64,000 nucleotides of DNA from Mangrovicoccus sp. Lineage in GTDB: Bacteria > Pseudomonadota > Alphaproteobacteria > Rhodobacterales > Rhodobacteraceae. The position numbers and the translations under genes are program-made. Under the pieces are notes generated by a model, which searched no databases, was not told the origin of the DNA, and saw only the letters and a list, made by a program, of their open reading frames with translations. This document shows, piece by piece, positions 1 through 64,000 of the stretch. The DNA lies in NCBI GenBank assembly GCA_025800345.1, contig JAOXSB010000284.1:1-64000 (forward strand), read 5' to 3'. How positions within the stretch are numbered: position 1 is the stretch's first letter; every line of letters begins with the position of its first letter.

Positions 1-939
1 GGCAATCTGGACAATTCCTTTGCCCGCGATTTCGAAGATATGCGCAGCGCCTTTCACGGGGTGATCGTGGATCAGCTGGGCGTCGATAAAGCCTGGTATC
101 ACGGCCATTCCTTGGGCGGTCAATTCGTGCTGGGCTATGCCTTGAAATACCCCGAAGCGGTCAGCGGGCTGTTGCTCGAAGCCCCGGCTGGGCTCGAGAT
201 CTTCCCGAAATCGGTTGAGATGGAAGATGATCAACTGGCCATTTGCGATCCAGCCATCACCCGCGATTTCGAAGCCTGGCAGGCCGCTTGGGGGCCCACG
301 GGCGCGCTGGACTCCGAGATGAGCCGCGATGAGCAATCAGTGCGCGATTTCTTCTATTTCAAAGAACGTGATCCGGTCAGTGGGGCAACCAGCGATAGCT
401 TCTTTGGCTATTTCAAGAATGACACGGAATATGCGCGGCTGCACACCGATCAGCGCATCGCCATGATCAGCGGCAATCCCGCCGAGCTAGAGCAATGGGT
501 GACCTGGTTCATCTATGACATCTGGACCATCTGTAGCGAAAACAATGATGGCACAGACACGCCGCTGCTCAGCCGCTTGCCCGAGATCGAAGCGCCGATC
601 TTCCTTGGATTTGGCAGCCGCGAGCCCTTTATCCCCTCCACCAGCCTTAACGGCTTGGATGATATGGCCAATCAGGTGATCACGCCATTCATGCAATCCA
701 TGGCCGACGCAGGCAATCCGGTGACCCTGAAAATGTATCCGGGCTCGGGCCATTTCATCCATACGGATGTGCCTTTTGAATTCGCCAGCGATTTGGCGCA
801 ATTCATCAAAACTGGCTCGGTCACAACCATGAGCCCAGCCATTGTGGATGCGCTGGTCAATGGCACCGCTGCCGCCGCAAGCACCGGCGGGTCTGGCGGA
901 TCTGATGCAGCAGAAAAGCCCTCGGGCTTTTCCAAATGA
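1..939 (+). CDS. alpha/beta hydrolase, 5'-truncated by the window edge
   Basis: The reading frame is open from base 1, so the N-terminus, including any signal peptide, lies outside the window. The visible 312 residues contain a nucleophile elbow GHSLGGQ (Ser codon at 109-111) and a C-terminal GSGHFIHTDVP segment that supplies the likely catalytic His, as in alpha/beta-hydrolase esterases or lipases. Substrate is unknown. After the fold comes a Gly/Ser/Ala-rich linker and the ending AEKPSGFSK. The next gene ends almost identically (PEKPAGFSK) although its fold is only distantly related. The following gene starts 23 bases downstream with its own ribosome site, so the two are probably co-transcribed. 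The hydrolase call is firm; the function is not known. Confidence 0.85.
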   Translation, partial: GNLDNSFARDFEDMRSAFHGVIVDQLGVDKAWYHGHSLGGQFVLGYALKYPEAVSGLLLEAPAGLEIFPKSVEMEDDQLAICDPAITRDFEAWQAAWGPTGALDSEMSRDEQSVRDFFYFKERDPVSGATSDSFFGYFKNDTEYARLHTDQRIAMISGNPAELEQWVTWFIYDIWTICSENNDGTDTPLLSRLPEIEAPIFLGFGSREPFIPSTSLNGLDDMANQVITPFMQSMADAGNPVTLKMYPGSGHFIHTDVPFEFASDLAQFIKTGSVTTMSPAIVDALVNGTAAAASTGGSGGSDAAEKPSGFSK

Positions 940-962
940 TGCACGGATTAGGAGAGAACCCA

Positions 963-2312
963 ATGAGCATGAAAACCTTGACCGCTTCGGTGTCCTTCGC
1001 TGCGCTTTTGCTGGCCACACCGGCCATGGCCGATTTGCTATCCCAAAGCGCCATGCCCGCGCCAGAGCCAGTGCTGACCCCAAATTCAGCCGTGCCGCAG
1101 CTGGACAGTCTCAAAAAATACTATCCGATCTCGGATTTCCGGGTCGGTGGCAGCTATGATCTGAGTGCGGATCCAGAAACCTGGCGCAATGGCGGGGAAG
1201 GGGGCACCACCCTGGAAAGCCTGGGCGCCGCGCCGCTGCGCACCGCCTATATCGATATGGGCACGCCGCAATACAACGAGAATGGCGAGATCATCAACGC
1301 GGTGGTGATCAACAGCTATTATTCGGGCGATGCCACGAATATGTATTCCTTCTGGACCCCCGGCATTGGCAATAACGGCTTGGCGGGCGGCGATCCGATC
1401 GTTGGTCCCGGGGCTGAGATCGACACCAATAAATACTATGTGGTGATGCTGGATGCTTTGGGCCTTTGGGGCACATCAAAGCCGTCGGACGGGCTGGGCC
1501 CGGATTTTCCTCAGTATAATTACATGGATATGGTGCAGGCCAATTATCAGTTGCTGCGCGATCACCTGAATGTGGCCAATGTCCATTTGGTCACGGGCGT
1601 CTCAATGGGGGCCACGCAAACCTGGGTGTGGGGCGCGATGTATTCGCCCTCTGGCTTTGTGGATGCGATTATGCCCATTGGCGGGGCTACGGCCTCCGAT
1701 GGGGATGACCCGGTGGGCCAATGGACCTACCGGCTGGCCACGGCCGCGATTGAGAGCGATCCGATCTGGCGGGAAACCGGCGCGCGCTATTATGATCGCC
1801 CCAAAGAAGAGCACCCGCTTCAAGGGTTGCAATTCATGTGGTCGATCCTGTCCAGCACCGGCTTTGATTTTGCCTTCCGCTCAGGCCAAGATTGGGATGG
1901 CGGCGTGGCCAAAGAGGTGTTCTATTGGGAGCCCGAAGGCGAGCAAACCGCCGCTTATATCGGGCGCACCCAGAACGAAGACCCGCTGGATTTCTGGTAT
2001 CGGAACATGGGCGGCTTTACCTATAACATCAACGATCAGCTGGAAAATATCACCGCGCGGACCCTTGTGATCCATGTGGATAATGACAATTGGCTGATCG
2101 TGGACAATGCCAAGAACGCGGCCGCCAAGGTCGAAGGCGCGGGCTTCATGAGCTTTCCTGATCCCACCGCCCATTACGGCGTGTTCAAAGCCCCAAATAA
2201 ACTGTCTGCCGAGGTGAAATCCTTTGTGGATAACACCAATCTACCGGGCACAGCCGCCCCATCAAGCGGCGGCGGCGCGGCCCCAGAAAAACCAGCGGGG
2301 TTCTCTAAGTGA
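963..2312 (+). CDS. exported alpha/beta hydrolase, MetX-like fold
   Basis: This 449-residue protein starts at ATG 963, behind GGAGAG at 951-956. An in-frame start at 936 is less likely because it would hide the signal peptide. Residues 1-23 form a Sec signal ending in PAMA. The elbow GVSMGATQTW and the later VDNDNW (acid) and PTAHYG (His) segments resemble the homoserine acetyltransferase (MetX) branch of alpha/beta hydrolases, but export argues against a role in methionine synthesis. The C-terminus is a Ser/Gly linker plus PEKPAGFSK, matching the upstream gene. The stop overlaps the next start (GTGA). A periplasmic or secreted esterase or acyltransferase is inferred. Confidence 0.85.
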   Translation: MSMKTLTASVSFAALLLATPAMADLLSQSAMPAPEPVLTPNSAVPQLDSLKKYYPISDFRVGGSYDLSADPETWRNGGEGGTTLESLGAAPLRTAYIDMGTPQYNENGEIINAVVINSYYSGDATNMYSFWTPGIGNNGLAGGDPIVGPGAEIDTNKYYVVMLDALGLWGTSKPSDGLGPDFPQYNYMDMVQANYQLLRDHLNVANVHLVTGVSMGATQTWVWGAMYSPSGFVDAIMPIGGATASDGDDPVGQWTYRLATAAIESDPIWRETGARYYDRPKEEHPLQGLQFMWSILSSTGFDFAFRSGQDWDGGVAKEVFYWEPEGEQTAAYIGRTQNEDPLDFWYRNMGGFTYNINDQLENITARTLVIHVDNDNWLIVDNAKNAAAKVEGAGFMSFPDPTAHYGVFKAPNKLSAEVKSFVDNTNLPGTAAPSSGGGAAPEKPAGFSK

Positions 2313-3172
2313 GCAGAATAAAGGCAGGCGATATCGAGCTTGGGCATCGGGAATGGGGCGAGGGCTCCATTCCTGTCCTGTTCATCCATGGCAATCTGGC
2401 CAGCAAAGATTGGCTAGAACTTTCGGCCCGCTGGTTTCCAGCGGATCTGCGGGTGATCGGCATCGATTGGCGCGGTTGCGGCGAAAGCGACCGGCCAGCG
2501 CCCACAGAGAATTACGCCAATTACTCCATGACCCAGCATGCGGCGGATATGTTCGCCGCGCTGGACACATTGGGGATCGAAAAATGCCATCTGGCGACCC
2601 ATTCCACCGGTGGGATCATCGCCGCGCATATGCTGCTGCAACAGCCCGAGCGTTTTGGCAAAGTGCTCTCGCTGGATCCGGTAACACCTTTGGGCCTGAA
2701 ATTCGACGAGCAAGGCATCGCCGTGTTCAAAGCGATGCAATCAAGCAAAGACGTCACCCATGCCACTATGGCCACGGCGGCGGCGTCGCTCTTTGCCATG
2801 GACAGTCTGGTGCCAGGCAGCCGCCCGAAATATCGCGAAGGCCTGGGCGAATTGCAGCGCATGTTCGAAAAGATCGTGGATCAGACCTATGCGGTTTCCG
2901 AAGGGATTTGGATGGGCACGCCCATGAATCTCACGCGGGAATATGAATCCGGAGATCTGGCTGAACGCATGGGCGAGATCCCCCATGAAACCCTGACGCT
3001 TTGGGGCGAGCATGATTTCTGGATTCCCAAAGCCGATCTGGAAAAGATGGCCGCAGAGATGCCCAATTGCCGCCTGATCACCGTGCCGGGCGTGGGCCAT
3101 TCCATGAACCTAGAGCAGCCGCAAATGTATGCGGGCTATTTCGGTGCGTTCTTCAGCGGCGTGCCGGTCTAA
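2309..3172 (+). CDS. alpha/beta hydrolase, cytoplasmic
   Basis: This is a 287-residue alpha/beta hydrolase without a signal peptide. GTG at 2309 overlaps the upstream stop (GTGA), which indicates translational coupling. The oxyanion-loop motif HGNLASKDW, the nucleophile elbow THSTGG (Ser near residue 99), an acid in GEHDFWIP and a C-terminal GVGHSMNLEQP complete the catalytic set. It lacks the EKPxGFSK tail of the two genes before it. A stem-loop follows the stop. The three genes form one operon of three hydrolases, at least one of them exported; the cytoplasmic member may act on a product imported after the others have worked. That pathway is inference. Confidence 0.85.
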   Translation: MSRIKAGDIELGHREWGEGSIPVLFIHGNLASKDWLELSARWFPADLRVIGIDWRGCGESDRPAPTENYANYSMTQHAADMFAALDTLGIEKCHLATHSTGGIIAAHMLLQQPERFGKVLSLDPVTPLGLKFDEQGIAVFKAMQSSKDVTHATMATAAASLFAMDSLVPGSRPKYREGLGELQRMFEKIVDQTYAVSEGIWMGTPMNLTREYESGDLAERMGEIPHETLTLWGEHDFWIPKADLEKMAAEMPNCRLITVPGVGHSMNLEQPQMYAGYFGAFFSGVPV

Positions 3173-3179
3173 AGCAAAA

Positions 3180-3216
3180 CCACCTGTCAGATCGAAGGAT
3201 TTGGCAGGTGGCTTTC
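3180..3216 (+). terminator. putative terminator of the hydrolase operon
   Basis: CCACCTG at 3180-3186 pairs with CAGGTGG at 3205-3211 and is followed by a short CTTT. The stem is 7 bp with a fairly large loop and a weak T-run, so termination may be partial. Confidence 0.5.
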
Positions 3217-3412
3217 CACAAGCGGTCTCTGCATTAGAAATTTTTACATAATTCAGCTTACTGCGTTTTCATATGTCTGATCTCAGACAAACCGCAAAGC
3301 GCTGCATCAGAACCACAGACCGGGTTTGAATGCGCGCGTCTTGCAGCCTTCCTTTACAGCGCAGGTCCTCGATTGCTAACCGAGGGTTAACAACGTTGCA
3401 GAGGTTCCCACA

Positions 3413-5275
3413 GTGAAGACCAATTTAATGCGCCGCGCTGTCGGAATTGCTTTGTTATCCTCCGTACCCTTCATGGCCGAGGCATTGGAAAGCGTGCGCA
3501 TCGGCGTGGTTGCTGGGAGCAGCGAAACCAAGGATATTTTGCAGCCGCGCTTGGAAGCTGCCTCGCTGAGCAAACAAGCCTTGGAAGAAGGTTTTGAGAA
3601 TATCCAGGATATTCTTGGGGCCGCCCGAGCCGATTACGGGCGTATGCTGGCCGTGCTTTATGAACAAGGCTTTTACGGGCCCCAAGTGATCGTGCTGGTC
3701 GATGGCACAGAAGTGTCCGAGATTGATCTCTTTAACCCGCCAAGCGCTGTCGAACGTATCGTGATCGCCGTTGATCCCGGCTCGGAATTCACCTTTGGCA
3801 AAACCAATGTGACCCCGCGCGCGCCCAATGCCACGGCCAATCCCATCACTGATGGCTTCGCCCCTGGTCAGCCCGCCCAAAGCGGTCTGGTGGTCAGCGC
3901 CACCGATGCAGGTATCGCCGAATGGCGCCGCGATGGGCATGCCAAAGCCGCCCTGGATGATCACCGGCTCATCGCGGATCACACATCCAGCACTCTGGAT
4001 GTGGATGTGCGCCTCAATCCTGGCCCAAAGCTGCGTTTTGGCAATGTCAAAGTCAGTTCCACCAGTGAAGTGAGCGAAGAGCGCGTGCGCGAGATCATGG
4101 GCTTTCCCCATGGCGAAGTTTATTCTCCCGAAGAGTTGCGCGTGGCCGGAAACCGCTTGCGCCGCAGCGGCGTTTTCCGGGCGGTCACCTTGAACGAAGC
4201 CGATGAGCCCAATGAAGACGGCACATTGGATTACACCCTCACCCTATTGGACGAGAAAAAGCGTCGGATTGGGCTGCGCGCCGATTATGCCACGCTGGAT
4301 GGCTTCACCATTGGCGGGTTTTGGATCCATCGCAATGTCTTTGGCGGCGGCGAGCGCCTTCGCCTTGGCGCTGATATCGAAGGGCTCGGAGATACCCGCG
4401 GGCGCGGCACCACCTATCGCGTTGATGGCCGTTTGACCCGCCCGGCCACATTTGGGACAGATAACAATGCTTTCGCCTATTTTCTGGCGGAACGCCCCGA
4501 TCAGGATGATTACACAGAGACCAGCATCGCACTGGGCGGCGGGATCAGTCGATATTTCAGTGATCGGCTCTATGGCGAGATCGCCTTAGGCCTGCGCTAT
4601 TCCGAAGCCGAAGATGTTTATACAGTGCGCGATTCACTAGAGAACGGCACGCCGGAACGCGCCCGCCCATTCCACCACGCCATTTTCCCAGGACGCTTGG
4701 AATGGGATCTGCGCGATAACATCTCGAACCCCAGCAATGGGGCCTATTTCAACGCCCGCGCGACCCCTTATATTGGCTTTAACGGGTCACAATCCGGCGC
4801 GCGGTTATTTCTCGACAGCCGTGGCTATCTGGGCTTTGGCGATGGCAAGCTGGTGCTGGCCGGACGCGCCCAGTTGGGCAGTATTGTAGGCTCTGATATC
4901 GAAGAAACCCCGCCTAGCTTTTTGTTCTTTTCCGGTGGCGGCAATTCTGTGCGCGGGCAACGCTTTGAATCCCTTGGGGTGCCTGTGGGCCAAATCGGTC
5001 AATCGGGCGGGCGCAATTTCCTGGGCCTTTCCGGCGAGATCCGCGGCAAAGTCAGCAAGAGCATCGGGCTCGTCGCGTTTTATGATTACGGCTTTATCGG
5101 CGCGGGCAGCACCCCTGGATCAGAGGGTGATTTCCACGCCGGGGCTGGGCTTGGGCTGCGCTATGACACCCCTATCGGTCCGGTACGGCTCGACTTAGCC
5201 ACCCCTGTGGCCGGTGACACTGCCGAGGCCTATGAATCGGTTGAGCTTTATATCGGTGTTGGGCAGGCATTCTGA
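3413..5275 (+). CDS. tamA: TamA, outer-membrane translocation and assembly module (BamA/Omp85 family)
   Basis: This 620-residue protein starts at GTG 3413, with GAGG about 9 bases upstream; ATG 3428 is an alternative that also keeps the signal peptide ending AEA. After the signal come POTRA-like repeats (about residues 30-290, including the KLRFGNVKVSS and LRRSGVFRAV segments). A C-terminal 16-strand-type barrel follows, with the Omp85 GGGNSVRGQRFESLG motif, and the protein ends in an aromatic residue (GQAF). It should sit in the outer membrane and work with TamB to assemble autotransporters and other barrels or move lipids. The stop overlaps the tamB start (TGATG). Confidence 0.95.
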   Translation: MKTNLMRRAVGIALLSSVPFMAEALESVRIGVVAGSSETKDILQPRLEAASLSKQALEEGFENIQDILGAARADYGRMLAVLYEQGFYGPQVIVLVDGTEVSEIDLFNPPSAVERIVIAVDPGSEFTFGKTNVTPRAPNATANPITDGFAPGQPAQSGLVVSATDAGIAEWRRDGHAKAALDDHRLIADHTSSTLDVDVRLNPGPKLRFGNVKVSSTSEVSEERVREIMGFPHGEVYSPEELRVAGNRLRRSGVFRAVTLNEADEPNEDGTLDYTLTLLDEKKRRIGLRADYATLDGFTIGGFWIHRNVFGGGERLRLGADIEGLGDTRGRGTTYRVDGRLTRPATFGTDNNAFAYFLAERPDQDDYTETSIALGGGISRYFSDRLYGEIALGLRYSEAEDVYTVRDSLENGTPERARPFHHAIFPGRLEWDLRDNISNPSNGAYFNARATPYIGFNGSQSGARLFLDSRGYLGFGDGKLVLAGRAQLGSIVGSDIEETPPSFLFFSGGGNSVRGQRFESLGVPVGQIGQSGGRNFLGLSGEIRGKVSKSIGLVAFYDYGFIGAGSTPGSEGDFHAGAGLGLRYDTPIGPVRLDLATPVAGDTAEAYESVELYIGVGQAF

Positions 5276-8200
5276 TGATCTATTCTCGCAGCTCTCTTTT
5301 CGCCGCCGTCAGCGCTCTTGCTTTGATCGCAGCCGCACCGTTGGGCCATGCACAAACCAGCGCCGAAGACGATCCCGGGTTTCTCGAACGCATGATCCAA
5401 AACGCTTTGGGCGGCGATGGGCGTGATGTGCAAATCCGCGGGCTCGAAGGCCCTTTGAGCGGCGAGCCACGCATCGCTGAAATCACTGTCTCCGATGGGG
5501 ATGGCCAATGGCTGGCGATCCGGGATGTGGCACTGAACTGGTCGCGCCTGGCGCTGTTTCGCGGGCGGGTGGAAATCAATACCCTCAGCGTGGGCGAGAT
5601 TGCCCTAGATCGCACGCCCCTGCCCGCGCCCGACGAACCCCGCAGTCTTGAGGCGAAAAAAAACGAGCCGAAAGCGGATGCAGAAACCGAGAATACCGGA
5701 TTTGCTCTGCCAGAATTGCCCGTGTCGCTGCGTCTGGATGAAATGGCCATTGGCGCCATCCGGCTTGGGCAACCGATATTAGGGTTGGCAGCAGATCTTT
5801 CCCTTGAAGGCAACGCCCGGCTGGAAGGCGGCGAAGGCGCGGTCGATCTGCGCTTGGTGCGCCTTGAAGGGCCCGAAGGTGTGTTTGATCTAAGCGCCGG
5901 GTTTGAGAATGAAACCCGGCAGTTGCGCACCGCGCTGGATTTCCGCGAAGCCGAAGGCGGGCTTATCACCAGCTTGGCCAATATTCCCGGTGCCCCGCCG
6001 CTCGAGCTGACCATTGCCGGTGACGATCCGATCAGCGATTTTACCGCCCAGATCGCCCTGCGCAGCGACGAGGCAGAGCGTTTGGCCGGCACCATACGCC
6101 TGAGTGAAACGCCCCTGCCCGCCAGCGAGGGCAACGATACTGATCTGGTTCAGCAAAATTTTAACGCCGAGCTTGCGGGCGATGTCACAGCCCTTTTCGC
6201 GCCCGATTATCAGGCCTTTTTCGGCGATCACGTGGCTTTGGATCTACGCGGCAATCGCAAAGCGGATTTGGGGCTGAATATCGAGCAATTGCGGCTGAGC
6301 GCCGCCGCCTTGCAGATGGATGGCAAGCTGGCCTTTGCCTCGGATTTCGCGCCGCAGATGGTGGATATTTCCGCCACGCTCGCGCAGCCTTTGGGCCTGC
6401 CTGTGGTGCTGCCCCTGCCCGGCCCGGCGATGATGGTCAGCCACGGGGCGTTTGATCTTGATTTTGACGCGGCCGAAGGGGAACGGTTCACTCTTAATCT
6501 CAGCGCCGAAAATGTGGCGAGAGAGACGGTGTTCATGCTCGATGAGCTCGCGCTGAAGGGTGATGGCCGTTTGACCTTGGGCAGTGAAACCCCGGTCGAG
6601 GCAATCTCGGCGGCCATAACCGGTGAATTGACCGGGTTGTTCCTGGATGATCCCTCGCTCAGCGAAGCCGCAGGTGATGAGGCGCAATTGCAAGCGCAAC
6701 TGGATTGGAACGCGAGCGGCCAATTGCAGCTCAGCGATCTGCGTCTCGCCGCAGATGAACTGGCCCTTACCGGCGCGGCCCAGGCGGTCGGGCTGAACAC
6801 TGAGGCCCCGGAGCTTACCCTGAATGCGGATCTAGACAGCGGCCCGCTCAGCCGCTTTGCCGCGCTCGCGGGCACGGATCTGCGCGGTGAGCTGACCGCA
6901 ACGCTCAAGGCCGATTTCGAACCCGATAGCGGGGCCTTTTCCCTGACGCTGGATGGGGATGGTCAAGACCTGGCGCTTGGGCGCTATTACGCCGACCAAT
7001 TGTTGCAAGGGCCATTGGATCTGGCGCTCAGCGCCTCGCGGGGCGGCGATGGCATCACCATTGATCGCCTGGCCCTGAACAATGACAATCTTGAGCTCAA
7101 CGGTGGCGGCCGCTTGGCCAGCCGCCAAGGGGATCTGGAACTGCAAGGCAATATCGCCGATCTGGGTATTTTTCAGATCCAAGATCTTGATGGTCCGGCC
7201 CGTTTGTCGTTCTCGCTTGAAGGCCAAGAGGATCTTTGGGACGCGCTGTTTGACCTGCACAGTCAAACCAGCCGGATCAATGGTAGCGCCCAAATCGAAA
7301 ACCTGTTTGGCGATGAAATTTCGCTGAATGCCGCGGCGGATATTGAGACGGGCGATCTGAGCCTTTACGCCCCCCTCGCCGGAATACCGCTTTCGGGTGA
7401 TCTTAATCTCAACGCCCTGGCCAGCTATGATGCGGCCAGCAAAGATATTGGGCTGCTTGCAGAAGGCACCAGCCATGATCTGCGCATCGGGCAAGAACAG
7501 CTAGATGCGGCGCTGAGCGGCGAAACAGCCCTGGAAATTCGCGCGCAAAGGGTCGCGGACCGTCTGACGATTGAGCGTTTGGATGTGCATAACCCGGCGC
7601 TGGATCTGAATGCTCAAGGCTATATCGAAGGCGATGGCGGTGATCTGCGGCTGCTTGCCAAAATGGACGATATTGGCGCTTTGCGGATCGAAAATCTCAC
7701 CGGGCCGGTGGATCTCAACGCCAAGCTGATCGGCGAGGCGGATGAATGGGTTGCCGATCTGGATCTGGTTTCTGACGACACCCATTTGGCAGGCGACGCT
7801 GAAATCACTGATCTGATCGCTGGCGCTGCGGATGCCACAGGAACGGTGACCCTGCGCGCTGACAATCTCAGCCGTTACGCGGATCTGGCAGGCTTGCCCC
7901 TGACCGGCGCTTTAAAGCTTGATGCAACGGGCGGCTATAATGTGGATAGCGGCGATGGGGCGCTTCGCGCCACCGGCGGCGGCACAGGGCTGTCGACCGG
8001 GATTGCCGAGCTTGATGCGGTTTTGGCCGGCGCGATTTCACTCAATATCGACGCAGATCGCAAAGATGGCGATATTGATGTCTCGCGGGCCGAACTGCGC
8101 AGCGAGCAGCTCACTCTCAGCGCCAATGGCGATATGTCCGGCGGTGCAGGCCAATTTGATCTTAGCCTAGATCTCGCAAATCTGGGCAGAGTGATCGAAG

Positions 8201-9630
8201 GCGTCAATGGGCCGCTTGCCTTGCGCAGCACCCTTGAAGGCTCGGGCGACAATTGGGATGTCAATGGCAGCTTGACCGGGCCTTCGGGCATGAATGCGGC
8301 CATTACCGGCGGAGCCATCCGCCCCGACGGTGCGGTGGATCTGGCCATCACCGGAGGCCTGCCGCTTCTTTTGGCAGATCCCTTTATCAGCCCAACGGTA
8401 TTGATTGGGGATCTCAATTTCGATCTTGCCATGCAGGGGGCGCCAGGGCTTGAAGCGCTCAGCGGCACCGTCACCACGCAAAATGCCCGCGCCTCTGATC
8501 CGGGCAGCAAATTGGTGCTGCAAGATATCAACCTCAATCTCGGCATTGCCAATCAATCCGCGCAATTGGCTTTGACCAGCGCCTTGGCCACTGGCGGCAC
8601 CATCTCGGTCAATGGCCCGGTGGCTCTGACCCCTCCGTTTAACGCCAATATCAACGCGGCCTTGGATGCGATCACCTTGCTCGATCCAACGCTTTATGAG
8701 GTCAATCTAAACGGCAATGCCACGCTCCAAGGGGCCTTGGCTGAAAATGCTGCCATCACCGCGGGCATTGTGATTGACCGCGCCGATATCAAGATCCCCA
8801 CTGGGCTTGGCGGGCCCGGCGCAATCCCCGACGTGGAGCATCTGGGCGAGACCGGCCTGAGCCGCGCGACCCGCAAACGCGCCGGGATCAATATCGATCC
8901 CCCGGCGGAAGAAGAAACCCCCGCGTCGCGCGGCCCCGATTACCCGCTCAACATCACCATTGCCGCACCGCGTCAGATCTTTGTGCGGGGGCGCGGTCTG
9001 GATGTGGAAATGGGCGGAAACATTCGCGTGGGCGGCAGCAGCTCAAATCCCATCCCCACCGGCGGGATCAAACTGCGACGTGGTCAATTCGCATTGCTGG
9101 GCCAGCGTTTGGAATTCGACCGCGCCGAGATCAACATGCAAGGTGATCTGGTCCCTGACCTGAATATCGCCGCCTATTCCGATAGCGGCAGCGTGCGTTC
9201 GCAGATCCTAATCGAAGGCCCGGTTACGGCGCCGGAAATTTCATTCGCGTCAGAACCGGAACTGCCCGAGGATGAAGTGCTCGCCCAGCTCTTTTTCGGC
9301 AAGCCGGTGAATGAGCTGACCCCGTTGGAACTGGCGCAGCTCTTGGGCTCGGTCAATCGCCTGGCAGGCGGCGGCGGCGGGCTTTTGGGCGGGCTGCGCA
9401 GCGGTATCGGCTTGGATAGCCTTGGCATCAACACCGATGAGGAAGGCGGCACAGAAGTCTCTGCCGGGCGCTATATTAGTGAAAAGCTCTATACGGACGT
9501 GACTGTGGGCGCAGATGGCACCAGCGAGATCGAGCTAAATTATGATGTGAATTCCACGCTCAAAGGCCGTGTGGGCTTTAACAGCGAAGGCAATAGCAGC
9601 ATCGGCTTCGCCTTCGAGCGCGATTACTAA
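5275..9630 (+). CDS. tamB: TamB, inner-membrane-anchored translocation and assembly module (DUF490)
   Basis: This 1451-residue protein has an N-terminal signal-anchor (SLFAAVSALALIAAAPLGHA). A very long beta-rich body follows, made of degenerate repeats of alternating LxLxGxx and DGxxxxxxL patterns, typical of the beta-taco groove of AsmA/TamB proteins. The last roughly 350 residues are the DUF490 domain, including RxRGLDVEMGGNIRVGG and LAQLFFGKPVNELTPLE, and the protein ends in FERDY. ATG 5275 overlaps the tamA stop. It is thought to span the periplasm and contact TamA. A strong terminator lies 20 bases after the stop. Confidence 0.95.
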   Translation: MIYSRSSLFAAVSALALIAAAPLGHAQTSAEDDPGFLERMIQNALGGDGRDVQIRGLEGPLSGEPRIAEITVSDGDGQWLAIRDVALNWSRLALFRGRVEINTLSVGEIALDRTPLPAPDEPRSLEAKKNEPKADAETENTGFALPELPVSLRLDEMAIGAIRLGQPILGLAADLSLEGNARLEGGEGAVDLRLVRLEGPEGVFDLSAGFENETRQLRTALDFREAEGGLITSLANIPGAPPLELTIAGDDPISDFTAQIALRSDEAERLAGTIRLSETPLPASEGNDTDLVQQNFNAELAGDVTALFAPDYQAFFGDHVALDLRGNRKADLGLNIEQLRLSAAALQMDGKLAFASDFAPQMVDISATLAQPLGLPVVLPLPGPAMMVSHGAFDLDFDAAEGERFTLNLSAENVARETVFMLDELALKGDGRLTLGSETPVEAISAAITGELTGLFLDDPSLSEAAGDEAQLQAQLDWNASGQLQLSDLRLAADELALTGAAQAVGLNTEAPELTLNADLDSGPLSRFAALAGTDLRGELTATLKADFEPDSGAFSLTLDGDGQDLALGRYYADQLLQGPLDLALSASRGGDGITIDRLALNNDNLELNGGGRLASRQGDLELQGNIADLGIFQIQDLDGPARLSFSLEGQEDLWDALFDLHSQTSRINGSAQIENLFGDEISLNAAADIETGDLSLYAPLAGIPLSGDLNLNALASYDAASKDIGLLAEGTSHDLRIGQEQLDAALSGETALEIRAQRVADRLTIERLDVHNPALDLNAQGYIEGDGGDLRLLAKMDDIGALRIENLTGPVDLNAKLIGEADEWVADLDLVSDDTHLAGDAEITDLIAGAADATGTVTLRADNLSRYADLAGLPLTGALKLDATGGYNVDSGDGALRATGGGTGLSTGIAELDAVLAGAISLNIDADRKDGDIDVSRAELRSEQLTLSANGDMSGGAGQFDLSLDLANLGRVIEGVNGPLALRSTLEGSGDNWDVNGSLTGPSGMNAAITGGAIRPDGAVDLAITGGLPLLLADPFISPTVLIGDLNFDLAMQGAPGLEALSGTVTTQNARASDPGSKLVLQDINLNLGIANQSAQLALTSALATGGTISVNGPVALTPPFNANINAALDAITLLDPTLYEVNLNGNATLQGALAENAAITAGIVIDRADIKIPTGLGGPGAIPDVEHLGETGLSRATRKRAGINIDPPAEEETPASRGPDYPLNITIAAPRQIFVRGRGLDVEMGGNIRVGGSSSNPIPTGGIKLRRGQFALLGQRLEFDRAEINMQGDLVPDLNIAAYSDSGSVRSQILIEGPVTAPEISFASEPELPEDEVLAQLFFGKPVNELTPLELAQLLGSVNRLAGGGGGLLGGLRSGIGLDSLGINTDEEGGTEVSAGRYISEKLYTDVTVGADGTSEIELNYDVNSTLKGRVGFNSEGNSSIGFAFERDY

Positions 9631-9650
9631 AACGATATAACTGGAATGCA

Positions 9651-9679
9651 AAAGGCCGGGCATGCACCCGGCCTTTTTC
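9651..9679 (+). terminator. rho-independent terminator after tamB
   Basis: AAAGGCCGGG (9651-9660) pairs perfectly with CCCGGCCTTT (9667-9676) around the loop CATGCA, and the right arm runs into a T-run. It also reads as a terminator on the other strand because the left arm begins with AAA. Confidence 0.93.
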
Positions 9680-9973
9680 TCATTCTCGGCTTGGACAGTT
9701 GGGCTAGATTCCGGCTGGGGTCAGGAGCGTATCACACACCCCTCTCCCTTCGCATAAGTAGAAAATGGCGGCTGTGAGCCCATTTTTGCCGGATGCTGCT
9801 CGTTGCACGAATGTCGGCTTTGGCTAACTGAGCAGCGGTCTCTCCATGGTGTTCTTTAAGACCTTAGACCCGTGTTCTAGGCGTTTCCAGAGTCCTTTCC
9901 GTTTCGCCTGTTTACCTCTAAACAATTCAAGCGTGTGGCATTTTTCGATCCCATCGGTGCTTGCAGCAGCCAT
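9680..9973. other. non-coding stretch at the left edge of the accessory island
   Basis: No convincing gene was found in these 294 bases. An inverted repeat GCTGCTC (9795-9801)/GAGCAGC (9830-9836) encloses the string AATGTCGGCTTTGG. From memory, this string resembles degenerate intergenic repeats that recur in Rhodobacteraceae genomes. A related-looking string lies on the other side of the island, on the opposite strand near 12080-12160. Confidence 0.35.
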
Positions 9974-10912
9974 TTAGAGATCAGCGCACAGCGATTTATA
10001 GTATTCAGCATATGCTTCACGGAGGCTATCTATGCGCGCTAAGGTTTGAGTGCCCAGTTCTAGCGATGCGCGTCGGTCGCTACGCGTGGTGAGAGCTACG
10101 ATTCGGCATGCGATTTGCGGACTCGCTCCTCCACGATTGAGATCATAGGAGAGAAGCAGATAGGCGAGGCCGAGGGCTGAGGGAACGCCGTTTGCGGCGA
10201 ATACATCTGCCGCGAAACTGTCGGCCTCGAGTTCGCGTGCCAGAGCGGAGGTAGGCTGCGGTCCGGTGAGATGGAGAGCGGCATGGCCCGCTTCATGGAT
10301 GAGGGCGGAGAACGATGGTAGCGCTCCTACATAGTCCCCAATTCTGCGGACTTGTGGCGAATCCATGCTAAGGAAAACTGGATAAGCCTCCCGATCTGCG
10401 TCAAACACGGTCGCGATTGGCACCATGCTGTAGCGTCCTGTCACGTTCTCCTGTGAGCACGCGCGAGCATCTTCCCGCACTGAAGGTAGCAAGCTATTGT
10501 TGATGTAGGCCAGATGTGCTTCCGGTGGAACCATTCCGTCCGGCGCAATCAAATACCAAAGAATAGCCTGCGAAGCAGTAATCTGAGGGATCAAAAGCCG
10601 CGTGTTAAACACGACTTCCAGATGTCCATCCTCATCAACATCCTCGAGCCTGGGAGAGAAGTCACAGTCCGAGACATAGACCAATTCGAGCTCACGAACG
10701 GCACCGAACTTGGGATGTGCCAAAAGAATTCCAGAAACGATGTCGTCCTTCCATACGTCTTGGAACTCGACCAGGATGCAGTCGAGCCAGTCCACAAATT
10801 CTTGGGACGATGCAGGCGGATCTGGTGGCAAACACTCCGGGGTCTGCGCATGCACGTGCCTTGGCAAGCTCCATGCGACTACAATTATAGTTAAGGCAAA
10901 TATGCGGATCAT
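9974..10912 (-). CDS. secreted HExxH (M48-like gluzincin) metallopeptidase-like protein
   Basis: ATG 10912 is chosen because GGAGTGAG precedes it and a signal peptide then follows (IRIFALTIIVVAWSLPRHVHA, cut about residue 22); a longer frame reaches 11059. The protein has 312 residues. HEAGH at about 206-210 supplies two zinc His residues and the catalytic Glu. About 17 residues on, RELEADSF gives the ExxxD ligand motif (Glu 227, Asp 231) of gluzincins such as M48. Six cysteines suggest disulphides outside the cytoplasm. The gene follows the small secreted protein gene by only 4 bases. No family name is recognised beyond the catalytic motif; the substrate is unknown. Lower GC than its neighbours suggests acquisition. 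Confidence 0.75.
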   Translation of the reverse strand: MIRIFALTIIVVAWSLPRHVHAQTPECLPPDPPASSQEFVDWLDCILVEFQDVWKDDIVSGILLAHPKFGAVRELELVYVSDCDFSPRLEDVDEDGHLEVVFNTRLLIPQITASQAILWYLIAPDGMVPPEAHLAYINNSLLPSVREDARACSQENVTGRYSMVPIATVFDADREAYPVFLSMDSPQVRRIGDYVGALPSFSALIHEAGHAALHLTGPQPTSALARELEADSFAADVFAANGVPSALGLAYLLLSYDLNRGGASPQIACRIVALTTRSDRRASLELGTQTLARIDSLREAYAEYYKSLCADL

Positions 10913-10916
10913 ACGC

Positions 10917-11387
10917 TCACTCCACGCAGCCAAGAAAAAAGTCAATATTTCGAACGCGTTCAGGATCTCTAAATGAGGGCAAGGCCAGTCCTGGATTTCC
11001 ACTATCTGGGAATTTGTACCGGCAATATCTTTCGACGCTACGCTTAGTAAATACCTCACCTGCGATCAGCCCGCGTAGCATCGAACGCAACTTCGGATCG
11101 CTTGACAGTAATTGCTCAACGTCCCCTGTATCGCCGCGCGCAAGTGCGTTCATCTGCAATATAAAGCCTTCAGCATCCTCAAAAGAGAGCATTTGTTCAG
11201 ATCCATCGTAGCGGAGCTCCTGGTAGGCAAGACGGAGACGTTCTTCGATGTGCGCCCGGCAAAAAATGAACCGAGCATCTGTGTATTCATTCACAGATAC
11301 GTGCGGACACTGCTGCGCATGGACAGATGAAGCGGACACTATGGCCATCCAGGCTATTGCTATGGTGAAATGTCGGGCCTTGGTCAT
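10917..11387 (-). CDS. small secreted protein of unknown function
   Basis: This 156-residue protein starts at ATG 11387, which overlaps the upstream stop (ATGA). A signal peptide ending SSVHA leaves a mature chain beginning QQCPHV. The mature part is helical and charged, with four cysteines and the segment FILQMNALARGDTGDVEQLL. I do not recognise the family; the Arg/Glu-rich helices with Cys at both ends resemble a small periplasmic binding or inhibitor protein, but that is a guess. It sits between a membrane-anchored protein and an HExxH peptidase-like protein, with overlap on one side and a 4-base gap on the other, so the three should be made together. Confidence 0.65.
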   Translation of the reverse strand: MTKARHFTIAIAWMAIVSASSVHAQQCPHVSVNEYTDARFIFCRAHIEERLRLAYQELRYDGSEQMLSFEDAEGFILQMNALARGDTGDVEQLLSSDPKLRSMLRGLIAGEVFTKRSVERYCRYKFPDSGNPGLALPSFRDPERVRNIDFFLGCVE

Positions 11388-11869
11388 CGTTCGCTCTCTT
11401 TCTCGCGACAATCCTTGAGGAGAGCACTGAATGCAATGTCGGCTCCATCCGGTGTGATACGTGCCAAGTCGGGCGATCCAGACCCGAAAACGTCGTCGAA
11501 TTGCAGGACGTCGACGCAGAAATAGTCGCGAATTGTTGGCCGTAGGCATAGGCCATCATGATAGCAGGTCGCGACAACCCCTAACGTGCCGCGCATAGTA
11601 GCGACCCGATTAAATCCCAAAGCACGAGCGCTTCGGTCATCCACCTGCTGGTTTACCAAGTCGTACAATGCCGAACGGCTGGTGCGGACGGCTTCGGTCC
11701 CATAAACGGCGATGAGGTTAATCGTGTTTTCGCCTTTTTGGAGTCGATGGGCATTCATGCTGATAAGAATCGTCGCTGCGACCGCAGCAATAGAAGCCGC
11801 AGCGCTGCATGCGGCGGGCAAGCACTTGATTAATGGAGAAGCTTGCCATGACAGCGGCTCGTCGTTCAA
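11384..11869 (-). CDS. membrane-anchored hypothetical protein, first gene of the island operon
   Basis: The frame has no good ATG near its N-terminus. TTG 11869 is preferred because AAAGGA lies about 9 bases upstream; TTG 11887 is the alternative. The product is about 161 residues. One hydrophobic segment (CLPAACSAAASIAAVAATIL, about residues 17-38) should anchor it, followed by an extracytoplasmic domain with Cys residues in ATCYHDGLCLRP and YFCVDV. The stop overlaps the next start (ATGA). No family is recognised. Its place at the head of an operon with a small secreted protein and a secreted peptidase-like protein suggests one envelope function. Confidence 0.55.
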   Translation of the reverse strand: MNDEPLSWQASPLIKCLPAACSAAASIAAVAATILISMNAHRLQKGENTINLIAVYGTEAVRTSRSALYDLVNQQVDDRSARALGFNRVATMRGTLGVVATCYHDGLCLRPTIRDYFCVDVLQFDDVFGSGSPDLARITPDGADIAFSALLKDCREKESER

Positions 11870-12302
11870 AATTTTGCATCCTTTCAAATTTTATGGAAAG
11901 GCTAACGCGCCTATTTTCATTGATCCATCGGCAAATCACTTTTTGCGCAGGTCAGGGAGAGAAAATCGTACCTACGTTCAATAGACCATCAGCTGCCTTT
12001 ATGTGGACGCGCCGGGCTTAGATTAAGCCATTTAACGGCTTTGGCTGCGAACAGCAGCGTTGTGTCGACGGAACTTTCACCGAGGTATAGCTTTCCGAAA
12101 CAGACTTTCATACGGACCGCAGCGAATTCACCCTTCGTCCCGCATTGCCGACCTTGGCTGTCCCTATTTAGCGAGTGACTTTCTGGGACGAATTCTGCAT
12201 CAGCGAGGTTAAGAGGCGAAAAGTTCAGCAGGTTCAAATAGTACACGGTCGCTGGATCTTCTTATGTAACGATCCTGCCTCCAGCCGAAATCCGCCCCCA
12301 GC
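11870..12302. other. non-coding stretch at the right edge of the accessory island
   Basis: These 433 bases lie upstream of the island operon and downstream of phoB and must hold the island promoter. A - strand frame at 11989-12246 (85 codons) has no ribosome site. Its DNA near 12080-12160 contains AAAGTCTGTTTCGG on the - strand, which resembles a string on the other side of the island, so I read it as repeat relic rather than a gene. No terminator for phoB is obvious here. Confidence 0.35.
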
Positions 12303-12992
12303 TTACCCCAAAGCATAGCCCGCGCCGCGCACCGTGCGCACAGGATCCTCGCCCCCATTGGCGCAGAGCGCTTTGCGCAGCCGCCCGATATGAACGTCCA
12401 CCGTGCGGGTATCCACATAGATATCGCGCCCCCAAACCCGGTCGAGCAATTGCTCACGGCTCCAGACCCGGCCCGGCTTTTCCATAAAGGTGCTGAGCAA
12501 GCGAAACTCTGTGGGCCCAAGCTTGACCAAGCTCTCGCCGCGGAACACTTTGTGGCTCTCGCTATCGAGAACGATATCGTCAAATTCCAACCGCTCGCCC
12601 ACGGTCGAAGGCCGCGTGCGGCGCAATTGCAACCGCACCCGGGCCATCAATTCGACCACGGAATAGGGCTTGATCACATAATCATCTGCGCCGGTTTCCA
12701 GGCCCCGGACCCGATCCACCTCTTCGGAACGGGCCGAAAGCATGATGATGGGTAAACCACGGGTTTCCGAGCGGGTCTTAAGCTGGCGGCAGATCTCAAT
12801 ACCAGAAACGCTCGGCAGCATCCAATCCAGCACGATCAAATCCGGCGTGTCTTCCTCGACCAAGATCAATGCCTCTTCGCCGTTTTCAGCGCGGGTGACG
12901 CGATAGCCTTCGGCTTCGAGATTATAGGCGAGCACTTCGCGTTGCGCGGGCTCGTCTTCAACGATCAAAACATTGGGTTGTGGGGGGGCCAT
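12303..12992 (-). CDS. phoB: PhoB, phosphate regulon response regulator
   Basis: This 229-residue protein has a receiver domain with the acidic pair EDE near residue 12, phospho-acceptor Asp in LIVLDWMLP (about residue 55), Thr/Ser in IIMLSAR and Lys in VIKPY. It is followed by an OmpR/PhoB winged helix (about 130-229) with the VDVHIGRLRKAL recognition-helix region. It binds Pho boxes and activates phosphate-starvation genes. It is the last gene of the cluster, only 3 bases after the phoU stop, so it is co-transcribed with the transporter. A Pho box in front of pstS fits autoregulation of the whole cluster. Confidence 0.95.
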   Translation of the reverse strand: MAPPQPNVLIVEDEPAQREVLAYNLEAEGYRVTRAENGEEALILVEEDTPDLIVLDWMLPSVSGIEICRQLKTRSETRGLPIIMLSARSEEVDRVRGLETGADDYVIKPYSVVELMARVRLQLRRTRPSTVGERLEFDDIVLDSESHKVFRGESLVKLGPTEFRLLSTFMEKPGRVWSREQLLDRVWGRDIYVDTRTVDVHIGRLRKALCANGGEDPVRTVRGAGYALG

Positions 12993-12995
12993 AGC

Positions 12996-13709
12996 TTAGC
13001 CTCTTGGTTCGACCATATAAGGGGTTTTATCCCCTTTGGGCCGGGCTTCTTCGGGCATCTCGCCCGTCACAAGGTAAATCACCTGCTCTGCGATAGAGGT
13101 CACGTGATCGCCCATGCGTTCGATATTCTTGGCGATGAAATGCAGATGCATACATCCGGTAATATAGCGCGGGTCTTCCATCATATACGTCAGGAACTGA
13201 CGGAAAAGCGCATTATACATCTGATCGACCTCGCGGTCCCGCAGACGTACATCCTGGGCCAAAGCCACATCCCGCTGGATATAAGCGTCCAGCGCATCCT
13301 TGAGCATCAGCTCCACGGTTTTGGCCATCCGGCGAATATCGCTAGAGGAATCCGCAATTGGCGTCATCTGAACCAAAACACTGGTCCGTTTGGCGATATT
13401 CTTGGCGTAATCCCCAACCCGTTCCAGGTTGCTCGAGATTTTCATCACCGTCAGGATGGTGCGCAGATCCACCGCAGTGGGGCCCCTAAGGGCGATGAGA
13501 CGCGCGGCCTCTTCATTGACGCGCGTCTCCATCTCATCAATCAAACGATCATTTTTCCGCACACGTTCAGCAAGGTCCTCATCCCGCGTTTCCAGGGAAA
13601 TGGCGGCATCCATGATCGCGGCCTCCACCAGCCCGCCCATCTTCATCAGATGGGCCTGGACAGCTTCTAGCTCGCGATCAAAGGCGGAGGTGATATGCGG
13701 TTCGATCAT
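12996..13709 (-). CDS. phoU: PhoU, phosphate signalling regulator
   Basis: This 237-residue protein starts at ATG 13709; a longer frame reaches into pstB, but MIEPHITSAFDRELE is the usual PhoU beginning. It is all-helical and made of two three-helix PhoU repeats, with metal-binding-type motifs ERVGDYAKN (about residues 97-105) and ERMGDHVTS (about 200-208). PhoU links the PstSCAB transporter to the PhoR kinase and represses the regulon when phosphate is plentiful. It follows pstB with a 16-base gap. Confidence 0.95.
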   Translation of the reverse strand: MIEPHITSAFDRELEAVQAHLMKMGGLVEAAIMDAAISLETRDEDLAERVRKNDRLIDEMETRVNEEAARLIALRGPTAVDLRTILTVMKISSNLERVGDYAKNIAKRTSVLVQMTPIADSSSDIRRMAKTVELMLKDALDAYIQRDVALAQDVRLRDREVDQMYNALFRQFLTYMMEDPRYITGCMHLHFIAKNIERMGDHVTSIAEQVIYLVTGEMPEEARPKGDKTPYMVEPRG

Positions 13710-13725
13710 ATCGCTTGAGCCGGTA

Positions 13726-14523
13726 TCAGCCGATGCGGCCCGTGATATAGCTCTCGGTCCGGGGATCTTTAGGATTGGTAAAGATCTCACCGGTCTCGTT
13801 GAACTCAACCAGATTGCCCAAATGGAAGAAGGCAGTTTTCTGGCTGACCCGCGCGGCCTGCTGCATGGAGTGAGTCACGATCACCACCGAGTAATTGGTG
13901 CGCAGCTCGTCGATCAGCTCTTCCACCTGTGCGGTCGCGATCGGGTCCAGGGCCGAGCAAGGCTCGTCCATCAACAGAACTTCGGGCTCGGTGGCCACAG
14001 CGCGGGCGATGCACAAACGCTGTTGCTGCCCCCCCGAAAGACCGGTGCCGGGATCGTGCAGGCGATCTTTGACCTCATCCCAAATCGCGCCGCGGCGCAG
14101 GGATTTTTCCACAATGGCATCCAACTCCGCTTTGGAACTGGCCAGACCGTGGATGCGCGGCCCGTAAGCCACATTGTCATAGATCGATTTCGGGAACGGG
14201 TTGGGCTTTTGGAACACCATGCCCACACGCGCCCGCAACTGCACCGGATCGACTTTCTTATCGTAGATGTCTTCGTCATCCAGGGAAATTGTCCCCTCAA
14301 CCCGGCAACCATCAATGGTGTCATTCATCCGGTTCAAGCTGCGCAAGAAGGTGGATTTCCCGCAGCCCGATGGACCGATAAAGGCGGTGACCTTTTTATC
14401 TTCGATCTCGATATCCACGTCTTTGATGGCATGGTTCTCGCCATAGAAAACTTGGACCTTGTCACCTTTGATTTTGATCTCGTTGGCGTTCACGTCACGC
14501 TCCACAATTCGCATATCATTCAT
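13726..14523 (-). CDS. pstB: PstB, phosphate ABC transporter ATPase
   Basis: This 265-residue protein starts at ATG 14523, with GGAG in the bases before it. It has Walker [10 protein letters not shown], a Q-loop in [12 protein letters not shown], signature LSGGQQQR, Walker [13 protein letters not shown] and switch His in VTHSM. The VFQKPNPFP and ALDPIAT strings are typical of PstB rather than other importer ATPases. It energises PstCA on the cytoplasmic face. It follows pstA by 22 bases. Confidence 0.97.
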
Positions 14524-14545
14524 GGCTAGTCTCCGTACCGTCAAA

Positions 14546-15886
14546 TTACCAGCGGCGTTCGAACCGGCGGCGCAGGATGATGGCAATCAAGTTCATGCAG
14601 AGCAGGAACAGCAGCAGCACGATGATTGCCCCGGATGCCCGCTCGACAAATGCCGGGTCGGAGCGTTGGGTGAAGTTATAAACCTGTACAGGCAAGGCTG
14701 TCGCAGGGTCAAACATGCTCTCAGGATAGTTGTTCACAAAGGCCACCATCCCGATCAGCAGCAGCGGCGCGGTTTCCCCAAGCGCCTGGGCCAAGCCAAT
14801 GATGGTCCCGGTCAGGATACCAGGCATGGCCAAAGGCAGCACATGGTGGAAGATCGCCTGCATTTTCGAGGCCCCAACCCCAAGCGCGGCATCCCGAATT
14901 GAGGGCGGCACTGCTTTCAGGGCCGCACGGGTCGAAATGATGATCGTGGGCAGCGTCATCAAGGTCAGCACCAATCCCCCCACAATCGGGGCAGAGTTGG
15001 GCAGGCCCATATAGTTGATGAAAATCGCCAGACCAAGAATACCGAAGACGATGGAAGGCACCGCCGCCAGGTTCGAGATATTCACCTCGATGATATCGGT
15101 CACCCAATTCTTGGGCGCGAATTCCTCAAGATAGATCGAGGCCGCCACACCGATAGGCAGCGCCAGGCAGAATACGATCAGCATCATATAGGCTGAACCA
15201 AGCAGGGCCACACCAAGACCCGCCGCTTCTGGGCGCAGTTCCGAGGCATCCGGCGCGGTGATGAAATCCCAGTTAAAGCGTTTCTCTAGCTTGCCCGCTT
15301 CCACCAGCGTGTCAGCGATATCGAGCTGCTCTGGAGTGACATTGCCGTCCAGCGCAGCAATCTCGCGGTCCACGCGGCCTTTGAGATAACCATCGATCCG
15401 GCCATTGGCGAGGAATTCATATTCCACGGTCTGCCCAATAAGGTCAGGATTGGCGATCACATCAGAGCGCAAGATCCCTTTGGAGGCTTTCGAGAGCATG
15501 CCTTGAAGCGCACTGGCGGTCACTTCGGGATGCTCAGCGGACAGCTCATCGGCCAGGCTTTGCAGGGAATTGTTGATGATCGGGTCATAAGCAAAGGTCA
15601 TGACCTTCGCGATCTCTTCCGGATCACGATTGCCCGAGGGATCCAATACCTGCTCATCCAAGGTGATGTTCACCCGCATGAAGGTTTGGGAGAAAGCCGG
15701 GATACCTTGGCTCAGGATCGAGATCAGCAGCAGCACTAGGGCGATCACGCCCGTGGCCACAGCCAGCATGCCATAGAATTTGAACCGAGCTTCGGCGGCA
15801 TTGCGCTTTTTCGTCCGCGCATCCTCCACAAACAGAGAGGTCTTGCCGGTCGAATTGCTGGGTTGATTTGCGGTCGCGTCGGTCAT
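14546..15886 (-). CDS. pstA: PstA, phosphate ABC transporter permease, long form
   Basis: At 446 residues it is about 150 longer than enteric PstA. A first membrane segment at about residues 38-60 is followed by a largely hydrophilic region to about residue 215, probably periplasmic, matching the DUF3333-type extension of alphaproteobacterial PstA. The permease core (about 225-446) has further membrane helices and the EAA-type loop [23 protein letters not shown]. It pairs with PstC to form the channel. The start overlaps the pstC stop by 4 bases. Confidence 0.95.
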
Positions 15887-17082
15887 TCGTACTGCTCCCG
15901 ATACTTACGAACAATGTAAAGGGCCAGAACGTTCAGACCCAGCGTGAGAACAAACAAGGTGATGCCTAGGGCAAAGGCCACCAGGGTTTCTGGCGAGGCG
16001 AAATCCGTATCCCCCGTCAGCTGCGAGACGATTTTCACCGTCACAGTGGTCATCGCCTCGAACGGGTTCATAGACAGCCTTGCAGCGGCCCCTGCCCCCA
16101 TCACCACGATCATGGTCTCACCGATGGCGCGCGAGGCGGCCAGAAGGATCGCGCCCACGATCCCAGGCAGCGCGGCGGGCACCACAACTTGGCGGATGGT
16201 TTCCGAATGGGTCGCGCCCAGGCCCAGCGAGCCATCGCGCATGGCCTGAGGCACGGCGTTGATGATGTCGTCGGACAGCGAGGACACAAAGGGGATCAAC
16301 ATCACACCCATGACGATCCCTGCGGTCATCACCGATGAAGAGCTTTCGCCCAGCCCCAAAGGTTGCGCGAAATAATCCCGCAACATCGGCCCGACAGTGA
16401 TGAGCGCGAAAAGGCCGTAAACGATGGTTGGGATACCAGCGAGCACCTCGATCATCGGCTTGGCGACAGATCGCACCCGCGAGGAGGCGTATTCAGACAG
16501 GTAGATCGCTGCAAAAAGCCCAATCGGCACGGCCACAAGCAGCGCGATAAAGCTCACATAGAGCGTGCCCCAAAGCAGCGGCAGCATCCCAAGATCGGAA
16601 TTGCCGCGGAAATTTGGCGACCAAGTGGCGCCAAAGAAGAAGTCTTGCCAGGGATATTGGGTGAAAAAGCGTCCGGTCTCAAAGACCATGGACAGCACAA
16701 TCGCCACCGTGGTCAGGATCGCAATCGACGAGGCCCCGATCAGCAAAGATTTGACCAGACCTTCCACAAAATTGCGCGCCCGATAATCGCGTGAGATGCG
16801 CCCGTAAGAGAGCACAAACACCGCAAGCGCGGCCAGGGCGGCAATCCCCACACCAACGATGGTTGGCGCACCCTCAAAGAACGAGCTGATAAAGCTCCAC
16901 AAGACAATGGCCAAGGTGCCCGCCATGAAGGTTGAAAGAGCGACATTCCAACCATGATAGGACAACAAAGAGTGGAGCGTAGACAAATCGCCCCCTGCCG
17001 AAGCAGAGGCTTTGCTACGCCCAACAACATAGCCAACTGCGCACAGGGCTATGAGAAGGACAAAAAACCAAAGAACAAGCAT
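15883..17082 (-). CDS. pstC: PstC, phosphate ABC transporter permease
   Basis: This 399-residue polytopic protein starts with a membrane helix directly at the N-terminus and has two more before about residue 140. The binding-protein-dependent permease core follows, with the loop LGLGATHSETIRQVVVPAALPGI (about residues 287-308). The protein is longer than enteric PstC because of the N-terminal helices. It overlaps pstA by 4 bases and lies 86 bases after the pstS stop, across a hairpin that probably lowers expression relative to the binding protein. Confidence 0.95.
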   Translation of the reverse strand: MLVLWFFVLLIALCAVGYVVGRSKASASAGGDLSTLHSLLSYHGWNVALSTFMAGTLAIVLWSFISSFFEGAPTIVGVGIAALAALAVFVLSYGRISRDYRARNFVEGLVKSLLIGASSIAILTTVAIVLSMVFETGRFFTQYPWQDFFFGATWSPNFRGNSDLGMLPLLWGTLYVSFIALLVAVPIGLFAAIYLSEYASSRVRSVAKPMIEVLAGIPTIVYGLFALITVGPMLRDYFAQPLGLGESSSSVMTAGIVMGVMLIPFVSSLSDDIINAVPQAMRDGSLGLGATHSETIRQVVVPAALPGIVGAILLAASRAIGETMIVVMGAGAAARLSMNPFEAMTTVTVKIVSQLTGDTDFASPETLVAFALGITLFVLTLGLNVLALYIVRKYREQYE

Positions 17083-17112
17083 GATCCCACCAATGGCAAG
17101 AAGGAAGCTAGG

Positions 17113-17143
17113 AAGGACGGCCCGGAAAAACCGAGCCGTCCTT
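17113..17143 (-). terminator. intercistronic hairpin between pstS and pstC
   Basis: AAGGACGGC (17113-17121) pairs with GCCGTCCTT (17135-17143), with a further CGG/CCG pair inside. There is no T-run on the - strand after it. It is better read as a 3' mRNA-protecting or leaky-termination hairpin, which would give more PstS than PstC. Confidence 0.6.
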
Positions 17144-17168
17144 TACGAAAACGTCAGAGCGCCAGGGT

Positions 17169-18206
17169 TTAGGAACCCGAACCCATGATCACGCCATCGG
17201 CGATCATTTTCTGCGTGTCAGCCAGTTCAGGGTCGGAAACCAGGCCGTACTGAGCCAGCGGGCCGTTGGGGCCAGCAACCGCGTCGGACACGAAGAATTC
17301 AGCATATTCCTGCAGGCCAGGGATCACGCCGATATGGGCTTTCTTCACGTAGAAGAACAGCGGGCGGGACACAGGGTATTCGCCGGAAGCGATGGCTTCC
17401 ACCGAAGGGGTCACGCCGGACATGGTGGCAACCTGCAGCTTGGCAGTGTTGTTTTCATAGAAAGCCAGACCAAAGACGCCGATGCCGTCTTTGTTGGATT
17501 CGATGCGCGCCAGGGTCTCAGTGTAGTCACCGTCGATATCCACGGACACACCATCGGTACGGATGGCCATGCATTTTTCTTCGGCAGTGTCTTCGTCCAC
17601 ACCAGCCGCCATCATGGCTTCCATGTAGCCGCCATGTTCACAGCCGGCGAGGATCACTTTTTCCTCGAACACTTCACGGGTGCCGTGCTTGGTGCCGGGG
17701 ATGAAGGCTGCGATGGGCTGGGCGGGGAATTCAGGGTTCACCTGGTCCCAAGTGCTCAGCGTGTTGGCGACCAGCTCACCATCCACGAAATGCTCGGCGG
17801 CCAGAGCTTTGTACCAATCTTCGGGGGTGAAAGCGAAGCTTGCGCCATTGATGTCAGAGGCGAAAACGATGCCATCATAGCCGATGCGCACTTCGATGAT
17901 GTCGGTCACACCATTTTCGGCACAGGCTTTGATTTCTTTTTCACGGATTTTACGCGAAGCGTTGGCCACGTCGATGGTGGTTTCGCCCACGCCTTCGCAG
18001 AATTTTTTCAGACCAGCGGAGGAGCCACCGGATTCCACAACGGGGGTCGGGAAATCGAAGTTTTCGCCAAAGGCTTCGGCAACGATGGAAGCGTAAGGCA
18101 GAACGGTCGAGGACCCGGCAACGGCAACCTGATCACGGGCCGAGGCGGCAGTCGCAGAAACAGCAGCGATCGCCAATGCAGAGGCGCTCAGTTTCACAAA
18201 GGACAT
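17169..18206 (-). CDS. pstS: PstS, periplasmic phosphate-binding protein
   Basis: This 345-residue protein starts at ATG 18206, with AAGGAG upstream. A Sec signal ends ATAASA, and the mature protein opens with RDQVAVAGSSTVLPYAS, carrying the phosphate-contacting SSTV loop. Later ESGGSSAGLK and PGTKHGTREVF segments complete the type II binding-protein phosphate site. The charged periplasmic mature chain is rich in Glu and Asp. It is the first transporter gene and is preceded by a Pho box, so phosphate starvation should induce it strongly. Confidence 0.95.
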   Translation of the reverse strand: MSFVKLSASALAIAAVSATAASARDQVAVAGSSTVLPYASIVAEAFGENFDFPTPVVESGGSSAGLKKFCEGVGETTIDVANASRKIREKEIKACAENGVTDIIEVRIGYDGIVFASDINGASFAFTPEDWYKALAAEHFVDGELVANTLSTWDQVNPEFPAQPIAAFIPGTKHGTREVFEEKVILAGCEHGGYMEAMMAAGVDEDTAEEKCMAIRTDGVSVDIDGDYTETLARIESNKDGIGVFGLAFYENNTAKLQVATMSGVTPSVEAIASGEYPVSRPLFFYVKKAHIGVIPGLQEYAEFFVSDAVAGPNGPLAQYGLVSDPELADTQKMIADGVIMGSGS

Positions 18207-18267
18207 TGTGTGCTCCTTGAAGAGGGATAAAGAACCGCTCCCTCGTGTTGGGCGGCTCTGCGCGCCA

Positions 18268-18320
18268 ATTACAAAGCCAGAAAATAACTTTTGTGACATC
18301 CAGAATACAGATTTGTGACA
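18268..18320 (-). promoter_or_regulatory. Pho box and promoter of pstS
   Basis: Reading the - strand, three 11-base units follow each other: TGTCACAAATC (18320-18310), TGTATTCTGGA (18309-18299) and TGTCACAAAAG (18298-18288). The 11-base period and TGTCA core are the hallmark of PhoB sites. A -10-like TGTAAT lies at 18273-18268, 14 bases further, so the box replaces the -35 element as in class II PhoB promoters. The pstS ATG is 61 bases beyond the -10. Confidence 0.8.
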
Positions 18321-18367
18321 ATGCCCAAAGTGGTCTGAAATGACCCAAGGTCACAACATGCAGTGCC

Positions 18368-19426
18368 TCAAACGGCAGCAATCACCACAGAAAAGCGGCT
18401 GCCTTTGCCCAGCTCGCTCTCAATCTTCAGCCGGCCCCGGTGACGATTGACGATATGCTTTACAATCGCCAAGCCAAGCCCGGTTCCGCCCAGTTCCCGT
18501 GAACGATGCCCATCGACCCGGTAAAAGCGTTCGGTCAGCCGGTGCAGGTGAATCGCATCGATCCCGGCCCCGTAATCCACAATCGTCGCTTCCCAAGCGG
18601 GGCCGCGCAACATCGGATCGCGGTCAATCCGGTCCAACTCGAATCGCACGCGCCCGCCAGCGCCGCCATATTTGATCGCGTTCTCCGCCAGATTGGTGAA
18701 AACCTGCATAACCTGGTCTTGATCGCCCATGATCGGCGCGCTCTGGGCATTTAAAGCCAGATCCATGCGCACATCTGCGGCCTCGGCCAAAGGCCGCAAG
18801 GATAACGAGACCGAGCGCAGGATCTCTACCAGATCCGTGCGGGTTTTCGGGCGCACCCGTTCTTCACTTTCCACCCGCGAGAGCGATAGCAAATCCATCA
18901 CCAAGCGATTCATGCGCCCGGCTTCTTTTTCCATGGTCTCAAGAAAGCGGTCCCGCGCCACCGCGTCATCTCGGGCTGGGCCGCGCAGGGTTTCGATAAA
19001 GCCCAAAATCGCGGTCAGGGGCGTGCGCAGCTCATGGCTCACATTGGCCACGAAATCGCGGCGCATCTGGCCCATCGCCTCGATCGAAGAGGTGTCTTCC
19101 AAACTGACCATGGCCCCATGACCGCGCTCTAGCGGCAGCGGCGCGCAAGACATTTTAAACACCGTGTCCTGGGCGTGATCGGAAATCGCAAAACGGGTTT
19201 TGCGCGGGGTTCCCCCGCGCAGCACCTGGCCCACCGCTTCGATCACATCAGGATTGCGCAGCACCGTAAAGAAATGCCGCCCCAGGGAGGCATCTCCGAA
19301 ATGCTCAACAGCGGTCGGGCTCATGGCCAAGATCCGCTCATTGGTGCCGATCATAATAGCAGGCTGGGGCAAGCCCGCGGCAATGGCGCTCAGCAGTTCG
19401 GAGCCTTGTTGTAAGCTATCACGCAT
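18368..19426 (-). CDS. phoR: PhoR, phosphate regulon sensor histidine kinase, soluble form
   Basis: About 352 residues are read from ATG 19426; TTG 19438 and GTG 19435 are alternatives, and no clear ribosome site decides. A PAS-like domain starts within the first 20 residues (PQPAIMIGTNERILAMSP). It is followed by HisKA with the phospho-acceptor in FVANVSHELRTPL (about residue 133) and an HATPase_c domain with NLAENAIKYG, DYGAGI and GGTGLGLAIVKH. No membrane helix is seen, unlike enteric PhoR. Its place directly upstream of pstS and the match to PhoR-type kinases support the name; partner PhoB is in the same cluster. Confidence 0.88.
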   Translation of the reverse strand: MRDSLQQGSELLSAIAAGLPQPAIMIGTNERILAMSPTAVEHFGDASLGRHFFTVLRNPDVIEAVGQVLRGGTPRKTRFAISDHAQDTVFKMSCAPLPLERGHGAMVSLEDTSSIEAMGQMRRDFVANVSHELRTPLTAILGFIETLRGPARDDAVARDRFLETMEKEAGRMNRLVMDLLSLSRVESEERVRPKTRTDLVEILRSVSLSLRPLAEAADVRMDLALNAQSAPIMGDQDQVMQVFTNLAENAIKYGGAGGRVRFELDRIDRDPMLRGPAWEATIVDYGAGIDAIHLHRLTERFYRVDGHRSRELGGTGLGLAIVKHIVNRHRGRLKIESELGKGSRFSVVIAAV

Positions 19427-19501
19427 GATCTGCACCAATAGGGGCGTTTGAGCGGCACTCTATGCTGGCGGGGTGTTCCTGAAAACCAGAAAAACCCTCG
19501 C

Positions 19502-20671
19502 TTATGGTGCGATCTGATCCAGAGCGGTTTTCACCTCACCCAAAATAAGTTCAGGGGGTTCCAACCCAACCGAGACCCGGAACATGCCTTCGGTGATGCC
19601 CAAATCCGCCCGCTGCGCCGGGCTAAGCGCCCGATGCGAGGATGAGGCCGGATGCGAGAGCAAGGTCGCCACATCCCCCAGGGTCGGCGCAAAAGGCAGA
19701 TTGGGCGTGGCCTGGGTAAAGGCATTGGCCGCCGCGCGCCCGCCTTTCAATGTGAAACTCACCATATTGCCCGGGGTGATCAGCAGCGTTCGCGCGCGGG
19801 CAAAATCGGGGTGATCTGCGCGGCCTGGATATAGCACGCTTTCCACCCCATGGTGATCGGCCAAAAGATCCGCCAAAGCCCCGGCGCTGGCGCAGGCCCG
19901 TTCATAGCGCAGTTCAAGGGTATAAAGCCCGCGCTCGGCCATCCAACAATCATAAGGGCTGGGGGTCAGGCCCAAGGTCACCGCGCAGGTCAGAACCTGG
20001 GCTCGCAGATCCGGGTCGCGGGTGGCCACATAGCCAAGGGTGACATCGGAATGGCCCGCCAAAAGCTTGGTCACCGAATGGATCACCATATCGGCCCCGG
20101 CCTCCCAAGCGCGATAGCCCAGCGGCGTGGTAAAGGTATTGTCGATCACGCAAAGTACGCCATGCGCGCGGCATAGCGCCAAGATCCCATCCATATCCGC
20201 AACCCGCAGCGTCGGGTTCGAGACCACCTCGACCAGCAGCATTTTGGTGTTGGGCCGCAGCGCCGCGCGCAGAGCCTCAATATCCGTGGGATCGGCCAGG
20301 CTGGTCTCAATTCCGAAGCGCGGCAGGTCTTCGCGCATCATGCGCAGCGAACGCCCGTAAAGCTGATCGCCCCCAAGCACATGATCGCCCGCTTTCAGAA
20401 CGCCCATAAGCGCCGCGGTGATCGCCGACATGCCCGAGCCGGTGATCAACCCGCCTTCGGCCCCTTCCAACGCGTCGATCTTGCGCGCCAGCACATCCGC
20501 GTTGGGATGACCTTCGCGGGCATAAGTATAGCCCTGGCTGCGCCCTTCATATTGCCCATCCAACGCATCGGGGCTTTGGGCGCTATAAACCACCGATGGC
20601 TGCAACGGGGTGACCACCGCTTGGCTGATGCTGTCGGGCCAAGGGGTGCGGCGGACGGGGGTGTCGCTCAT
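19502..20671 (-). CDS. Cys/Met metabolism PLP-dependent enzyme (cystathionine gamma-lyase/synthase family)
   Basis: This 389-residue protein has fold-type I PLP features: SGMSAI (about residues 79-84, phosphate binding), a Tyr in GDQLYGRS (about 101-108), Asp in [10 protein letters not shown] (about 174-183), and the Schiff-base lysine in [12 protein letters not shown] at about residue 202. The exact reaction (cystathionine gamma-synthase, gamma-lyase, or a related sulphur amino-acid lyase) cannot be settled by eye. The start overlaps the stop of the carbonic anhydrase-like gene (ATGA). It is the last gene of a four-gene coupled operon. Confidence 0.9.
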
Positions 20672-21195
20672 AGGGATTGCAGCCCGGCTTTAAAGCGGCG
20701 GTAATTGGCTTGATAGCCCTGGGCCGAACGCAACAAAGCGGCGATTTGCGCCTCGCCCAATTCCCGCACCACTTTGCCCGGCGCGCCCATGACCAGCGAG
20801 CCATCGGGGATCTCTTTGCCTTCAGTGATCAAGGCCCCTGCCCCGATCAGACAGTTTTTGCCAATCTTGGCCCCGTTCAGCACCGTGGCCCCCATGCCGA
20901 TCAAGCTTTGCTCGCCAATGGTGCAACCATGCAGCATTGCCTTGTGACCAATGGTGCAATTCGGCCCAATGCTCAGGGGAAAGCCCAAATCCGTATGCAG
21001 CACGCTGTTTTCCTGCACATTGCTGCCCCGCCCGATGCGAATTTCTTCGTTATCGCCGCGCAACGTGCAGCCGAACCAAATGCTCGCATCCTCTTCCAGC
21101 ACCACATTCCCGATCAAATTGGCATCGGGCGCAACCCAGTAATTGCCGCTGTCTGGAAGTTGCGGGGCGATCCCGTCCAAAGAATAGAGGCTCAT
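20668..21195 (-). CDS. gamma carbonic anhydrase-like hexapeptide protein
   Basis: This 175-residue left-handed beta-helix protein has many [LIV]-G-x4 hexapeptides ([39 protein letters not shown]). The His in NSVLHTD and the pair in IGHKAMLHG are placed like the three metal ligands of gamma carbonic anhydrases (Cam, YrdA, PaaY). Whether it is an active anhydrase or a thioesterase-like relative is not decidable here. It overlaps both neighbours by 4 bases, between gmk and the PLP enzyme. Confidence 0.88.
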
Positions 21196-21848
21196 CCGCT
21201 TGCTCCGAAGGCTTCGAATTCGGTGTTCAAATCGCGCACCCGGTCGTTCAGACCAACCTGGCGGGACCGGCGCAACCGCTCCGCGATGATGATCGAGCGC
21301 AGCCGCGCTTCGGTTTCATCCAGATCGCTATTGACCAGCACATAATCATATTCCGCCCAATGGCTGATCTCGTCCCGCGAGCGGGTCATGCGATGGGCAA
21401 TGGTTTCCGGGCTGTCTTGGTTGCGGCTCTGCAAACGCCGCTCAAGCTCGGCAATGGATGGGGGCAGCACAAAGATCGACACCACATCCTCGGCCCGCAG
21501 GGAATTGCGCACCTGCTGACCGCCCTGCCAATCGATATCAAACAGCACATCAATGCCGGATTTCAGGGCTGCCCGCACTGGCGCTTTTGGCGAGCCATAG
21601 AAATTGCCGAACACTTCCGCATGTTCGAGCAATTCACGCTGCTCGATCATCTCGGCAAAGCGCTCTTGGCTGACAAAATGATATTCGCGCCCATCGTGTT
21701 CGCCAGCCCGCGGCGCGCGGGTGGTGGCCGATACCGAAAAGCTGATCTCAGGATCCCAAGCCCGCAAACGGCCCGCCAAGGTGGATTTTCCAGCCCCCGA
21801 AGGTGAGGAAAGGATGATGAGCAGCCCTCGCCGATCCGCCATTTGCAT
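21192..21848 (-). CDS. gmk: guanylate kinase
   Basis: This protein has up to 218 residues. ATG 21848 overlaps the yicC stop, while ATG 21842 has better spacing from GGAG; either is possible. Walker A is [10 protein letters not shown] (about residues 14-23). The GMP-binding lid region has [21 protein letters not shown], and [12 protein letters not shown] follows. It converts GMP to GDP with ATP. The gene lies in the usual yicC-gmk order seen in many proteobacteria. Confidence 0.96.
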
Positions 21849-22744
21849 TACTCCACATTCTGAACTTGTTCGCGCATCTGGTCGATGGCCGCCTTTAGGT
21901 CAAGCCCGATCTGGGTCAGGGGCGCGTATTGCGCCTTGGAACATAATGTATTGGCCTCGCGATTGAATTCCTGGGTCAGGAAATCCAATTTGCGGCCCAT
22001 CGGCCCGTCCTGGGCCAGCAGATCCTTGGCCGCTTGGATATGCAGCCGCAGCCGATCGAGCTCTTCGGTGACATCGCCTTTGACCGCGATCATGGCCAGC
22101 TCTTGCGCCAGCCGGTCAGGATCACCCCCCTCGCCAATGCCTTGCACACGGGCCAAGGCCTCGCTCAGCACCCGCGATTGATGCGCCGCCCGTTCCGGTG
22201 CCATGGCCTCAGCAGCCCCGCAAAGCTGTTCAATTTGATCCAGCAGGACGAAAAACAGCGCCGCCAAAGCCGCGCCTTCTGTGGCCCGCATGGAACGCAG
22301 CGCTGCAAGCGCGGCTTCAAAACTGTGCAAAAGCGGCGCTTGCGCGGCTTGGCGCTCTGCGGCTTTCGCTGCGCTGTCATCGCGCAGCACGCCGGGCAGG
22401 CTCAACGCATCCGCCTGGCTCAGCGGCGTCAGGGCCTGCCCCGCTTCGGCGGCGATCTCTTGCACCGAAGCCAATAGCGCCAATTGCCCGCGCAAGGCCT
22501 GGGCATCAATCTCGCGCGCGGCCTCGCCAGCGCCTTTGGAAAATTTTAACGCGACCGAGACCGACCCGCGCCCCAAAACTTGGGCCGCCAAGCGCCGGCA
22601 ATCGGCCTCAAGAAAGCCAAACCCTTCGGGCAAGCGCAGCTTTAGATCAAGCCCGCGCCCATTGACCGACCGCATTTCCCAGTGCCAGCGCCAATCCTCG
22701 AACGCGCCCGCCGCCTCACCATACGCGGTCATCGAATGCACCAT
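21848..22744 (-). CDS. YicC family endoribonuclease-like protein
   Basis: This 298-residue protein starts at ATG 22744, because GGGAGGG sits 5-10 bases before it and MVHSMTAYG is the conserved YicC beginning; a longer frame extends to 22837. The YicC N-terminal domain includes [18 protein letters not shown], and the C-terminal DUF1732 part ends with [20 protein letters not shown]. Members have been linked to RNA decay and stationary-phase physiology. It heads the yicC-gmk-anhydrase-PLP operon. Two GGTTAACC palindromes lie 50-90 bases upstream. Confidence 0.92.
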
Positions 22745-22795
22745 CGCGCCCTCCCAAGCCTTGATATCATTGCGCATTATCACGCTTGCACCCAG

Positions 22796-22830
22796 GGTTA
22801 ACCTATTGAGATCGCCTCCAAAGGTTAACC
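22796..22830. promoter_or_regulatory. paired GGTTAACC palindromes between yicC and the PAS gene
   Basis: GGTTAACC occurs at 22796-22803 and 22823-22830, 27 bases apart. TTAACC is the core of alphaproteobacterial CtrA half sites, so CtrA control of yicC or of the divergent PAS gene is possible. This rests on motif likeness alone. Confidence 0.35.
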
Positions 22831-22963
22831 AATACAAACAATTCTACGCGTATTTTTGCCAGTTTTTGCATATCACTTGGTCCAACACCACCATGCCCGC
22901 TGGTCGCGAAAATGTGAGTTTCGCCGCCGCTCTGGGCCTTATTGCAGGGGTTGAGTATCAGTG

Positions 22964-23722
22964 ATGGCGCATAACAATGATAAAGACGCGACAATCATAT
23001 CTATATCTGAGTATCGTGGGACCATGCCGCATTCATCTTTGTCCATGATCGACGCTTATTGGGAAGGTCTGCGCGCCGGGCGTTTGGTGCCGCGCCGCTC
23101 GGATGTGGACCCGCGCGGCATTGATCGCGCCTTGGAACATGCGTTCATTTTGGAGCGGATCGCGCCGGGCATGGCCCGGTTCCGCCTGGCGGGAATGCAT
23201 CTGAACGATCTCATGGGGATGGAAGTGCGTGGCATGCCGCTGACCTCGTTCTTTTCCCCGCAAGAGCGCCGCGATGTGAGCGAGCTTTTGGAATATGTGT
23301 TTGAAGAGCCCGCGAAGGTGCGGTTGCGCCTGACCGCCGAGCGCAGCATTGGCAAACCTAGCTTGGAGGCTGAATTGCTGCTGCTGCCGCTGAAAAGCGA
23401 TCTGGGCGATATCAGCCGGGTGCTGGGCTGTTTTGTGGCCAGTGGCGAGATCGGGCGCACCCCGCGCCGCTTTCGCGTGGCGGAGACCCAGAAAACCCCG
23501 CTATTGCTGCCCGCCCCCGAAGCCGCGCCACAAGCAGATCCCAGCCCAAAGCCGGATCTGAACATCGCGCCCAGCCATAAACCGGGCGAGGGTTTCGCAG
23601 AACGGCCCACAGTGTTTCGCAAAGCGGCTGATCCAGCGCCGGGTGCGCCAGATCCCAAAGATCCAGCCAAGCCGTTGCGCGGCGAGCGCCCTTATCTCAA
23701 ACTTGTGCGCAACGAGGATTAA
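22964..23722 (+). CDS. PAS domain-containing protein (PAS_5 type)
   Basis: ATG 22964 directly follows GTG 22961; either could be used, with AGGGG about 14 bases upstream. The product has 252 residues. The first about 150 match the alphaproteobacterial PAS_5 pattern: YWEGLRAGRLVPRRSDVDPRGID, a mid-region RFRLAGMHLNDLMGMEVRGM, and a strand pair ending VLGCFVASGEIG. The C-terminal 100 residues are Pro/Ala-rich and probably disordered, ending in YLKLVRNED. There is no output domain, so it likely acts by protein contacts. Its stop faces DAHP synthase across a shared terminator. Confidence 0.85.
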   Translation: MAHNNDKDATIISISEYRGTMPHSSLSMIDAYWEGLRAGRLVPRRSDVDPRGIDRALEHAFILERIAPGMARFRLAGMHLNDLMGMEVRGMPLTSFFSPQERRDVSELLEYVFEEPAKVRLRLTAERSIGKPSLEAELLLLPLKSDLGDISRVLGCFVASGEIGRTPRRFRVAETQKTPLLLPAPEAAPQADPSPKPDLNIAPSHKPGEGFAERPTVFRKAADPAPGAPDPKDPAKPLRGERPYLKLVRNED

Positions 23723-23743
23723 CGCGGCCCAAACCCCAAGAAA

Positions 23744-23774
23744 AAGGGCGGAAGGATATCCTTTCCGCCTTTTT
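23744..23774. terminator. bidirectional terminator between convergent genes
   Basis: AAGGGCGGAAGGA and TCCTTTCCGCCTTTTT form a stem with one bulged base, flanked by A-run on the left and T-run on the right. It can therefore end transcripts from both the PAS gene and the DAHP synthase gene. Confidence 0.85.
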
Positions 23775-23797
23775 GCTGTCTAAATGCGAGCAAGGCC

Positions 23798-25174
23798 TTA
23801 GGATGCGGCTTGCTCTGGCTGGGTCGCCGGGCGCGCTGCGGCCAATTCCTCGGCCACCAAAAACGCCAATTCCAGCGATTGGCTGGCATTGAGCCGCGGA
23901 TCACATGCAGTGTGATAACGCGAGGACAGATCATCATCGGTCACGGCCCGCACACCGCCAGTGCATTCGGTCACGTCTTGGCCGGTCATCTCGAAATGCA
24001 CACCGCCCGCATGGGTGCCCTCAGCGCGATGCACTTCGAAAAACTCGCGCACTTCGCGCAGCACGGAATCAAAGGGCCGGGTTTTAAAGCCCGAGGCCGA
24101 TTTGATCGTGTTGCCATGCATCGGATCGCAAGACCAAACCACCTGCGCGCCTTCTTCTTCCACCGCTTTGATCAACCGCGGCAGGTGATCGCCCACAGAG
24201 CCCGCACCAAAGCGCGCAATCAAGGTCAAGCGCCCGGCTTCGTTTTCCGGGTTCAGCGAGGCGAGCAAACGCTTCAGGTCGTCCACCTCCATGCTCGGGC
24301 CGCATTTCAACCCGATGGGGTTTTGCACACCGCGGGCAAAGGCCACATGCGCCCCGTCCGGCTGACGGGTGCGATCACCGATCCAGATCATATGCCCAGA
24401 GCCTGCCACGGGCAGACCGCTGGTGGAATCGATCCGGCACAGCGCCTCTTCATATTCCAGCAGCAGCGCTTCATGACTGGTGTAGAAATCCACCGAATGC
24501 AGGGTCGGCGCGGTGTCTCGTGTCACGCCAGCCGCGCGCATGAAATCCAAGCTGTCGGAAATTCTCCCGGCCAAATCGCGATAACGATTGGCCCCTGCCC
24601 CTTCGGTAAAGCCCAAAGTCCAGGCATGGACGCTTTCCATATCCGCGAAACCGCCCTGGCTAAAGGCGCGCACCAGGTTCAGCGAAGCCGCCGCCTGGGT
24701 ATAGGCTTGCAGCATACGCTCTGGATCAGGGATCCGGGCCTCGGCGGTGAAATCAATGTCATTGATAATGTCGCCGCGATAGCTGGGCAGCTCGATCCCA
24801 TCTTTGGTCTCGGTGGGGGCCGAGCGCGGCTTGGCGAATTGCCCGGCCACACGGCCCACTTTGACCACAGGCACTTTGGCCGCATAGGTCAGCACCATGG
24901 CCATTTGCAGCATCACCTTAAAGGTGTCGCGAATCAAATCCGGGCCGAATTCCGCAAAGCTTTCGGCGCAATCGCCCCCTTGCAGCAAAAACGCCTCGCC
25001 CCGAGCCACTTTGCCCAAAGCGCTGGTCAACCGCCGCGTCTCACCGGCAAAGACCAGCGGAGGCATTTTTGCCAAACGCGCTTCGACCGCTTCCAATGCC
25101 GCTTGATTGGGATAATCCGGCATCTGTACCCGCGGTTTGCTGCGCCAGTCACGCTTTGTCCAAGCTTGGGTCAT
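23798..25174 (-). CDS. aroG: 3-deoxy-7-phosphoheptulonate synthase, class II
   Basis: This 458-residue protein starts at ATG 25174, with AAGGA before it; the frame reaches 25267 but [14 protein letters not shown] is the usual class II beginning. Recognised motifs are [58 protein letters not shown] and [10 protein letters not shown]. It joins phosphoenolpyruvate and erythrose 4-phosphate, the first step of aromatic amino-acid synthesis. Class II enzymes are plant- and actinobacteria-like but common in alphaproteobacteria. No regulatory domain is fused. Confidence 0.95.
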
Positions 25175-25242
25175 TGTCTTATCCTTCCGGGGTGCCCCGT
25201 CACTATCGGGGGGCTTATATCCAGACTGAGAACCAGGTGCCA

Positions 25243-25258
25243 CGGCAAAACTTTGCCG
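25243..25258. promoter_or_regulatory. CGGCAAA-N2-TTTGCCG palindrome upstream of DAHP synthase
   Basis: A perfect 7-bp inverted repeat with a 2-base spacer lies 69 bases upstream of the DAHP synthase ATG, in the divergent space with the GlxA-type gene. It could be an operator for either gene. The regulator is unknown. Confidence 0.4.
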
Positions 25259-25378
25259 CGGTTTCACAGCATATCACAATTTCGATCTAAGCTGGACGCA
25301 GCGCGTTAAACCTGTTTGGCTGATTTAGGAATTAGAATGAACTCATGCCAGTGAGCGCCAGCGAGGGGACAGAAAAGG

Positions 25379-26431
25379 ATGGCCAATACCGGTCGTTTCA
25401 GCGCGCCAATAACCTCCAATCCCGACCAGCTATCGCAAGCTGGTCGTGCCGGTCGTTTTCATTTCGTGCTGCTTGATGATTTTACAATGCTCAGCTTTGC
25501 GGGCGCGGTCGAGGTTCTGCGCCTGGCCAATCGCGAAGCGGGTCAAGCGCTCTATTCTTGGCAATTGGTCAGCCCAGATGGCGCGCCGGTGCGGTCCTCC
25601 GCAGGCCCAATTTTCGAGCCAAATTGCGGGCTTGAAGCGCTCAATACCGGTGAAACCATCATGCTATGCGGCGGGCTGGGCATTGATGAACATACCAGCC
25701 CTGCCTTGCTGTCTTGGCTGCGCCGCGAGGCGCGGCGCGGGGTGCGGATCGGGGCGCTTTGCACTGCCAGCCATGTGATGGCCAAAGCCGGGCTGCTCGA
25801 TGAACGCCCCGCCACGATCCATTGGGAAAACTATGATGCCATGGTCGAGGATTTCCCCGATATTGAGCTGCGCAAATCGGTCTATGTGCTCGACGGTCCG
25901 CGTTTTACTGCCGCTGGCGGCACCGCTGCGATTGATTTGATGCTGCGCCTTGTGGCCGAAGATCATGGCGAGGGTCTTGCTGCGAAAATCGCCGATCAAG
26001 TGATTCACCCCACCATCCGCAGCGATGCCGATACCCAAAGATTGTCGATCCCGACGCGAATCGGCGTGCGCCATGCGAAGCTGAGCGAAGTGATCGAGCG
26101 GATGGAATCCAATATCGAAGAGCCCATCAGCCCGCAGATTTTGGCCCGCGATGTGGCGCTTTCCACCCGGCAGCTTGAACGGTTGTTTCGGCGTTACCTC
26201 AATCGCAGCCCGAAACGCTATTATATGGATCTGCGGTTGCAACGGGCGCGCAATCTGCTGCTGCAAACCAATATGACCGTGATCAATGTGGCTTTGGCCT
26301 GCGGTTTCACCTCGCCGTCGCATTTTTCCAAATGCTATCAGGCGCAATATCAGGTCACCCCATATCGCGAACGGGGCACAAGGCGCGCCCCAGCCAATGC
26401 CGCGCCCGAGCCTCAAAGCGATTTAGGCTAG
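25379..26431 (+). CDS. GlxA family AraC-type transcriptional regulator with DJ-1/PfpI domain
   Basis: This 350-residue protein has an N-terminal DJ-1/PfpI-like domain (about 25-200) with the pseudo-nucleophile Cys in GALCTASHVMAKAG, followed by two AraC helix-turn-helix units (about 240-335: LARDVALSTRQLERLFRRYL and VINVALACGFTSPSHFSKCY). GlxA-type regulators usually sense small nitrogenous metabolites and control their uptake or breakdown. The next gene on the same strand, 146 bases on, starts an amino-acid/amide-type ABC transporter, which is the likeliest target. That link is inference. Confidence 0.92.
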   Translation: MANTGRFSAPITSNPDQLSQAGRAGRFHFVLLDDFTMLSFAGAVEVLRLANREAGQALYSWQLVSPDGAPVRSSAGPIFEPNCGLEALNTGETIMLCGGLGIDEHTSPALLSWLRREARRGVRIGALCTASHVMAKAGLLDERPATIHWENYDAMVEDFPDIELRKSVYVLDGPRFTAAGGTAAIDLMLRLVAEDHGEGLAAKIADQVIHPTIRSDADTQRLSIPTRIGVRHAKLSEVIERMESNIEEPISPQILARDVALSTRQLERLFRRYLNRSPKRYYMDLRLQRARNLLLQTNMTVINVALACGFTSPSHFSKCYQAQYQVTPYRERGTRRAPANAAPEPQSDLG

Positions 26432-26577
26432 GCGTTTTCCTCAAAATTTCACGTTTAATCCCCCAGAACTCTCGTCGATTGTCGCAGATCAAAGCATTTG
26501 TGGCGCCGTCGCACTTTTCATTTGCCAAACACCGCACTAGCCTCGCTTAGGCTATCCAGAAAATAGGGAGTTCTGGG

Positions 26578-27762
26578 ATGAAATATCTTCTTCCGGCAAC
26601 AGCACTTGGTCTGCTCGCCGCCACTGGCGCATGGGCAGAGACCGGCGAAGTCAAACTGGGCATCGCTTTGGGCTTCACCGGGCCGCTTGAATCGCTGGCC
26701 CCGCATATGGAAGCGGGCGCAAAACTGGCTGTCGAGGAAATCAACGCCTCTGGCGCGCTGCTGGGCGGGGCCTCGGTGGCCAGCGTCAGCGGTGACAGCA
26801 CTTGCATTGATGCGGGTGCCTCTGCCGCCACTGGCGAACGCTTGGTGGGCGAAGGTGTCAAAGGCATTATGGGGGCCATGTGCTCGGGCGCGACCGGCGC
26901 CATGCTCAGCAATGTGGCACTGCCCAATGGCGTTGTGATGATTTCGCCCTCGGCCACCTCGCCGGCCCTGTCTACGGTTGAGGATAACGGCCTGTTCTTC
27001 CGCACCGCGCCCTCGGATGCGCGCCAAGGCGAGATCATGACCGATGTGATCATGGATCGCGGCTTTAAAGAAGTCGCCATCACCTATACCAATAATGATT
27101 ACGGCAAGGGCCTGGCCGATAGTTTCCAAGCGGCCTTTGAAGCCAAAGGTGGCAGCGTCACCATCAGCACCCCCCATGAAGACGGCAAAGGCGATTACTC
27201 CGCCGAAGTCGGCGCGCTGGCCTCGGCCGGTGGCGAGCTGCTCGTGGTGGCTGGCTATGTGGACCAAGGCGGCTCTGGCGTGATCCGCGGCGCGCTCGAT
27301 AGCGGTGCCTTTGACACATTCGTGCTGCCCGATGGCATGGTCGGCACTGTGCTTGAAGAAATCTTTGGCGATGAGATCGAAGGCTCCTTCGGGCAACTCG
27401 CAGGCTCCAACAGTGAAGGGGCCGCGCTCTTTGCCGAGATGGCGGGCGACAAATTCGACGCCGCCTCCCCTTATGCGGGCGAAAGCTATGATGCCGCGGC
27501 GCTGATGCTGCTGGCCATGCAGGCGGCTGGCTCTGCCGAGCCCAGTGAATATAAGGCAAAACTGCTGGATGTGGCCAATGCCCCAGGCGAGCCGATCTTG
27601 CCAGGTGAGTTGGACAAAGCCCTGAAAATCCTCGCCGAAGGCGGTGATGTGGATTACGTGGGTGCCTCGGCTGTGGAAATGTTCGAAGCGGGCGAAAGCG
27701 CCGGGAACTTCCGCGAGATCGAGATCAAAGGCGGCAAGATCACAACTGCGGGCTACCGCTGA
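26578..27762 (+). CDS. branched-chain amino-acid/amide-type ABC transporter substrate-binding protein
   Basis: This 394-residue protein has a signal peptide ending GAWA; ATG 26578 has GGGAG about 9 bases upstream. The type I periplasmic-binding fold is shown by VKLGIALGFTGPLESLAPHM, a middle MSPSATSPALSTVE-like ligand loop (VMISPSATSPAL), and KEVAITYTNNDYGKGLADSF. Substrate cannot be read from sequence; amino acids, amides or urea-like compounds are possible. A strong terminator separates it from the ATPase genes, which should raise its share of the transcript. Confidence 0.92.
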   Translation: MKYLLPATALGLLAATGAWAETGEVKLGIALGFTGPLESLAPHMEAGAKLAVEEINASGALLGGASVASVSGDSTCIDAGASAATGERLVGEGVKGIMGAMCSGATGAMLSNVALPNGVVMISPSATSPALSTVEDNGLFFRTAPSDARQGEIMTDVIMDRGFKEVAITYTNNDYGKGLADSFQAAFEAKGGSVTISTPHEDGKGDYSAEVGALASAGGELLVVAGYVDQGGSGVIRGALDSGAFDTFVLPDGMVGTVLEEIFGDEIEGSFGQLAGSNSEGAALFAEMAGDKFDAASPYAGESYDAAALMLLAMQAAGSAEPSEYKAKLLDVANAPGEPILPGELDKALKILAEGGDVDYVGASAVEMFEAGESAGNFREIEIKGGKITTAGYR

Positions 27763-27782
27763 TTTCGACTTGACGTAAAGAC

Positions 27783-27812
27783 GGCCCCGGTTTTTAGCCG
27801 GGGCCTCTTTTT
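27783..27812 (+). terminator. terminator/attenuator between binding protein and ATPase genes
   Basis: GGCCCCGG (27783-27790) pairs perfectly with CCGGGGCC (27798-27805), followed by TCTTTTT. As the next gene is 13 bases away and belongs to the same transporter, it probably works as a partial terminator that gives excess binding protein. Confidence 0.88.
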
Positions 27813-27824
27813 AAGGAGCCTTCC

Positions 27825-28613
27825 ATGATCTCCGTGCAAGATCTGCATATGCATTTCGGCGGGTTTCGCGCCGTCGATGGGGCCACGCTGACCATTGAAA
27901 CCGGGTCTATCACCGGACTGATCGGTCCCAATGGCGCGGGCAAGACCACGCTGTTCAATGTGATCGCGGGCAATCTTCAACCCACCTCTGGCCAGGTCTT
28001 TATGGATGGGGAAGACATCACTGGCCTGCCCCCCCATGCGCTGTTTGGCAAAGGCCTGTTGCGCACTTTCCAGATCGCTCATGAGTTTGATTCCATGACC
28101 GTGCGCGAAAACCTGATGATGGTGCCTGGCCAACAATTGGGCGAAAGCCTGTGGAACACCTGGACTGCCCGCCGGCGCATTCGCGCTCAGGAAAAAGAGC
28201 TGCTGCGCAAAGCCGACGAGGTGCTTGAATTCCTCACCATCTCGCATCTGCGCGATGAGAAAGCGGGCAATCTTTCCGGCGGTCAGAAAAAGCTGTTGGA
28301 ACTGGGCCGCACCATGATGGTGGATGCTAAAATCGTCTTTCTCGACGAGGTCGGCGCCGGGGTGAACCGCACGCTGTTGAACACGATTGGCGATGCCATT
28401 CTCGAGCTGAACCGCGATCGCGGTTACACATTTTGCATGATCGAACATGACATGGATTTCATCGGGCGGCTTTGCGATCCGGTGATTTGTATGGCCGAAG
28501 GCAAAGTGCTGGCCGAAGGCACGATCCAAGAGGTCAAATCCGATGAGCGCGTGATCGAGGCCTATCTTGGCACCGGCTTGAAGAACAAAGTGGTGCAGGA
28601 GGCTTCCGCATGA
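27825..28613 (+). CDS. ABC transporter ATPase, LivG-type
   Basis: This 262-residue protein has Walker A GPNGAGKTT, signature LSGGQKKLLELGR, Walker B AKIVFLDEVGAGV and switch His in MIEHDMD. In the Walker B region LDEVGAGVN replaces the usual DEPxxGL, a pattern seen in many LivG-like proteins. AAGGAG is 7-12 bases before ATG 27825. It overlaps the next ATPase gene by 4 bases. Confidence 0.93.
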   Translation: MISVQDLHMHFGGFRAVDGATLTIETGSITGLIGPNGAGKTTLFNVIAGNLQPTSGQVFMDGEDITGLPPHALFGKGLLRTFQIAHEFDSMTVRENLMMVPGQQLGESLWNTWTARRRIRAQEKELLRKADEVLEFLTISHLRDEKAGNLSGGQKKLLELGRTMMVDAKIVFLDEVGAGVNRTLLNTIGDAILELNRDRGYTFCMIEHDMDFIGRLCDPVICMAEGKVLAEGTIQEVKSDERVIEAYLGTGLKNKVVQEASA

Positions 28614-29389
28614 GCGTCACCGGCGTGCAAGAACAGGTGATGGATCACCACGCGCAGTATTTGCCCCGCAAGCTGGCGCAAAAACCCTTTCTCACCGCAA
28701 CCGATATGCGCGGCGGCTATGGCCGCGGCGCTGATATTTTGCATGGCTGCACCCTCGCGGTGGAGCGCGGCGAAATTGCCGTGATCGTTGGCCCTAATGG
28801 CGCGGGCAAATCCACCGCTATGAAAGCGGTGTTCGGGATGCTCAATCTGCGCGAGGGCCAGGTATTGCTGGGCGGTGAGGATATCACCGATCTGACCCCA
28901 CAAGCGCGGGTGGCCAAAGGCATGGGGTTCGTGCCGCAGGTGCGCAATATCTTTCCCACCATGACCGTTGAGGAAAATCTGGAAATGGGGGCTTTCATCC
29001 GTACCGATGATTTCTCCGACACCATGACCCAGATCTATGATCTGTTTCCGATCCTCAAGGAAAAGCGCAACCAACATGCGGGCGAGCTCTCTGGCGGTCA
29101 ACGCCAGCAAGTGGCGGTGGGCCGGGCGCTGATGACCAAACCGCAGCTCTTGATGCTGGACGAACCCACTGCCGGGGTCAGCCCGATTGTCATGGACGAG
29201 TTGTTTGACCGGATCATCGAAGTGGCGCGCACGGGCATTTCCATCTTGATGGTAGAACAAAACGCCCGCCAAGCTCTGGATATTGCCGATACTGGCTATG
29301 TGCTGGTGCAAGGGGCCAATCGCTTTACCGATACCGGCCAGGCGCTGATGGCCGATCCCGATGTGCGGCGGAGCTTTTTGGGGGGATGA
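28610..29389 (+). CDS. ABC transporter ATPase, LivF-type
   Basis: This 259-residue protein has Walker A GPNGAGKST, Q-loop FVPQVRNIFPTMTVEENLEMG (the LivF hallmark), signature LSGGQRQQ, Walker B LLMLDEPTAGVSP and MVEQNARQAL. About 25 residues precede the first strand, more than in most LivF. It overlaps the upstream ATPase (ATGA) and the following small gene (ATGATGA). Confidence 0.93.
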   Translation: MSVTGVQEQVMDHHAQYLPRKLAQKPFLTATDMRGGYGRGADILHGCTLAVERGEIAVIVGPNGAGKSTAMKAVFGMLNLREGQVLLGGEDITDLTPQARVAKGMGFVPQVRNIFPTMTVEENLEMGAFIRTDDFSDTMTQIYDLFPILKEKRNQHAGELSGGQRQQVAVGRALMTKPQLLMLDEPTAGVSPIVMDELFDRIIEVARTGISILMVEQNARQALDIADTGYVLVQGANRFTDTGQALMADPDVRRSFLGG

Positions 29390-29775
29390 TGCAGCGCGCT
29401 CTACTCCCCACCCTATTGGCCGCGCCGCTTCTGGCCGCGGGCCTGCCTGCCCAGGCGCAATTTGCGGGCAATATGACCTGCAAAATCACCCGGATCTGCG
29501 ATGGCGCGGGCCAATGTCAGGCCAGTTCCGAAAGCCATGCTTTTGCCTTTGAGAATGCCAAGCTGAACCGCCGCGGCGAGGGCAGCGTGACCCTGCGCTA
29601 TGGCGGCAAAGCCCATGAGGCCTATTCCGTCTCGGAGATCGGGCCGCTGATCTGGGCCGAAGGCAAAAAAGATCTGCAAACCCTCAGCTCTGCGGGTGGC
29701 GATCACGCCATCTGGCAGAGCTTTGATTGGCGCCGCGACCGCGCGGTGCTGCGTTTTATGACCTGCGAGGAATGA
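29386..29775 (+). CDS. small periplasmic four-cysteine protein, paralogue 1
   Basis: This 129-residue protein has a signal peptide ending GLPAQA. Starts at ATG 29386 or 29389 are equivalent. The mature chain opens with MTCKITRICDGAGQC, giving Cys-x5-Cys-x5-Cys, and ends with MTCEE, a fourth Cys. The same Cys spacing, a central LIW and a Cys-Glu near the end occur in the next gene, so the two are diverged paralogues. Two disulphides are likely. No known family is recognised. The gene is embedded between the ATPase and permease genes with overlapping ends, so it is made with the transporter. Confidence 0.8.
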   Translation: MMQRALLPTLLAAPLLAAGLPAQAQFAGNMTCKITRICDGAGQCQASSESHAFAFENAKLNRRGEGSVTLRYGGKAHEAYSVSEIGPLIWAEGKKDLQTLSSAGGDHAIWQSFDWRRDRAVLRFMTCEE

Positions 29776-30143
29776 TGCGCATACTCTTGCTTGTAAGCCT
29801 TATGGCTATGATCGCCCCAGGGGCCGCGCTGGCTGAATGGGTCACCATCACCTGCACATTCGAAACCGAATGCTACGAGGCCGAGGCCTGTGATGGCGCG
29901 GGCTTTTCCATGGATCTCTCTGCCGGGGAAGCGCCTGGCGAAGTGGTGATGCGCTCGGCCGCGGAAACCATTTCCGGCACTGGCGCGGGCCATGATGCCA
30001 CCTCGCTGATCTGGCGGGCGGAAACAGAATCGGCGGCGCATTTGCTCAGCTGGGGGGCCGATGGGGCCGCGCGCTATAGCGTGCATCTGCTCATGGGCCC
30101 AGCCATGGTCAGCTATATCGGCTCTTGCGAGGCGAAAAACTGA
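29775..30143 (+). CDS. small periplasmic four-cysteine protein, paralogue 2
   Basis: This 122-residue protein starts at ATG 29775 (ATG 29772 is too close to GAGG). A signal peptide ends GAALA. The mature part has TCTFETECYEAEACDGAG, again Cys-x5-Cys-x5-Cys, then SLIWRAE, and ends SYIGSCEAKN. Sequence identity to paralogue 1 is low but the Cys frame and the LIW and C-E landmarks coincide. It overlaps paralogue 1 and the permease gene by one base each. Function unknown; an accessory to substrate capture or to the binding protein is one guess. Confidence 0.8.
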   Translation: MRILLLVSLMAMIAPGAALAEWVTITCTFETECYEAEACDGAGFSMDLSAGEAPGEVVMRSAAETISGTGAGHDATSLIWRAETESAAHLLSWGADGAARYSVHLLMGPAMVSYIGSCEAKN

Positions 30144-31153
30144 TGGATCTTCTCAATGCACTGGTCGCACTGGCCAATTTCGTGTTGGTGCCCGCCCTGG
30201 CCTATGGCAGCCAGCTCGCCCTAGGCGCTTTGGGCGTCACTTTGATCTATGGGATCTTGCGCTTTTCCAACTTTGCCCATGGGGACACGATGGCCTTTGG
30301 CGCCATGGTGACGATCTTGGTCACCTGGCTGTTTCAAGGCATTGGCCTGTCCATCGACCCGCTGCCCACAGCGCTATTGGCCCTGCCTTTTGGCATCATC
30401 GCCACCGCCGCGCTGGTTTATGCCACCGACCGCGTGGTCTATCGTTTTTACCGGCAGGCCAAAGCCGCGCCAGTGATGTTGGTCATCGTCTCCATGGGGG
30501 TGATGTTCATCATGAACGGGCTGGTGCGCTTTATCATCGGGGTGGATGATCAGCGCTTTGCCGATGGCGCGCGCTTCCTGATCTCGGCCCGGGATTTCCG
30601 CGAGATGACCGGCCTGGCCGAAGGCCTGGCCATCCGCACCAGCCAAGCCATCACCGTGGTCACAGCCATTCTGGTGGTGATTGCGCTGTTTTGGTTCCTC
30701 AACCGCACCCGCATGGGCAAATCCATGCGCGCTTATTCCGATAATGAAGATCTGGCCTTGCTGTCGGGGATCAATCCCGAACGCGTCGTGGCAGTAACCT
30801 GGATCATCGTAGCGGCACTGGCCACCATCGCGGGCGTGCTTTACGGGCTCGATAAAGGCTTCAAGCCTTTCGTCTATTTCCACCTGCTGCTGCCGGTATT
30901 TGCCTCGGCTATTGTCGGCGGGCTGGGCAGCCCCATCGGGGCCATCGCAGGCGGGTTTATCGTGGCCTTTTCCGAAGTGACCATCACCTATGCTTGGAAA
31001 AAGGTCGTCACCTATCTGGTGCCCGAAGGCATGGAGCCCAGCGGGCTGCTGCAATTGCTGGGCACTGATTACAAATATGCGGTCAGCTTTGCCATTTTGG
31101 TGATCGTCTTGTTGTTCCGGCCCACTGGGCTGTTCCGGGGGAAATCCGTATGA
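30143..31153 (+). CDS. branched-chain-type ABC transporter permease, LivH-type
   Basis: This 336-residue polytopic protein starts at ATG 30143, overlapping the previous stop, with GAGG about 10 bases upstream. LivH motifs include LIYGILRFSNFAHGDTMAFGA near the N-terminus, MRAYSDNEDLALLSGIN (the EAA-like loop) and SAIVGGLGSPIGAIAGG. It forms half of the inner-membrane channel. It overlaps the partner permease by 4 bases. Confidence 0.93.
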   Translation: MDLLNALVALANFVLVPALAYGSQLALGALGVTLIYGILRFSNFAHGDTMAFGAMVTILVTWLFQGIGLSIDPLPTALLALPFGIIATAALVYATDRVVYRFYRQAKAAPVMLVIVSMGVMFIMNGLVRFIIGVDDQRFADGARFLISARDFREMTGLAEGLAIRTSQAITVVTAILVVIALFWFLNRTRMGKSMRAYSDNEDLALLSGINPERVVAVTWIIVAALATIAGVLYGLDKGFKPFVYFHLLLPVFASAIVGGLGSPIGAIAGGFIVAFSEVTITYAWKKVVTYLVPEGMEPSGLLQLLGTDYKYAVSFAILVIVLLFRPTGLFRGKSV

Positions 31154-32454
31154 ATCCGACCCTGCGCGGCGTGATGATGTTTGCCCTTGTCGCGGGGCTG
31201 ATCGGGCTGACCGGCCTGATGCAAGGCTGGAACAGCGCCTTGGTCATTCTCAATATGGGTTTGGTCAGCGCAATCATGGCCCTTGGCGTGAACTTGCAAT
31301 GGGGCTTTGCTGGGCTCTTTAATATCGGGGTGATGGGGTTTGTGGCTTTAGGCGGTCTGGCCGCGGTGCTGATCTCCATGCCTCCCACAACTGAGGCTTG
31401 GGCCGCTGGCGGTATGCGCATGGGGGCCGCGCTTGTCACCGGGGCGCTAACGGTGATCGCGGCGATCTTTGCCCATAATCGCCTGGCCCCGGGCTGGCAG
31501 CGCGGGCTGATCACCCTGGCCATCGTGATCGGAGGCTTTCTGCTTTACCGCACACTGTTTGATCCGGCGCGCGATGCGATCGAATCCGTCAACCCTGCTG
31601 GCACGGGCTATCTGGGCGGGCTCTCCCTGCCCATCTTGCTGGCCTGGCCCGCTGGCGGGCTGCTGGCGGCTGGGGCCGCTTGGCTGATCGGGAAAACCGC
31701 CCTGGGCTTGCGCTCGGATTATCTGGCCATTGCCACCCTGGGCATTGCCGAGATCATCATCGCCTTGATGAAAAACGAAGATTGGCTCAGCCGCGGGGTG
31801 AAGAACGTGGTCGGGCTGCCCCGGCCAGTTCCCTATGAGATCGATCTGCAAAATGATCCCGCCTTTGTGGAACAAGCGGGCAATCTGGGCCTGAGCGCGG
31901 TGGAATGGTCCACGCTTTACGTCAAGCTGGGCTATACCGGGCTTTTCACAGCAGTATTGGTGCTGCTCTTGGTCTTGGCGCAATTGGCACTGGCCTCGCC
32001 CTGGGGCCGGATGATGCGGGCCATTCGCGACAATGAAACCGCCGCCGAAGCCATGGGCAAAAACGTCAAGCGCCGCCATCTTGAGATCTTTATCCTGGGC
32101 TCGGCCATTTGCGGCATTGCTGGCGCGATGATGACCACCCTGGATGGTCAGCTCACGCCGGGCAGCTATCAGCCGCTGCGCTTTACCTTCCTGGTCTGGG
32201 TGATGGTGATCGTGGGCGGTTCGGGCAATAATTTCGGCGCGGTGCTGGGCGGGTTCTTGATCTGGTTTCTTTGGGTGCAGGTGGAACCGCTGGGCACTTG
32301 GGCAATCTCGATGATCACCACGCCCCTGCCCGATGGCTCGGCGCTGAAAGATCACCTGATCGCCTCGGCCCCGCAAATGCGCCTGCTAACCATGGGCGTT
32401 GTGCTGCTGGTGGTTCTGCGCTTTTATCCCAAAGGACTGCTGCCCGAGAGGTAA
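31150..32454 (+). CDS. branched-chain-type ABC transporter permease, LivM-type
   Basis: This 434-residue polytopic protein has LivM motifs NLQWGFAGLFNIGVMGF, LRSDYLAIATLGIAEI, MMRAIRDNETAAEAMGKNV and MVIVGGSGNNFGAVLGG. It is longer than typical LivM because of extra hydrophobic segments between about residues 85 and 175. It follows the LivH-type gene with a 4-base overlap and precedes the dehalogenase-like gene by 4 bases. Confidence 0.93.
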   Translation: MNPTLRGVMMFALVAGLIGLTGLMQGWNSALVILNMGLVSAIMALGVNLQWGFAGLFNIGVMGFVALGGLAAVLISMPPTTEAWAAGGMRMGAALVTGALTVIAAIFAHNRLAPGWQRGLITLAIVIGGFLLYRTLFDPARDAIESVNPAGTGYLGGLSLPILLAWPAGGLLAAGAAWLIGKTALGLRSDYLAIATLGIAEIIIALMKNEDWLSRGVKNVVGLPRPVPYEIDLQNDPAFVEQAGNLGLSAVEWSTLYVKLGYTGLFTAVLVLLLVLAQLALASPWGRMMRAIRDNETAAEAMGKNVKRRHLEIFILGSAICGIAGAMMTTLDGQLTPGSYQPLRFTFLVWVMVIVGGSGNNFGAVLGGFLIWFLWVQVEPLGTWAISMITTPLPDGSALKDHLIASAPQMRLLTMGVVLLVVLRFYPKGLLPER

Positions 32455-32458
32455 CCCC

Positions 32459-33346
32459 ATGTTTGAAGGCTTTGAAACCCAGCGGATCGCGCTGCCTGAT
32501 GGGCCTGAAATCAATCTAAGGATCGGCGGCAATGGCCCGCCGGTTCTGCTGCTACACGGCTATCCCCAAACCCATATTTGCTGGCACAAGGTCGCCCCGC
32601 AATTGCTGCAGGCAGGCTTTACAGTGATCTGCCCGGATCTGCGCGGCTATGGCGACAGCACGAAGCCCGCCAGCGATACAGATCACAGCCCCTATGCCAA
32701 ACGCGCCATGGCCGCAGATCAAGTGGCGGTGATGCGCGCTTTGGGCTTTGATCGGTTTCATCTGGCCGGTCATGATCGCGGCGCGCGGGTCTCGCACCGG
32801 CTGGCCCTGGATCACCCCCAAGCGGTGGAACGGATCGCCGTGCTGGACATCGCCCCCACGGCCACCATGTATGGGCGCACCGAACAGCGCTTTGCCACGG
32901 GCTATTATCATTGGTTCTTTTTGATCCAGCCCGCGCCCTTGCCCGAACGCATGATCGGGGCGGACCCAGAGTTTTACCTGCGCCAGAAAATGGCGGCCTG
33001 GAGCCGCGAAGGCCCTGGCAGTTTCACCCCCGAAGCCATGGCGGAATATATCCGCTGCTTTTCCGACCCGGCCGCGATTGCCGCCAGTTGCGAGGATTAC
33101 CGCGCCGCCGCTAGCATCGATTTGACCCATGATGCCGCCGATAGCGATGCACGCATCACAGCGCCGCTGCTGGCGCTTTGGGGGGGCAAGGGCCTGGTGG
33201 GGCAGCTTTATGATGTGCTCGAAACCTGGCGGGAAAAAGCGCTGGATGTATCCGGCCATGCCCTGGATTGCGGGCATTTTCTGCCCGAAGAGCGCCCGGA
33301 TGAAACCGCCCAGGCGCTGATCGGGTTTTTCGGCGGCAAGGCGTAA
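32459..33346 (+). CDS. fluoroacetate/haloacetate dehalogenase-like alpha/beta hydrolase
   Basis: This 295-residue protein starts at ATG 32459, with GAGAGG upstream. Instead of Ser the nucleophile elbow is GHDRGARVSHR, giving Asp106, Arg107 and Arg110. The other landmarks of the characterised Rhodopseudomonas fluoroacetate dehalogenase appear at a constant offset of about four residues: Asp130 in VLDIAP, His151-Trp152 in YYHWFFL, Trp181, and a Tyr at about 214. The catalytic His is at about 273 in CGHFLPEE. The full catalytic and halide pocket thus seems kept, but related enzymes also act on other haloacids or epoxides. It closes the transporter operon. Confidence 0.88.
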   Translation: MFEGFETQRIALPDGPEINLRIGGNGPPVLLLHGYPQTHICWHKVAPQLLQAGFTVICPDLRGYGDSTKPASDTDHSPYAKRAMAADQVAVMRALGFDRFHLAGHDRGARVSHRLALDHPQAVERIAVLDIAPTATMYGRTEQRFATGYYHWFFLIQPAPLPERMIGADPEFYLRQKMAAWSREGPGSFTPEAMAEYIRCFSDPAAIAASCEDYRAAASIDLTHDAADSDARITAPLLALWGGKGLVGQLYDVLETWREKALDVSGHALDCGHFLPEERPDETAQALIGFFGGKA

Positions 33347-33364
33347 TGCCCTGCCGCGCGACAG

Positions 33365-33925
33365 TCACTCGGTGACGGTGACCGTGACCATTCGGTCTGG
33401 CTCGCCGGTGACCGCGCCATTGGCGGATTTTGTCCCGCGCTTGATCTGATCCACGATCTCCATGCCTTCAGTGACCTGGCCGATCACTGTGTATTGGCCG
33501 TTCAGGAACGGGCCGTCCTGAAACATGATGAAGAATTGCGAATTGGCGCTGTCAGGATCTTGCGAACGGGCCATGCCCACGGTGCCGCGGGTAAAGGGCG
33601 TGTCGCTGAACTCCGCTGGCAGATTGGGGCGATCAGATCCCCCGGTGCCCGCCCGGCGCATGTCAAAACTGTCAGAGCCCATAACGCCGTTTTTCACATC
33701 ACCGGTTTGGGCCATGAACCCGTCGATGACCCGGTGAAACACCACCCCGTCATAAGCGCCCTCGGCCGCTAAAGCCGCCAGTTGTTCCGCATGCTTCGGG
33801 GCGATCTCTTCGAGCAGATCGATTTTGATCACCCCATTGGCCTGGCCCGCCACTTCGATCTCAAGACCGGTGGCCAGGGCCGGCCCGGCCCCAAGCAGGG
33901 CCAAAGCCGTCAGCCAGTTACGCAT
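33365..33925 (-). CDS. peptidyl-prolyl cis-trans isomerase, cyclophilin type, exported
   Basis: This 186-residue protein starts at ATG 33925 (33934 is possible). A signal peptide ends GPALA. The cyclophilin core has VVFHRVIDGFMAQTGD (catalytic Arg), NSQFFIMFQDGPFLNGQYT and GRTGGSDRP-type loops (AGTGGSDRPNLPAEF). It should fold proline-containing proteins in the periplasm. It overlaps the cytoplasmic cyclophilin gene by 8 bases; the two are clearly paralogues. Confidence 0.94.
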   Translation of the reverse strand: MRNWLTALALLGAGPALATGLEIEVAGQANGVIKIDLLEEIAPKHAEQLAALAAEGAYDGVVFHRVIDGFMAQTGDVKNGVMGSDSFDMRRAGTGGSDRPNLPAEFSDTPFTRGTVGMARSQDPDSANSQFFIMFQDGPFLNGQYTVIGQVTEGMEIVDQIKRGTKSANGAVTGEPDRMVTVTVTE

Positions 33926-34424
33926 CGGCGGCAACCTTCACGCTGATCATCCGGTCCGGATCCGCAGGCGGCTCGCCACGGGTGATCGCATCCACATGCT
34001 CCATTCCATCGATCACGCGGCCATAGACCGTGTATTGACCATTGAGGAAATGGTTGTCCGAGAAATTGATGAAGAACTGCGAATTGGCGCTGTTGGGGTT
34101 TTGCGAACGCGCCGCGCCCAAAGTGCCACGATCATGGGGCAGTTTGGAAAATTCCGCTGGCAGATCAGGATGTTCAGAGCCACCCGTGCCCGCCCGGCGC
34201 AGGTTGAAATCCTTTTCCATATTGCCATTGGCCACATCGCCGGTTTGGGCCATGAACCCATCGATCACCCGGTGAAAGCAAACATTGTCATAGGCCCCGG
34301 CGCGGGCAAGCTCTTTCATGCGCTCGCTATGCTTGGGGGCCACATCCGGCAGCAGCTCGATGGTGACGGTGCCACCTTTCAGCTCGATCAGGATGGTGTT
34401 TTCTGGGTCTTTGATATCCGCCAT
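33918..34424 (-). CDS. peptidyl-prolyl cis-trans isomerase, cyclophilin type, cytoplasmic
   Basis: This 168-residue protein starts at ATG 34424, with GGGAGAG before it. There is no signal peptide. Cyclophilin motifs are VCFHRVIDGFMAQTGD, RAGTGGSEHPDLPAEF and NSQFFINFSDNHFLNGQYT. It is paired with the exported copy downstream, giving each compartment its own isomerase. Confidence 0.94.
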   Translation of the reverse strand: MADIKDPENTILIELKGGTVTIELLPDVAPKHSERMKELARAGAYDNVCFHRVIDGFMAQTGDVANGNMEKDFNLRRAGTGGSEHPDLPAEFSKLPHDRGTLGAARSQNPNSANSQFFINFSDNHFLNGQYTVYGRVIDGMEHVDAITRGEPPADPDRMISVKVAADA

Positions 34425-34575
34425 GAGGCTCTCCCTGCGATTTGGCAAAATCCATGTCGCGCGGACCCTAGGGCGAAGGGTCGCAAAGGAAAAGATCAAA
34501 GCGTCCAGTGATTGACGCGATGGCGTGATCTGGTGTGTTCTCCGGGCACGTAATAAGTGTGATGGAGCATACCCT

Positions 34576-35769
34576 GTGGCCTGGAAATCCCTTGATGATA
34601 TGGAGCTGACCGGCAAGGTCGTGCTGACCCGTGTGGACATCAATGTCCCTGTTGCCGATGATGGCACGGTCACCGACAGCACCCGGATCGACCGTATCGC
34701 CCCCACTGTCGCGGATATTCTGGCAAAAGGCGGCAAGCCGGTATTGCTGGCGCATTTCGGCCGCCCCAAAGGCAAGATCGTGCCCGAGATGTCCTTGGCC
34801 CCGCTGGTCCCGGCCCTTGAAGCCACCTTTGACGCCCCGGTGAAATTCGCCGATGATTGCGTGGGCGAGGCCGCGGCCAGCGCCATTGCCGCCTTGGGCG
34901 CGGGCGAAGTGCTGCTGCTGGAAAACACCCGCTTTCACCCGGAAGAAGAAAAAAACGACGACGCTTTTGCCGCCGCTCTGGCCGCCAATGGCGATATCTA
35001 TTGCAATGATGCGTTCTCGGCCGCGCACCGGGCCCATGGCTCCACCGAAGGGCTGGCCCGCAAACTGCCCTCTTGCGCGGGCCGCTTGATGCAGGCCGAG
35101 CTTGAAGCGCTGGAAAACGCCCTTGGCGCGCCCACCCGCCCGGTGGCGGCTGTGGTTGGCGGCGCGAAAGTGTCGACCAAGCTCGATCTGCTGGGCAATC
35201 TGGTGGAAAAGGTCGATATGCTGATCATCGGCGGCGGCATGGCCAATACATTCCTGGCCGCCCAAGGCACCCCCATCGGCAAATCCTTGGCCGAGCTGGA
35301 TATGGCCGATACCGCCCGCGAGATCATGGAAAAAGCCGCCAGCGCCAATTGCCAAGTGGTGCTGCCTGTGGATGTGGTTGTGGCCCGCGAATTCGCCGCA
35401 GGCGCCGCCAATGAAACCGTGCCCTGCGATGCCTGCCCAGAAGATGCGATGATCTTGGATGCGGGCCCGGCCACAGTGGCCGCTCTGGGCGATCTTTTTG
35501 GCTCGGCCAAAACCGTGATCTGGAACGGCCCGTTGGGCGCGTTCGAGATCGAGCCCTTCAATGCGGCCACCAATGCGGCGGCGCAAATCGTGGCCGAACG
35601 CACCAGCGCCGGGGCGATGACCTCGGTTGCCGGGGGCGGTGATACGGTTGCAGCGCTCAACGGGGCCGGCGCGGCCGAGAGCTTTACCTATATCTCCACC
35701 GCTGGCGGCGCGTTTTTGGAGTGGATGGAAGGCAAAACGCTGCCCGGGGTCGCGGCACTTTCCGCCTGA
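34576..35769 (+). CDS. pgk: phosphoglycerate kinase
   Basis: This 397-residue protein starts at GTG 34576, with GGAG 9 bases before it; [11 protein letters not shown] is the usual start. Motifs are [50 protein letters not shown] and [11 protein letters not shown] (nucleotide binding). It makes ATP from 1,3-bisphosphoglycerate in glycolysis, or runs backwards in gluconeogenesis. The aldolase gene follows on the same strand after a palindrome. Confidence 0.97.
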
Positions 35770-35802
35770 ACATGAAATTCTGACAACATTTGCTCAATGT
35801 TA

Positions 35803-35828
35803 GCGGTCTCAACCTTGATTGAGACCGC
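35803..35828. promoter_or_regulatory. 10-bp palindrome between pgk and the aldolase gene
   Basis: GCGGTCTCAA (35803-35812) and TTGAGACCGC (35819-35828) are perfect inverted repeats with a 6-base loop, 54 bases before the aldolase ATG. There is no T-run, so it is an operator or mRNA hairpin rather than a classical terminator. Confidence 0.5.
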
Positions 35829-35882
35829 AAAACCGCGCAATGCCATGTCAGGGCCTAAGTAAAACGTAAAAGGACTTAACCA

Positions 35883-36812
35883 ATGAAAGCGACGCGTATC
35901 GTCCAGAATATCCTCAAGGGCTATGAGGGTGAAAATCCCGGCGTGAAAGGCAAGCTGTGCTCCATGCTGATGCATGGCAAGCTTGGCGGCACCGGAAAAA
36001 TGATCATCCTGCCCGTGGACCAAGGTTTTGAACATGGCCCCGCGCGCAGCTTTGCCCCCAATGAGGCGGGCTATGACCCCCATTACCACTACCAGCTTGC
36101 CATTGACGCCGGTCTGAGCGCCTATGCGGCGCCGCTCGGCCCTCTCGAAGCGGGCGCTGACACTTTTGCTGGTCAGATCCCCACCATCCTCAAGGTGAAC
36201 AGCGCCAATTCGCTGATGTCGGGCACTGCGGGCAAGAACCAAGCGATCACCGCATCGGTGCAAGACGCCCTGCGCCTGGGCTGTGCCGCCATCGGTTTCA
36301 CCATCTATCCGGGCTCGGATATGGCCGTGGATATGATGGAAGAGATCGTCGAGATGCGCCGCGAAGCGGCAGCAGCGGGCGTCGCCACTGTGATCTGGTC
36401 CTATCCGCGCGGCGAAGGCGTGACCAAAGACGGCGAAACCGCCATCGATGTGGCCGCTTATGCAGGCCATATGGCGGCGCTGCTGGGCGCGCATATCATC
36501 AAGATCAAGCTCTCCACCGACCATCTGATGCTGCCCGAAGCTAAGAAGGTCTATGAAGAGCAAGGCATCGATGTGTCCACGCAGGCCGCCCGCGTGAAGC
36601 ATTGCGTGCAATCGGCCTTTGACGGTCGCCGCATCATCGTGTTCTCCGGCGGTGCCAAGAAAGGTGCCGACAGCGTTTATGACGATGCCCGCGCGATCCG
36701 CGACGGCGGCGGCAACGGCTCCATCATCGGCCGCAACAGCTTCCAACGCTCGCGCGAAGACGCGCTGGATATGCTGGGCAAGCTGGTGGATATCTACAAA
36801 GGCAAAGCCTGA
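35883..36812 (+). CDS. class I fructose-bisphosphate aldolase (DhnA/FbaB type)
   Basis: This 309-residue TIM-barrel protein has LPVDQGFEHGP near residue 43, VIWSYPRGEGV at about 170-180, and the Schiff-base lysine region HIIKIKLSTDH (Lys 207 or 209), matching the archaeal-type class I aldolases also found in bacteria. It cleaves fructose 1,6-bisphosphate without a metal. It lies downstream of pgk, a common pairing of glycolytic genes. A strong terminator follows. Confidence 0.94.
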   Translation: MKATRIVQNILKGYEGENPGVKGKLCSMLMHGKLGGTGKMIILPVDQGFEHGPARSFAPNEAGYDPHYHYQLAIDAGLSAYAAPLGPLEAGADTFAGQIPTILKVNSANSLMSGTAGKNQAITASVQDALRLGCAAIGFTIYPGSDMAVDMMEEIVEMRREAAAAGVATVIWSYPRGEGVTKDGETAIDVAAYAGHMAALLGAHIIKIKLSTDHLMLPEAKKVYEEQGIDVSTQAARVKHCVQSAFDGRRIIVFSGGAKKGADSVYDDARAIRDGGGNGSIIGRNSFQRSREDALDMLGKLVDIYKGKA

Positions 36813-36843
36813 TCCATCCCCGGTTCTCCGGGATCAGAACGCA

Positions 36844-36877
36844 AAAAACGGCGGGTCCAATGGGCCCGCCGTTTTTC
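36844..36877 (+). terminator. rho-independent terminator after the aldolase gene
   Basis: AAAAACGGCGGG (36844-36855) pairs with CCCGCCGTTTTT (36865-36876). The A-run and T-run arms make it bidirectional, so it may also stop leftward transcription from the orphan membrane gene. Confidence 0.93.
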
Positions 36878-36951
36878 GTATTTGATGCTGCTTAATATGC
36901 TCGAGAGCACCTATTCGAGAACACCCACCGCCACCAATCAAAAGCCCAAAA

Positions 36952-37539
36952 TTAAAAAAAACATGAAATATCCAACCCGAAAACAATATAGGAAAAATTC
37001 AAAGTTGTAAGAACTGAAAGCGTTGTGGACACGACTAATAGCCATGTATCCGTATTTCTTAAACTATGATGCCTATATGAGTTTCTAACGCTAAACGCAT
37101 ATGATTTTGACCAGTAAGGCATTGAACTTGCGCTTCCAGTGATTCCGTATTTATTTTTCATTTCACTAACTTCTTGCTCTTCCAAACCTATGTCGGCGGC
37201 GCATAAGTTGCCCCGAGAAATTTTCCAAAGATCAAGATGTATAGCAGAAATCTGTGCGGAAACTCCATTTTTTAAGTATATTTGCCGCCTTAGATACTGA
37301 AACAAAAAACCATACACTATGATCATGAAAACTAGAAACGCCAAACAAAGCACATCGTCCGCAGCTGAAAACTTTTCGACTTGAGAAAAAACAAAGGACG
37401 AGAATCCAGCTGTAGCTGCAATTATCGTTTGTATCGATGACTCTTTTTGGGAATGATAATTAGATCTTATGGGCTCTAAATCCCTCAAACGTTTTTCGTA
37501 TTCATTAATTTTATCTCGTTCGTTAGTATCTTGCCCCAA
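36952..37539 (-). CDS. low-GC orphan membrane protein
   Basis: The frame is open up to 37602, but TTG 37539 is the best start because GGGGG lies 7 bases upstream; TTG 37602 and GTG 37596 are alternatives. About 195 residues. The N-terminus is charged and coiled-coil-like (ERDKINEYEKRLRDLEPIR). Two adjacent membrane helices follow (about 40-60 and 65-87), then a soluble stretch, and a C-terminal membrane helix (WLLVVSTTLSVLTTLNF). The layout recalls SLATT-type two-helix proteins of defence loci, but no motif proves this. The DNA is strikingly AT-rich against its neighbours, so recent transfer is likely. Confidence 0.6.
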   Translation of the reverse strand: MGQDTNERDKINEYEKRLRDLEPIRSNYHSQKESSIQTIIAATAGFSSFVFSQVEKFSAADDVLCLAFLVFMIIVYGFLFQYLRRQIYLKNGVSAQISAIHLDLWKISRGNLCAADIGLEEQEVSEMKNKYGITGSASSMPYWSKSYAFSVRNSYRHHSLRNTDTWLLVVSTTLSVLTTLNFSYIVFGLDISCFF

Positions 37540-37867
37540 GTTTTTGCCCCCAGAATAAGCAATAACACTAGGGTTTATAGCAAAACACGAGAACACTCGC
37601 AAAAATAATTAGGCGCATAAATTCAGCACAAAGTACCAATTTTGATAACGCGCATAATATTGTTGAGCAAACATTCCTCGGATCAACAATATAATCCGTT
37701 TAGCTATTGCGGAGTTATACGCGGCCATCGTGTTGTATGTATTTCATATCATATTACCCGCGCGCGCAAACATCCTCACGAAACCCCTTCGTTTCGCGCC
37801 GATCTTATGGCATGATCGCGCCCAAGCGCCAGCAAGGCGCAGCGAGCAAGAAATTTCGAGGCAACAC
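37540..37867. promoter_or_regulatory. AT-rich spacer with a 10-bp inverted repeat over a TATAAT box
   Basis: ATATTGTTGA (37657-37666) and TCAACAATAT (37683-37692) are perfect inverted repeats 16 bases apart. A consensus -10 TATAAT (37690-37695) overlaps the right arm and points toward ftsB, though no good -35 is seen. The arrangement would suit a repressor site. The 265 bases from 37603 to ftsB hold no gene I can support. Confidence 0.45.
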
Positions 37868-38161
37868 GTGCGCAGCAAACCCGGTTTAGGGATCACCGCT
37901 TATTTTATCGTAAGCTTGCTTGCGATCACCTATTTCGCCTTCTCCGCCATTCGCGGGGATCTAGGGGTGATCGAACGGCTCACGGTGGCCGCCGAAATTG
38001 AAGAGCTTGAGGAAGAGCGCGACCAGATGCAGGCCCAGATCGCTGCGCTCAAGAACAAAACCTACCGGCTTTCGGATAAGTTTTTGGATCTGGATCTGCT
38101 GGATGAACGGGCCCGGGATGTGCTTGGCTATCTGCGGGCCGATGATCTGATGCTGAAATAG
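37868..38161 (+). CDS. ftsB: FtsB/DivIC-type septum formation initiator
   Basis: This 97-residue protein starts at GTG 37868, with GAGG 7 bases before it; the frame is open much further upstream but that part is not conserved-looking. One N-terminal membrane helix (GLGITAYFIVSLLAITYFAF) is followed by a coiled coil (EIEELEEERDQMQAQIAALKNK) and a DLLDERARDVLGYLR segment typical of the family. It should join the FtsQLB divisome complex in the periplasm. It ends 9 bases from the convergent cysE stop. Confidence 0.88.
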   Translation: MRSKPGLGITAYFIVSLLAITYFAFSAIRGDLGVIERLTVAAEIEELEEERDQMQAQIAALKNKTYRLSDKFLDLDLLDERARDVLGYLRADDLMLK

Positions 38162-38170
38162 CCCGCGCCG

Positions 38171-38968
38171 TTACAGGCTCTGATCCATGCTCACCGAGGG
38201 TTGGGAACAGCCCGCCTCGCCCACAACCCGCGCGGGCACCCCAGCGATGGTTTTGCAGGCCGGCACGCTTTCAAGCAGCACAGATCCGGCGGCAATGCGG
38301 CAGCATTCGCCCACGGTGATATTGCCCAGAACCTTTGCGCCGGCCCCGATCAGCACCCCTTGGCCGATCTTCGGATGGCGATCGCCATCTTCTTTGCCCG
38401 TGCCGCCCAAGGTCACCGAATGCAGCATCGAGACATTATCCCCGACCCGGGCCGTCTCGCCGATCACGATACTATGGGCGTGATCAATCATAATGCCTTT
38501 GCCCACCACAGCGGCCGGGTGAATATCCACGCCAAACATCTCTGAGACGCGCATTTGCACGAAATAGGCCAAGCGGTGGCGCCCTTGGGAATGCAGCCAA
38601 TGGCCCACGCGGTAAGCTTGCAGCGCTTGAAAGCCTTTAAAGAACAGCAGCGGCTGCATCAGATCATGGCAGGCCGGATCGCGTTCTTGCACCGCGCGCA
38701 AATCCGCGCGGGCGGCCTCGCCCAGACTTGGATCTTCTTCATAGGCCGCATCGGCCAGCTCGCGCAAAAGCTGCTCGGACATCTCTTTGGATTGCAACTT
38801 CAGGGCAAAGCGATAGGCCAAAGCGGTCTCAAGCGATCCATGATGAAGCACATTATCATGCACCAACCCGCCCAAAAGCGGCTCTTGGGCAATAGCGCCT
38901 TCGGCAGCGCGACAGATCTCAACCCAAACCGGATCAAGCGGGGCGAGCGAAGAATACGGCTTTGCCAT
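38171..38968 (-). CDS. cysE: serine O-acetyltransferase
   Basis: This 265-residue protein starts at ATG 38968; the frame is open to 39031. The N-terminal helical domain (about 1-140) is followed by a left-handed beta-helix with MIDHAHSIVIGETARVGDNVSMLHSVTLGGTG, which carries the catalytic Asp-His pair and the acetyl-CoA site. It makes O-acetylserine for cysteine synthesis. It lies directly downstream of the GTA cluster on the same strand, with no terminator seen between. Confidence 0.95.
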   Translation of the reverse strand: MAKPYSSLAPLDPVWVEICRAAEGAIAQEPLLGGLVHDNVLHHGSLETALAYRFALKLQSKEMSEQLLRELADAAYEEDPSLGEAARADLRAVQERDPACHDLMQPLLFFKGFQALQAYRVGHWLHSQGRHRLAYFVQMRVSEMFGVDIHPAAVVGKGIMIDHAHSIVIGETARVGDNVSMLHSVTLGGTGKEDGDRHPKIGQGVLIGAGAKVLGNITVGECCRIAAGSVLLESVPACKTIAGVPARVVGEAGCSQPSVSMDQSL

Positions 38969-39027
38969 GGAAACAACCCTTTCGGCGAGCAACTCCTTTC
39001 GCACATAACCCTTACCGCCCCGCCGCA

Positions 39028-39738
39028 TCAAGCGCGGGGCAAGCCAATCGTGAAAAGGTGAAGGGCGAATCGGATCTTTCCGCCCGCGAAATCACCGCTT
39101 TGCGCCCCCAGCCGCAGGGGCGTGTCATCATAATAACTCACTGGCTGGCCTGTGAGCCCGCGCAGCCACGCCCCGGCGCTCAGGCCAATATCGCTGCCAT
39201 AGCGATCATTGCTGCCCGCAACCCCAAGCTGCCAAGAGCTCAAGCTGCCAGTGATCTCTTCGATCACCCGGCCGGTGACGCCGATCACAACCGAGCCCGC
39301 CGGGATCACTTGATCGCTCAGCAAAGATGCGCCGCTGCTGAGCTCTTGGTCGAACTCGATCACCCGCATCATCGAGGCCGCCCCGCCAGGGGAAACCGCT
39401 AAAGCATCGGGCTGCCAGTCGCTGCCATCGTGAATGGCGCAGGCCCCAAGATCCACGATATAGCCCCGCCACCCTGGGCGCGGGCTCACAAAGACCCAGC
39501 CGCCATTCGAGAATATCGCCAGTTTGCCATCTTGGCCTTCCCAGGCCTCAAGCGCGCCCGCAGGCACCCCAAAGGCCGCGCCTTCTTGGGGGGCCACTGG
39601 CGGGGTGGAAACCGAGATCGACAGCAGCCGGGTCTGGCACAGCCCATCCAGCCGGGTCAGCGCCTCGTTTACCGTCACATGTTTTTGCGCCTGGGAAGGT
39701 TGCACCAGCGCCAGTTCCAAATTTGCAGTGTTAGACAT
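39028..39738 (-). CDS. DUF2793 protein, last gene of the GTA cluster
   Basis: This 236-residue protein starts at ATG 39738, overlapping the g15 stop by 8 bases. The first about 90 residues match DUF2793 of phage and GTA tail regions: ANLELALVQPSQAQKHVTVNEAL, QEGAAFGVPAGALEAWEGQDGKLAIFSNGGWVFV. The C-terminal half is beta-rich (IPAGSVVIGVTGRVIEEITGS), suggesting a receptor-binding or fibre-tip domain. Coupling to g15 supports a virion tail part. The role is inferred from position and domain. Confidence 0.85.
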   Translation of the reverse strand: MSNTANLELALVQPSQAQKHVTVNEALTRLDGLCQTRLLSISVSTPPVAPQEGAAFGVPAGALEAWEGQDGKLAIFSNGGWVFVSPRPGWRGYIVDLGACAIHDGSDWQPDALAVSPGGAASMMRVIEFDQELSSGASLLSDQVIPAGSVVIGVTGRVIEEITGSLSSWQLGVAGSNDRYGSDIGLSAGAWLRGLTGQPVSYYDDTPLRLGAQSGDFAGGKIRFALHLFTIGLPRA

Positions 39739-42700
39739 CAATCGCGATCCTTCTGAACGGTCCGGGCCCGTAACGGTCCGAAAGTTGCGCCACTTCAAAG
39801 CTGTATGACCCTGAGGCGATCCCCGCGCCTGCGCGATCTGCGGCGCTGATCTGCCAATCCGGCGTGTTCACGCTTGTCTCCAGCCGCAGCGCGCCATTTT
39901 GGGAAAGGCGCAGCAAATAAGCCTCGCGCCCCTCGCCCAAGGGGATCTCGGGCAGGGTCCATAAATCCCCATCCACGCGGGATCGGCGGATCCATTCAAA
40001 GCGGTGATTGCCCGCCGCATCTGCCTGCATCCGCAAATGCACCGGCGCATAAGGGCGCAGCGCCACGGCTTCATAGGTGAATTGCGATCCCACATAGAGC
40101 GGTGCGTTAAAGGCATATTGCGCCGGGCCGATACGGTAATAGGCCTGGCTTTCGCGCTCTTGCGCGAGCCCATCCAAGGGCTCTAACCCTGGGCCAAGCA
40201 GCACAACAATGCTGCCCGCAGGCCAAGTTTCGGGCATGATTGCATCGGTGCCAAGCTGGCCGCGCAACCGGCCCGACACCGCATAGGTCAGCGGCCCGAT
40301 CAGTTCGGCGCGCTCAAATTGAAAGATTTCCCAATCGCCATGGCCATCACCAATGGCCATGGCATTGCCTCCGGCCAAAAGCCCCGCCCGTTCCTGCGAT
40401 GTTAAACTGCCCCGGCTCAGACGCAGCTCAAGCGGCGCACCGCGATCTATCAGCCCTGGCTGCGCCGCCTGCAATGGCGTCAAAGTCTGGCCAATGATCG
40501 CGGGCTCTTCCACCACCCCGGCTTGGCGAAATCCGCTCTCGGTCGGGCTGGAATACAGCGCCACCGCCCCGGGCCAGGGATTGGCCGTCACCGCCAGCCA
40601 AGCCCCTTCGCGCCCACCGCTGCCGGGCAAGATCGGCAAGTCAAGAAACACCGGAAACACCGGGCCGGGCACCAATGGCGCGGGCTGCGAAGCGATCGCC
40701 GTGACCCCTTCGGCGGCCTCATAGACCGAGCTTTCCACCCGCACCGCCTCGATCATGCGCGCGCCATCGGCCTCAACCCGATCCACCCGGAACAGATCCC
40801 GCGCCCCATCGCTGCCCGTAAGGCTGACAATATCCCCGATCCGCACATCGCTTCGGGAGGGCGGCAAAGCAAAACTGGCCACCTCGCGCGCCAAACGGCT
40901 TTCCGAAAGCCAGCGTTCCACGCATTTGCGCGCCTCGCTCGGGGTCAGCACTTGGGCGGTCTCGCTCTGGGACACGGCGATTGCCGCCGCATCGGGATAG
41001 GCCGCCTCGGCAGATTTCACCCCATAGATGCCATCGGCCTCCACATAGCCCAGGCGCAACCGATCCGCCCCTTCATGCTCCGAGGCGCGCTGGATCTGAA
41101 GCTGCCCGCCGCGCCCATCAGGATCGGCAAATTCGCCCGCCTCCAGCAGATGATCTTCCCGGCCCAAACGGGTGCGAAACACCATCACCCCATTGCGCTC
41201 CATGGCGTCAAACCCATGCACGGTCATCAGCTCTTGCAGCACCGCCCGCGCGCCGCGTTCAAAACTACCGTGATAGCCACGTACAATCCCGTAAAGCTCT
41301 GATACATCGTAGAAAACAATGCCAGCGGCACGGCAAATCTCGGCCACTACCGAGGCCAAGGACCGGGCCGAAGCCCGCCCATTCAACCAATGGCCCCGCT
41401 CGTAATTATCGCCATCGCTCCAAGTGGCCGATTGCGCCGGAAAATACGGATAAGGGCGCGCATCCCAGGCCCAGATATGGGCATGGCTCATATCCACCAT
41501 GGCCCCACCATAAATCGGCGAGCTTGGATTATGGGTGCCATCCCCCCAATATTCGCTCATCGCCCGCAAATATTGCACCTGGATGAAATCATCGCGCAGC
41601 CCGTTCGAGGCCCGGGGCAATTGGCTTTCCGATGATTTCGGATCTAGGAATTTATTGGGCTGGTTGGTGGATTTATCCAAGGCCGCCGCGCCATATTCGG
41701 TGAACCAAATCGGTTTAGAGCGCGGCACCCAAGCGGTGGGGCTGCTCGCGCGCTGTCCGCCCGGGCGGTCATAATGGGCCTGGCCCCACCAATTGCGCAG
41801 ATCCTTATAGCGAAACACCCAAGGCTCCCCATAAGCGCCATCGCTGATCGCTTGGCGGTTTTGGGCGCGGGCGGCGGCTTCATCGGGATAGAACCAATCA
41901 TAGCCCTCGCCGCCAGCCACATTGGCTTTGAGATAATCCAGATCATAGATCGAGCGGGCGATATCGGCGTCCAAATGATCACTGCCATCGCGCCAATCAG
42001 AGATCCGCATGTAGTTGTCGATGCCGATGAAATCGGTCTCGGGATGGGCCCATAGCGGGTCGAGATGAAAGAAATGATCGCCGCTGCCATCGCCAGGGCT
42101 ATAACCGAAATATTCCGACCAATCGGCCGCATAGCTCAGCTTTACATCCGGGCCCAAAATCGCCCGCACATCTTGCAACAGCGCAATGAATTGCGCCACC
42201 GCCGGAAAGCTATTGCCCGGCCCGCGGATCTGGGTCAGCGCGCGCATTTCCGAGCCAATGCAAAAGGCGCTGACCCCGCCTGCGGCTTTGCACAGTGCGG
42301 CGTAATGCAAAATGAACCGGCGCAAGCTGTTCTCTTGCGGGCCGGAATAGCTCACGCTGCCCGCGCCAATGGTGAAATGGCTCGGCTGGGCGCTGCCGAA
42401 AAACGCGGCCACTTCAGCGCTGGCTGCGGCGCTGCCATCAGGGCTGCCGGGCTGGCCCGGGGCTTTGCTCAGCGTGATGCGCCCGCGCCAAGGCAGCTCG
42501 GGTTGAGCGCCCGCGCTGCTCCACGGATCAGGGCGGGTATTGCCGGGCAGTTGATCCATCAAGATGAAGGGGTAAAACAGCACCTCTTTGCCCGCATCGC
42601 GCAAAGCGGTGATCGATTGCACCACCGCCGCATCGGCAGGGGTTCCACCATAAACTGGGCGTCCGTTTTGCCGTGGCACCAGCCCCGCATTACCTTTGCC

Positions 42701-43675
42701 CCAACCGGCCACAGACCAAGGCATCGGGCTGCCATCGGTCTCGCGCTGCTCAATCAACGGGCGCAATTGGCAGGTGCCACAGCGCAGATCATCGCCAAAC
42801 CACGACACCACTAAAGACACCGAATTACAGCGCGGCAAATCCCGGCCCAGATCGCGCAAAGACCGCGTCAGATCCGGGGTCAGCCCCGGCGCATGGACAT
42901 TGGCCACATCGCTCACGCCAAAGCCGCTATCGTAATAAACCGGCTGGGTGGCCAGGGAAAACTCGCCCGTGCCTGGGATCATCGCCACCGCCCGGGCCAG
43001 ATCGCGGATCTCTTGATGGCCGGTGTCGATCTCTGCCGGTTTCGGGCGCACCAATTCGAAGTTGAACTGCGGCACGCGATTGCCAAACCGGGTGATGTCG
43101 AGATCATCAAACACCACATAGGCCGTGCCGCGATAGGCTGGCGTGTTTTCGCTGCCTTCAATGGCGGCGATTTTGGCATCGGGCTGCTGATCATCGCTGC
43201 CGCGATAGACCCGCATGTTCAGGCTATCATCAGCAATCTCTTCCCCATCGGCCCAGATCCGCGCCACATGGCTGATCTCGCCTTCGCATAGGGCAATCGC
43301 CAGGCTCACCCGATAGATATAGCTGGTGGTGGTGCTGCCCGTGGGGCTTGGGGCGCTCAACCCTTTGCCGCCGCCAGTGGTGGTGGTCACCGCCTCTTCG
43401 CTAAAGCGCGAGGCCCAGATCACCTGGCCGGAAACCCGGGTGCGCCCAAATACATAAGGGATCGGGCTGCCTTCGCTGGCCCCGTTCAGGCGGAACCGCT
43501 CCACCCGGCCACGCTCCACCGCTTCTGATCCGGTGCCAAGCAGTTTTTGGTCGATCACACGGCCCAGCCCAGCCCCGATCGCGCGCCCGATTGTGGCCGC
43601 GCCAACGCCCAGAACCGAGCCGCCCAAAGCCGCCCCGGCCGCGCCGCCCGCTGCCGAAAGTACAAGTGTCGCCAT
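39731..43675 (-). CDS. GTA g15 megatron, tail-tip host-specificity protein with TIM-barrel domain
   Basis: At 1314 residues it is the longest GTA gene product. The start is a hydrophobic Gly/Ala stretch (AAGGAAGAALGGSVLGVGAATIG), then a tail-hub fold with VSLAIALCEGEISHVARIWADGEE. A TIM-barrel-like region occupies about 440-760 (FCIGSEMRALTQ, SYAADWSEYFG, GIDNYMRISDW, PIWFTEYG), followed by tail protein J-like beta domains to the C-terminus. It probably forms the baseplate tip and touches or degrades cell-surface glycans. It follows g14 by 12 bases. Confidence 0.94.
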   Translation of the reverse strand: MATLVLSAAGGAAGAALGGSVLGVGAATIGRAIGAGLGRVIDQKLLGTGSEAVERGRVERFRLNGASEGSPIPYVFGRTRVSGQVIWASRFSEEAVTTTTGGGKGLSAPSPTGSTTTSYIYRVSLAIALCEGEISHVARIWADGEEIADDSLNMRVYRGSDDQQPDAKIAAIEGSENTPAYRGTAYVVFDDLDITRFGNRVPQFNFELVRPKPAEIDTGHQEIRDLARAVAMIPGTGEFSLATQPVYYDSGFGVSDVANVHAPGLTPDLTRSLRDLGRDLPRCNSVSLVVSWFGDDLRCGTCQLRPLIEQRETDGSPMPWSVAGWGKGNAGLVPRQNGRPVYGGTPADAAVVQSITALRDAGKEVLFYPFILMDQLPGNTRPDPWSSAGAQPELPWRGRITLSKAPGQPGSPDGSAAASAEVAAFFGSAQPSHFTIGAGSVSYSGPQENSLRRFILHYAALCKAAGGVSAFCIGSEMRALTQIRGPGNSFPAVAQFIALLQDVRAILGPDVKLSYAADWSEYFGYSPGDGSGDHFFHLDPLWAHPETDFIGIDNYMRISDWRDGSDHLDADIARSIYDLDYLKANVAGGEGYDWFYPDEAAARAQNRQAISDGAYGEPWVFRYKDLRNWWGQAHYDRPGGQRASSPTAWVPRSKPIWFTEYGAAALDKSTNQPNKFLDPKSSESQLPRASNGLRDDFIQVQYLRAMSEYWGDGTHNPSSPIYGGAMVDMSHAHIWAWDARPYPYFPAQSATWSDGDNYERGHWLNGRASARSLASVVAEICRAAGIVFYDVSELYGIVRGYHGSFERGARAVLQELMTVHGFDAMERNGVMVFRTRLGREDHLLEAGEFADPDGRGGQLQIQRASEHEGADRLRLGYVEADGIYGVKSAEAAYPDAAAIAVSQSETAQVLTPSEARKCVERWLSESRLAREVASFALPPSRSDVRIGDIVSLTGSDGARDLFRVDRVEADGARMIEAVRVESSVYEAAEGVTAIASQPAPLVPGPVFPVFLDLPILPGSGGREGAWLAVTANPWPGAVALYSSPTESGFRQAGVVEEPAIIGQTLTPLQAAQPGLIDRGAPLELRLSRGSLTSQERAGLLAGGNAMAIGDGHGDWEIFQFERAELIGPLTYAVSGRLRGQLGTDAIMPETWPAGSIVVLLGPGLEPLDGLAQERESQAYYRIGPAQYAFNAPLYVGSQFTYEAVALRPYAPVHLRMQADAAGNHRFEWIRRSRVDGDLWTLPEIPLGEGREAYLLRLSQNGALRLETSVNTPDWQISAADRAGAGIASGSYSFEVAQLSDRYGPGPFRRIAIDV

Positions 43676-43687
43676 TTCAGGTCATCC

Positions 43688-44125
43688 TTAAAGGGGAAAG
43701 GCAAAACAGCCGATAATACGCTTGCGCCAAGGGCTGCTTAGCGGGCTCTCCACCACGCCATGGCCTTGATAGGCATGGATAAAGCTCGGCGCCGTGCCAA
43801 GCTGCGCCATCAGCCCCAAATGCTTGGCCAGATGGCCCTCGCGCATGCGAAACAAAATCACATCCCCCGGCGCGACCTCGCTCAGGGGTTTTTCCGCCAA
43901 TAGCGCCCGGGCCGCCTCCCATAGCAGCTCGCGCCCCTCGGGCTCGGCCCAATCGGGGGTATAGGCGGGGATTTTGCGCGGCAGCGGCCCGATCATCTCG
44001 GCCCAAAGCCCGCAGATCAGGCCCAAACAATCGCAGCCCACGCCTTTCAGCGCCGCTTGATGGTGATAGGGCGTGCCGATCCAACCCCGCGCCGCGGCCA
44101 CGATCTTCTCCCCGCGCGGGCTCAT
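43688..44125 (-). CDS. GTA g14, NlpC/P60 cell-wall peptidase
   Basis: This 145-residue protein has the catalytic Cys in GVGCDCLGLICGLW and His in GHLAKHLGLMA, as in NlpC/P60 enzymes of phage tails. ARGWIGTPYHHQA near the start is the family opening. It should open the recipient's peptidoglycan during DNA delivery. It overlaps g13 by 4 bases. Confidence 0.93.
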   Translation of the reverse strand: MSPRGEKIVAAARGWIGTPYHHQAALKGVGCDCLGLICGLWAEMIGPLPRKIPAYTPDWAEPEGRELLWEAARALLAEKPLSEVAPGDVILFRMREGHLAKHLGLMAQLGTAPSFIHAYQGHGVVESPLSSPWRKRIIGCFAFPL

Positions 44126-45003
44126 GATTGCAAACTCCCGCCGGTATTATTGCCGCTGGTGCGGGGATAGGCCATCAGCCAATCATCGCCGGGCACATGG
44201 GGAAAGCCCCGGAAATTCAGATGATTGCCAAAGCGCGTGCGACAGGTGCCCAAGCTCTTGTCGCAGCCCACCTCCAGCCGCAAAAGATCCCCTGGGCGCG
44301 GCGGGATGCGCAAAGGCTCCCACAGCTCAATCTGCGCCTGGCCGTCTTGGATCTCATGGCGTTTGATCGCCGCGATCTGGCCCTGCATATCGCCGCTTAA
44401 AACCGTCATCCGGCCTCGGTCAAACCGCCCGGCAGCGATGCCGCCGCTTCCTGAAAATCGCAAAATGCGGCTCTCGCGCAGGCTCTCAAGCAGCAATTGT
44501 GCATGATGGGCTGGGTCGTCCAGATCCACTTTGCAGGCCGCATCCCCCAGCACCGCCGCACATCCCCCTTGGATCACCCGGCCAAAGGGCATGTTCAGCC
44601 GATCAGAAAGCCCACGGATCTCGGCGGTGAATTGCGCGCCCTTCAGGCTCACCTCGCCAATACTGCCGCGAAACCGCAGCTCGCGGATCTCCGGATCCGG
44701 CCAATGCACCTGCCAGATCTCGATCAACGCTCGGTCATAGATCCCGGCCCGCAGCTGATCGCCGCTGATCGCCTCCGAGCTCAGCGCCCCCAGCACCCCA
44801 CTGTTATCGGCGGAAAGCCCGCTGGTCTGTTGCAGCGCCTGAGGGCTCAGCCCGCTGGCCGCTTGAAACTCGGTGCTGTCAAAGCGCAACGCCCGATCAT
44901 GATCGGTAAAGCCTTGCACCTGCCCATCGCGCCGCGTGATGCGCCAGCACTGGCAGATCTGCGTCGCGCCGCTGGCCAGATGGGTTTGAAACGCTGTGCT
45001 CAT
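44122..45003 (-). CDS. GTA g13, DUF2163 tail hub protein
   Basis: About 293 residues from ATG 45003; GTG 45009 overlaps the g12 stop and is also possible. The DUF2163/BR0599 pattern is seen in ICQCWRITRRDGQVQGFTDHD, GVLGALSSEAISGDQLRAGIYD and the C-terminal CDKSLGTCRTRFGNHLNFRGFPHVPG with paired Cys, likely an iron-sulphur or disulphide site of the tail hub. It links distal tail protein and megatron. Confidence 0.92.
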   Translation of the reverse strand: MSTAFQTHLASGATQICQCWRITRRDGQVQGFTDHDRALRFDSTEFQAASGLSPQALQQTSGLSADNSGVLGALSSEAISGDQLRAGIYDRALIEIWQVHWPDPEIRELRFRGSIGEVSLKGAQFTAEIRGLSDRLNMPFGRVIQGGCAAVLGDAACKVDLDDPAHHAQLLLESLRESRILRFSGSGGIAAGRFDRGRMTVLSGDMQGQIAAIKRHEIQDGQAQIELWEPLRIPPRPGDLLRLEVGCDKSLGTCRTRFGNHLNFRGFPHVPGDDWLMAYPRTSGNNTGGSLQS

Positions 45004-45005
45004 GT

Positions 45006-45638
45006 TCACACCCGGATCTCGATCACGGGCACCGAAGGGATCTCTCCGGCCTCAAACCCCGCCACGGAAATATCCAGCCGATCACTGTCAAACCGCACCG
45101 GCACGTCAAATTCGAACCCCGCTTGCAACAGCGCGCCACTGCTCGGGGGGCTGGCGAACGTGATCTCGCCGCTCTCAGCGCTTACGGTGAAATCCACCCC
45201 GGCGGTCAGCTCTTGCCCATCTCGGGCCACCCGCACGCTGCCGCTCACGGGTTTGGTGATCTCGCGCAGATAGCTCGCCGGGCCAGAGCGATAAAGCTTG
45301 CTCAGGGCAAAGACCTGGCGCGCGCCATCCCCTTGGCCCAGATCTTGATCCACCGGGCTGACCGGCTGATCTGCCGGGCAGGACCGGTAATCGGACCAAT
45401 CTTTCCAACGAAAGCCAAATAGCTGCCCCTGGCGGGCCTCGAAAAACGCGATCACCGCTTCAATATCGGCCATCGACCGCATCCCCAGCCCCGCATCATA
45501 GCGCCGCCGCCCATGGGCCCAAGGGGTGTTGCGTTCCTCAAACCCATTGGCCAGGGCCACAATCTCCGTGCGCCTCTGCGGTCCGCCCAATGCGCCCAAA
45601 GATACCGAGGCGGGAAATCTCACATCATGAAAGCTCAT
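45006..45638 (-). CDS. GTA g12, DUF2460 distal tail protein
   Basis: This 210-residue protein begins SFHDVRFPASVSLGALGGPQRRTEIV, followed by WAHGRRRYDAGLGMRSMADIEAVIAFFEARQGQLFGFRWKDWSDY in overlapping pieces typical of DUF2460 (TIGR02217). It caps the tail tube before the baseplate hub. It sits 10 bases after the tape-measure stop. Confidence 0.93.
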   Translation of the reverse strand: MSFHDVRFPASVSLGALGGPQRRTEIVALANGFEERNTPWAHGRRRYDAGLGMRSMADIEAVIAFFEARQGQLFGFRWKDWSDYRSCPADQPVSPVDQDLGQGDGARQVFALSKLYRSGPASYLREITKPVSGSVRVARDGQELTAGVDFTVSAESGEITFASPPSSGALLQAGFEFDVPVRFDSDRLDISVAGFEAGEIPSVPVIEIRV

Positions 45639-45648
45639 CGTCGCCTCC

Positions 45649-46314
45649 TCAGCTCAGCCGCCGCCCTTGGGAAATCACCCGCCCCATCTGGGCCGCGATT
45701 TGCCCTTGGGATCGGCGGAACCCCTCAGTGTCAGGGGTTTGGATATGAAAGGTCACATTCACTGGCCCGCCGCCATCGCGGGCCGCGCGCACCCCAAGCG
45801 CCCCATCAGCCCCGCGAACCAGCGGCATGATGGCTTCGGGCCCGGCCTCGCCCATCAGCCCAGCCCCACCGCGCATGGGAAAGGCCACGGGCCCACTGAC
45901 CACCCCACCTTTGGCAAAGGCGGTCACGCGACCTTGGCTAAAGGCGCCGCCTTGGGCAAAGGGCAACAGCCCGGCCACCAGAGAGTCCACCCCGCCGCCA
46001 ATGGCTTGGCCCACCCCGTTGGCAACTGGCGTGATGGCGCTGCGAAACGCCGATGACACCATTTTTTGGCCCACATCGCGCAGCACATCAGAGACTTTCG
46101 CCCCATCCAGCAGCAGATCCTCAAACGCGCCTTTCAGGGATCGCGAAAAGCCTTTGGAAAAATCCCGGCTGCCAGCATCGGCGCTGGCAAATCCTCGGCT
46201 GAGCTTGCCCAGTTCCTCGGAAAACCCAAAGGCCATGGCCCGGGTCGTGGCAAGCGAAGCATCCAGCCCTTGCAGACCAGCCTCCAGATCGTCGAGCTCA
46301 TCTTGTATCGTCAT
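45649..46314 (-). CDS. GTA g11, tail tape-measure protein
   Basis: About 221 residues from ATG 46314 (46317 is adjacent and also possible), after AAAGGCGAG. It has the pattern ELDDLEAGLQGLDASLATTR, a long helix, and Gly-rich repeats such as FAQGGAFSQGRVTAFAKGGVVSGP. This is short for a tape measure, matching the short tail of GTA particles. Its start overlaps the g10.1 stop by 17 bases. Confidence 0.92.
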   Translation of the reverse strand: MTIQDELDDLEAGLQGLDASLATTRAMAFGFSEELGKLSRGFASADAGSRDFSKGFSRSLKGAFEDLLLDGAKVSDVLRDVGQKMVSSAFRSAITPVANGVGQAIGGGVDSLVAGLLPFAQGGAFSQGRVTAFAKGGVVSGPVAFPMRGGAGLMGEAGPEAIMPLVRGADGALGVRAARDGGGPVNVTFHIQTPDTEGFRRSQGQIAAQMGRVISQGRRLS

Positions 46315-46504
46315 CATCTCGCCTTTCATCGGGAAACGCTTGCATGAGCGCCTCAAACCCCGCCCGCCCCATGGGGGCTTGCGCGGGCTCAACACCCAGC
46401 ATTTCCAGAAATTCCACCGGGGTCAGGGCCCAGAATTCTGCCGGTTTCAGCCCCAGTTGCCCAAGCGCGCGCCGCCGCATGGCGGGCCAATCAAACCCGC
46501 CCAT
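46298..46504 (-). CDS. GTA g10.1, tail assembly chaperone-like small protein
   Basis: This 68-residue protein starts at ATG 46504 inside the end of g10. GGFDWPAMRRRALGQLGLKP and FWALTPVEFLEMLG are typical of the small GTA chaperone between g10 and the tape measure. It overlaps both neighbours, which suggests strong translational coupling, as with tail chaperone pairs of phages that use a frameshift instead. Confidence 0.85.
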   Translation of the reverse strand: MGGFDWPAMRRRALGQLGLKPAEFWALTPVEFLEMLGVEPAQAPMGRAGFEALMQAFPDERRDDDDTR

Positions 46505-46826
46505 CGCCTGGTGCCGCCGGACCAAAGGCCAGGGCCAATAGCCGCCCTGCGGCCCGCGCCGCCGCCACCGCGCCGCCTTCGATCTCGGCCTGGCCCAACG
46601 CCTCGGCGCTGATCTCATGGCCCGCCCCGCGCAGGCCTGCCGCCAAAAGCATCAGCAAATCGCGCGCGGAAAACCGGCCCGCTTCAAAGCGCTCCACCAG
46701 ATCAAGCAGCGAGCCCAGGGCCAGGCTGTCTTCCAGTTCGGCCAAGGCCCCCAGGGTCAGCTTCAGCCGCCGCGGCGTGCCATCAATCACCAAACGCACC
46801 TCGCCCGCCCATGGGTTCACGCTCAT
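46491..46826 (-). CDS. GTA g10, tail tube chaperone (GTA TAC) protein
   Basis: This 111-residue protein has NPWAGEVRLVIDGTPRRLKLTLGALAELE and a helical SLLDLVERFEAGRFSARDLLMLLAAGLRG in overlapping pieces, the pattern of GTA gene 10. It overlaps g9 by 4 bases and g10.1 by 14 bases. It probably helps to load tail tube subunits onto the tape measure. Confidence 0.9.
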   Translation of the reverse strand: MSVNPWAGEVRLVIDGTPRRLKLTLGALAELEDSLALGSLLDLVERFEAGRFSARDLLMLLAAGLRGAGHEISAEALGQAEIEGGAVAAARAAGRLLALAFGPAAPGDGRV

Positions 46827-47233
46827 AGGGCCGCAAAGCTCAAAGCCCCGGCCGAGGCCAAGTTCAGCTCATAAGCCGCCTCGCCATCATGATTGCCGGA
46901 ATATTCCAACCCGGTGATTTGAAACGCCCCTTCAATGGTGCCGAAATCGGGGATGATCACTTGGCATTGCGGGGCTTCGGCGTTGAAAAACGCCTCGCGG
47001 GCTTTGGCGTCGCTGGCCGCGTCCTTGAAAATACCTGAGCCAGACACCGAGGCGCTGCGCACCCCGGCCCCCACCAGCAATTCGCGCCAGCCTTGGCTGT
47101 CCAGGCTGGTGGCATCCACGCTTTGGGCGTTAAAGCTCAGCCGCGTGGCGCGCAGCCCGGCAATGGTCTGGAAATCGCCACTGCCGCTCAGATCCATCTT
47201 TAAAAGCAGGTCTTTGCCATTTTGTGCAGGCAT
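46823..47233 (-). CDS. GTA g9, major tail tube protein (TP901-1 type)
   Basis: This 136-residue protein has AQNGKDLLLKMDLSGSGDFQTIAGLRAT and DSQGWRELLVGAGVRSASVSGSG in overlapping pieces, as in phage major tail proteins of the TP901-1 family. It polymerises into the tail tube. It follows g8 by 15 bases. Confidence 0.93.
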   Translation of the reverse strand: MPAQNGKDLLLKMDLSGSGDFQTIAGLRATRLSFNAQSVDATSLDSQGWRELLVGAGVRSASVSGSGIFKDAASDAKAREAFFNAEAPQCQVIIPDFGTIEGAFQITGLEYSGNHDGEAAYELNLASAGALSFAAL

Positions 47234-47248
47234 GTTTGATCTCCTCGA

Positions 47249-47659
47249 TCAGATATCATCAACAAAGGCGCGAAAGCTTAGATCCAAACGCCGTTCAGCG
47301 CCGCTCGGGCCGCGCCGGGCCTGGGCGCTGAGAAATTGCAGCCCGGCCACCTGGCCCTGGCTCAAGCTCGGACGTTGGCCCTCCAGATGGGTGCAAATCG
47401 CCCCAGCGATCTGTTTGATCTGGGCAAACCCACCCAAAGCGCTGATCACGGTGATGGTCAGGCGATGTTCCGCCCCGCGGCTGGTTTTGGTAGAGCCATC
47501 GCGCACCCGCTCTGGACCCAAAGCGATGTAAAGCGGCGGCAAGGTGCCTTCCGCCATCCGGTCCACCACAGGCACGCCCGCCAGTTCAGCAGGGGCCGCA
47601 TCACTGGTGAGCAGATCATAAAGCGCGCGCTGCATCTCGGCGCTGGCCGCATAGCTCAT
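47249..47659 (-). CDS. GTA g8, tail terminator (DUF3168)
   Basis: This 136-residue protein begins SYAASAEMQRALYDLLTSDAAP, with VVDRMAEGTLPPLYIALG and a final DLSFRAFVDDI, the DUF3168 pattern. It caps the tail at the head-proximal end. It overlaps g7 by 4 bases. Confidence 0.92.
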   Translation of the reverse strand: MSYAASAEMQRALYDLLTSDAAPAELAGVPVVDRMAEGTLPPLYIALGPERVRDGSTKTSRGAEHRLTITVISALGGFAQIKQIAGAICTHLEGQRPSLSQGQVAGLQFLSAQARRGPSGAERRLDLSFRAFVDDI

Positions 47660-47994
47660 GGGATTTGCTCCTCAATGCTGGCGCAGCTCAGATAGCGGCC
47701 CGATGGGTCGGTCTCGCGCACCGCGAGGATGCGAAACACTCGGCTGCCTTCGCGAAACCGTTGGGCGGCACTGGGCCGGCTCGGGGTGCCAAAGGGGGCG
47801 GCGCGCACCACGATCTGATGGCTGATCTGGGAAACGCTGGTCGCGCCAAGATTGCGCTCATTGCCGGAACCCGCGCGCAGCTCGCCCCAGATCGTGCCCA
47901 AAGCAACCCAGCTTTGCTCAAACCCGCCTGCGCCATCGGGCACGCGCTGGGGCGCTTCGAGCACCAATTTGCGGTTCAATCGCGCCGGTTTCAT
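47656..47994 (-). CDS. GTA g7, head closure / head-tail adaptor protein
   Basis: This 112-residue protein starts at ATG 47994, overlapping the g6 stop (ATGA). LVLEAPQRVPDGAGGFEQSWV and the C-terminal GSRVFRILAVRETDPSGRYL fit phage head-tail joining proteins of the SPP1 gp16/HK97 gp7 type. Overlaps with both neighbours. Confidence 0.92.
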   Translation of the reverse strand: MKPARLNRKLVLEAPQRVPDGAGGFEQSWVALGTIWGELRAGSGNERNLGATSVSQISHQIVVRAAPFGTPSRPSAAQRFREGSRVFRILAVRETDPSGRYLSCASIEEQIP

Positions 47995-48587
47995 ACCCCG
48001 CCCCCCAGGATACGCACCGTGCGATAGCGCTCGGTCAGAACCGCCACGGGCAAGGGCATATTGCCGTCTTCCATGGCGCCATCGCCGCGATGCTCGTAGA
48101 AATACGCCGCCAGAACCAACACCGCCAATTGCAGATCCCCTGGCAGGCCCTCCCAATTCAGGGCGAACCCGGCGGTAAATCCGATCTCGGCCACGCCCCC
48201 AACGGGGATCTTGGGCAAGCTCGCGCCATTGGCCCGCAACATCGGCCGCTGGGCGTCTTGAACCAATTGCACCCATTCAAGATCAATCGGCGTTTCATCC
48301 CCATTGCGGCCGATGAATTTGAAACCGGTCAGTGCCGTGACCGGCGCAATCGGCAAGGCCTGGGCCTCGGGCGCCCGCCAGGCATTGACCGTCCAGCGAA
48401 AACCGCGGCTCAGCAGCGCTTTGCCCGTGCGCGCCTCCACCGCGGCCAGGGCCGCGCGCAGCACCGCTTCTAACACCCCGTCTTGCACCGCATCATCAGC
48501 AAAGCCGCTGGCCACACGCAATTGATCGCGCAATTGCGCAAGCGGCAGCTCAAAGACCGGGATGGTATTGGCTTCCACCAGATTCAT
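47991..48587 (-). CDS. GTA g6, head-tail connector protein
   Basis: This 198-residue protein has FELPLAQLRDQLRVASGFADDAVQDGVLEAVLR in overlapping pieces, EARTGKALLSRGF and LQLAVLVLAAYFYEHRGD, the helical pattern of connector proteins that stack under the portal. It lies 158 bases after the capsid stop, across a large inverted repeat; this is the only sizeable gap within the cluster. Confidence 0.92.
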   Translation of the reverse strand: MNLVEANTIPVFELPLAQLRDQLRVASGFADDAVQDGVLEAVLRAALAAVEARTGKALLSRGFRWTVNAWRAPEAQALPIAPVTALTGFKFIGRNGDETPIDLEWVQLVQDAQRPMLRANGASLPKIPVGGVAEIGFTAGFALNWEGLPGDLQLAVLVLAAYFYEHRGDGAMEDGNMPLPVAVLTERYRTVRILGGGV

Positions 48588-48622
48588 CGCTCACTCCAAT
48601 TCCCAAATTCCGAAACAGAACT

Positions 48623-48701
48623 GGGGCGCGCATCCACGTGTTGCTCGGACAGAGGGAGCAGCTAGACAACACGGGTTACGATTTACTCAGATGCGCGCCC
48701 C
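48623..48701 (-). promoter_or_regulatory. large nested inverted repeat between capsid gene and g6
   Basis: The outer arms GGGGCGCGCATC (48623-48634) and GATGCGCGCCCC (48690-48701) are perfect over 12 bp. Inside them CGTGTTG (48637-48643) and CAACACG (48667-48673) pair over 7 bp, and TGCTC/GAGCA can form within that. In the - strand transcript this is an about 79-nt structured RNA just after the capsid stop and 36 bases before the g6 start. There is only a broken T-run (AGTTCTGTTTCG) after it. It could be a partial terminator, an mRNA-protecting or RNase-processing structure, or a separate small RNA. Confidence 0.65.
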
Positions 48702-48745
48702 GCCATCGGGCAAGATCGAGCCTCGCCCGACCCTTGGCCGCGCGA

Positions 48746-49930
48746 TCAGCTCGACGCGAATTTCAGCAATTTGATGGCCGCAAAATCGCTCACATCACCG
48801 CCCACGCGCTTGGTGGCATAGAACAGCACATGGGGTTTGGCCGAGAACGGATCACGCAGCACCCGCAGATCCGGGCGCTCGGCCACCGTGTAACCGGCGG
48901 AGAAATCGCCAAAGGCGATGGACATGCTGGCGCTTTCGATCTCGGGCATTTCCTCGGCGATCAGCACCGGATACCCCATCAGCCGCGCAGGTTCAGCCGC
49001 GGCCAAACCATCGGTCCACAAGAACCGGCCATCGGCATCTTTCATCTTGCGCACAGCCCCTGCGGTTTTCGAATTCATCACAAAGCTGGCATTGGCGCGG
49101 TATGCTGCCCCAAGCGCATAGACCAATTCGATGATCGCATCCGAGGGGTTGGCGCTGTTGAAATCGCCATCCACGCCGGTGGTCACATAGCCCAGATTGC
49201 CCCAGCTCCAGCTGTCGTTTTCCACGGTGCCATAGGTCAAAAACCCGGTGGGTTTGTCCATGCCATCGCCGTTGATAAATGCATCCGCCTCGGCCCGGGC
49301 GAATTTATCGGCAATGCGCCCGGCCAGCCAAGCCTCAATATCAAAGGCCGCATCATCCAGCAGGCGCTGGCTGGCTTTGGGTAGGGCGCTCAGCTCGTGC
49401 AGCGGAATGGTGATCCGGTCGATTTGAGGCGCATCGGTTTCCGTCAGGCTGCCAGTTTCCGAAGCCCAGCCATGGCCGATATCGGCGTGATCCACCAGCA
49501 CATCAAAAGAGGTGGCTTCCACATTCACCACGGTGGCGATCGAGCGGATCGAGGCGGTGGATTGGACCACATGGCGAATGGTATCGGCGGTTTGCGGATC
49601 CACCAAAAGGCCCGTGCCATCAGAGGTGACCGTGCTCATCCCCTTGCCTTCCAGCTCAAGCCCGCGCAGCGCGCCATCATCGCCATTGCGCAAATAGGCT
49701 TCAAACGCATGTTTATGGGTCAGGTCATCCTGCGCCGCATTGGACAAGGCAGGGCGTGTGGCAAAAGCAGTTTTTTGATCCAGCATATTCAATCTTTCAT
49801 CCTGTGCTTGAAGATGTTCGGTGATGTCGTTGCGAAAGGTGCTCAGATCGGTGACCAAACCGATCAAAGCGGATTTGACCTCGCCAGCCGCGTTGCTGCC
49901 GCCCGGCTGGGCCGTGTCGGGAGATGTCAT
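48746..49930 (-). CDS. GTA g5, HK97-type major capsid protein
   Basis: This 394-residue protein has an N-terminal helical scaffold-like delta domain (about 1-110, with FRNDITEHLQAQDERLNML) that the prohead protease should remove, followed by the HK97 fold: STVTSDGTGLLVDPQTADTI, ASQRLLDDAAFDIEAWLAG, FINGDGMDKPTGFLTY and SIAFGDFSAGYTVAERPDLRV. It builds the head shell. It starts 1 base after the protease gene ends. Confidence 0.96.
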   Translation of the reverse strand: MTSPDTAQPGGSNAAGEVKSALIGLVTDLSTFRNDITEHLQAQDERLNMLDQKTAFATRPALSNAAQDDLTHKHAFEAYLRNGDDGALRGLELEGKGMSTVTSDGTGLLVDPQTADTIRHVVQSTASIRSIATVVNVEATSFDVLVDHADIGHGWASETGSLTETDAPQIDRITIPLHELSALPKASQRLLDDAAFDIEAWLAGRIADKFARAEADAFINGDGMDKPTGFLTYGTVENDSWSWGNLGYVTTGVDGDFNSANPSDAIIELVYALGAAYRANASFVMNSKTAGAVRKMKDADGRFLWTDGLAAAEPARLMGYPVLIAEEMPEIESASMSIAFGDFSAGYTVAERPDLRVLRDPFSAKPHVLFYATKRVGGDVSDFAAIKLLKFASS

Positions 49931-49931
49931 C

Positions 49932-50528
49932 TCAGGCTCCTTTTTGGGGAAATGGGCGGGTCCGTCCCGCGCCGGTCAGCGCGCGCCTGGCATCCTGCAT
50001 AGCAGTGGCCAGATCGCGCAAAACTTGCTCGTCAGAAGGTTCTGCCTTGGCCCCGATCCGGGCCTCGGGCAGCATGGGAAAGGTGACGACAGAAACCTCC
50101 CATAAATCCACTTCGGTCAGCAGCCTTTGGCCTTGCTCATTGCGGCTGGCCTTGATGGTGCGATAGCCGATGGAAAGCCCGTCCAGCGCGCCTGCCGCAA
50201 TCAAACAGGCTGCTTCCTGGGCGCGGGTGACCTCGGTCAGCAACCGGCCTTTGACATATAGCCCGCGCTCTTCCTCGCGGATCTCGTCCCAAATTCCGAT
50301 GGGCTGGGCCGGATCATGCTGCCAAAGCAATTTCACCGCCCGCCCCGCCGCCGCTTTTGCGGCCAGCGATTTGGCATATGCCCCTTTGACCACGATATCG
50401 CCGCTCTGATCGGCGCTGCCAAAAAGCGAGGCATAGCCCTCGATCACTGTGCCATCAGTGACCTGGATCTGATCGTCGAAACGGCAGAATTTCTGCTCAA
50501 GCCCCGGTGTCTTTCCCGCGTCGAACAT
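49932..50528 (-). CDS. GTA g4, HK97 family prohead protease
   Basis: This 198-residue protein has EGYASLFGSADQSGDIV, the His in LWQHDPAQPIG and the Ser in DGLSIGYR, the His-Ser catalytic pattern of herpes/HK97-type prohead proteases, and VDLWEVSVVTFPMLPEARI. It trims the capsid protein before DNA packaging. It lies between g3.5 and the capsid gene. Confidence 0.95.
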   Translation of the reverse strand: MFDAGKTPGLEQKFCRFDDQIQVTDGTVIEGYASLFGSADQSGDIVVKGAYAKSLAAKAAAGRAVKLLWQHDPAQPIGIWDEIREEERGLYVKGRLLTEVTRAQEAACLIAAGALDGLSIGYRTIKASRNEQGQRLLTEVDLWEVSVVTFPMLPEARIGAKAEPSDEQVLRDLATAMQDARRALTGAGRTRPFPQKGA

Positions 50529-50531
50529 GGT

Positions 50532-50792
50532 TCAAAATCCTCCTGTGGGCGCGATGGTCAAAAAGGTCTTGAAAGCCTGGGCCAGCACCGTGGCCACCAC
50601 CCCGTAAACGGTCAGCCAAAGCCGCCGCTCGAGCCGCTCCATCAGCGCCTCAATGCGGCTCAGCCGGTGATCAATGGCTTCAAATTTCATGTTCAGGATC
50701 CGGTCATGGGCTTCGACAAAATCCTTGGGGCTGTATTCAAACGGTTCCAAAAGGAAGCGCGAGCCCCCGGCGATCCGGCGTATCCCGCTCAT
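50532..50792 (-). CDS. GTA g3.5, small head-formation protein
   Basis: This 86-residue protein has FEAIDHRLSRIEALMERLERRL, a helix, then a hydrophobic C-terminal segment (LTVYGVVATVLAQAF). It corresponds in place and size to the small gene between portal and protease in Rhodobacter GTA. It overlaps the portal gene by 4 bases. Its molecular role is not evident from sequence. Confidence 0.88.
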   Translation of the reverse strand: MSGIRRIAGGSRFLLEPFEYSPKDFVEAHDRILNMKFEAIDHRLSRIEALMERLERRLWLTVYGVVATVLAQAFKTFLTIAPTGGF

Positions 50793-51991
50793 GCACCGCC
50801 CTCCTCCGCCACGGGCGGCAGGCCCAGCATGGCGCGCTTTTCCGCATCACTGAGAAAGCTCGCCTCGCCCACCCGGCGCCACTGCGCCTCGCGCTCGCTG
50901 GCCAGGGCCGGCACATGATCCAGATCCGCTTCCAGGCGTAGCGCGCTGCCGCTACAGCGCCCCAGCCAGGCGGCAATGCCCCCGGCCACCCGCGCCACCA
51001 AAGGCAGCACTGTCAGACGGTAAAAGGCGCGGTTGGCTTCTTGGTAATTGGCATAGGTCGCATCCCCTGGGATCCCCAGCAGCATGGGCGGCACTCCAAA
51101 GGCTAGGGCGATCTCCCGCGCCGCGGCTTCTTTGGTTTTCTGAAACTCCATATCCGAGGGCGAGAACCCCATGGGTTTCCAATCCAGCCCGCCTTCCAAT
51201 AGCATCGGCCGGCCCGCATTGCGCGCGCCCTGGTGATGGGCCGCCATCTCATCGAGCAAACGGGTGTATTGATCCTCGCTCATGGTGCCTTGGCCTTCCG
51301 CGCTGCGATAGACAATCGCGCCGGACGGGCGCGCTGCATTATCCAGCAAGGATTTCGACCAATGAGAGGCCGCGTTATGCACATCCACCGCGCTGGCCGC
51401 GGCCTGTAAGGGCGAGAGCCCGTAATGATCATCTTGCGGATGGAAATTCTTTAGATGGCAAATCGGGCTCAGCTCGGGGCTGACCTCAAAGCGATGCTTT
51501 TTGCCATTCACGCTGTATTCATACCCGGCGGGCCAGCCATCGCGCCCGGGCACCACCGCCATGCGATCAGCGCGCAGCACATGCAACTCTAGCGGCAGCG
51601 CCCCAGGGGCCAGCCCGGCGCCCTCCAAATAGCCATTGCCAGTCAGCAGGAACTGCCCGTAAAGCGCCTCGAACATCTCTGCCGGACCCTGGCCGGGATT
51701 GGGGCGCCCCAGCAGCGCCAGCACCGGATGGCTGTCTTGGCGCACACCATTTTCGCGCAACAGCAAAGGCAAGGCAGCGGCGGCCTCGGCGATCACTTTG
51801 ACCGCGCGGTAGCCCACCGGATTGCCCAAAAACCCGTTTCGGGTGAGCGAGGGCAAATCCCGCGGGCTCCACACCGCGCGGCCCGCCCCGCTCCAAGCGA
51901 TCAGCGGCCCCGTGGCCGAGGCTTTGCGCTCGGGCGCGTCTTGGGCGCTGGCACCGGCTTGGGGCGCGCGTTTGAGAAAGTCCAAAACCAT
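50789..51991 (-). CDS. GTA g3, portal protein (HK97 type)
   Basis: This 400-residue protein starts at ATG 51991, with AAGGAG upstream; an open frame extends to 52075. Portal motifs are GNPVGYRAVKVIAEAAAALPLLL, HFEVSPELSPICHLKNFHP-like (KHRFEVSPELSPICHL), SLLDNAARPSGAIVY and ALAFGVPPMLLGIPGDATYANYQEANRAFY. It forms the DNA entry ring and docks the terminase. About 120 bases separate it from g2. Confidence 0.95.
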   Translation of the reverse strand: MVLDFLKRAPQAGASAQDAPERKASATGPLIAWSGAGRAVWSPRDLPSLTRNGFLGNPVGYRAVKVIAEAAAALPLLLRENGVRQDSHPVLALLGRPNPGQGPAEMFEALYGQFLLTGNGYLEGAGLAPGALPLELHVLRADRMAVVPGRDGWPAGYEYSVNGKKHRFEVSPELSPICHLKNFHPQDDHYGLSPLQAAASAVDVHNAASHWSKSLLDNAARPSGAIVYRSAEGQGTMSEDQYTRLLDEMAAHHQGARNAGRPMLLEGGLDWKPMGFSPSDMEFQKTKEAAAREIALAFGVPPMLLGIPGDATYANYQEANRAFYRLTVLPLVARVAGGIAAWLGRCSGSALRLEADLDHVPALASEREAQWRRVGEASFLSDAEKRAMLGLPPVAEEGGA

Positions 51992-52111
51992 AGAGATCTC
52001 CTTTCCGCGAACCGCGATGGCTGCGGGCACAGCGCTTGGGGCGAGGCAGATCACCTCGCCGCGCTGCAATGGCACTGCGAAAACTGGGGCGTGAATTTGC
52101 GCGTAGTTGGG

Positions 52112-53467
52112 CTAGAGCCCCCGCACCCGCGGGCGGTTGAATGACTTAGAGGGCGCGATCATCAGATCATGCAGCGCCCAAACCAGCGCATCGACCCGGT
52201 CAGGGCTGCCTTTGCCCGCAAACCCGGTCTGGGTCATCAGCCCCATCTGATCCTCCAGCTTGCCCAGCCCGCGCATATGGCTGACCCGCCTTTGTTCATA
52301 AAGCGCGGCCACCGGCTCGGCCCGCGCAACCTTGCCCCGGCTGGCGCGCACGGCGCGAAACGGGGCCACGGGATCGGTCGCCCGGATCAGGCTTTCCACC
52401 AGATCCCCCCCTTGATTGACCTCCGCAACCAGCCGGTCCGCCCCATGCCGCGCCATAGCGTCCAGCGCCGCATCTGCCCAGGCTTGCGGGGTGGCGGCGC
52501 GCAGGCTGGCATCTTCCAAAACCACCGCCCGCCAATCTTGTGGCGGCCCTTCGGTATAGGCCCCGGCCACGATGATGCCGCATTCATCCGATCCCGCATG
52601 GCCGGTCACTGGCGGGTCCACCGCCACCACCACCCGCGACAGCGCTGGCAGCTTGTCCACCTGGACGGCCAGCAGCATCTCTTGGCTCCACAGCGCCCCA
52701 TCGGCATCGGCCAGCAACACGCCATCCAGCTCTTGCCGCCCCAGCCGGGTGCCGTGATAGCGCGCCCGAACCTCTTGCAAAAAGCTCTCGGCCAGATAGG
52801 CGCGATTGGCCTCAGTGGGGGCATGGGTCGTGGCCGTGGACGGCAAATCCAAAATTCGTTTCAGCACGCTGACATTGCGCGGCGTGGTGGTCACCACTTG
52901 GCGTGGGGTCTCACCCAGGCGCAGGCCGAATTGCAGCATGTCCCAAGCATCCTCGGCCTTTTTCCATTTGGCCAGCTCATCGACCCAAGCGGCGTCAAAT
53001 TGCGGCCCGCGCAGACTTTCGGGCTCATGGGCTGAAAAGGCCTGGGCAATCGCCCCATTGGGCCAAACCAGCCGTTTGCGCGTGGCTTCCCATTTGGGTG
53101 TGCGATCCGGGGGCGAGCATTGCAAAATCCCGCTCTCGCCGAACACCATCACCTCGCGCACTTGATCCAAGGTCTCGCCCACCAACGCCACCCGGCGCGA
53201 ACGCCCCGGATCCACAGGCCGCGCCCCTTCCACCTCGGCGCGCACCCATTCCGCCCCGGCGCGGGTTTTGCCTGCCCCGCGCCCGCCCAGGATCACCCAG
53301 GTCTTCCAATCCCCCGCCGGGGGCAATTGATGCTCTAGCGCCCAGAACTCAAAGATATAGGGCAAGGCCGCCAAAGCCTCGGGCGAAAGATCATCCAGAA
53401 ACGCCTCCCGCTCCTTCAGCGGCGCGGAGGCGAGCAAGACGGCGCCCGATTTCAACGCGGGCTGCAT
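52112..53467 (-). CDS. GTA g2, large terminase subunit
   Basis: About 451 residues from ATG 53467; TTG 53530, behind AAGGAAAGG, is an alternative. Walker A-like GGRGAGKTRAG, Walker B FDAAWVDELAKW and the RNase H-type nuclease residue in VVVAVDPPVTGHAGSDECG are present. It packages random host DNA into GTA heads. Even with the shorter start it overlaps the g1 reading frame by 77 bases, in a different frame. Confidence 0.95.
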   Translation of the reverse strand: MQPALKSGAVLLASAPLKEREAFLDDLSPEALAALPYIFEFWALEHQLPPAGDWKTWVILGGRGAGKTRAGAEWVRAEVEGARPVDPGRSRRVALVGETLDQVREVMVFGESGILQCSPPDRTPKWEATRKRLVWPNGAIAQAFSAHEPESLRGPQFDAAWVDELAKWKKAEDAWDMLQFGLRLGETPRQVVTTTPRNVSVLKRILDLPSTATTHAPTEANRAYLAESFLQEVRARYHGTRLGRQELDGVLLADADGALWSQEMLLAVQVDKLPALSRVVVAVDPPVTGHAGSDECGIIVAGAYTEGPPQDWRAVVLEDASLRAATPQAWADAALDAMARHGADRLVAEVNQGGDLVESLIRATDPVAPFRAVRASRGKVARAEPVAALYEQRRVSHMRGLGKLEDQMGLMTQTGFAGKGSPDRVDALVWALHDLMIAPSKSFNRPRVRGL

Positions 53468-53738
53468 CAAAGTCGAGGGCGACACAGCCTCCTGCTGCGG
53501 CGCCGATCTGTTTTGATTTTCTATCGTCAAAACGCTGCCTTTCCTTAAGAACGAGCCCGCTTGAATTGTCCAAGGCGCGGATGACCTGTTTGGCCTCCGC
53601 ATCCAGTTCCATCTCGCCAGCTTCGATCCGCTGCACCAAATCTCCCAACGCGCAGACCGCGCGGTGGAACATTGCATTTGCCTCTTTGAACATCCGGTCC
53701 TCAGAGACGTCCTCCTGCTCGGGATATGTGTGAGTCAT
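53391..53738 (-). CDS. GTA g1, small terminase subunit
   Basis: This 115-residue protein starts at ATG 53738, with AAGGG upstream. A helical N-terminal part (FKEANAMFHRAVCALGDLVQRIEAG) is followed by the C-terminal ALDFDAARVEIGRRLARLRAA, the signature of GTA gene 1 small terminases. GTA small terminases are thought to have lost specific pac-site recognition, which would suit random packaging. It is the first gene of the cluster, preceded by a promoter and leader hairpin. Confidence 0.88.
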   Translation of the reverse strand: MTHTYPEQEDVSEDRMFKEANAMFHRAVCALGDLVQRIEAGEMELDAEAKQVIRALDNSSGLVLKERQRFDDRKSKQIGAAAGGCVALDFDAARVEIGRRLARLRAAEGAGGVSG

Positions 53739-53780
53739 GTTCGGAAATCGCCCTTCTCATGAACTCTGCCCGAGAAAATG

Positions 53781-53815
53781 AAAAAGCGCCTCGAAACCTC
53801 CGTTCCGCGGCGCTT
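53781..53815 (-). terminator. leader hairpin with T-run ahead of GTA g1
   Basis: In - strand sense, AAGCGCC (53815-53809) pairs with GGCGCTT (53790-53784). Inside, GGAAC and GTTTC close a GGAG tetraloop across a 2x2 internal loop. TTT follows directly, giving a TTTTT run with the last stem bases. This is an intrinsic terminator form lying about 20 bases after the predicted start of transcription and 42 bases before g1. Confidence 0.7.
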
Positions 53816-53839
53816 GCCCATTTCTTCCAGCTTGCCCTT

Positions 53840-53868
53840 TTTCTACTTTGGGGCGAGCGGTCTGTCAA
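53840..53868 (-). promoter_or_regulatory. predicted GTA promoter
   Basis: On the - strand TTGACA (53868-53863) is followed by a 17-base spacer and TAGAAA (53845-53840). The -35 is perfect and the -10 matches 4 of 6. Transcription would begin near 53833 and run into the leader hairpin and then g1. Confidence 0.65.
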
Positions 53869-53963
53869 ATTTTAGCCCTTTTCAATTCCCAACCAAACCG
53901 CGCGTTGGGGTGAGGAATTTCTTTCTAAAATGTAAAAATAACGGGGCTCCAAAACCAACTCCC

Positions 53964-53986
53964 CTTACAATTGCAAGCACTTACAA
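53964..53986. promoter_or_regulatory. CTTACAA repeats upstream of the GTA promoter
   Basis: CTTACAATTGCAAG (53964-53977) is a palindrome with one mismatched pair, and a further CTTACAA lies at 53980-53986. The cluster is about 96-120 bases upstream of the -35, where an activator might bind. The rest of 53869-54177 is AT-rich without a gene; an inverted repeat CGGTTTTT/AAAAACCG (54074-54081/54101-54108) may end the ABC-F transcript. Confidence 0.35.
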
Positions 53987-54177
53987 ATAACCTGCCCCTT
54001 TTCCAATTCTTAAGAGACCCAGAGCAAAAATCAGCTTCGATCAAATAGTGCGAATTGCAAACCCGGCCAGTAGCGGTTTTTAATTTTCAACGCAAAAGCG
54101 AAAAACCGGCGCGCAAAATGCCAAGAATCGGAAATACCCGCTGCAATATTTTTCCAATCCGCTGCGAAAGAATCGCT

Positions 54178-56031
54178 TTAGCTTGGGTTTTCCGCCCGTT
54201 CCGCCAGCTCCAGCCATTCCTCTTCGGCCAAGGCGAGCTTGTCTTGCCGGGCCACCAATGCCTCAGAGGCCTTTTGGAATTTCACCGGCTCACGGGTGAA
54301 CAGCTCGGGATCGGCCATCAGCTCTTCAAGCTTGCCGATCTCCGCTTCCAAACGCTCGATCTCGCCGGGCAAGGCCTCAAGCCGGTGGCGCTCGGTAAAG
54401 CTCAGATCTGATGGTTTTGCCGCGGGTTTCGCCTCCGGCGCTGGCACCGATGTGGGCGCGGATGCAGCCTCAGCCGCTTTGGTTTTCTCGGCGGGTTTAT
54501 GAACCCCTGGCAAGCCCGGCCCCTCTGGGCGTTGGGATTGATAATCGCTCCAACCACCGGGATAGGCGATCACTTTTCCGCCGCCCTCAAAGGCCAAGGT
54601 GGTGGTGGCCACCCGATCCAGAAAATCCCGATCATGGCTGACCAGCAGCACTGTGCCCTCATAAGCGCCCAGCACATCTTGCAACAGATCTAGGGTTTCC
54701 ACATCCAAATCATTGGTGGGCTCGTCCAGCACCAACACATTGCTTGGCTTGGCCATGATCCGCGCCAACAGCAGCCGCGCCCGTTCACCGCCCGAAAGCG
54801 AACGCACCGGCGCGCGGGCCTGGCGTTCGTCAAACAGGAAATCCTTGAGATAGCCCACCACATGGCGCGGCGCGCCGCGCACCATCACCTGATCATTGCG
54901 CCCAGAAACGCCCATGGCCGGGTCCGTGGTTAGGCTGTCCCATAGGGTTTTGTCGGGATCCAGCGCCGCGCGGGCCTGATCAAACACCGCCACTTCCAGA
55001 TTGGTGCCATGGCTGATGCTGCCCGTATCCGGGGCGATCTCGCCAGTGAGCAGTTTCAAAACCGTGGTTTTTCCGGCCCCATTGGGCCCCACCAGCGCCA
55101 CGCGATCCCCGCGCATCACCCGCAAATCCAGCCCCGTCACAATCGGCCGGTCGCCCCAGGATTTGCTGATCCCGCGCGCCTCAATCACCCGCTTGCCCGA
55201 GGCCGGCCCGCTATCCAGATCCAGCGCCGCGCGGCCTTGGCGTTTGATCATCCCGGCGCGCTCGGCCCGCAAATCTTGCAGCGCCCGCACCCGGCCCATA
55301 TTGCGTTTGCGCCTGGCACTGATGCCTTCCACCGCCCAACGGGCTTCGGCCTTGATCTTGCGATCCATCTTATGGCGCGCCAGATCCTCATCGGCCCAGA
55401 TTTTATCCCGCCATTCCTCGAAATCGGCAAAGCCTTTGTCCTGGCGGCGCACTTGCCCGCGATCCACCCAAAAGGTGCCGCGGGTCAAAGCCGCAAGAAA
55501 CGCCCGGTCGTGAGAGATCACCACAAAGGCTTCTTTGCCGCTGGCAAGCCGCTCTTCGAGCCAAGCAATCGCCGCAATATCAAGATGGTTGGTGGGCTCG
55601 TCCAGCAGCATCAAATCCGGCGCTTCGGCCAGCAATTTGACCAAAGCCGCCCGGCGTTTTTCCCCGCCCGAGGCTTTTTCCACCGCCAGTTCGGGGTTCA
55701 GATCCAGCCCTTCGGCCTCGATCTCCACCCGGTAAGCCTCGGCAGGGTCCAAGCCGCTGGCCGCATATTCCCCCAAAGTGGCAAAGCCCGACAGATCCGG
55801 GTCTTGCTCCATATACCCCACAGAGATTTGTGGCGGGATCACTCGGCTGCCAGTGTCCGGCTCTACCAGACCGGCCATGACCTTCAGCAAGGTGGATTTA
55901 CCGGACCCGTTCCGGCCCACCAGAGCCAGCCGGTCCCCGGCCTGCACAATCGCATCAAGATCGGCGAAAATCGGATCACCCCCAAAGGTGAGGGAGATAT
56001 CGGAAAGCTGTAATAAAGGAGCACGGGCCAT
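54178..56031 (-). CDS. ABC-F family ATPase (Uup-like)
   Basis: This 617-residue soluble protein has two ABC domains. Domain one has GRNGSGKST, ASGGEKRRAAL and LMLLDEPTNHLD; domain two has GPNGAGKTT, LSGGERARLLL and VLVLDEPTNDLD. Between them is a linker rich in Arg/Lys (about 240-290), and after domain two a Pro/Ala stretch and coiled coil (about 540-617). No membrane helices. ABC-F proteins act on ribosomes or DNA intermediates; the C-terminal coiled coil favours Uup. The GTA cluster begins 440 bases downstream on the same strand. Confidence 0.94.
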   Translation of the reverse strand: MARAPLLQLSDISLTFGGDPIFADLDAIVQAGDRLALVGRNGSGKSTLLKVMAGLVEPDTGSRVIPPQISVGYMEQDPDLSGFATLGEYAASGLDPAEAYRVEIEAEGLDLNPELAVEKASGGEKRRAALVKLLAEAPDLMLLDEPTNHLDIAAIAWLEERLASGKEAFVVISHDRAFLAALTRGTFWVDRGQVRRQDKGFADFEEWRDKIWADEDLARHKMDRKIKAEARWAVEGISARRKRNMGRVRALQDLRAERAGMIKRQGRAALDLDSGPASGKRVIEARGISKSWGDRPIVTGLDLRVMRGDRVALVGPNGAGKTTVLKLLTGEIAPDTGSISHGTNLEVAVFDQARAALDPDKTLWDSLTTDPAMGVSGRNDQVMVRGAPRHVVGYLKDFLFDERQARAPVRSLSGGERARLLLARIMAKPSNVLVLDEPTNDLDVETLDLLQDVLGAYEGTVLLVSHDRDFLDRVATTTLAFEGGGKVIAYPGGWSDYQSQRPEGPGLPGVHKPAEKTKAAEAASAPTSVPAPEAKPAAKPSDLSFTERHRLEALPGEIERLEAEIGKLEELMADPELFTREPVKFQKASEALVARQDKLALAEEEWLELAERAENPS

Positions 56032-56048
56032 GGGCGGGGGCTAGCCTT

Positions 56049-56103
56049 GGGGCGCGGCAGGGTCAACCGCTGGCGTTAAAACCTGCCCGCCCCGAAGCGA
56101 CGC
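56049..56103 (-). terminator. hairpin between bamE and the ABC-F gene
   Basis: GGGGCGCGGCAGG (56049-56061) pairs with CCTGCCCGCCCC (56092-56103) over 12 bp with one bulged C. No T-run follows, so it may be a weak terminator or mRNA-stabilising hairpin for bamE. Confidence 0.5.
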
Positions 56104-56108
56104 CCCGG

Positions 56109-56567
56109 TTAGAGCCCTTCCAGCGGGATGCTGCCGATGCTGTCAAACAGCTGACGCACAAAGGTGGAGTTCTGCACCGCCGGGTTGGTCACCCGCCGCG
56201 ATACGGTCACCACTTGCCCATTTTCCAGCCCATAGCGCTCGATATTGGCCAAAGTGCCCGACTCGGTGAAGCTCACCGCAACGATCTCGCGTTCAAGTTC
56301 TTCAGGGGTGAAAAGCCCGCTGGTGCGATATAGGCTCGACGCGTAGAACCATGTGTTTTCATTTGAAAGACCCGAAGCTTGCGGGGTGCCGATTGCGCGG
56401 GCCACGCTTTCGCGATTGTCTTTGCCAACAGTCAGTTCTGACAAATCCAGCTCTGTTGGCGTATAGCCATAGCTGCGCATGATCGGGCTACAGGCCGAGA
56501 TGATTGCAACACAGGCACTTGCCAATATTGCTCTGCGTAAAAACGCTCTGCTGCCCGGTTTCGCCAT
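56109..56567 (-). CDS. bamE: BamE, outer-membrane assembly lipoprotein
   Basis: This 152-residue protein starts at ATG 56567, with GAGG about 7 bases before it; ATG 56588 is an alternative. The signal ends in the lipobox ISAC, so Cys is lipidated. The SmpA/OmlA fold is shown by LTVGKDNRESVARAIGTPQ and NENTWFYASSLYRTSGLF. It helps the Bam complex insert outer-membrane proteins. It is divergent from the DUF177 gene, 72 bases apart. Confidence 0.9.
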   Translation of the reverse strand: MAKPGSRAFLRRAILASACVAIISACSPIMRSYGYTPTELDLSELTVGKDNRESVARAIGTPQASGLSNENTWFYASSLYRTSGLFTPEELEREIVAVSFTESGTLANIERYGLENGQVVTVSRRVTNPAVQNSTFVRQLFDSIGSIPLEGL

Positions 56568-56639
56568 GACTGCCTCTGGATCGCTCATTGTATCGCGCAT
56601 ACAACGAAGCTTCACCATGTTTCAAGAAGAGGGCAAGGA

Positions 56640-57194
56640 ATGAACGCGCAAAACGGCGAGGGCTATATCTGGGCGGTGGCGGATCTGCCAAGACGGCGCG
56701 ATGCGCGGTTCGAGATCACCCCGGATGCGCAAAGCTGTGCGGCCCTGGCCGAAGCGATGGGTCTGGAAAGCCTCAAAAAGCTGCGTTTCGCTGGGCAATT
56801 GCGCCCCGAAGGCAAAGCCGATTGGAGGCTAGAGGCGCAGATTGGCGCCACGGTGACCCAGCCTTGCGTGGTCACGCTGGCCCCTGTGACCAGCAGAATC
56901 GATGAGCCCGTCTCGCGCCGGTTTCTTGCCAATCCCGAAGACGATCCCGCCGCCGGTTCGGAAACCGAGATGTCCATCGACGAAGGCGACGAAGCTTTGG
57001 GCCGCGAGATTGACCTATGGGCGGTGATGATCGAAGCGCTCAGCCTGGCCCTGCCCGCCTATCCCCGCGCCGATGGGGCCGCTTTGGGCAGCGCGCAATA
57101 TGCCGAACCCGGCGTCACCCCCATGAGCGATGAAGCCGCCCGGCCCTTTTCCGGTTTGGCGGATTTAAAGGCAAAACTTGAGAAAAAAGACTGA
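56640..57194 (+). CDS. DUF177 (YceD) protein
   Basis: This 184-residue protein has the DUF177 core: KLRFAGQLRPEGKADWRLEAQIGATVTQPCVVTLAPV in overlapping pieces, with the conserved Gln-Pro-Cys-Val, an acidic middle (EMSIDEGDEALGREIDLW), and LALPAYPRADG. YceD is thought to work in 23S rRNA maturation. It precedes rpmF, the usual arrangement. Confidence 0.92.
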   Translation: MNAQNGEGYIWAVADLPRRRDARFEITPDAQSCAALAEAMGLESLKKLRFAGQLRPEGKADWRLEAQIGATVTQPCVVTLAPVTSRIDEPVSRRFLANPEDDPAAGSETEMSIDEGDEALGREIDLWAVMIEALSLALPAYPRADGAALGSAQYAEPGVTPMSDEAARPFSGLADLKAKLEKKD

Positions 57195-57230
57195 CAAAGC
57201 CGGATGGCGCAAAATCCTGAAAGAAAGCTC

Positions 57231-57258
57231 TTGCGTATGGGAAAAAAACGCGTAGAAG
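57231..57258 (+). promoter_or_regulatory. possible rpmF promoter
   Basis: TTGCGT (57231-57236), a 16-base spacer and TAGAAG (57253-57258) lie about 90 bases before rpmF. The match is moderate. Confidence 0.4.
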
Positions 57259-57346
57259 TCCGGCTTCCTTTTTAAGGCCCGGCTGCCATAGGGGCACCCG
57301 GGTTCATCGTGTCGGGCCAGCGCGCCCGCTGATCCGAGGTTGAGAC

Positions 57347-57550
57347 ATGGCTGTCCCCCAGAATAAAGTCACCCGGTCCCGCCGGAACATGCGCCGCGCC
57401 CATGACGCACTTGAGGCCGGCAATCCTGCTGAATGCCCCAATTGCGGCGAGCTCAAGCGGCCCCACCATGTGTGCCCGTCTTGCGGCCATTATAACGATC
57501 AAGAGATCGTAGCTCAGGCTGACGAAATCGACATTGACGAAGACGCATAA
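57347..57550 (+). CDS. rpmF: 50S ribosomal protein L32
   Basis: This 67-residue basic protein begins [21 protein letters not shown] and carries the zinc-ribbon pair [20 protein letters not shown] with four cysteines, the typical L32 layout. GAGGTTGAG precedes ATG 57347. It is placed between the YceD gene and plsX as in many bacteria. Confidence 0.97.
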
Positions 57551-57576
57551 GCGTCTCGTTTAAGATCGGTTTGCCC

Positions 57577-58686
57577 ATGAGTCGCCTCGGCGAAGGAACA
57601 ACGACCCCTGCCCAAAACGGGCCTGTGGTGGTCTCCGTTGACGCGATGGGCGGCGATAGCGGCCCAGCCCCTGTGATCGGGGGCTTGGCGCTGGCGGCCA
57701 AAGAATATCCTGATCTAAGATTCGTCGTCTCTGGCGATGAGGCAGAGCTTGGCCGTCTGATTGCCAAGCGTCCCATCCTCAAAGACCGCTGCACCATCCG
57801 CCATGCGGAAGGTGTGGTGACGATGGATGCCAAACCCAGCCAGGTGATGCGCCATGGCAAAGGCACTTCTATGTGGGCCGCAATCGAAGCGGTGCGCGAT
57901 GGAGAGGCCTCTGTTTGCGTGTCTTGTGGCAATACTGGCGCGCTGATGGCCCTATCCATGGTGCGCCTGCGCAAGCTCAAAGGCGTGAATCGCCCGGCGA
58001 TCGCTTGCCTTTGGCCCTCGCGCAATCCCCAAGGCTTTAATGTCATGCTCGATGTGGGGGCCGATATTCGCGCCGATAGCGAGGATTTGCTGCAATATGC
58101 TCTGATGGGCGCCTCCTATGCTCGGATCGGTCTGGGGCTGGAAAAGCCGCGGGTGGGTCTGCTCAATGTGGGCACCGAAGAGCATAAAGGCCGGGCCGAG
58201 CTGAAGCTTGCCCATGACATGATCGCCGAAGCCTCGAAAGGCAATTTCGACTTCACCGGCTATGTGGAAGGCCGCGACATCCCCTCAAGCGATGTGGATG
58301 TGATCGTCACCGATGGGTTCACGGGCAATATCGCGCTGAAAACCGGCGAAGGCATTGCCGGGCTGATCCGCGAATTTCTCAGCGACGCATTCAACTATTC
58401 CATCCTGTCACGATTTGCCGCGCTTTTGGCTCTGACCTCCTTGCGGCGGCTGTCCAAACGGATTGATCCGCGGCGGGTGAATGGCGGTGTATTTCTTGGG
58501 CTCAATGGCACTGTGGTGAAATCCCACGGGGCCGCAGATGCCACCGGCGTGGCCGCAGCGCTCAAGCTCGCCAGCCAGCTTGGCCAGGCCAATTTGCCCG
58601 AAAGATTGGCAGCACGCCTTGCATCCCTTGACGGTGCGGGACATTCTGGCACGAAAATTGGGCAGAGATACGGAACACAGGCATGA
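57577..58686 (+). CDS. plsX: PlsX, phosphate acyltransferase
   Basis: About 369 residues from ATG 57577 (TTG 57571 is possible). VVVSVDAMGGDSGPAPVI at the start, SVCVSCGNTGALMALSM, GLLNVGTEEHKGRAELK and DVIVTDGFTGNIALKTGEG are PlsX hallmarks. It makes acyl phosphate from acyl-ACP, the first step of phospholipid synthesis through PlsY. Its stop overlaps the fabH start by 4 bases. Confidence 0.96.
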   Translation: MSRLGEGTTTPAQNGPVVVSVDAMGGDSGPAPVIGGLALAAKEYPDLRFVVSGDEAELGRLIAKRPILKDRCTIRHAEGVVTMDAKPSQVMRHGKGTSMWAAIEAVRDGEASVCVSCGNTGALMALSMVRLRKLKGVNRPAIACLWPSRNPQGFNVMLDVGADIRADSEDLLQYALMGASYARIGLGLEKPRVGLLNVGTEEHKGRAELKLAHDMIAEASKGNFDFTGYVEGRDIPSSDVDVIVTDGFTGNIALKTGEGIAGLIREFLSDAFNYSILSRFAALLALTSLRRLSKRIDPRRVNGGVFLGLNGTVVKSHGAADATGVAAALKLASQLGQANLPERLAARLASLDGAGHSGTKIGQRYGTQA

Positions 58687-59654
58687 CAAGGCGCGCAGTC
58701 GTCCGCGGGATCGGACATTATTTGCCAGAGCGTATTGTCCCCAATTCTGAGTTTGAAAAGACCTTAGAAACCAGCGATGAATGGATCCGCTCCCGCTCTG
58801 GGATCGAGCGGCGTCATTTCGCGGCCGAAGGTCAAACCACCTCGGATATGGCGGCACGTGCGGCGCGTGCAGCGCTTGAGGATGCAGGTCTGGCCGTGGA
58901 TCAGATCGACGCCATTGTGGTGGCCACATCCACAGCGGATCTGACCTTCCCCTCTGCGGCCACCATGGTGCAAGCTGAATTGGGCATGACCCAAGGCTTT
59001 GCCTTTGATGTGCAAGCGGTTTGTGCGGGTTTTGTGTTTGCTTTGGCCAATGCCAATGCGTTGATCCTGTCCGGCCAAGCGGATCGGGTGGTCGTGATCG
59101 GCGCCGAAACCTTCTCGCGCTTGATGGATTGGAGCGATCGGGGCACTTGCGTGCTCTTTGGCGATGGCGCGGGTGCCTTGGTGCTGGAAGCGGGCGACGG
59201 TGTTGGCAGCACCGAAGATCGCGGCATCCTTGCCTGTGATCTAAATTCCGATGGCCGTCATCGCGACATTCTTTATGTGGATGGGGGCGTGTCCACCCAT
59301 AGCACGGGCCATTTGCGCATGCAGGGCAAAGAAGTGTTCCGCCACGCGGTGGAAAAACTGGCCGCCACCGCCCATACCGCCCTGGAAAAAATCGGGCTGA
59401 GCGGCGCGGATGTGGATTGGATCGTGCCCCATCAGGCCAATCTGCGCATCATCAAAGGCACAGCGCAGCGCATGGGCGTGCCCATGGAGCGTGTGGTGGT
59501 CACCGTGCAAGATCACGGCAACACTTCGGCGGCCTCGATTCCCCTGGCGCTGTCGGTGGGCAAAGCCCGCGGTCAGATCAAAACCAATGATCTGGTGGTG
59601 GTCGAAGCCATCGGTGGCGGGTTGGCCTGGGGATCTGTGGTGCTGCGCTGGTAA
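58683..59654 (+). CDS. fabH: FabH, 3-oxoacyl-ACP synthase III
   Basis: This 323-residue thiolase-fold protein has the catalytic Cys in VQAVCAGFVFAL (about residue 113), His in VPHQANLRI and Asn in DHGNTSAASIP. It joins acetyl-CoA and malonyl-ACP to start fatty-acid synthesis. Overlaps plsX, so acyl supply and phospholipid entry are co-expressed. Confidence 0.97.
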   Translation: MTRRAVVRGIGHYLPERIVPNSEFEKTLETSDEWIRSRSGIERRHFAAEGQTTSDMAARAARAALEDAGLAVDQIDAIVVATSTADLTFPSAATMVQAELGMTQGFAFDVQAVCAGFVFALANANALILSGQADRVVVIGAETFSRLMDWSDRGTCVLFGDGAGALVLEAGDGVGSTEDRGILACDLNSDGRHRDILYVDGGVSTHSTGHLRMQGKEVFRHAVEKLAATAHTALEKIGLSGADVDWIVPHQANLRIIKGTAQRMGVPMERVVVTVQDHGNTSAASIPLALSVGKARGQIKTNDLVVVEAIGGGLAWGSVVLRW

Positions 59655-59694
59655 AGCAAAATCCCGCAAGTGCCTGACGCACAAGCCTCTGAGA

Positions 59695-59724
59695 TTGACT
59701 CGCTTTTCAGATTCGCCCTATCGT
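59695..59724 (+). promoter_or_regulatory. probable ihfA promoter
   Basis: TTGACT (59695-59700), an 18-base spacer and TATCGT (59719-59724) lie 23 bases before the ihfA start. A good -35 and a fair -10. Confidence 0.5.
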
Positions 59725-59747
59725 TTCTGGAATGATTGGAGGGCATT

Positions 59748-60047
59748 ATGGGCAAAACACTCACTCGCATGGATCTCAGCGAGGCCGTTTTCCGCGAGGT
59801 CGGTCTGTCGCGCAATGAATCCGCGCAGCTCGTGGAATCGGTTTTGGACCATATGAGCGACGCGCTGGTCGCGGGCGAGAGCGTCAAAATCTCGTCCTTT
59901 GGCACCTTCAATGTGCGCAGCAAAACCGCCCGGGTGGGCCGCAACCCGAAAACCGGCGAAGAGGTGCCAATCTCGCCACGCCGGGTGCTGACCTTTCGCC
60001 CCTCTCATTTGATGAAAGAGCGCGTCTCCCGCGGCAATCGCAGCTAA
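59748..60047 (+). CDS. ihfA: integration host factor subunit alpha
   Basis: This 99-residue protein starts at ATG 59748, after [27 protein letters not shown] at the start, [14 protein letters not shown] and the DNA-intercalating arm [23 protein letters not shown] identify IHF alpha. It bends DNA at many promoters. The merR-type gene follows after 15 bases. Confidence 0.95.
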
Positions 60048-60062
60048 ACGCGGCAGGTCATT

Positions 60063-61067
60063 ATGAACAAAGCCCCCGACGCCTTTCGCACCATCAGTGA
60101 AGTCGCCGATTGGCTGGGCACACCGACCCATGTGCTGCGCTTTTGGGAAAGCCGGTTCGAACAAATCACCCCGATCAAACGCGCCGGTGGGCGGCGTTAT
60201 TACCGGATCGAGGATATGCAGCTGCTCGGGGGCATCAAAAAGCTGCTGCATGAAGATGGCCATTCCATCAAAGCGGTCCAAGAACAGCTCAATACCCATG
60301 GGGTGGCCCCGGTTATCGCCCTAAGCCCGCCGGTCACCGATGGGGCGGCGGCCGATACCGCCCCCGAGCCCGCGCCGGTTTCTGAGCCAATAGCCGATCC
60401 CGCCAAAGATCCTGCCTCGGCCTTGCAAACACCCCCGGAGTCGCCCGCTGATCTGGTCGCAAAAGATCGCGCGCCTGCGCCCGACCCGGCCCCTCAAGCA
60501 GAGCTGTTTGAAAATACAGAGCTTGAACCCAGCCCGCCAGAAGAGCCGGTGCTAGAAGAAGCCGCTGCAAAGCCTGCGCCAAAACCTGTGGCCGCGCGCA
60601 AATCCCCGCGCCGGCTCAGCGGCTTTGGCCCAAACACCACCCTGCCCGAAACCGCCGCGCCGGTCAGCGATGCCCCGGCCTTTCGCCGCCATCCCGGGCG
60701 CGGCCGCCCGGCCAAAGCCGATCCCGCGCCCGACGCCGCAAAAGAGGCCGCATCCGCTGAGGCCCCGCGCCAGGGCCTCTTCATCTATGACGACACCGCC
60801 GAACGGGTGGCCAAAACACCGCCAGAAAGCCCCGCGGAACCCACGCCGGAAACCTCAGCGCAAGCAGCGGCTATGGCCGCCCCAAGCCTGGGCGATATTT
60901 CCAGCATTCCCCAAGATCCCAGCGATGACTGCCTCGCGCCAGAGCCGCTGCCCTTGGGCGCGGAATGTCGCGCTTTGGTCGCTCTGGCCCGCGCCAGCGA
61001 TAGACCGGCCAAGCTCAGCGCGGACAGTCTCGCGCCGCTGCAAGCGCTGCGCGATCAACTCACGTGA
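60063..61067 (+). CDS. MerR family transcriptional regulator with long disordered tail
   Basis: This 334-residue protein has a MerR helix-turn-helix in residues 8-80 ([46 protein letters not shown]). The rest, about 220 residues, is rich in Pro, Ala and Glu and should be unstructured, with a short ordered-looking end ([20 protein letters not shown]). No metal-binding cysteines are seen. Signal and targets are unknown. It is co-directional with ihfA. Confidence 0.88.
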
Positions 61068-61149
61068 CAAAATTATTTTCAGCTTACCCACAGATCTGTG
61101 CCGTTTTCGCCTTGCTCCCCCCGGCCTGCCTGATTAAGACGCACCTCGT

Positions 61150-61227
61150 CGGGCCATGGCGCAGCCTGGTTAGCGCGTCCGTCTGGGGGACGGAAGGTCG
61201 TGAGTTCGAATCTCGCTGGCCCGACCA
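61150..61227 (+). tRNA. tRNA-Pro(GGG)
   Basis: Acceptor arms CGGGCCA (61150-61156) and TGGCCCG (61217-61223) pair perfectly. The D stem is GCGC/GCGC, the anticodon stem TCCGT/ACGGA with loop CTGGGGG, giving anticodon GGG. The T arm is GTGAG-TTCGAAT-CTCGC. Discriminator A and an encoded CCA follow. It reads the proline codon CCC. Confidence 0.96.
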
Positions 61228-61276
61228 TTACACCGCACCGTCCGGTGCCGCGCTTTCGCGCTGACGGATCTACATC

Positions 61277-62401
61277 ATGTCTTATCCCCCTGAAAACACC
61301 CAACAAGCTTCTGGCGTTCTTTCCGACACCGCATTGCGCGGGTTGTTGGATCAAGGGGTGATTTCCGCCCAAACCCCAGTGGAAGACGGGCAAATTCAGC
61401 CCGCTTCGCTGGATTTGCGCTTGGGCAGCAAAGCCATCCGTTTGCGCGCCTCTTTCCTGGCAGGGCCCGAGGCCAAGGTTGCCGACCGGCTTGATGATCT
61501 GGCCATGCACAGCATTGATCTCAGTGATGGGGCGGTGCTGGAAAAGGGCTGTGTCTATCTGGTGCCCTTGCAAGAGCATCTGGATCTGCCCAGCGATCTT
61601 TCCGCGGTGGCCAATGCCAAAAGCTCGGCCGGGCGGCTTGATCTGCTCACCCGCACGGTCACCGATCAAGGGGTGGAATTTGACCGCATCCCTGCCGGTT
61701 ACACCGGCCCGCTTTATGCAGAGATCTGCCCCCGCAGCTTTTCGGTGCTGGTGCGCCCGGGCATGCGGCTGAACCAATTGCGCCTGCGCCGGGGGCAAGC
61801 GGTGCTAAGCGATGAGGCCCTGCGCGCGCTGCATGCCAAAGATCCTTTGGTGGCCAGCGATGCGGGGATTGCCGCCCATATCGAAGAGGGTTTGGGCTTT
61901 TCCGTGGATCTTGCAGCGGCCCGGCCCGGCGCGCCGGTGGGCTATCGCGCCAAAGCCCATACGGGCGTGCTCGATCTGGACCGGATCGGCGCCTATGACC
62001 CGCTGGAATTTTGGGATCCGCTCTATGCGCCCCAAGGCCGTTTGATCCTAGATCCCGGCGCGTTCTACATTCTGGTATCCCGCGAAGCGGTGCATATCCC
62101 GGCCGATTGCGCCGCAGAAATGGCCCCCTATCTGGCGTTGGTGGGCGAGTTTCGGGTGCATTATGCGGGGTTTTTCGATCCTGGCTTTGGCGCGGCCCAA
62201 GCGGGCGGCGCGGGTGCGCGCGGGGTGCTCGAAGTGCGCTGCCATGAGGCGCCTTTCGTGCTGGAACACGGCCAGCGCGTGGGCCGGTTGGTCTATGAAC
62301 GCATGGCCGCGCCGCCCGCGCGGCTTTATGGGGCGGATTTGGCGTCGAATTATCAAGGCCAAGGGCTGAAACTGGCCAAGCAATTCCGCGCCCCAGACTG
62401 A
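61277..62401 (+). CDS. dcd: dCTP deaminase, long two-domain form
   Basis: This 374-residue protein is about twice the length of enteric Dcd and fits the long alphaproteobacterial form with two dUTPase-like repeats. The first repeat has QPASLDLRLGSKAIRLRASF, ANAKSSAGRLDLLTRTVTD and FDRIPAGYTGPLYAEICPRSF; the second begins near residue 205. It converts dCTP to dUTP. It lies just after tRNA-Pro. Confidence 0.92.
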   Translation: MSYPPENTQQASGVLSDTALRGLLDQGVISAQTPVEDGQIQPASLDLRLGSKAIRLRASFLAGPEAKVADRLDDLAMHSIDLSDGAVLEKGCVYLVPLQEHLDLPSDLSAVANAKSSAGRLDLLTRTVTDQGVEFDRIPAGYTGPLYAEICPRSFSVLVRPGMRLNQLRLRRGQAVLSDEALRALHAKDPLVASDAGIAAHIEEGLGFSVDLAAARPGAPVGYRAKAHTGVLDLDRIGAYDPLEFWDPLYAPQGRLILDPGAFYILVSREAVHIPADCAAEMAPYLALVGEFRVHYAGFFDPGFGAAQAGGAGARGVLEVRCHEAPFVLEHGQRVGRLVYERMAAPPARLYGADLASNYQGQGLKLAKQFRAPD

Positions 62402-62531
62402 TCCGCGCCAGCGAAAAAGCCCCAGACCTTTAAAATTCAGCACATCTTTTCCGGCGCGAAAGACTCGGCACTCACCGAGCTTTAAGCCTTGGCTGCCACA
62501 TAGCCCAGAGCAGTCAACCGGAGCGTGTCTT

Positions 62532-64000
62532 ATGTTCAAAGCCGGATTGCGCGTGGGTCCGCGCATTTATTCGATCATCGTCGTTGCAGTGCTGACCAGT
62601 GCTGGCCTTGCCTATACTATGTATCAAATGTCCGTGGACAAAGCGATGCGTCTGCGAGAGATGCATCTTACCGATGTGGTCGATACCTCGCTCTCGGTGG
62701 TGCAGCATTTCTATAAGCTGGAAAAATCCGGGGCTATGACCCGGGCCGACGCCCAGCATGAAGCGATCGAAGTGCTGCAAGACCTTAATTTCCACGGCAA
62801 TAGCTATTTCTTTGGCCTGGACAACAACGCCAATATTATCCTGCATGGGGATAAGAAATCCAAAGTCGGCACCAATCAAAAGGACTATCTCGATCCCGAT
62901 GGGCTGCCGGTCTATCAAGAGCTGATCAAAATTGCCCGGGACACCGGCGGCGGTATCTTGATCCACAAAGCCGAAGAGGCGTCCAAAACCGATGGATCGG
63001 TGAAGGTGGTCGGCAAGATGACCTTTGTGCGCCCCTTTGAGCAATGGAATTGGGTGATCGGAACCGCATCTTACCTATCTGATATTGAAAAAGAAATTGC
63101 GAGCATTCGCAAAGTCTCTTTCATTCTGTTCGGGGCCGGCACGCTTTGTATCGTCGTGCTGGCGGGCTTGATCGCTCGCTCGGTGGTGGTGCCGATGCAA
63201 AATGTCACCAAGCGGATGCTGTCACTTTCCGAAGGGGATAAAGAAGCCCCTATTCCAGCCCGGGATCGCCATGACGAGTTTGGCGCGATGGCACAAACCT
63301 TGGATGTGTTCCGCCTTGGGTTGATCGAAAACGATCGCATGGCCGAGGAACAAAAGGAACGCGCGGTCAAAGAAGCCGAGCTTGAAAAACAAGCCGCTGC
63401 GGAAAAAGCCGAGCGCATCGAAGAGGAACGCCGCCGGGAAGAGGCCGCCGCGAAAGAGCGCCAAGAGCTGAAAAAGCGCGAAGAAGCGCAGCTAGAGGCC
63501 GCCCGCAAAGAGAAAGAAGCCGAACGCGCCAAGCAGATGGCCGAGCAAGAGAAAATCGTCAGCGCCCTGGCCAAAGGTTTGCAAGATCTGTCCGATGGGG
63601 ATCTATCCACCCATATCGCAGATCCTTTCCCAGACAGCTATGATCAATTGCGTCTGGACTTTAACCAGGCAGTCGAAAAGCTGTCAGCCACCATTGGGAC
63701 GATTACCCATAGCGTTGATGATATTCGCGGCAAAGGCGAGGACATCACCCATTCCGCCGAAGAAGTGGCCCGCAGCAGCGAGCAATCCGCCGCCACGCTG
63801 GAAGAAACCGCCGCAGCTTTGGAAGAATTGACCTCATCGGTGGCGCAAGCGGCCAGCGGGGCCAAAGAGGCCGATCACATCGTCAATGAAGCCAGCCAAA
63901 CCGCAGAACGCAGCGGCAAGGTGGTGCAGCAAACCGTGACCGCCATGGGCGCGATTGAACAATCCTCCGAGAAGATCTCCAAGATCATTCATGTGATCGA
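62532..64000 (+). CDS. methyl-accepting chemotaxis protein, 3'-truncated by the window edge
   Basis: ATG 62532 follows GGAG. The visible 489 residues begin with a membrane helix (about 10-32). A periplasmic sCache_2-type sensor follows (about 33-185: FHGNSYFFGLDNNANIILHG, WNWVIGTASYLSDIE), then a second membrane helix (about 195-217). A HAMP unit (about 218-270) leads to an unusually long Glu/Lys/Ala helix of about 85 residues, and a second HAMP-like unit (ALAKGLQDLSDGDLSTHI). The signalling domain starts at about 420 and is cut off. The ligand is unknown. Confidence 0.93.
   Translation, partial: MFKAGLRVGPRIYSIIVVAVLTSAGLAYTMYQMSVDKAMRLREMHLTDVVDTSLSVVQHFYKLEKSGAMTRADAQHEAIEVLQDLNFHGNSYFFGLDNNANIILHGDKKSKVGTNQKDYLDPDGLPVYQELIKIARDTGGGILIHKAEEASKTDGSVKVVGKMTFVRPFEQWNWVIGTASYLSDIEKEIASIRKVSFILFGAGTLCIVVLAGLIARSVVVPMQNVTKRMLSLSEGDKEAPIPARDRHDEFGAMAQTLDVFRLGLIENDRMAEEQKERAVKEAELEKQAAAEKAERIEEERRREEAAAKERQELKKREEAQLEAARKEKEAERAKQMAEQEKIVSALAKGLQDLSDGDLSTHIADPFPDSYDQLRLDFNQAVEKLSATIGTITHSVDDIRGKGEDITHSAEEVARSSEQSAATLEETAAALEELTSSVAQAASGAKEADHIVNEASQTAERSGKVVQQTVTAMGAIEQSSEKISKIIHVI

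Follow-up and report, generated by a model that had tools for sequence, protein, structure and literature searches.

A conserved terminator-like leader hairpin behind the promoter of RcGTA-type gene clusters in Rhodobacteraceae suggests an antitermination switch involving GafA

Here we propose that the RcGTA-type cluster in a stretch of Mangrovicoccus sp. DNA (Rhodobacteraceae; GCA_025800345.1, contig JAOXSB010000284.1, positions 1-64,000 of the forward strand; the whole 64,000 nt are called the window below) is probably controlled by a promoter-proximal antitermination switch, in which transcription would stop by default at a terminator in the leader and the regulator GafA would give readthrough. 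We infer from sequence both that the leader hairpin terminates and that GafA overcomes it. GTAs are virus-like particles that transfer DNA. Since a conserved 'stop' hairpin lies right after the promoter, the particle genes probably need a readthrough factor, most likely GafA. GTA-producing cells die, and the decision to express these genes must therefore be tight and limited to few cells.

The cluster, like all features of the window described below, is on the minus strand. Its first gene, g1, occupies the small terminase position (53391..53738, 115 aa) and was placed by that position and by homologous ORFs found before g2 in relatives; it had no match in Pfam or NCBIfam. The large terminase gene g2 (52112..53566) was identified by PF03237/PF17289, and domain matches placed the rest of an RcGTA-type cluster at 39028..52075, comprising portal, protease, capsid, connectors and tail tube together with the RcGTA tape measure, an Rcc01695 family protein, hub, NlpC peptidase and megatron, with the last ORF unmatched. 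Domains recognised in the cluster were terminase, HK97 portal, prohead protease, HK97 capsid, RcGTA_tape, Rcc01695 family and GTA_megatron. In the closest relative, a genome of the same genus (G001, locus L003), the g2 alignment contains one in-frame TGA, which may be the stop of the gene itself at the alignment end, or reflect decay or a sequencing error. The Mangrovicoccus genome also encodes a DUF6456 (PF20057) protein of ~400 aa with an N-terminal helix-turn-helix (ORF L032:745-1944), which is the presumed GafA. A CtrA-like site, TTAAGTTGTGTTAA, is located just 5' of this ORF (L032 723-736), and CtrA-like sites have been reported for gafA promoters (PMC6363796).

A minus-strand promoter of the form TTGACA-N17-TAGAAA had been claimed in the original prediction, and direct reading places it at 53868-53840. 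The -35 hexamer TTGACA (53863..53868, read directly from the sequence) is followed by a 17-bp spacer (53846..53862) with a conserved CGnnCG element, the candidate site for GafA's GafZ-like domain, and by the -10 hexamer TAGAAA (53840..53845), assigned from the sequence and the alignment of relatives. The -10 spacing and conserved C/A columns ('CA' = 53834-53833) put the predicted transcription start at 53833, 95 nt from the ATG of g1, within an initially transcribed block, GCAAGCTGGAAGAAATGGGC (53816..53835), that is conserved among the aligned relatives and near-invariant as GCTRGAAGAARTGGG throughout the family. TTGAC stood at exactly -35 in 63 of 100 aligned leaders and one base nearer in most others, the window included. 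Those 63 leaders share a 17-bp spacer with CGnnCG, in which the G at -25 and the C at -22 are invariant; their -10 is TA-rich, the start always has CA, and the sequence from +3 is GCTRGAAGAAGTGGG. A chance origin of the promoter was ruled out, as the 25-base pattern TTGACN4CGNNCGN7GTA matched only once in the whole genome of the strain, at the GTA promoter (the reversed-pattern control gave 2 matches). Likewise, the single match to TTGAC[AT]-N16-18-TA[TG]A[AC][ACT] in the 64-kb window is the GTA promoter. A generic motif scan of the window called neither the promoter nor the hairpin, owing to its strict rules.

Directly behind the early block lies an intrinsic-terminator-like hairpin (53784..53815), supported by RNAfold, covariation and a terminator scan. 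On the minus strand it reads AAGCGCC-G-CGGAAC-GGAG-GTTTCG-A-GGCGCTT and continues with TTTTTCATTTTC into g1 at 53738. A hairpin had been expected about 20 bases past the start, running into TTTTT with 42 nt left to g1: it begins ~18 nt from the predicted start, and both the T tract and the 42 nt to the g1 ATG (53738) were found as claimed. The T5 tract occupies 53781..53785 in the context TTTTTCATTTT, with two of its five T residues inside the stem. As to the shape of the hairpin, the 7-bp stem (53815-53809 paired with 53790-53784) and the GGAG loop held, whereas the proposed 2x2 internal loop with 5 bp gave way in RNAfold to a 1x1 G/A mismatch with 6 bp. The folding energy from 53815 to 53784 is -20.2 kcal/mol, and that of a 39-nt core is -20.8 kcal/mol (z = -4.65; equalled by none of 200 shuffles). 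With a stable GC-rich stem and a U tract directly after it, the element has the sequence hallmarks of an intrinsic (Rho-independent) terminator and is predicted to act as one. Loops in relatives are often GNRA tetraloops (GAAA, GCAA, GUGA, GUAA) despite varying stems; the window has GGAG.

RNAfold and covariation also revealed a lower stem of 8 bp (53824-53817 paired with 53782-53775), overlooked in the original prediction, which wraps the T tract and extends the full hairpin to 53775..53824 (-26.9 kcal/mol for 59 nt, z = -4.2). This lower stem could arise only in read-through RNA. The leader contains a second stem-loop, CTCGGGC/TCATGAG (53756..53774), just 5' of the ribosome-binding region. 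It is imperfect in the window, where 5 of its 7 pairs are kept, and perfect in most relatives (CTCGTGC/GCATGAG).

The same leader was present 5' of g1 in most of 30 g2-bearing loci of related genomes. We built a covariance model, R1, from 11 leaders; six bases were removed by hand from one hairpin-2 loop of the seed (row L015x), the unedited locus scoring 83.8 bits. Among 248 Rhodobacteraceae genomes, almost all one per genus, R1 matched in 145 (146 matches in total), and g2 was present in 217 genomes of this set. DUF6456 proteins were found in 139-143 of the 145 leader-bearing genomes; control genomes for the DUF6456 family include Caulobacter. Distances to g2 were tabulated for 111 R1 matches, 35 further matches having no g2 among the rows listed. 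In 109 of the 111, the leader was on the same strand as g2 and 184-380 bp (median 241) 5' of it; of the remaining two matches, one was split by a contig end and one was a weak stray. In 289 genomes of the class, R1 gave 2 matches, both in Rhodobacteraceae, and 11 other alphaproteobacterial families yielded no promoter-proximal leader terminator. At least 14 of 45 R1-negative leaders also have a hairpin and T tract between promoter and g1. Some g2-bearing genomes (among them G003, G021, G026, G072 and G197) are without a leader terminator, so that the terminator is not essential to every GTA. Terminator-less lineages are a minority, and several of them share a different leader, ACAGGCAA..AAAGGTxTCGAG, before g1, and other control may operate there.

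Conservation of the stem in relatives had been named as a check on the original prediction. Throughout the family, R. capsulatus included, hairpin and T tract proved to be conserved, with strong compensatory change, and because of this family-wide conservation the leader hairpin is not a chance structure. In 101 leaders, 94.0% of cells were paired, compared with 83.1% in shuffles, and two-sided changes occurred at 26 of 28 pairs (240 such cells vs 50 in shuffles); the alignment was fitted to R1, so these pair counts lean towards the model, and the cells are non-independent events. Slid versions of the structure were only 44-67% paired. Taken by itself, the lower stem was 94% paired, with 30 two-sided changes vs 7 in shuffles, and the second hairpin was paired in 93% of cells with two-sided changes at all 7 of its pairs. 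At least five T residues among the 8 nt after the hairpin were found in 93 of 100 relatives, against a background of 0.9% of downstream windows. Moreover, the tract position that faces a G (column 116) is 98% T, though C would pair better, and an unpaired tract position is 91% T. This enrichment, and the retention of T at G-facing and unpaired positions, indicate that the T tract is selected for itself. A model-free scan for a hairpin with T tract at <=-12 kcal/mol detected 96% of R1-positive leaders vs 17.5% of shuffles, and at <=-18 kcal/mol 91% vs 4.3%.

For R. capsulatus, in which GafA binding has been mapped, we used the loci of strains DSM 1710 and SP108 from GTDB, found via g2. The exact g1 primer pattern of R. 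capsulatus had no match in IMG/VR or GTDB contigs, since the primer belonged to a deletion construct. The R. capsulatus leader has TTGACATTGCGGACGCTCTAAGGTAGAAA (DSM 1710), the early block and a terminator-like hairpin, AAGCGCAACGGGAAACCGTTTGCGCTTTTTTC, and scores 77.7 bits with R1. In the work of Fogg (2019), GafA bound only one of five overlapping EMSA probes, that covering 76-125 bp upstream of g1, and the transcription start was reported within the same 76-125 bp (PMC6363796). Consistent with this, the DSM 1710 base homologous to the start A of the window is 94 bp upstream of g1. The 76-125 bp stretch of DSM 1710, CATTGCGGACGCTCTAAGGTAGAAATAAGCCATGCTAGGAGAGGTGGGCA, takes in the spacer block, the -10, the start and the early block and extends to the first bases of the hairpin, reaching the first base of its GC stem region; the probe was positioned by its stated distance to g1, and since the original strain was SB1003 its true limits may lie a few bases away. 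The CGnnCG block of the window would thus correspond to part of the probe bound by GafA in R. capsulatus, which makes it a candidate element. Sherlock and Fogg (2022) reported that the C-terminal part of GafA binds the RcGTA promoter block and that GafA interacts with omega (PMC9638019). These reports deal with the same promoter, and the probe that GafA bound takes in the block defined above, but the hairpin adjoining the probe goes unremarked: a terminator is mentioned in neither report, and PMC9638019 is silent on termination and antitermination. The reading of the hairpin as terminator of the upstream gene was rejected, as the conserved promoter precedes the hairpin; R. capsulatus moreover has another inverted repeat with a T tail, seen by eye 5' of its -35, which also opposes this reading.

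Based on these data, we suggest a Q-like switch as the simplest reading: polymerase leaving the promoter would meet the intrinsic terminator at about +18 to +53, with release of a ~50-55-nt RNA as the default outcome. Once GafA is made, its C-terminal, GafZ-like (DUF6456) part would bind the promoter over spacer, -10 and early transcribed block, and promoter-bound GafA could then load onto polymerase and carry it through the leader terminator. Such a modified polymerase would also be expected to pass a second terminator that many relatives have after g2. In R. capsulatus and Thioclava, weak R1 and Rfam matches directly behind g2 prompted us to scan this region, and in 22 of 54 named GTA loci vs 7.4% of shuffles the interval from g2 to the following gene contains a compact hairpin with T tract (at <=-15: 19 of 54 vs 1.9%). 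Carriers include R. capsulatus (L213, ~3049-3085), Paracoccus, Thioclava, Sinirhodobacter and others, and the loci concerned also include L191, L192, L193, L194, L195, most of L178-L190 and further ones; the window has no post-g2 terminator. That relatives have a second terminator speaks for a processive change in polymerase rather than a local fix.

The closest precedent is the GafY/GafZ-IHF-terGTA system of Caulobacter crescentus, in which Tran and Le (2024) showed that GafZ lets polymerase pass terGTA as well as the foreign terminator rrnB T1 (PMC11150451). GafZ is homologous to the C-terminal part of GafA, GafA being a homologue of GafY plus GafZ, and the authors speculated that GafA might antiterminate too (PMC11150451). 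Both systems have an RcGTA-type cluster and a homologous regulator; in Caulobacter the GafZ element lies between -35 and -10 (PMC11150451), as does the candidate element here. The post-g2 terminator of relatives occupies the position of terGTA, which directly follows the terminase gene gtaT (PMC11150451). The systems also differ: terGTA consists of three 150-bp repeats after gtaT, whereas the window has a single classical hairpin within ~55 nt of the start; GafA is one protein, whereas Caulobacter has GafY and GafZ as separate ones; and the Caulobacter -35 is degenerate, whereas the -35 here is near consensus. Similarly, the Q proteins of phages lambda and 21 and AlpA of Pseudomonas load between the -35 and -10 of their promoters (as summarised in PMC11150451), although GafZ resembles neither Q nor AlpA in sequence or structure (PMC11150451). 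As in the Q and AlpA systems, the presumed terminator here is a short way downstream, with a long late-type operon behind it. The distance from start to terminator is shorter than in lambda. The antiterminator homologue encoded in the genome and the putative terminator between promoter and operon are parts expected of a promoter-loaded GafZ- or Q-like system.

Among the alternatives, a constitutive partial terminator, or damper, that only lowers leaky expression while GafA acts purely at initiation via omega is rather improbable. In its favour, omega is the subunit by which GafA is proposed to recruit RNAP in R. capsulatus (PMC9638019). Single-hairpin terminators are leaky, and some lineages do without the hairpin. 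The near-consensus -35 also counts against a switch, because such a promoter may not need GafA to fire, and the role of GafA may be confined to initiation, as the work on omega recruitment proposes (PMC9638019). A damper does not, however, account for the second terminator after g2 in many relatives, which initiation control alone would not overcome, and the homologue GafZ, whose element has the same place in the promoter, acts as an antiterminator (PMC11150451).

Further points against a simple switch are the absence of the leader terminator from some g2-bearing genomes, the absence of a post-g2 terminator from the window, and the conserved lower stem around the T tract, which would be superfluous for a plain terminator, as would the second hairpin. 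We consider it unlikely, yet conceivable, that the folded leader RNA, with its early block, T-tract-wrapping hairpin and second hairpin, is a nut- or put-like cis-acting element read by GafA or RNA polymerase; the hairpin would then terminate as long as the hybrid contains the T tract, and with the longer stem formed it would license processive antitermination. RNA antiterminators of the HK022 put type have two nascent stem-loops that alone modify RNAP, and two stem-loops are present in the leader. Slightly less probable still is a 5'-UTR role with no termination in practice, in which the two hairpins stabilise the GTA mRNA or tune translation of g1. Conservation and covariation extend to the lower stem and the second hairpin, the latter lies directly 5' of the ribosome-binding region, and 5' stem-loops can shield an RNA from RNase E. 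Such a role is at odds with the T residues kept at mismatched and G-facing positions, where pairing favours other bases.

It is very doubtful that the ~50-55-nt RNA predicted to be released is a trans-acting small RNA: its sequence and structure are conserved and the predicted product is short and stable, but promoter, GafA site and terminator explain this conservation, and no target or Rfam family was found. The least credible reading is classical attenuation, in which a leader peptide, a riboswitch or an RNA-binding protein would work with an antiterminator hairpin that competes with the terminator: although the terminator is directly before the first gene and 95 of 100 sequences have an NTG in the early block, only ~18 nt precede the stem, leaving little room for an aptamer, and NTG-frame lengths range from 0 to >60 codons. 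Within hairpin 1, 23% of sequences have a stop in the NTG frame, a rate like that of the other frames (14% and 24%), and a leader peptide was rejected since no leader ORF is conserved. Rfam gave no match in the leader of the window (best, sroD, 20.2 bits vs a gathering score of 50) or of six relatives. The short distance before the stem, the lack of a conserved ORF and the absence of Rfam matches together make RNA-based attenuation unlikely. Antitermination or attenuation had both been put forward for the leader; conservation and covariation support a switch, antitermination is favoured, and a promoter-loaded antiterminator, presumably GafA, fits far better than attenuation by leader RNA.

Antitermination of a GTA cluster is already known from Caulobacter (PMC11150451), and the leader terminator is what is new here: no such element was described for RcGTA-type clusters in the literature searched, which included few subscription journals, and searches for RNA data at the GTA leader locus gave nothing beyond Caulobacter. 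For the activation of RcGTA by GafA, omega recruitment has been proposed and antitermination suggested only by analogy. A conserved terminator that starts at the end of the GafA-binding stretch provides a concrete target, open to a simple two-construct test in R. capsulatus, and would add a second layer of control, initiation followed by readthrough. It also suggests that antitermination is common to the GTAs of Rhodobacter and Caulobacter. Korotaev et al. (eLife 2025) reportedly found that the Bartonella BaGTA, a GTA of other phage origin, is controlled by antitermination.

Finally, the leader is a sequence signature for RcGTA-type clusters across Rhodobacteraceae. Phage records searched by g2 gave only matches of <60% identity and no GTA record. 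An exact 23-base leader pattern was found in 15 IMG/VR contigs, and all 15 have a GTA g2 (64-74% identical) just downstream. These 'viral' contigs (L163-L177) are bacterial GTA loci catalogued as viruses, for which the leader could act as a filter.
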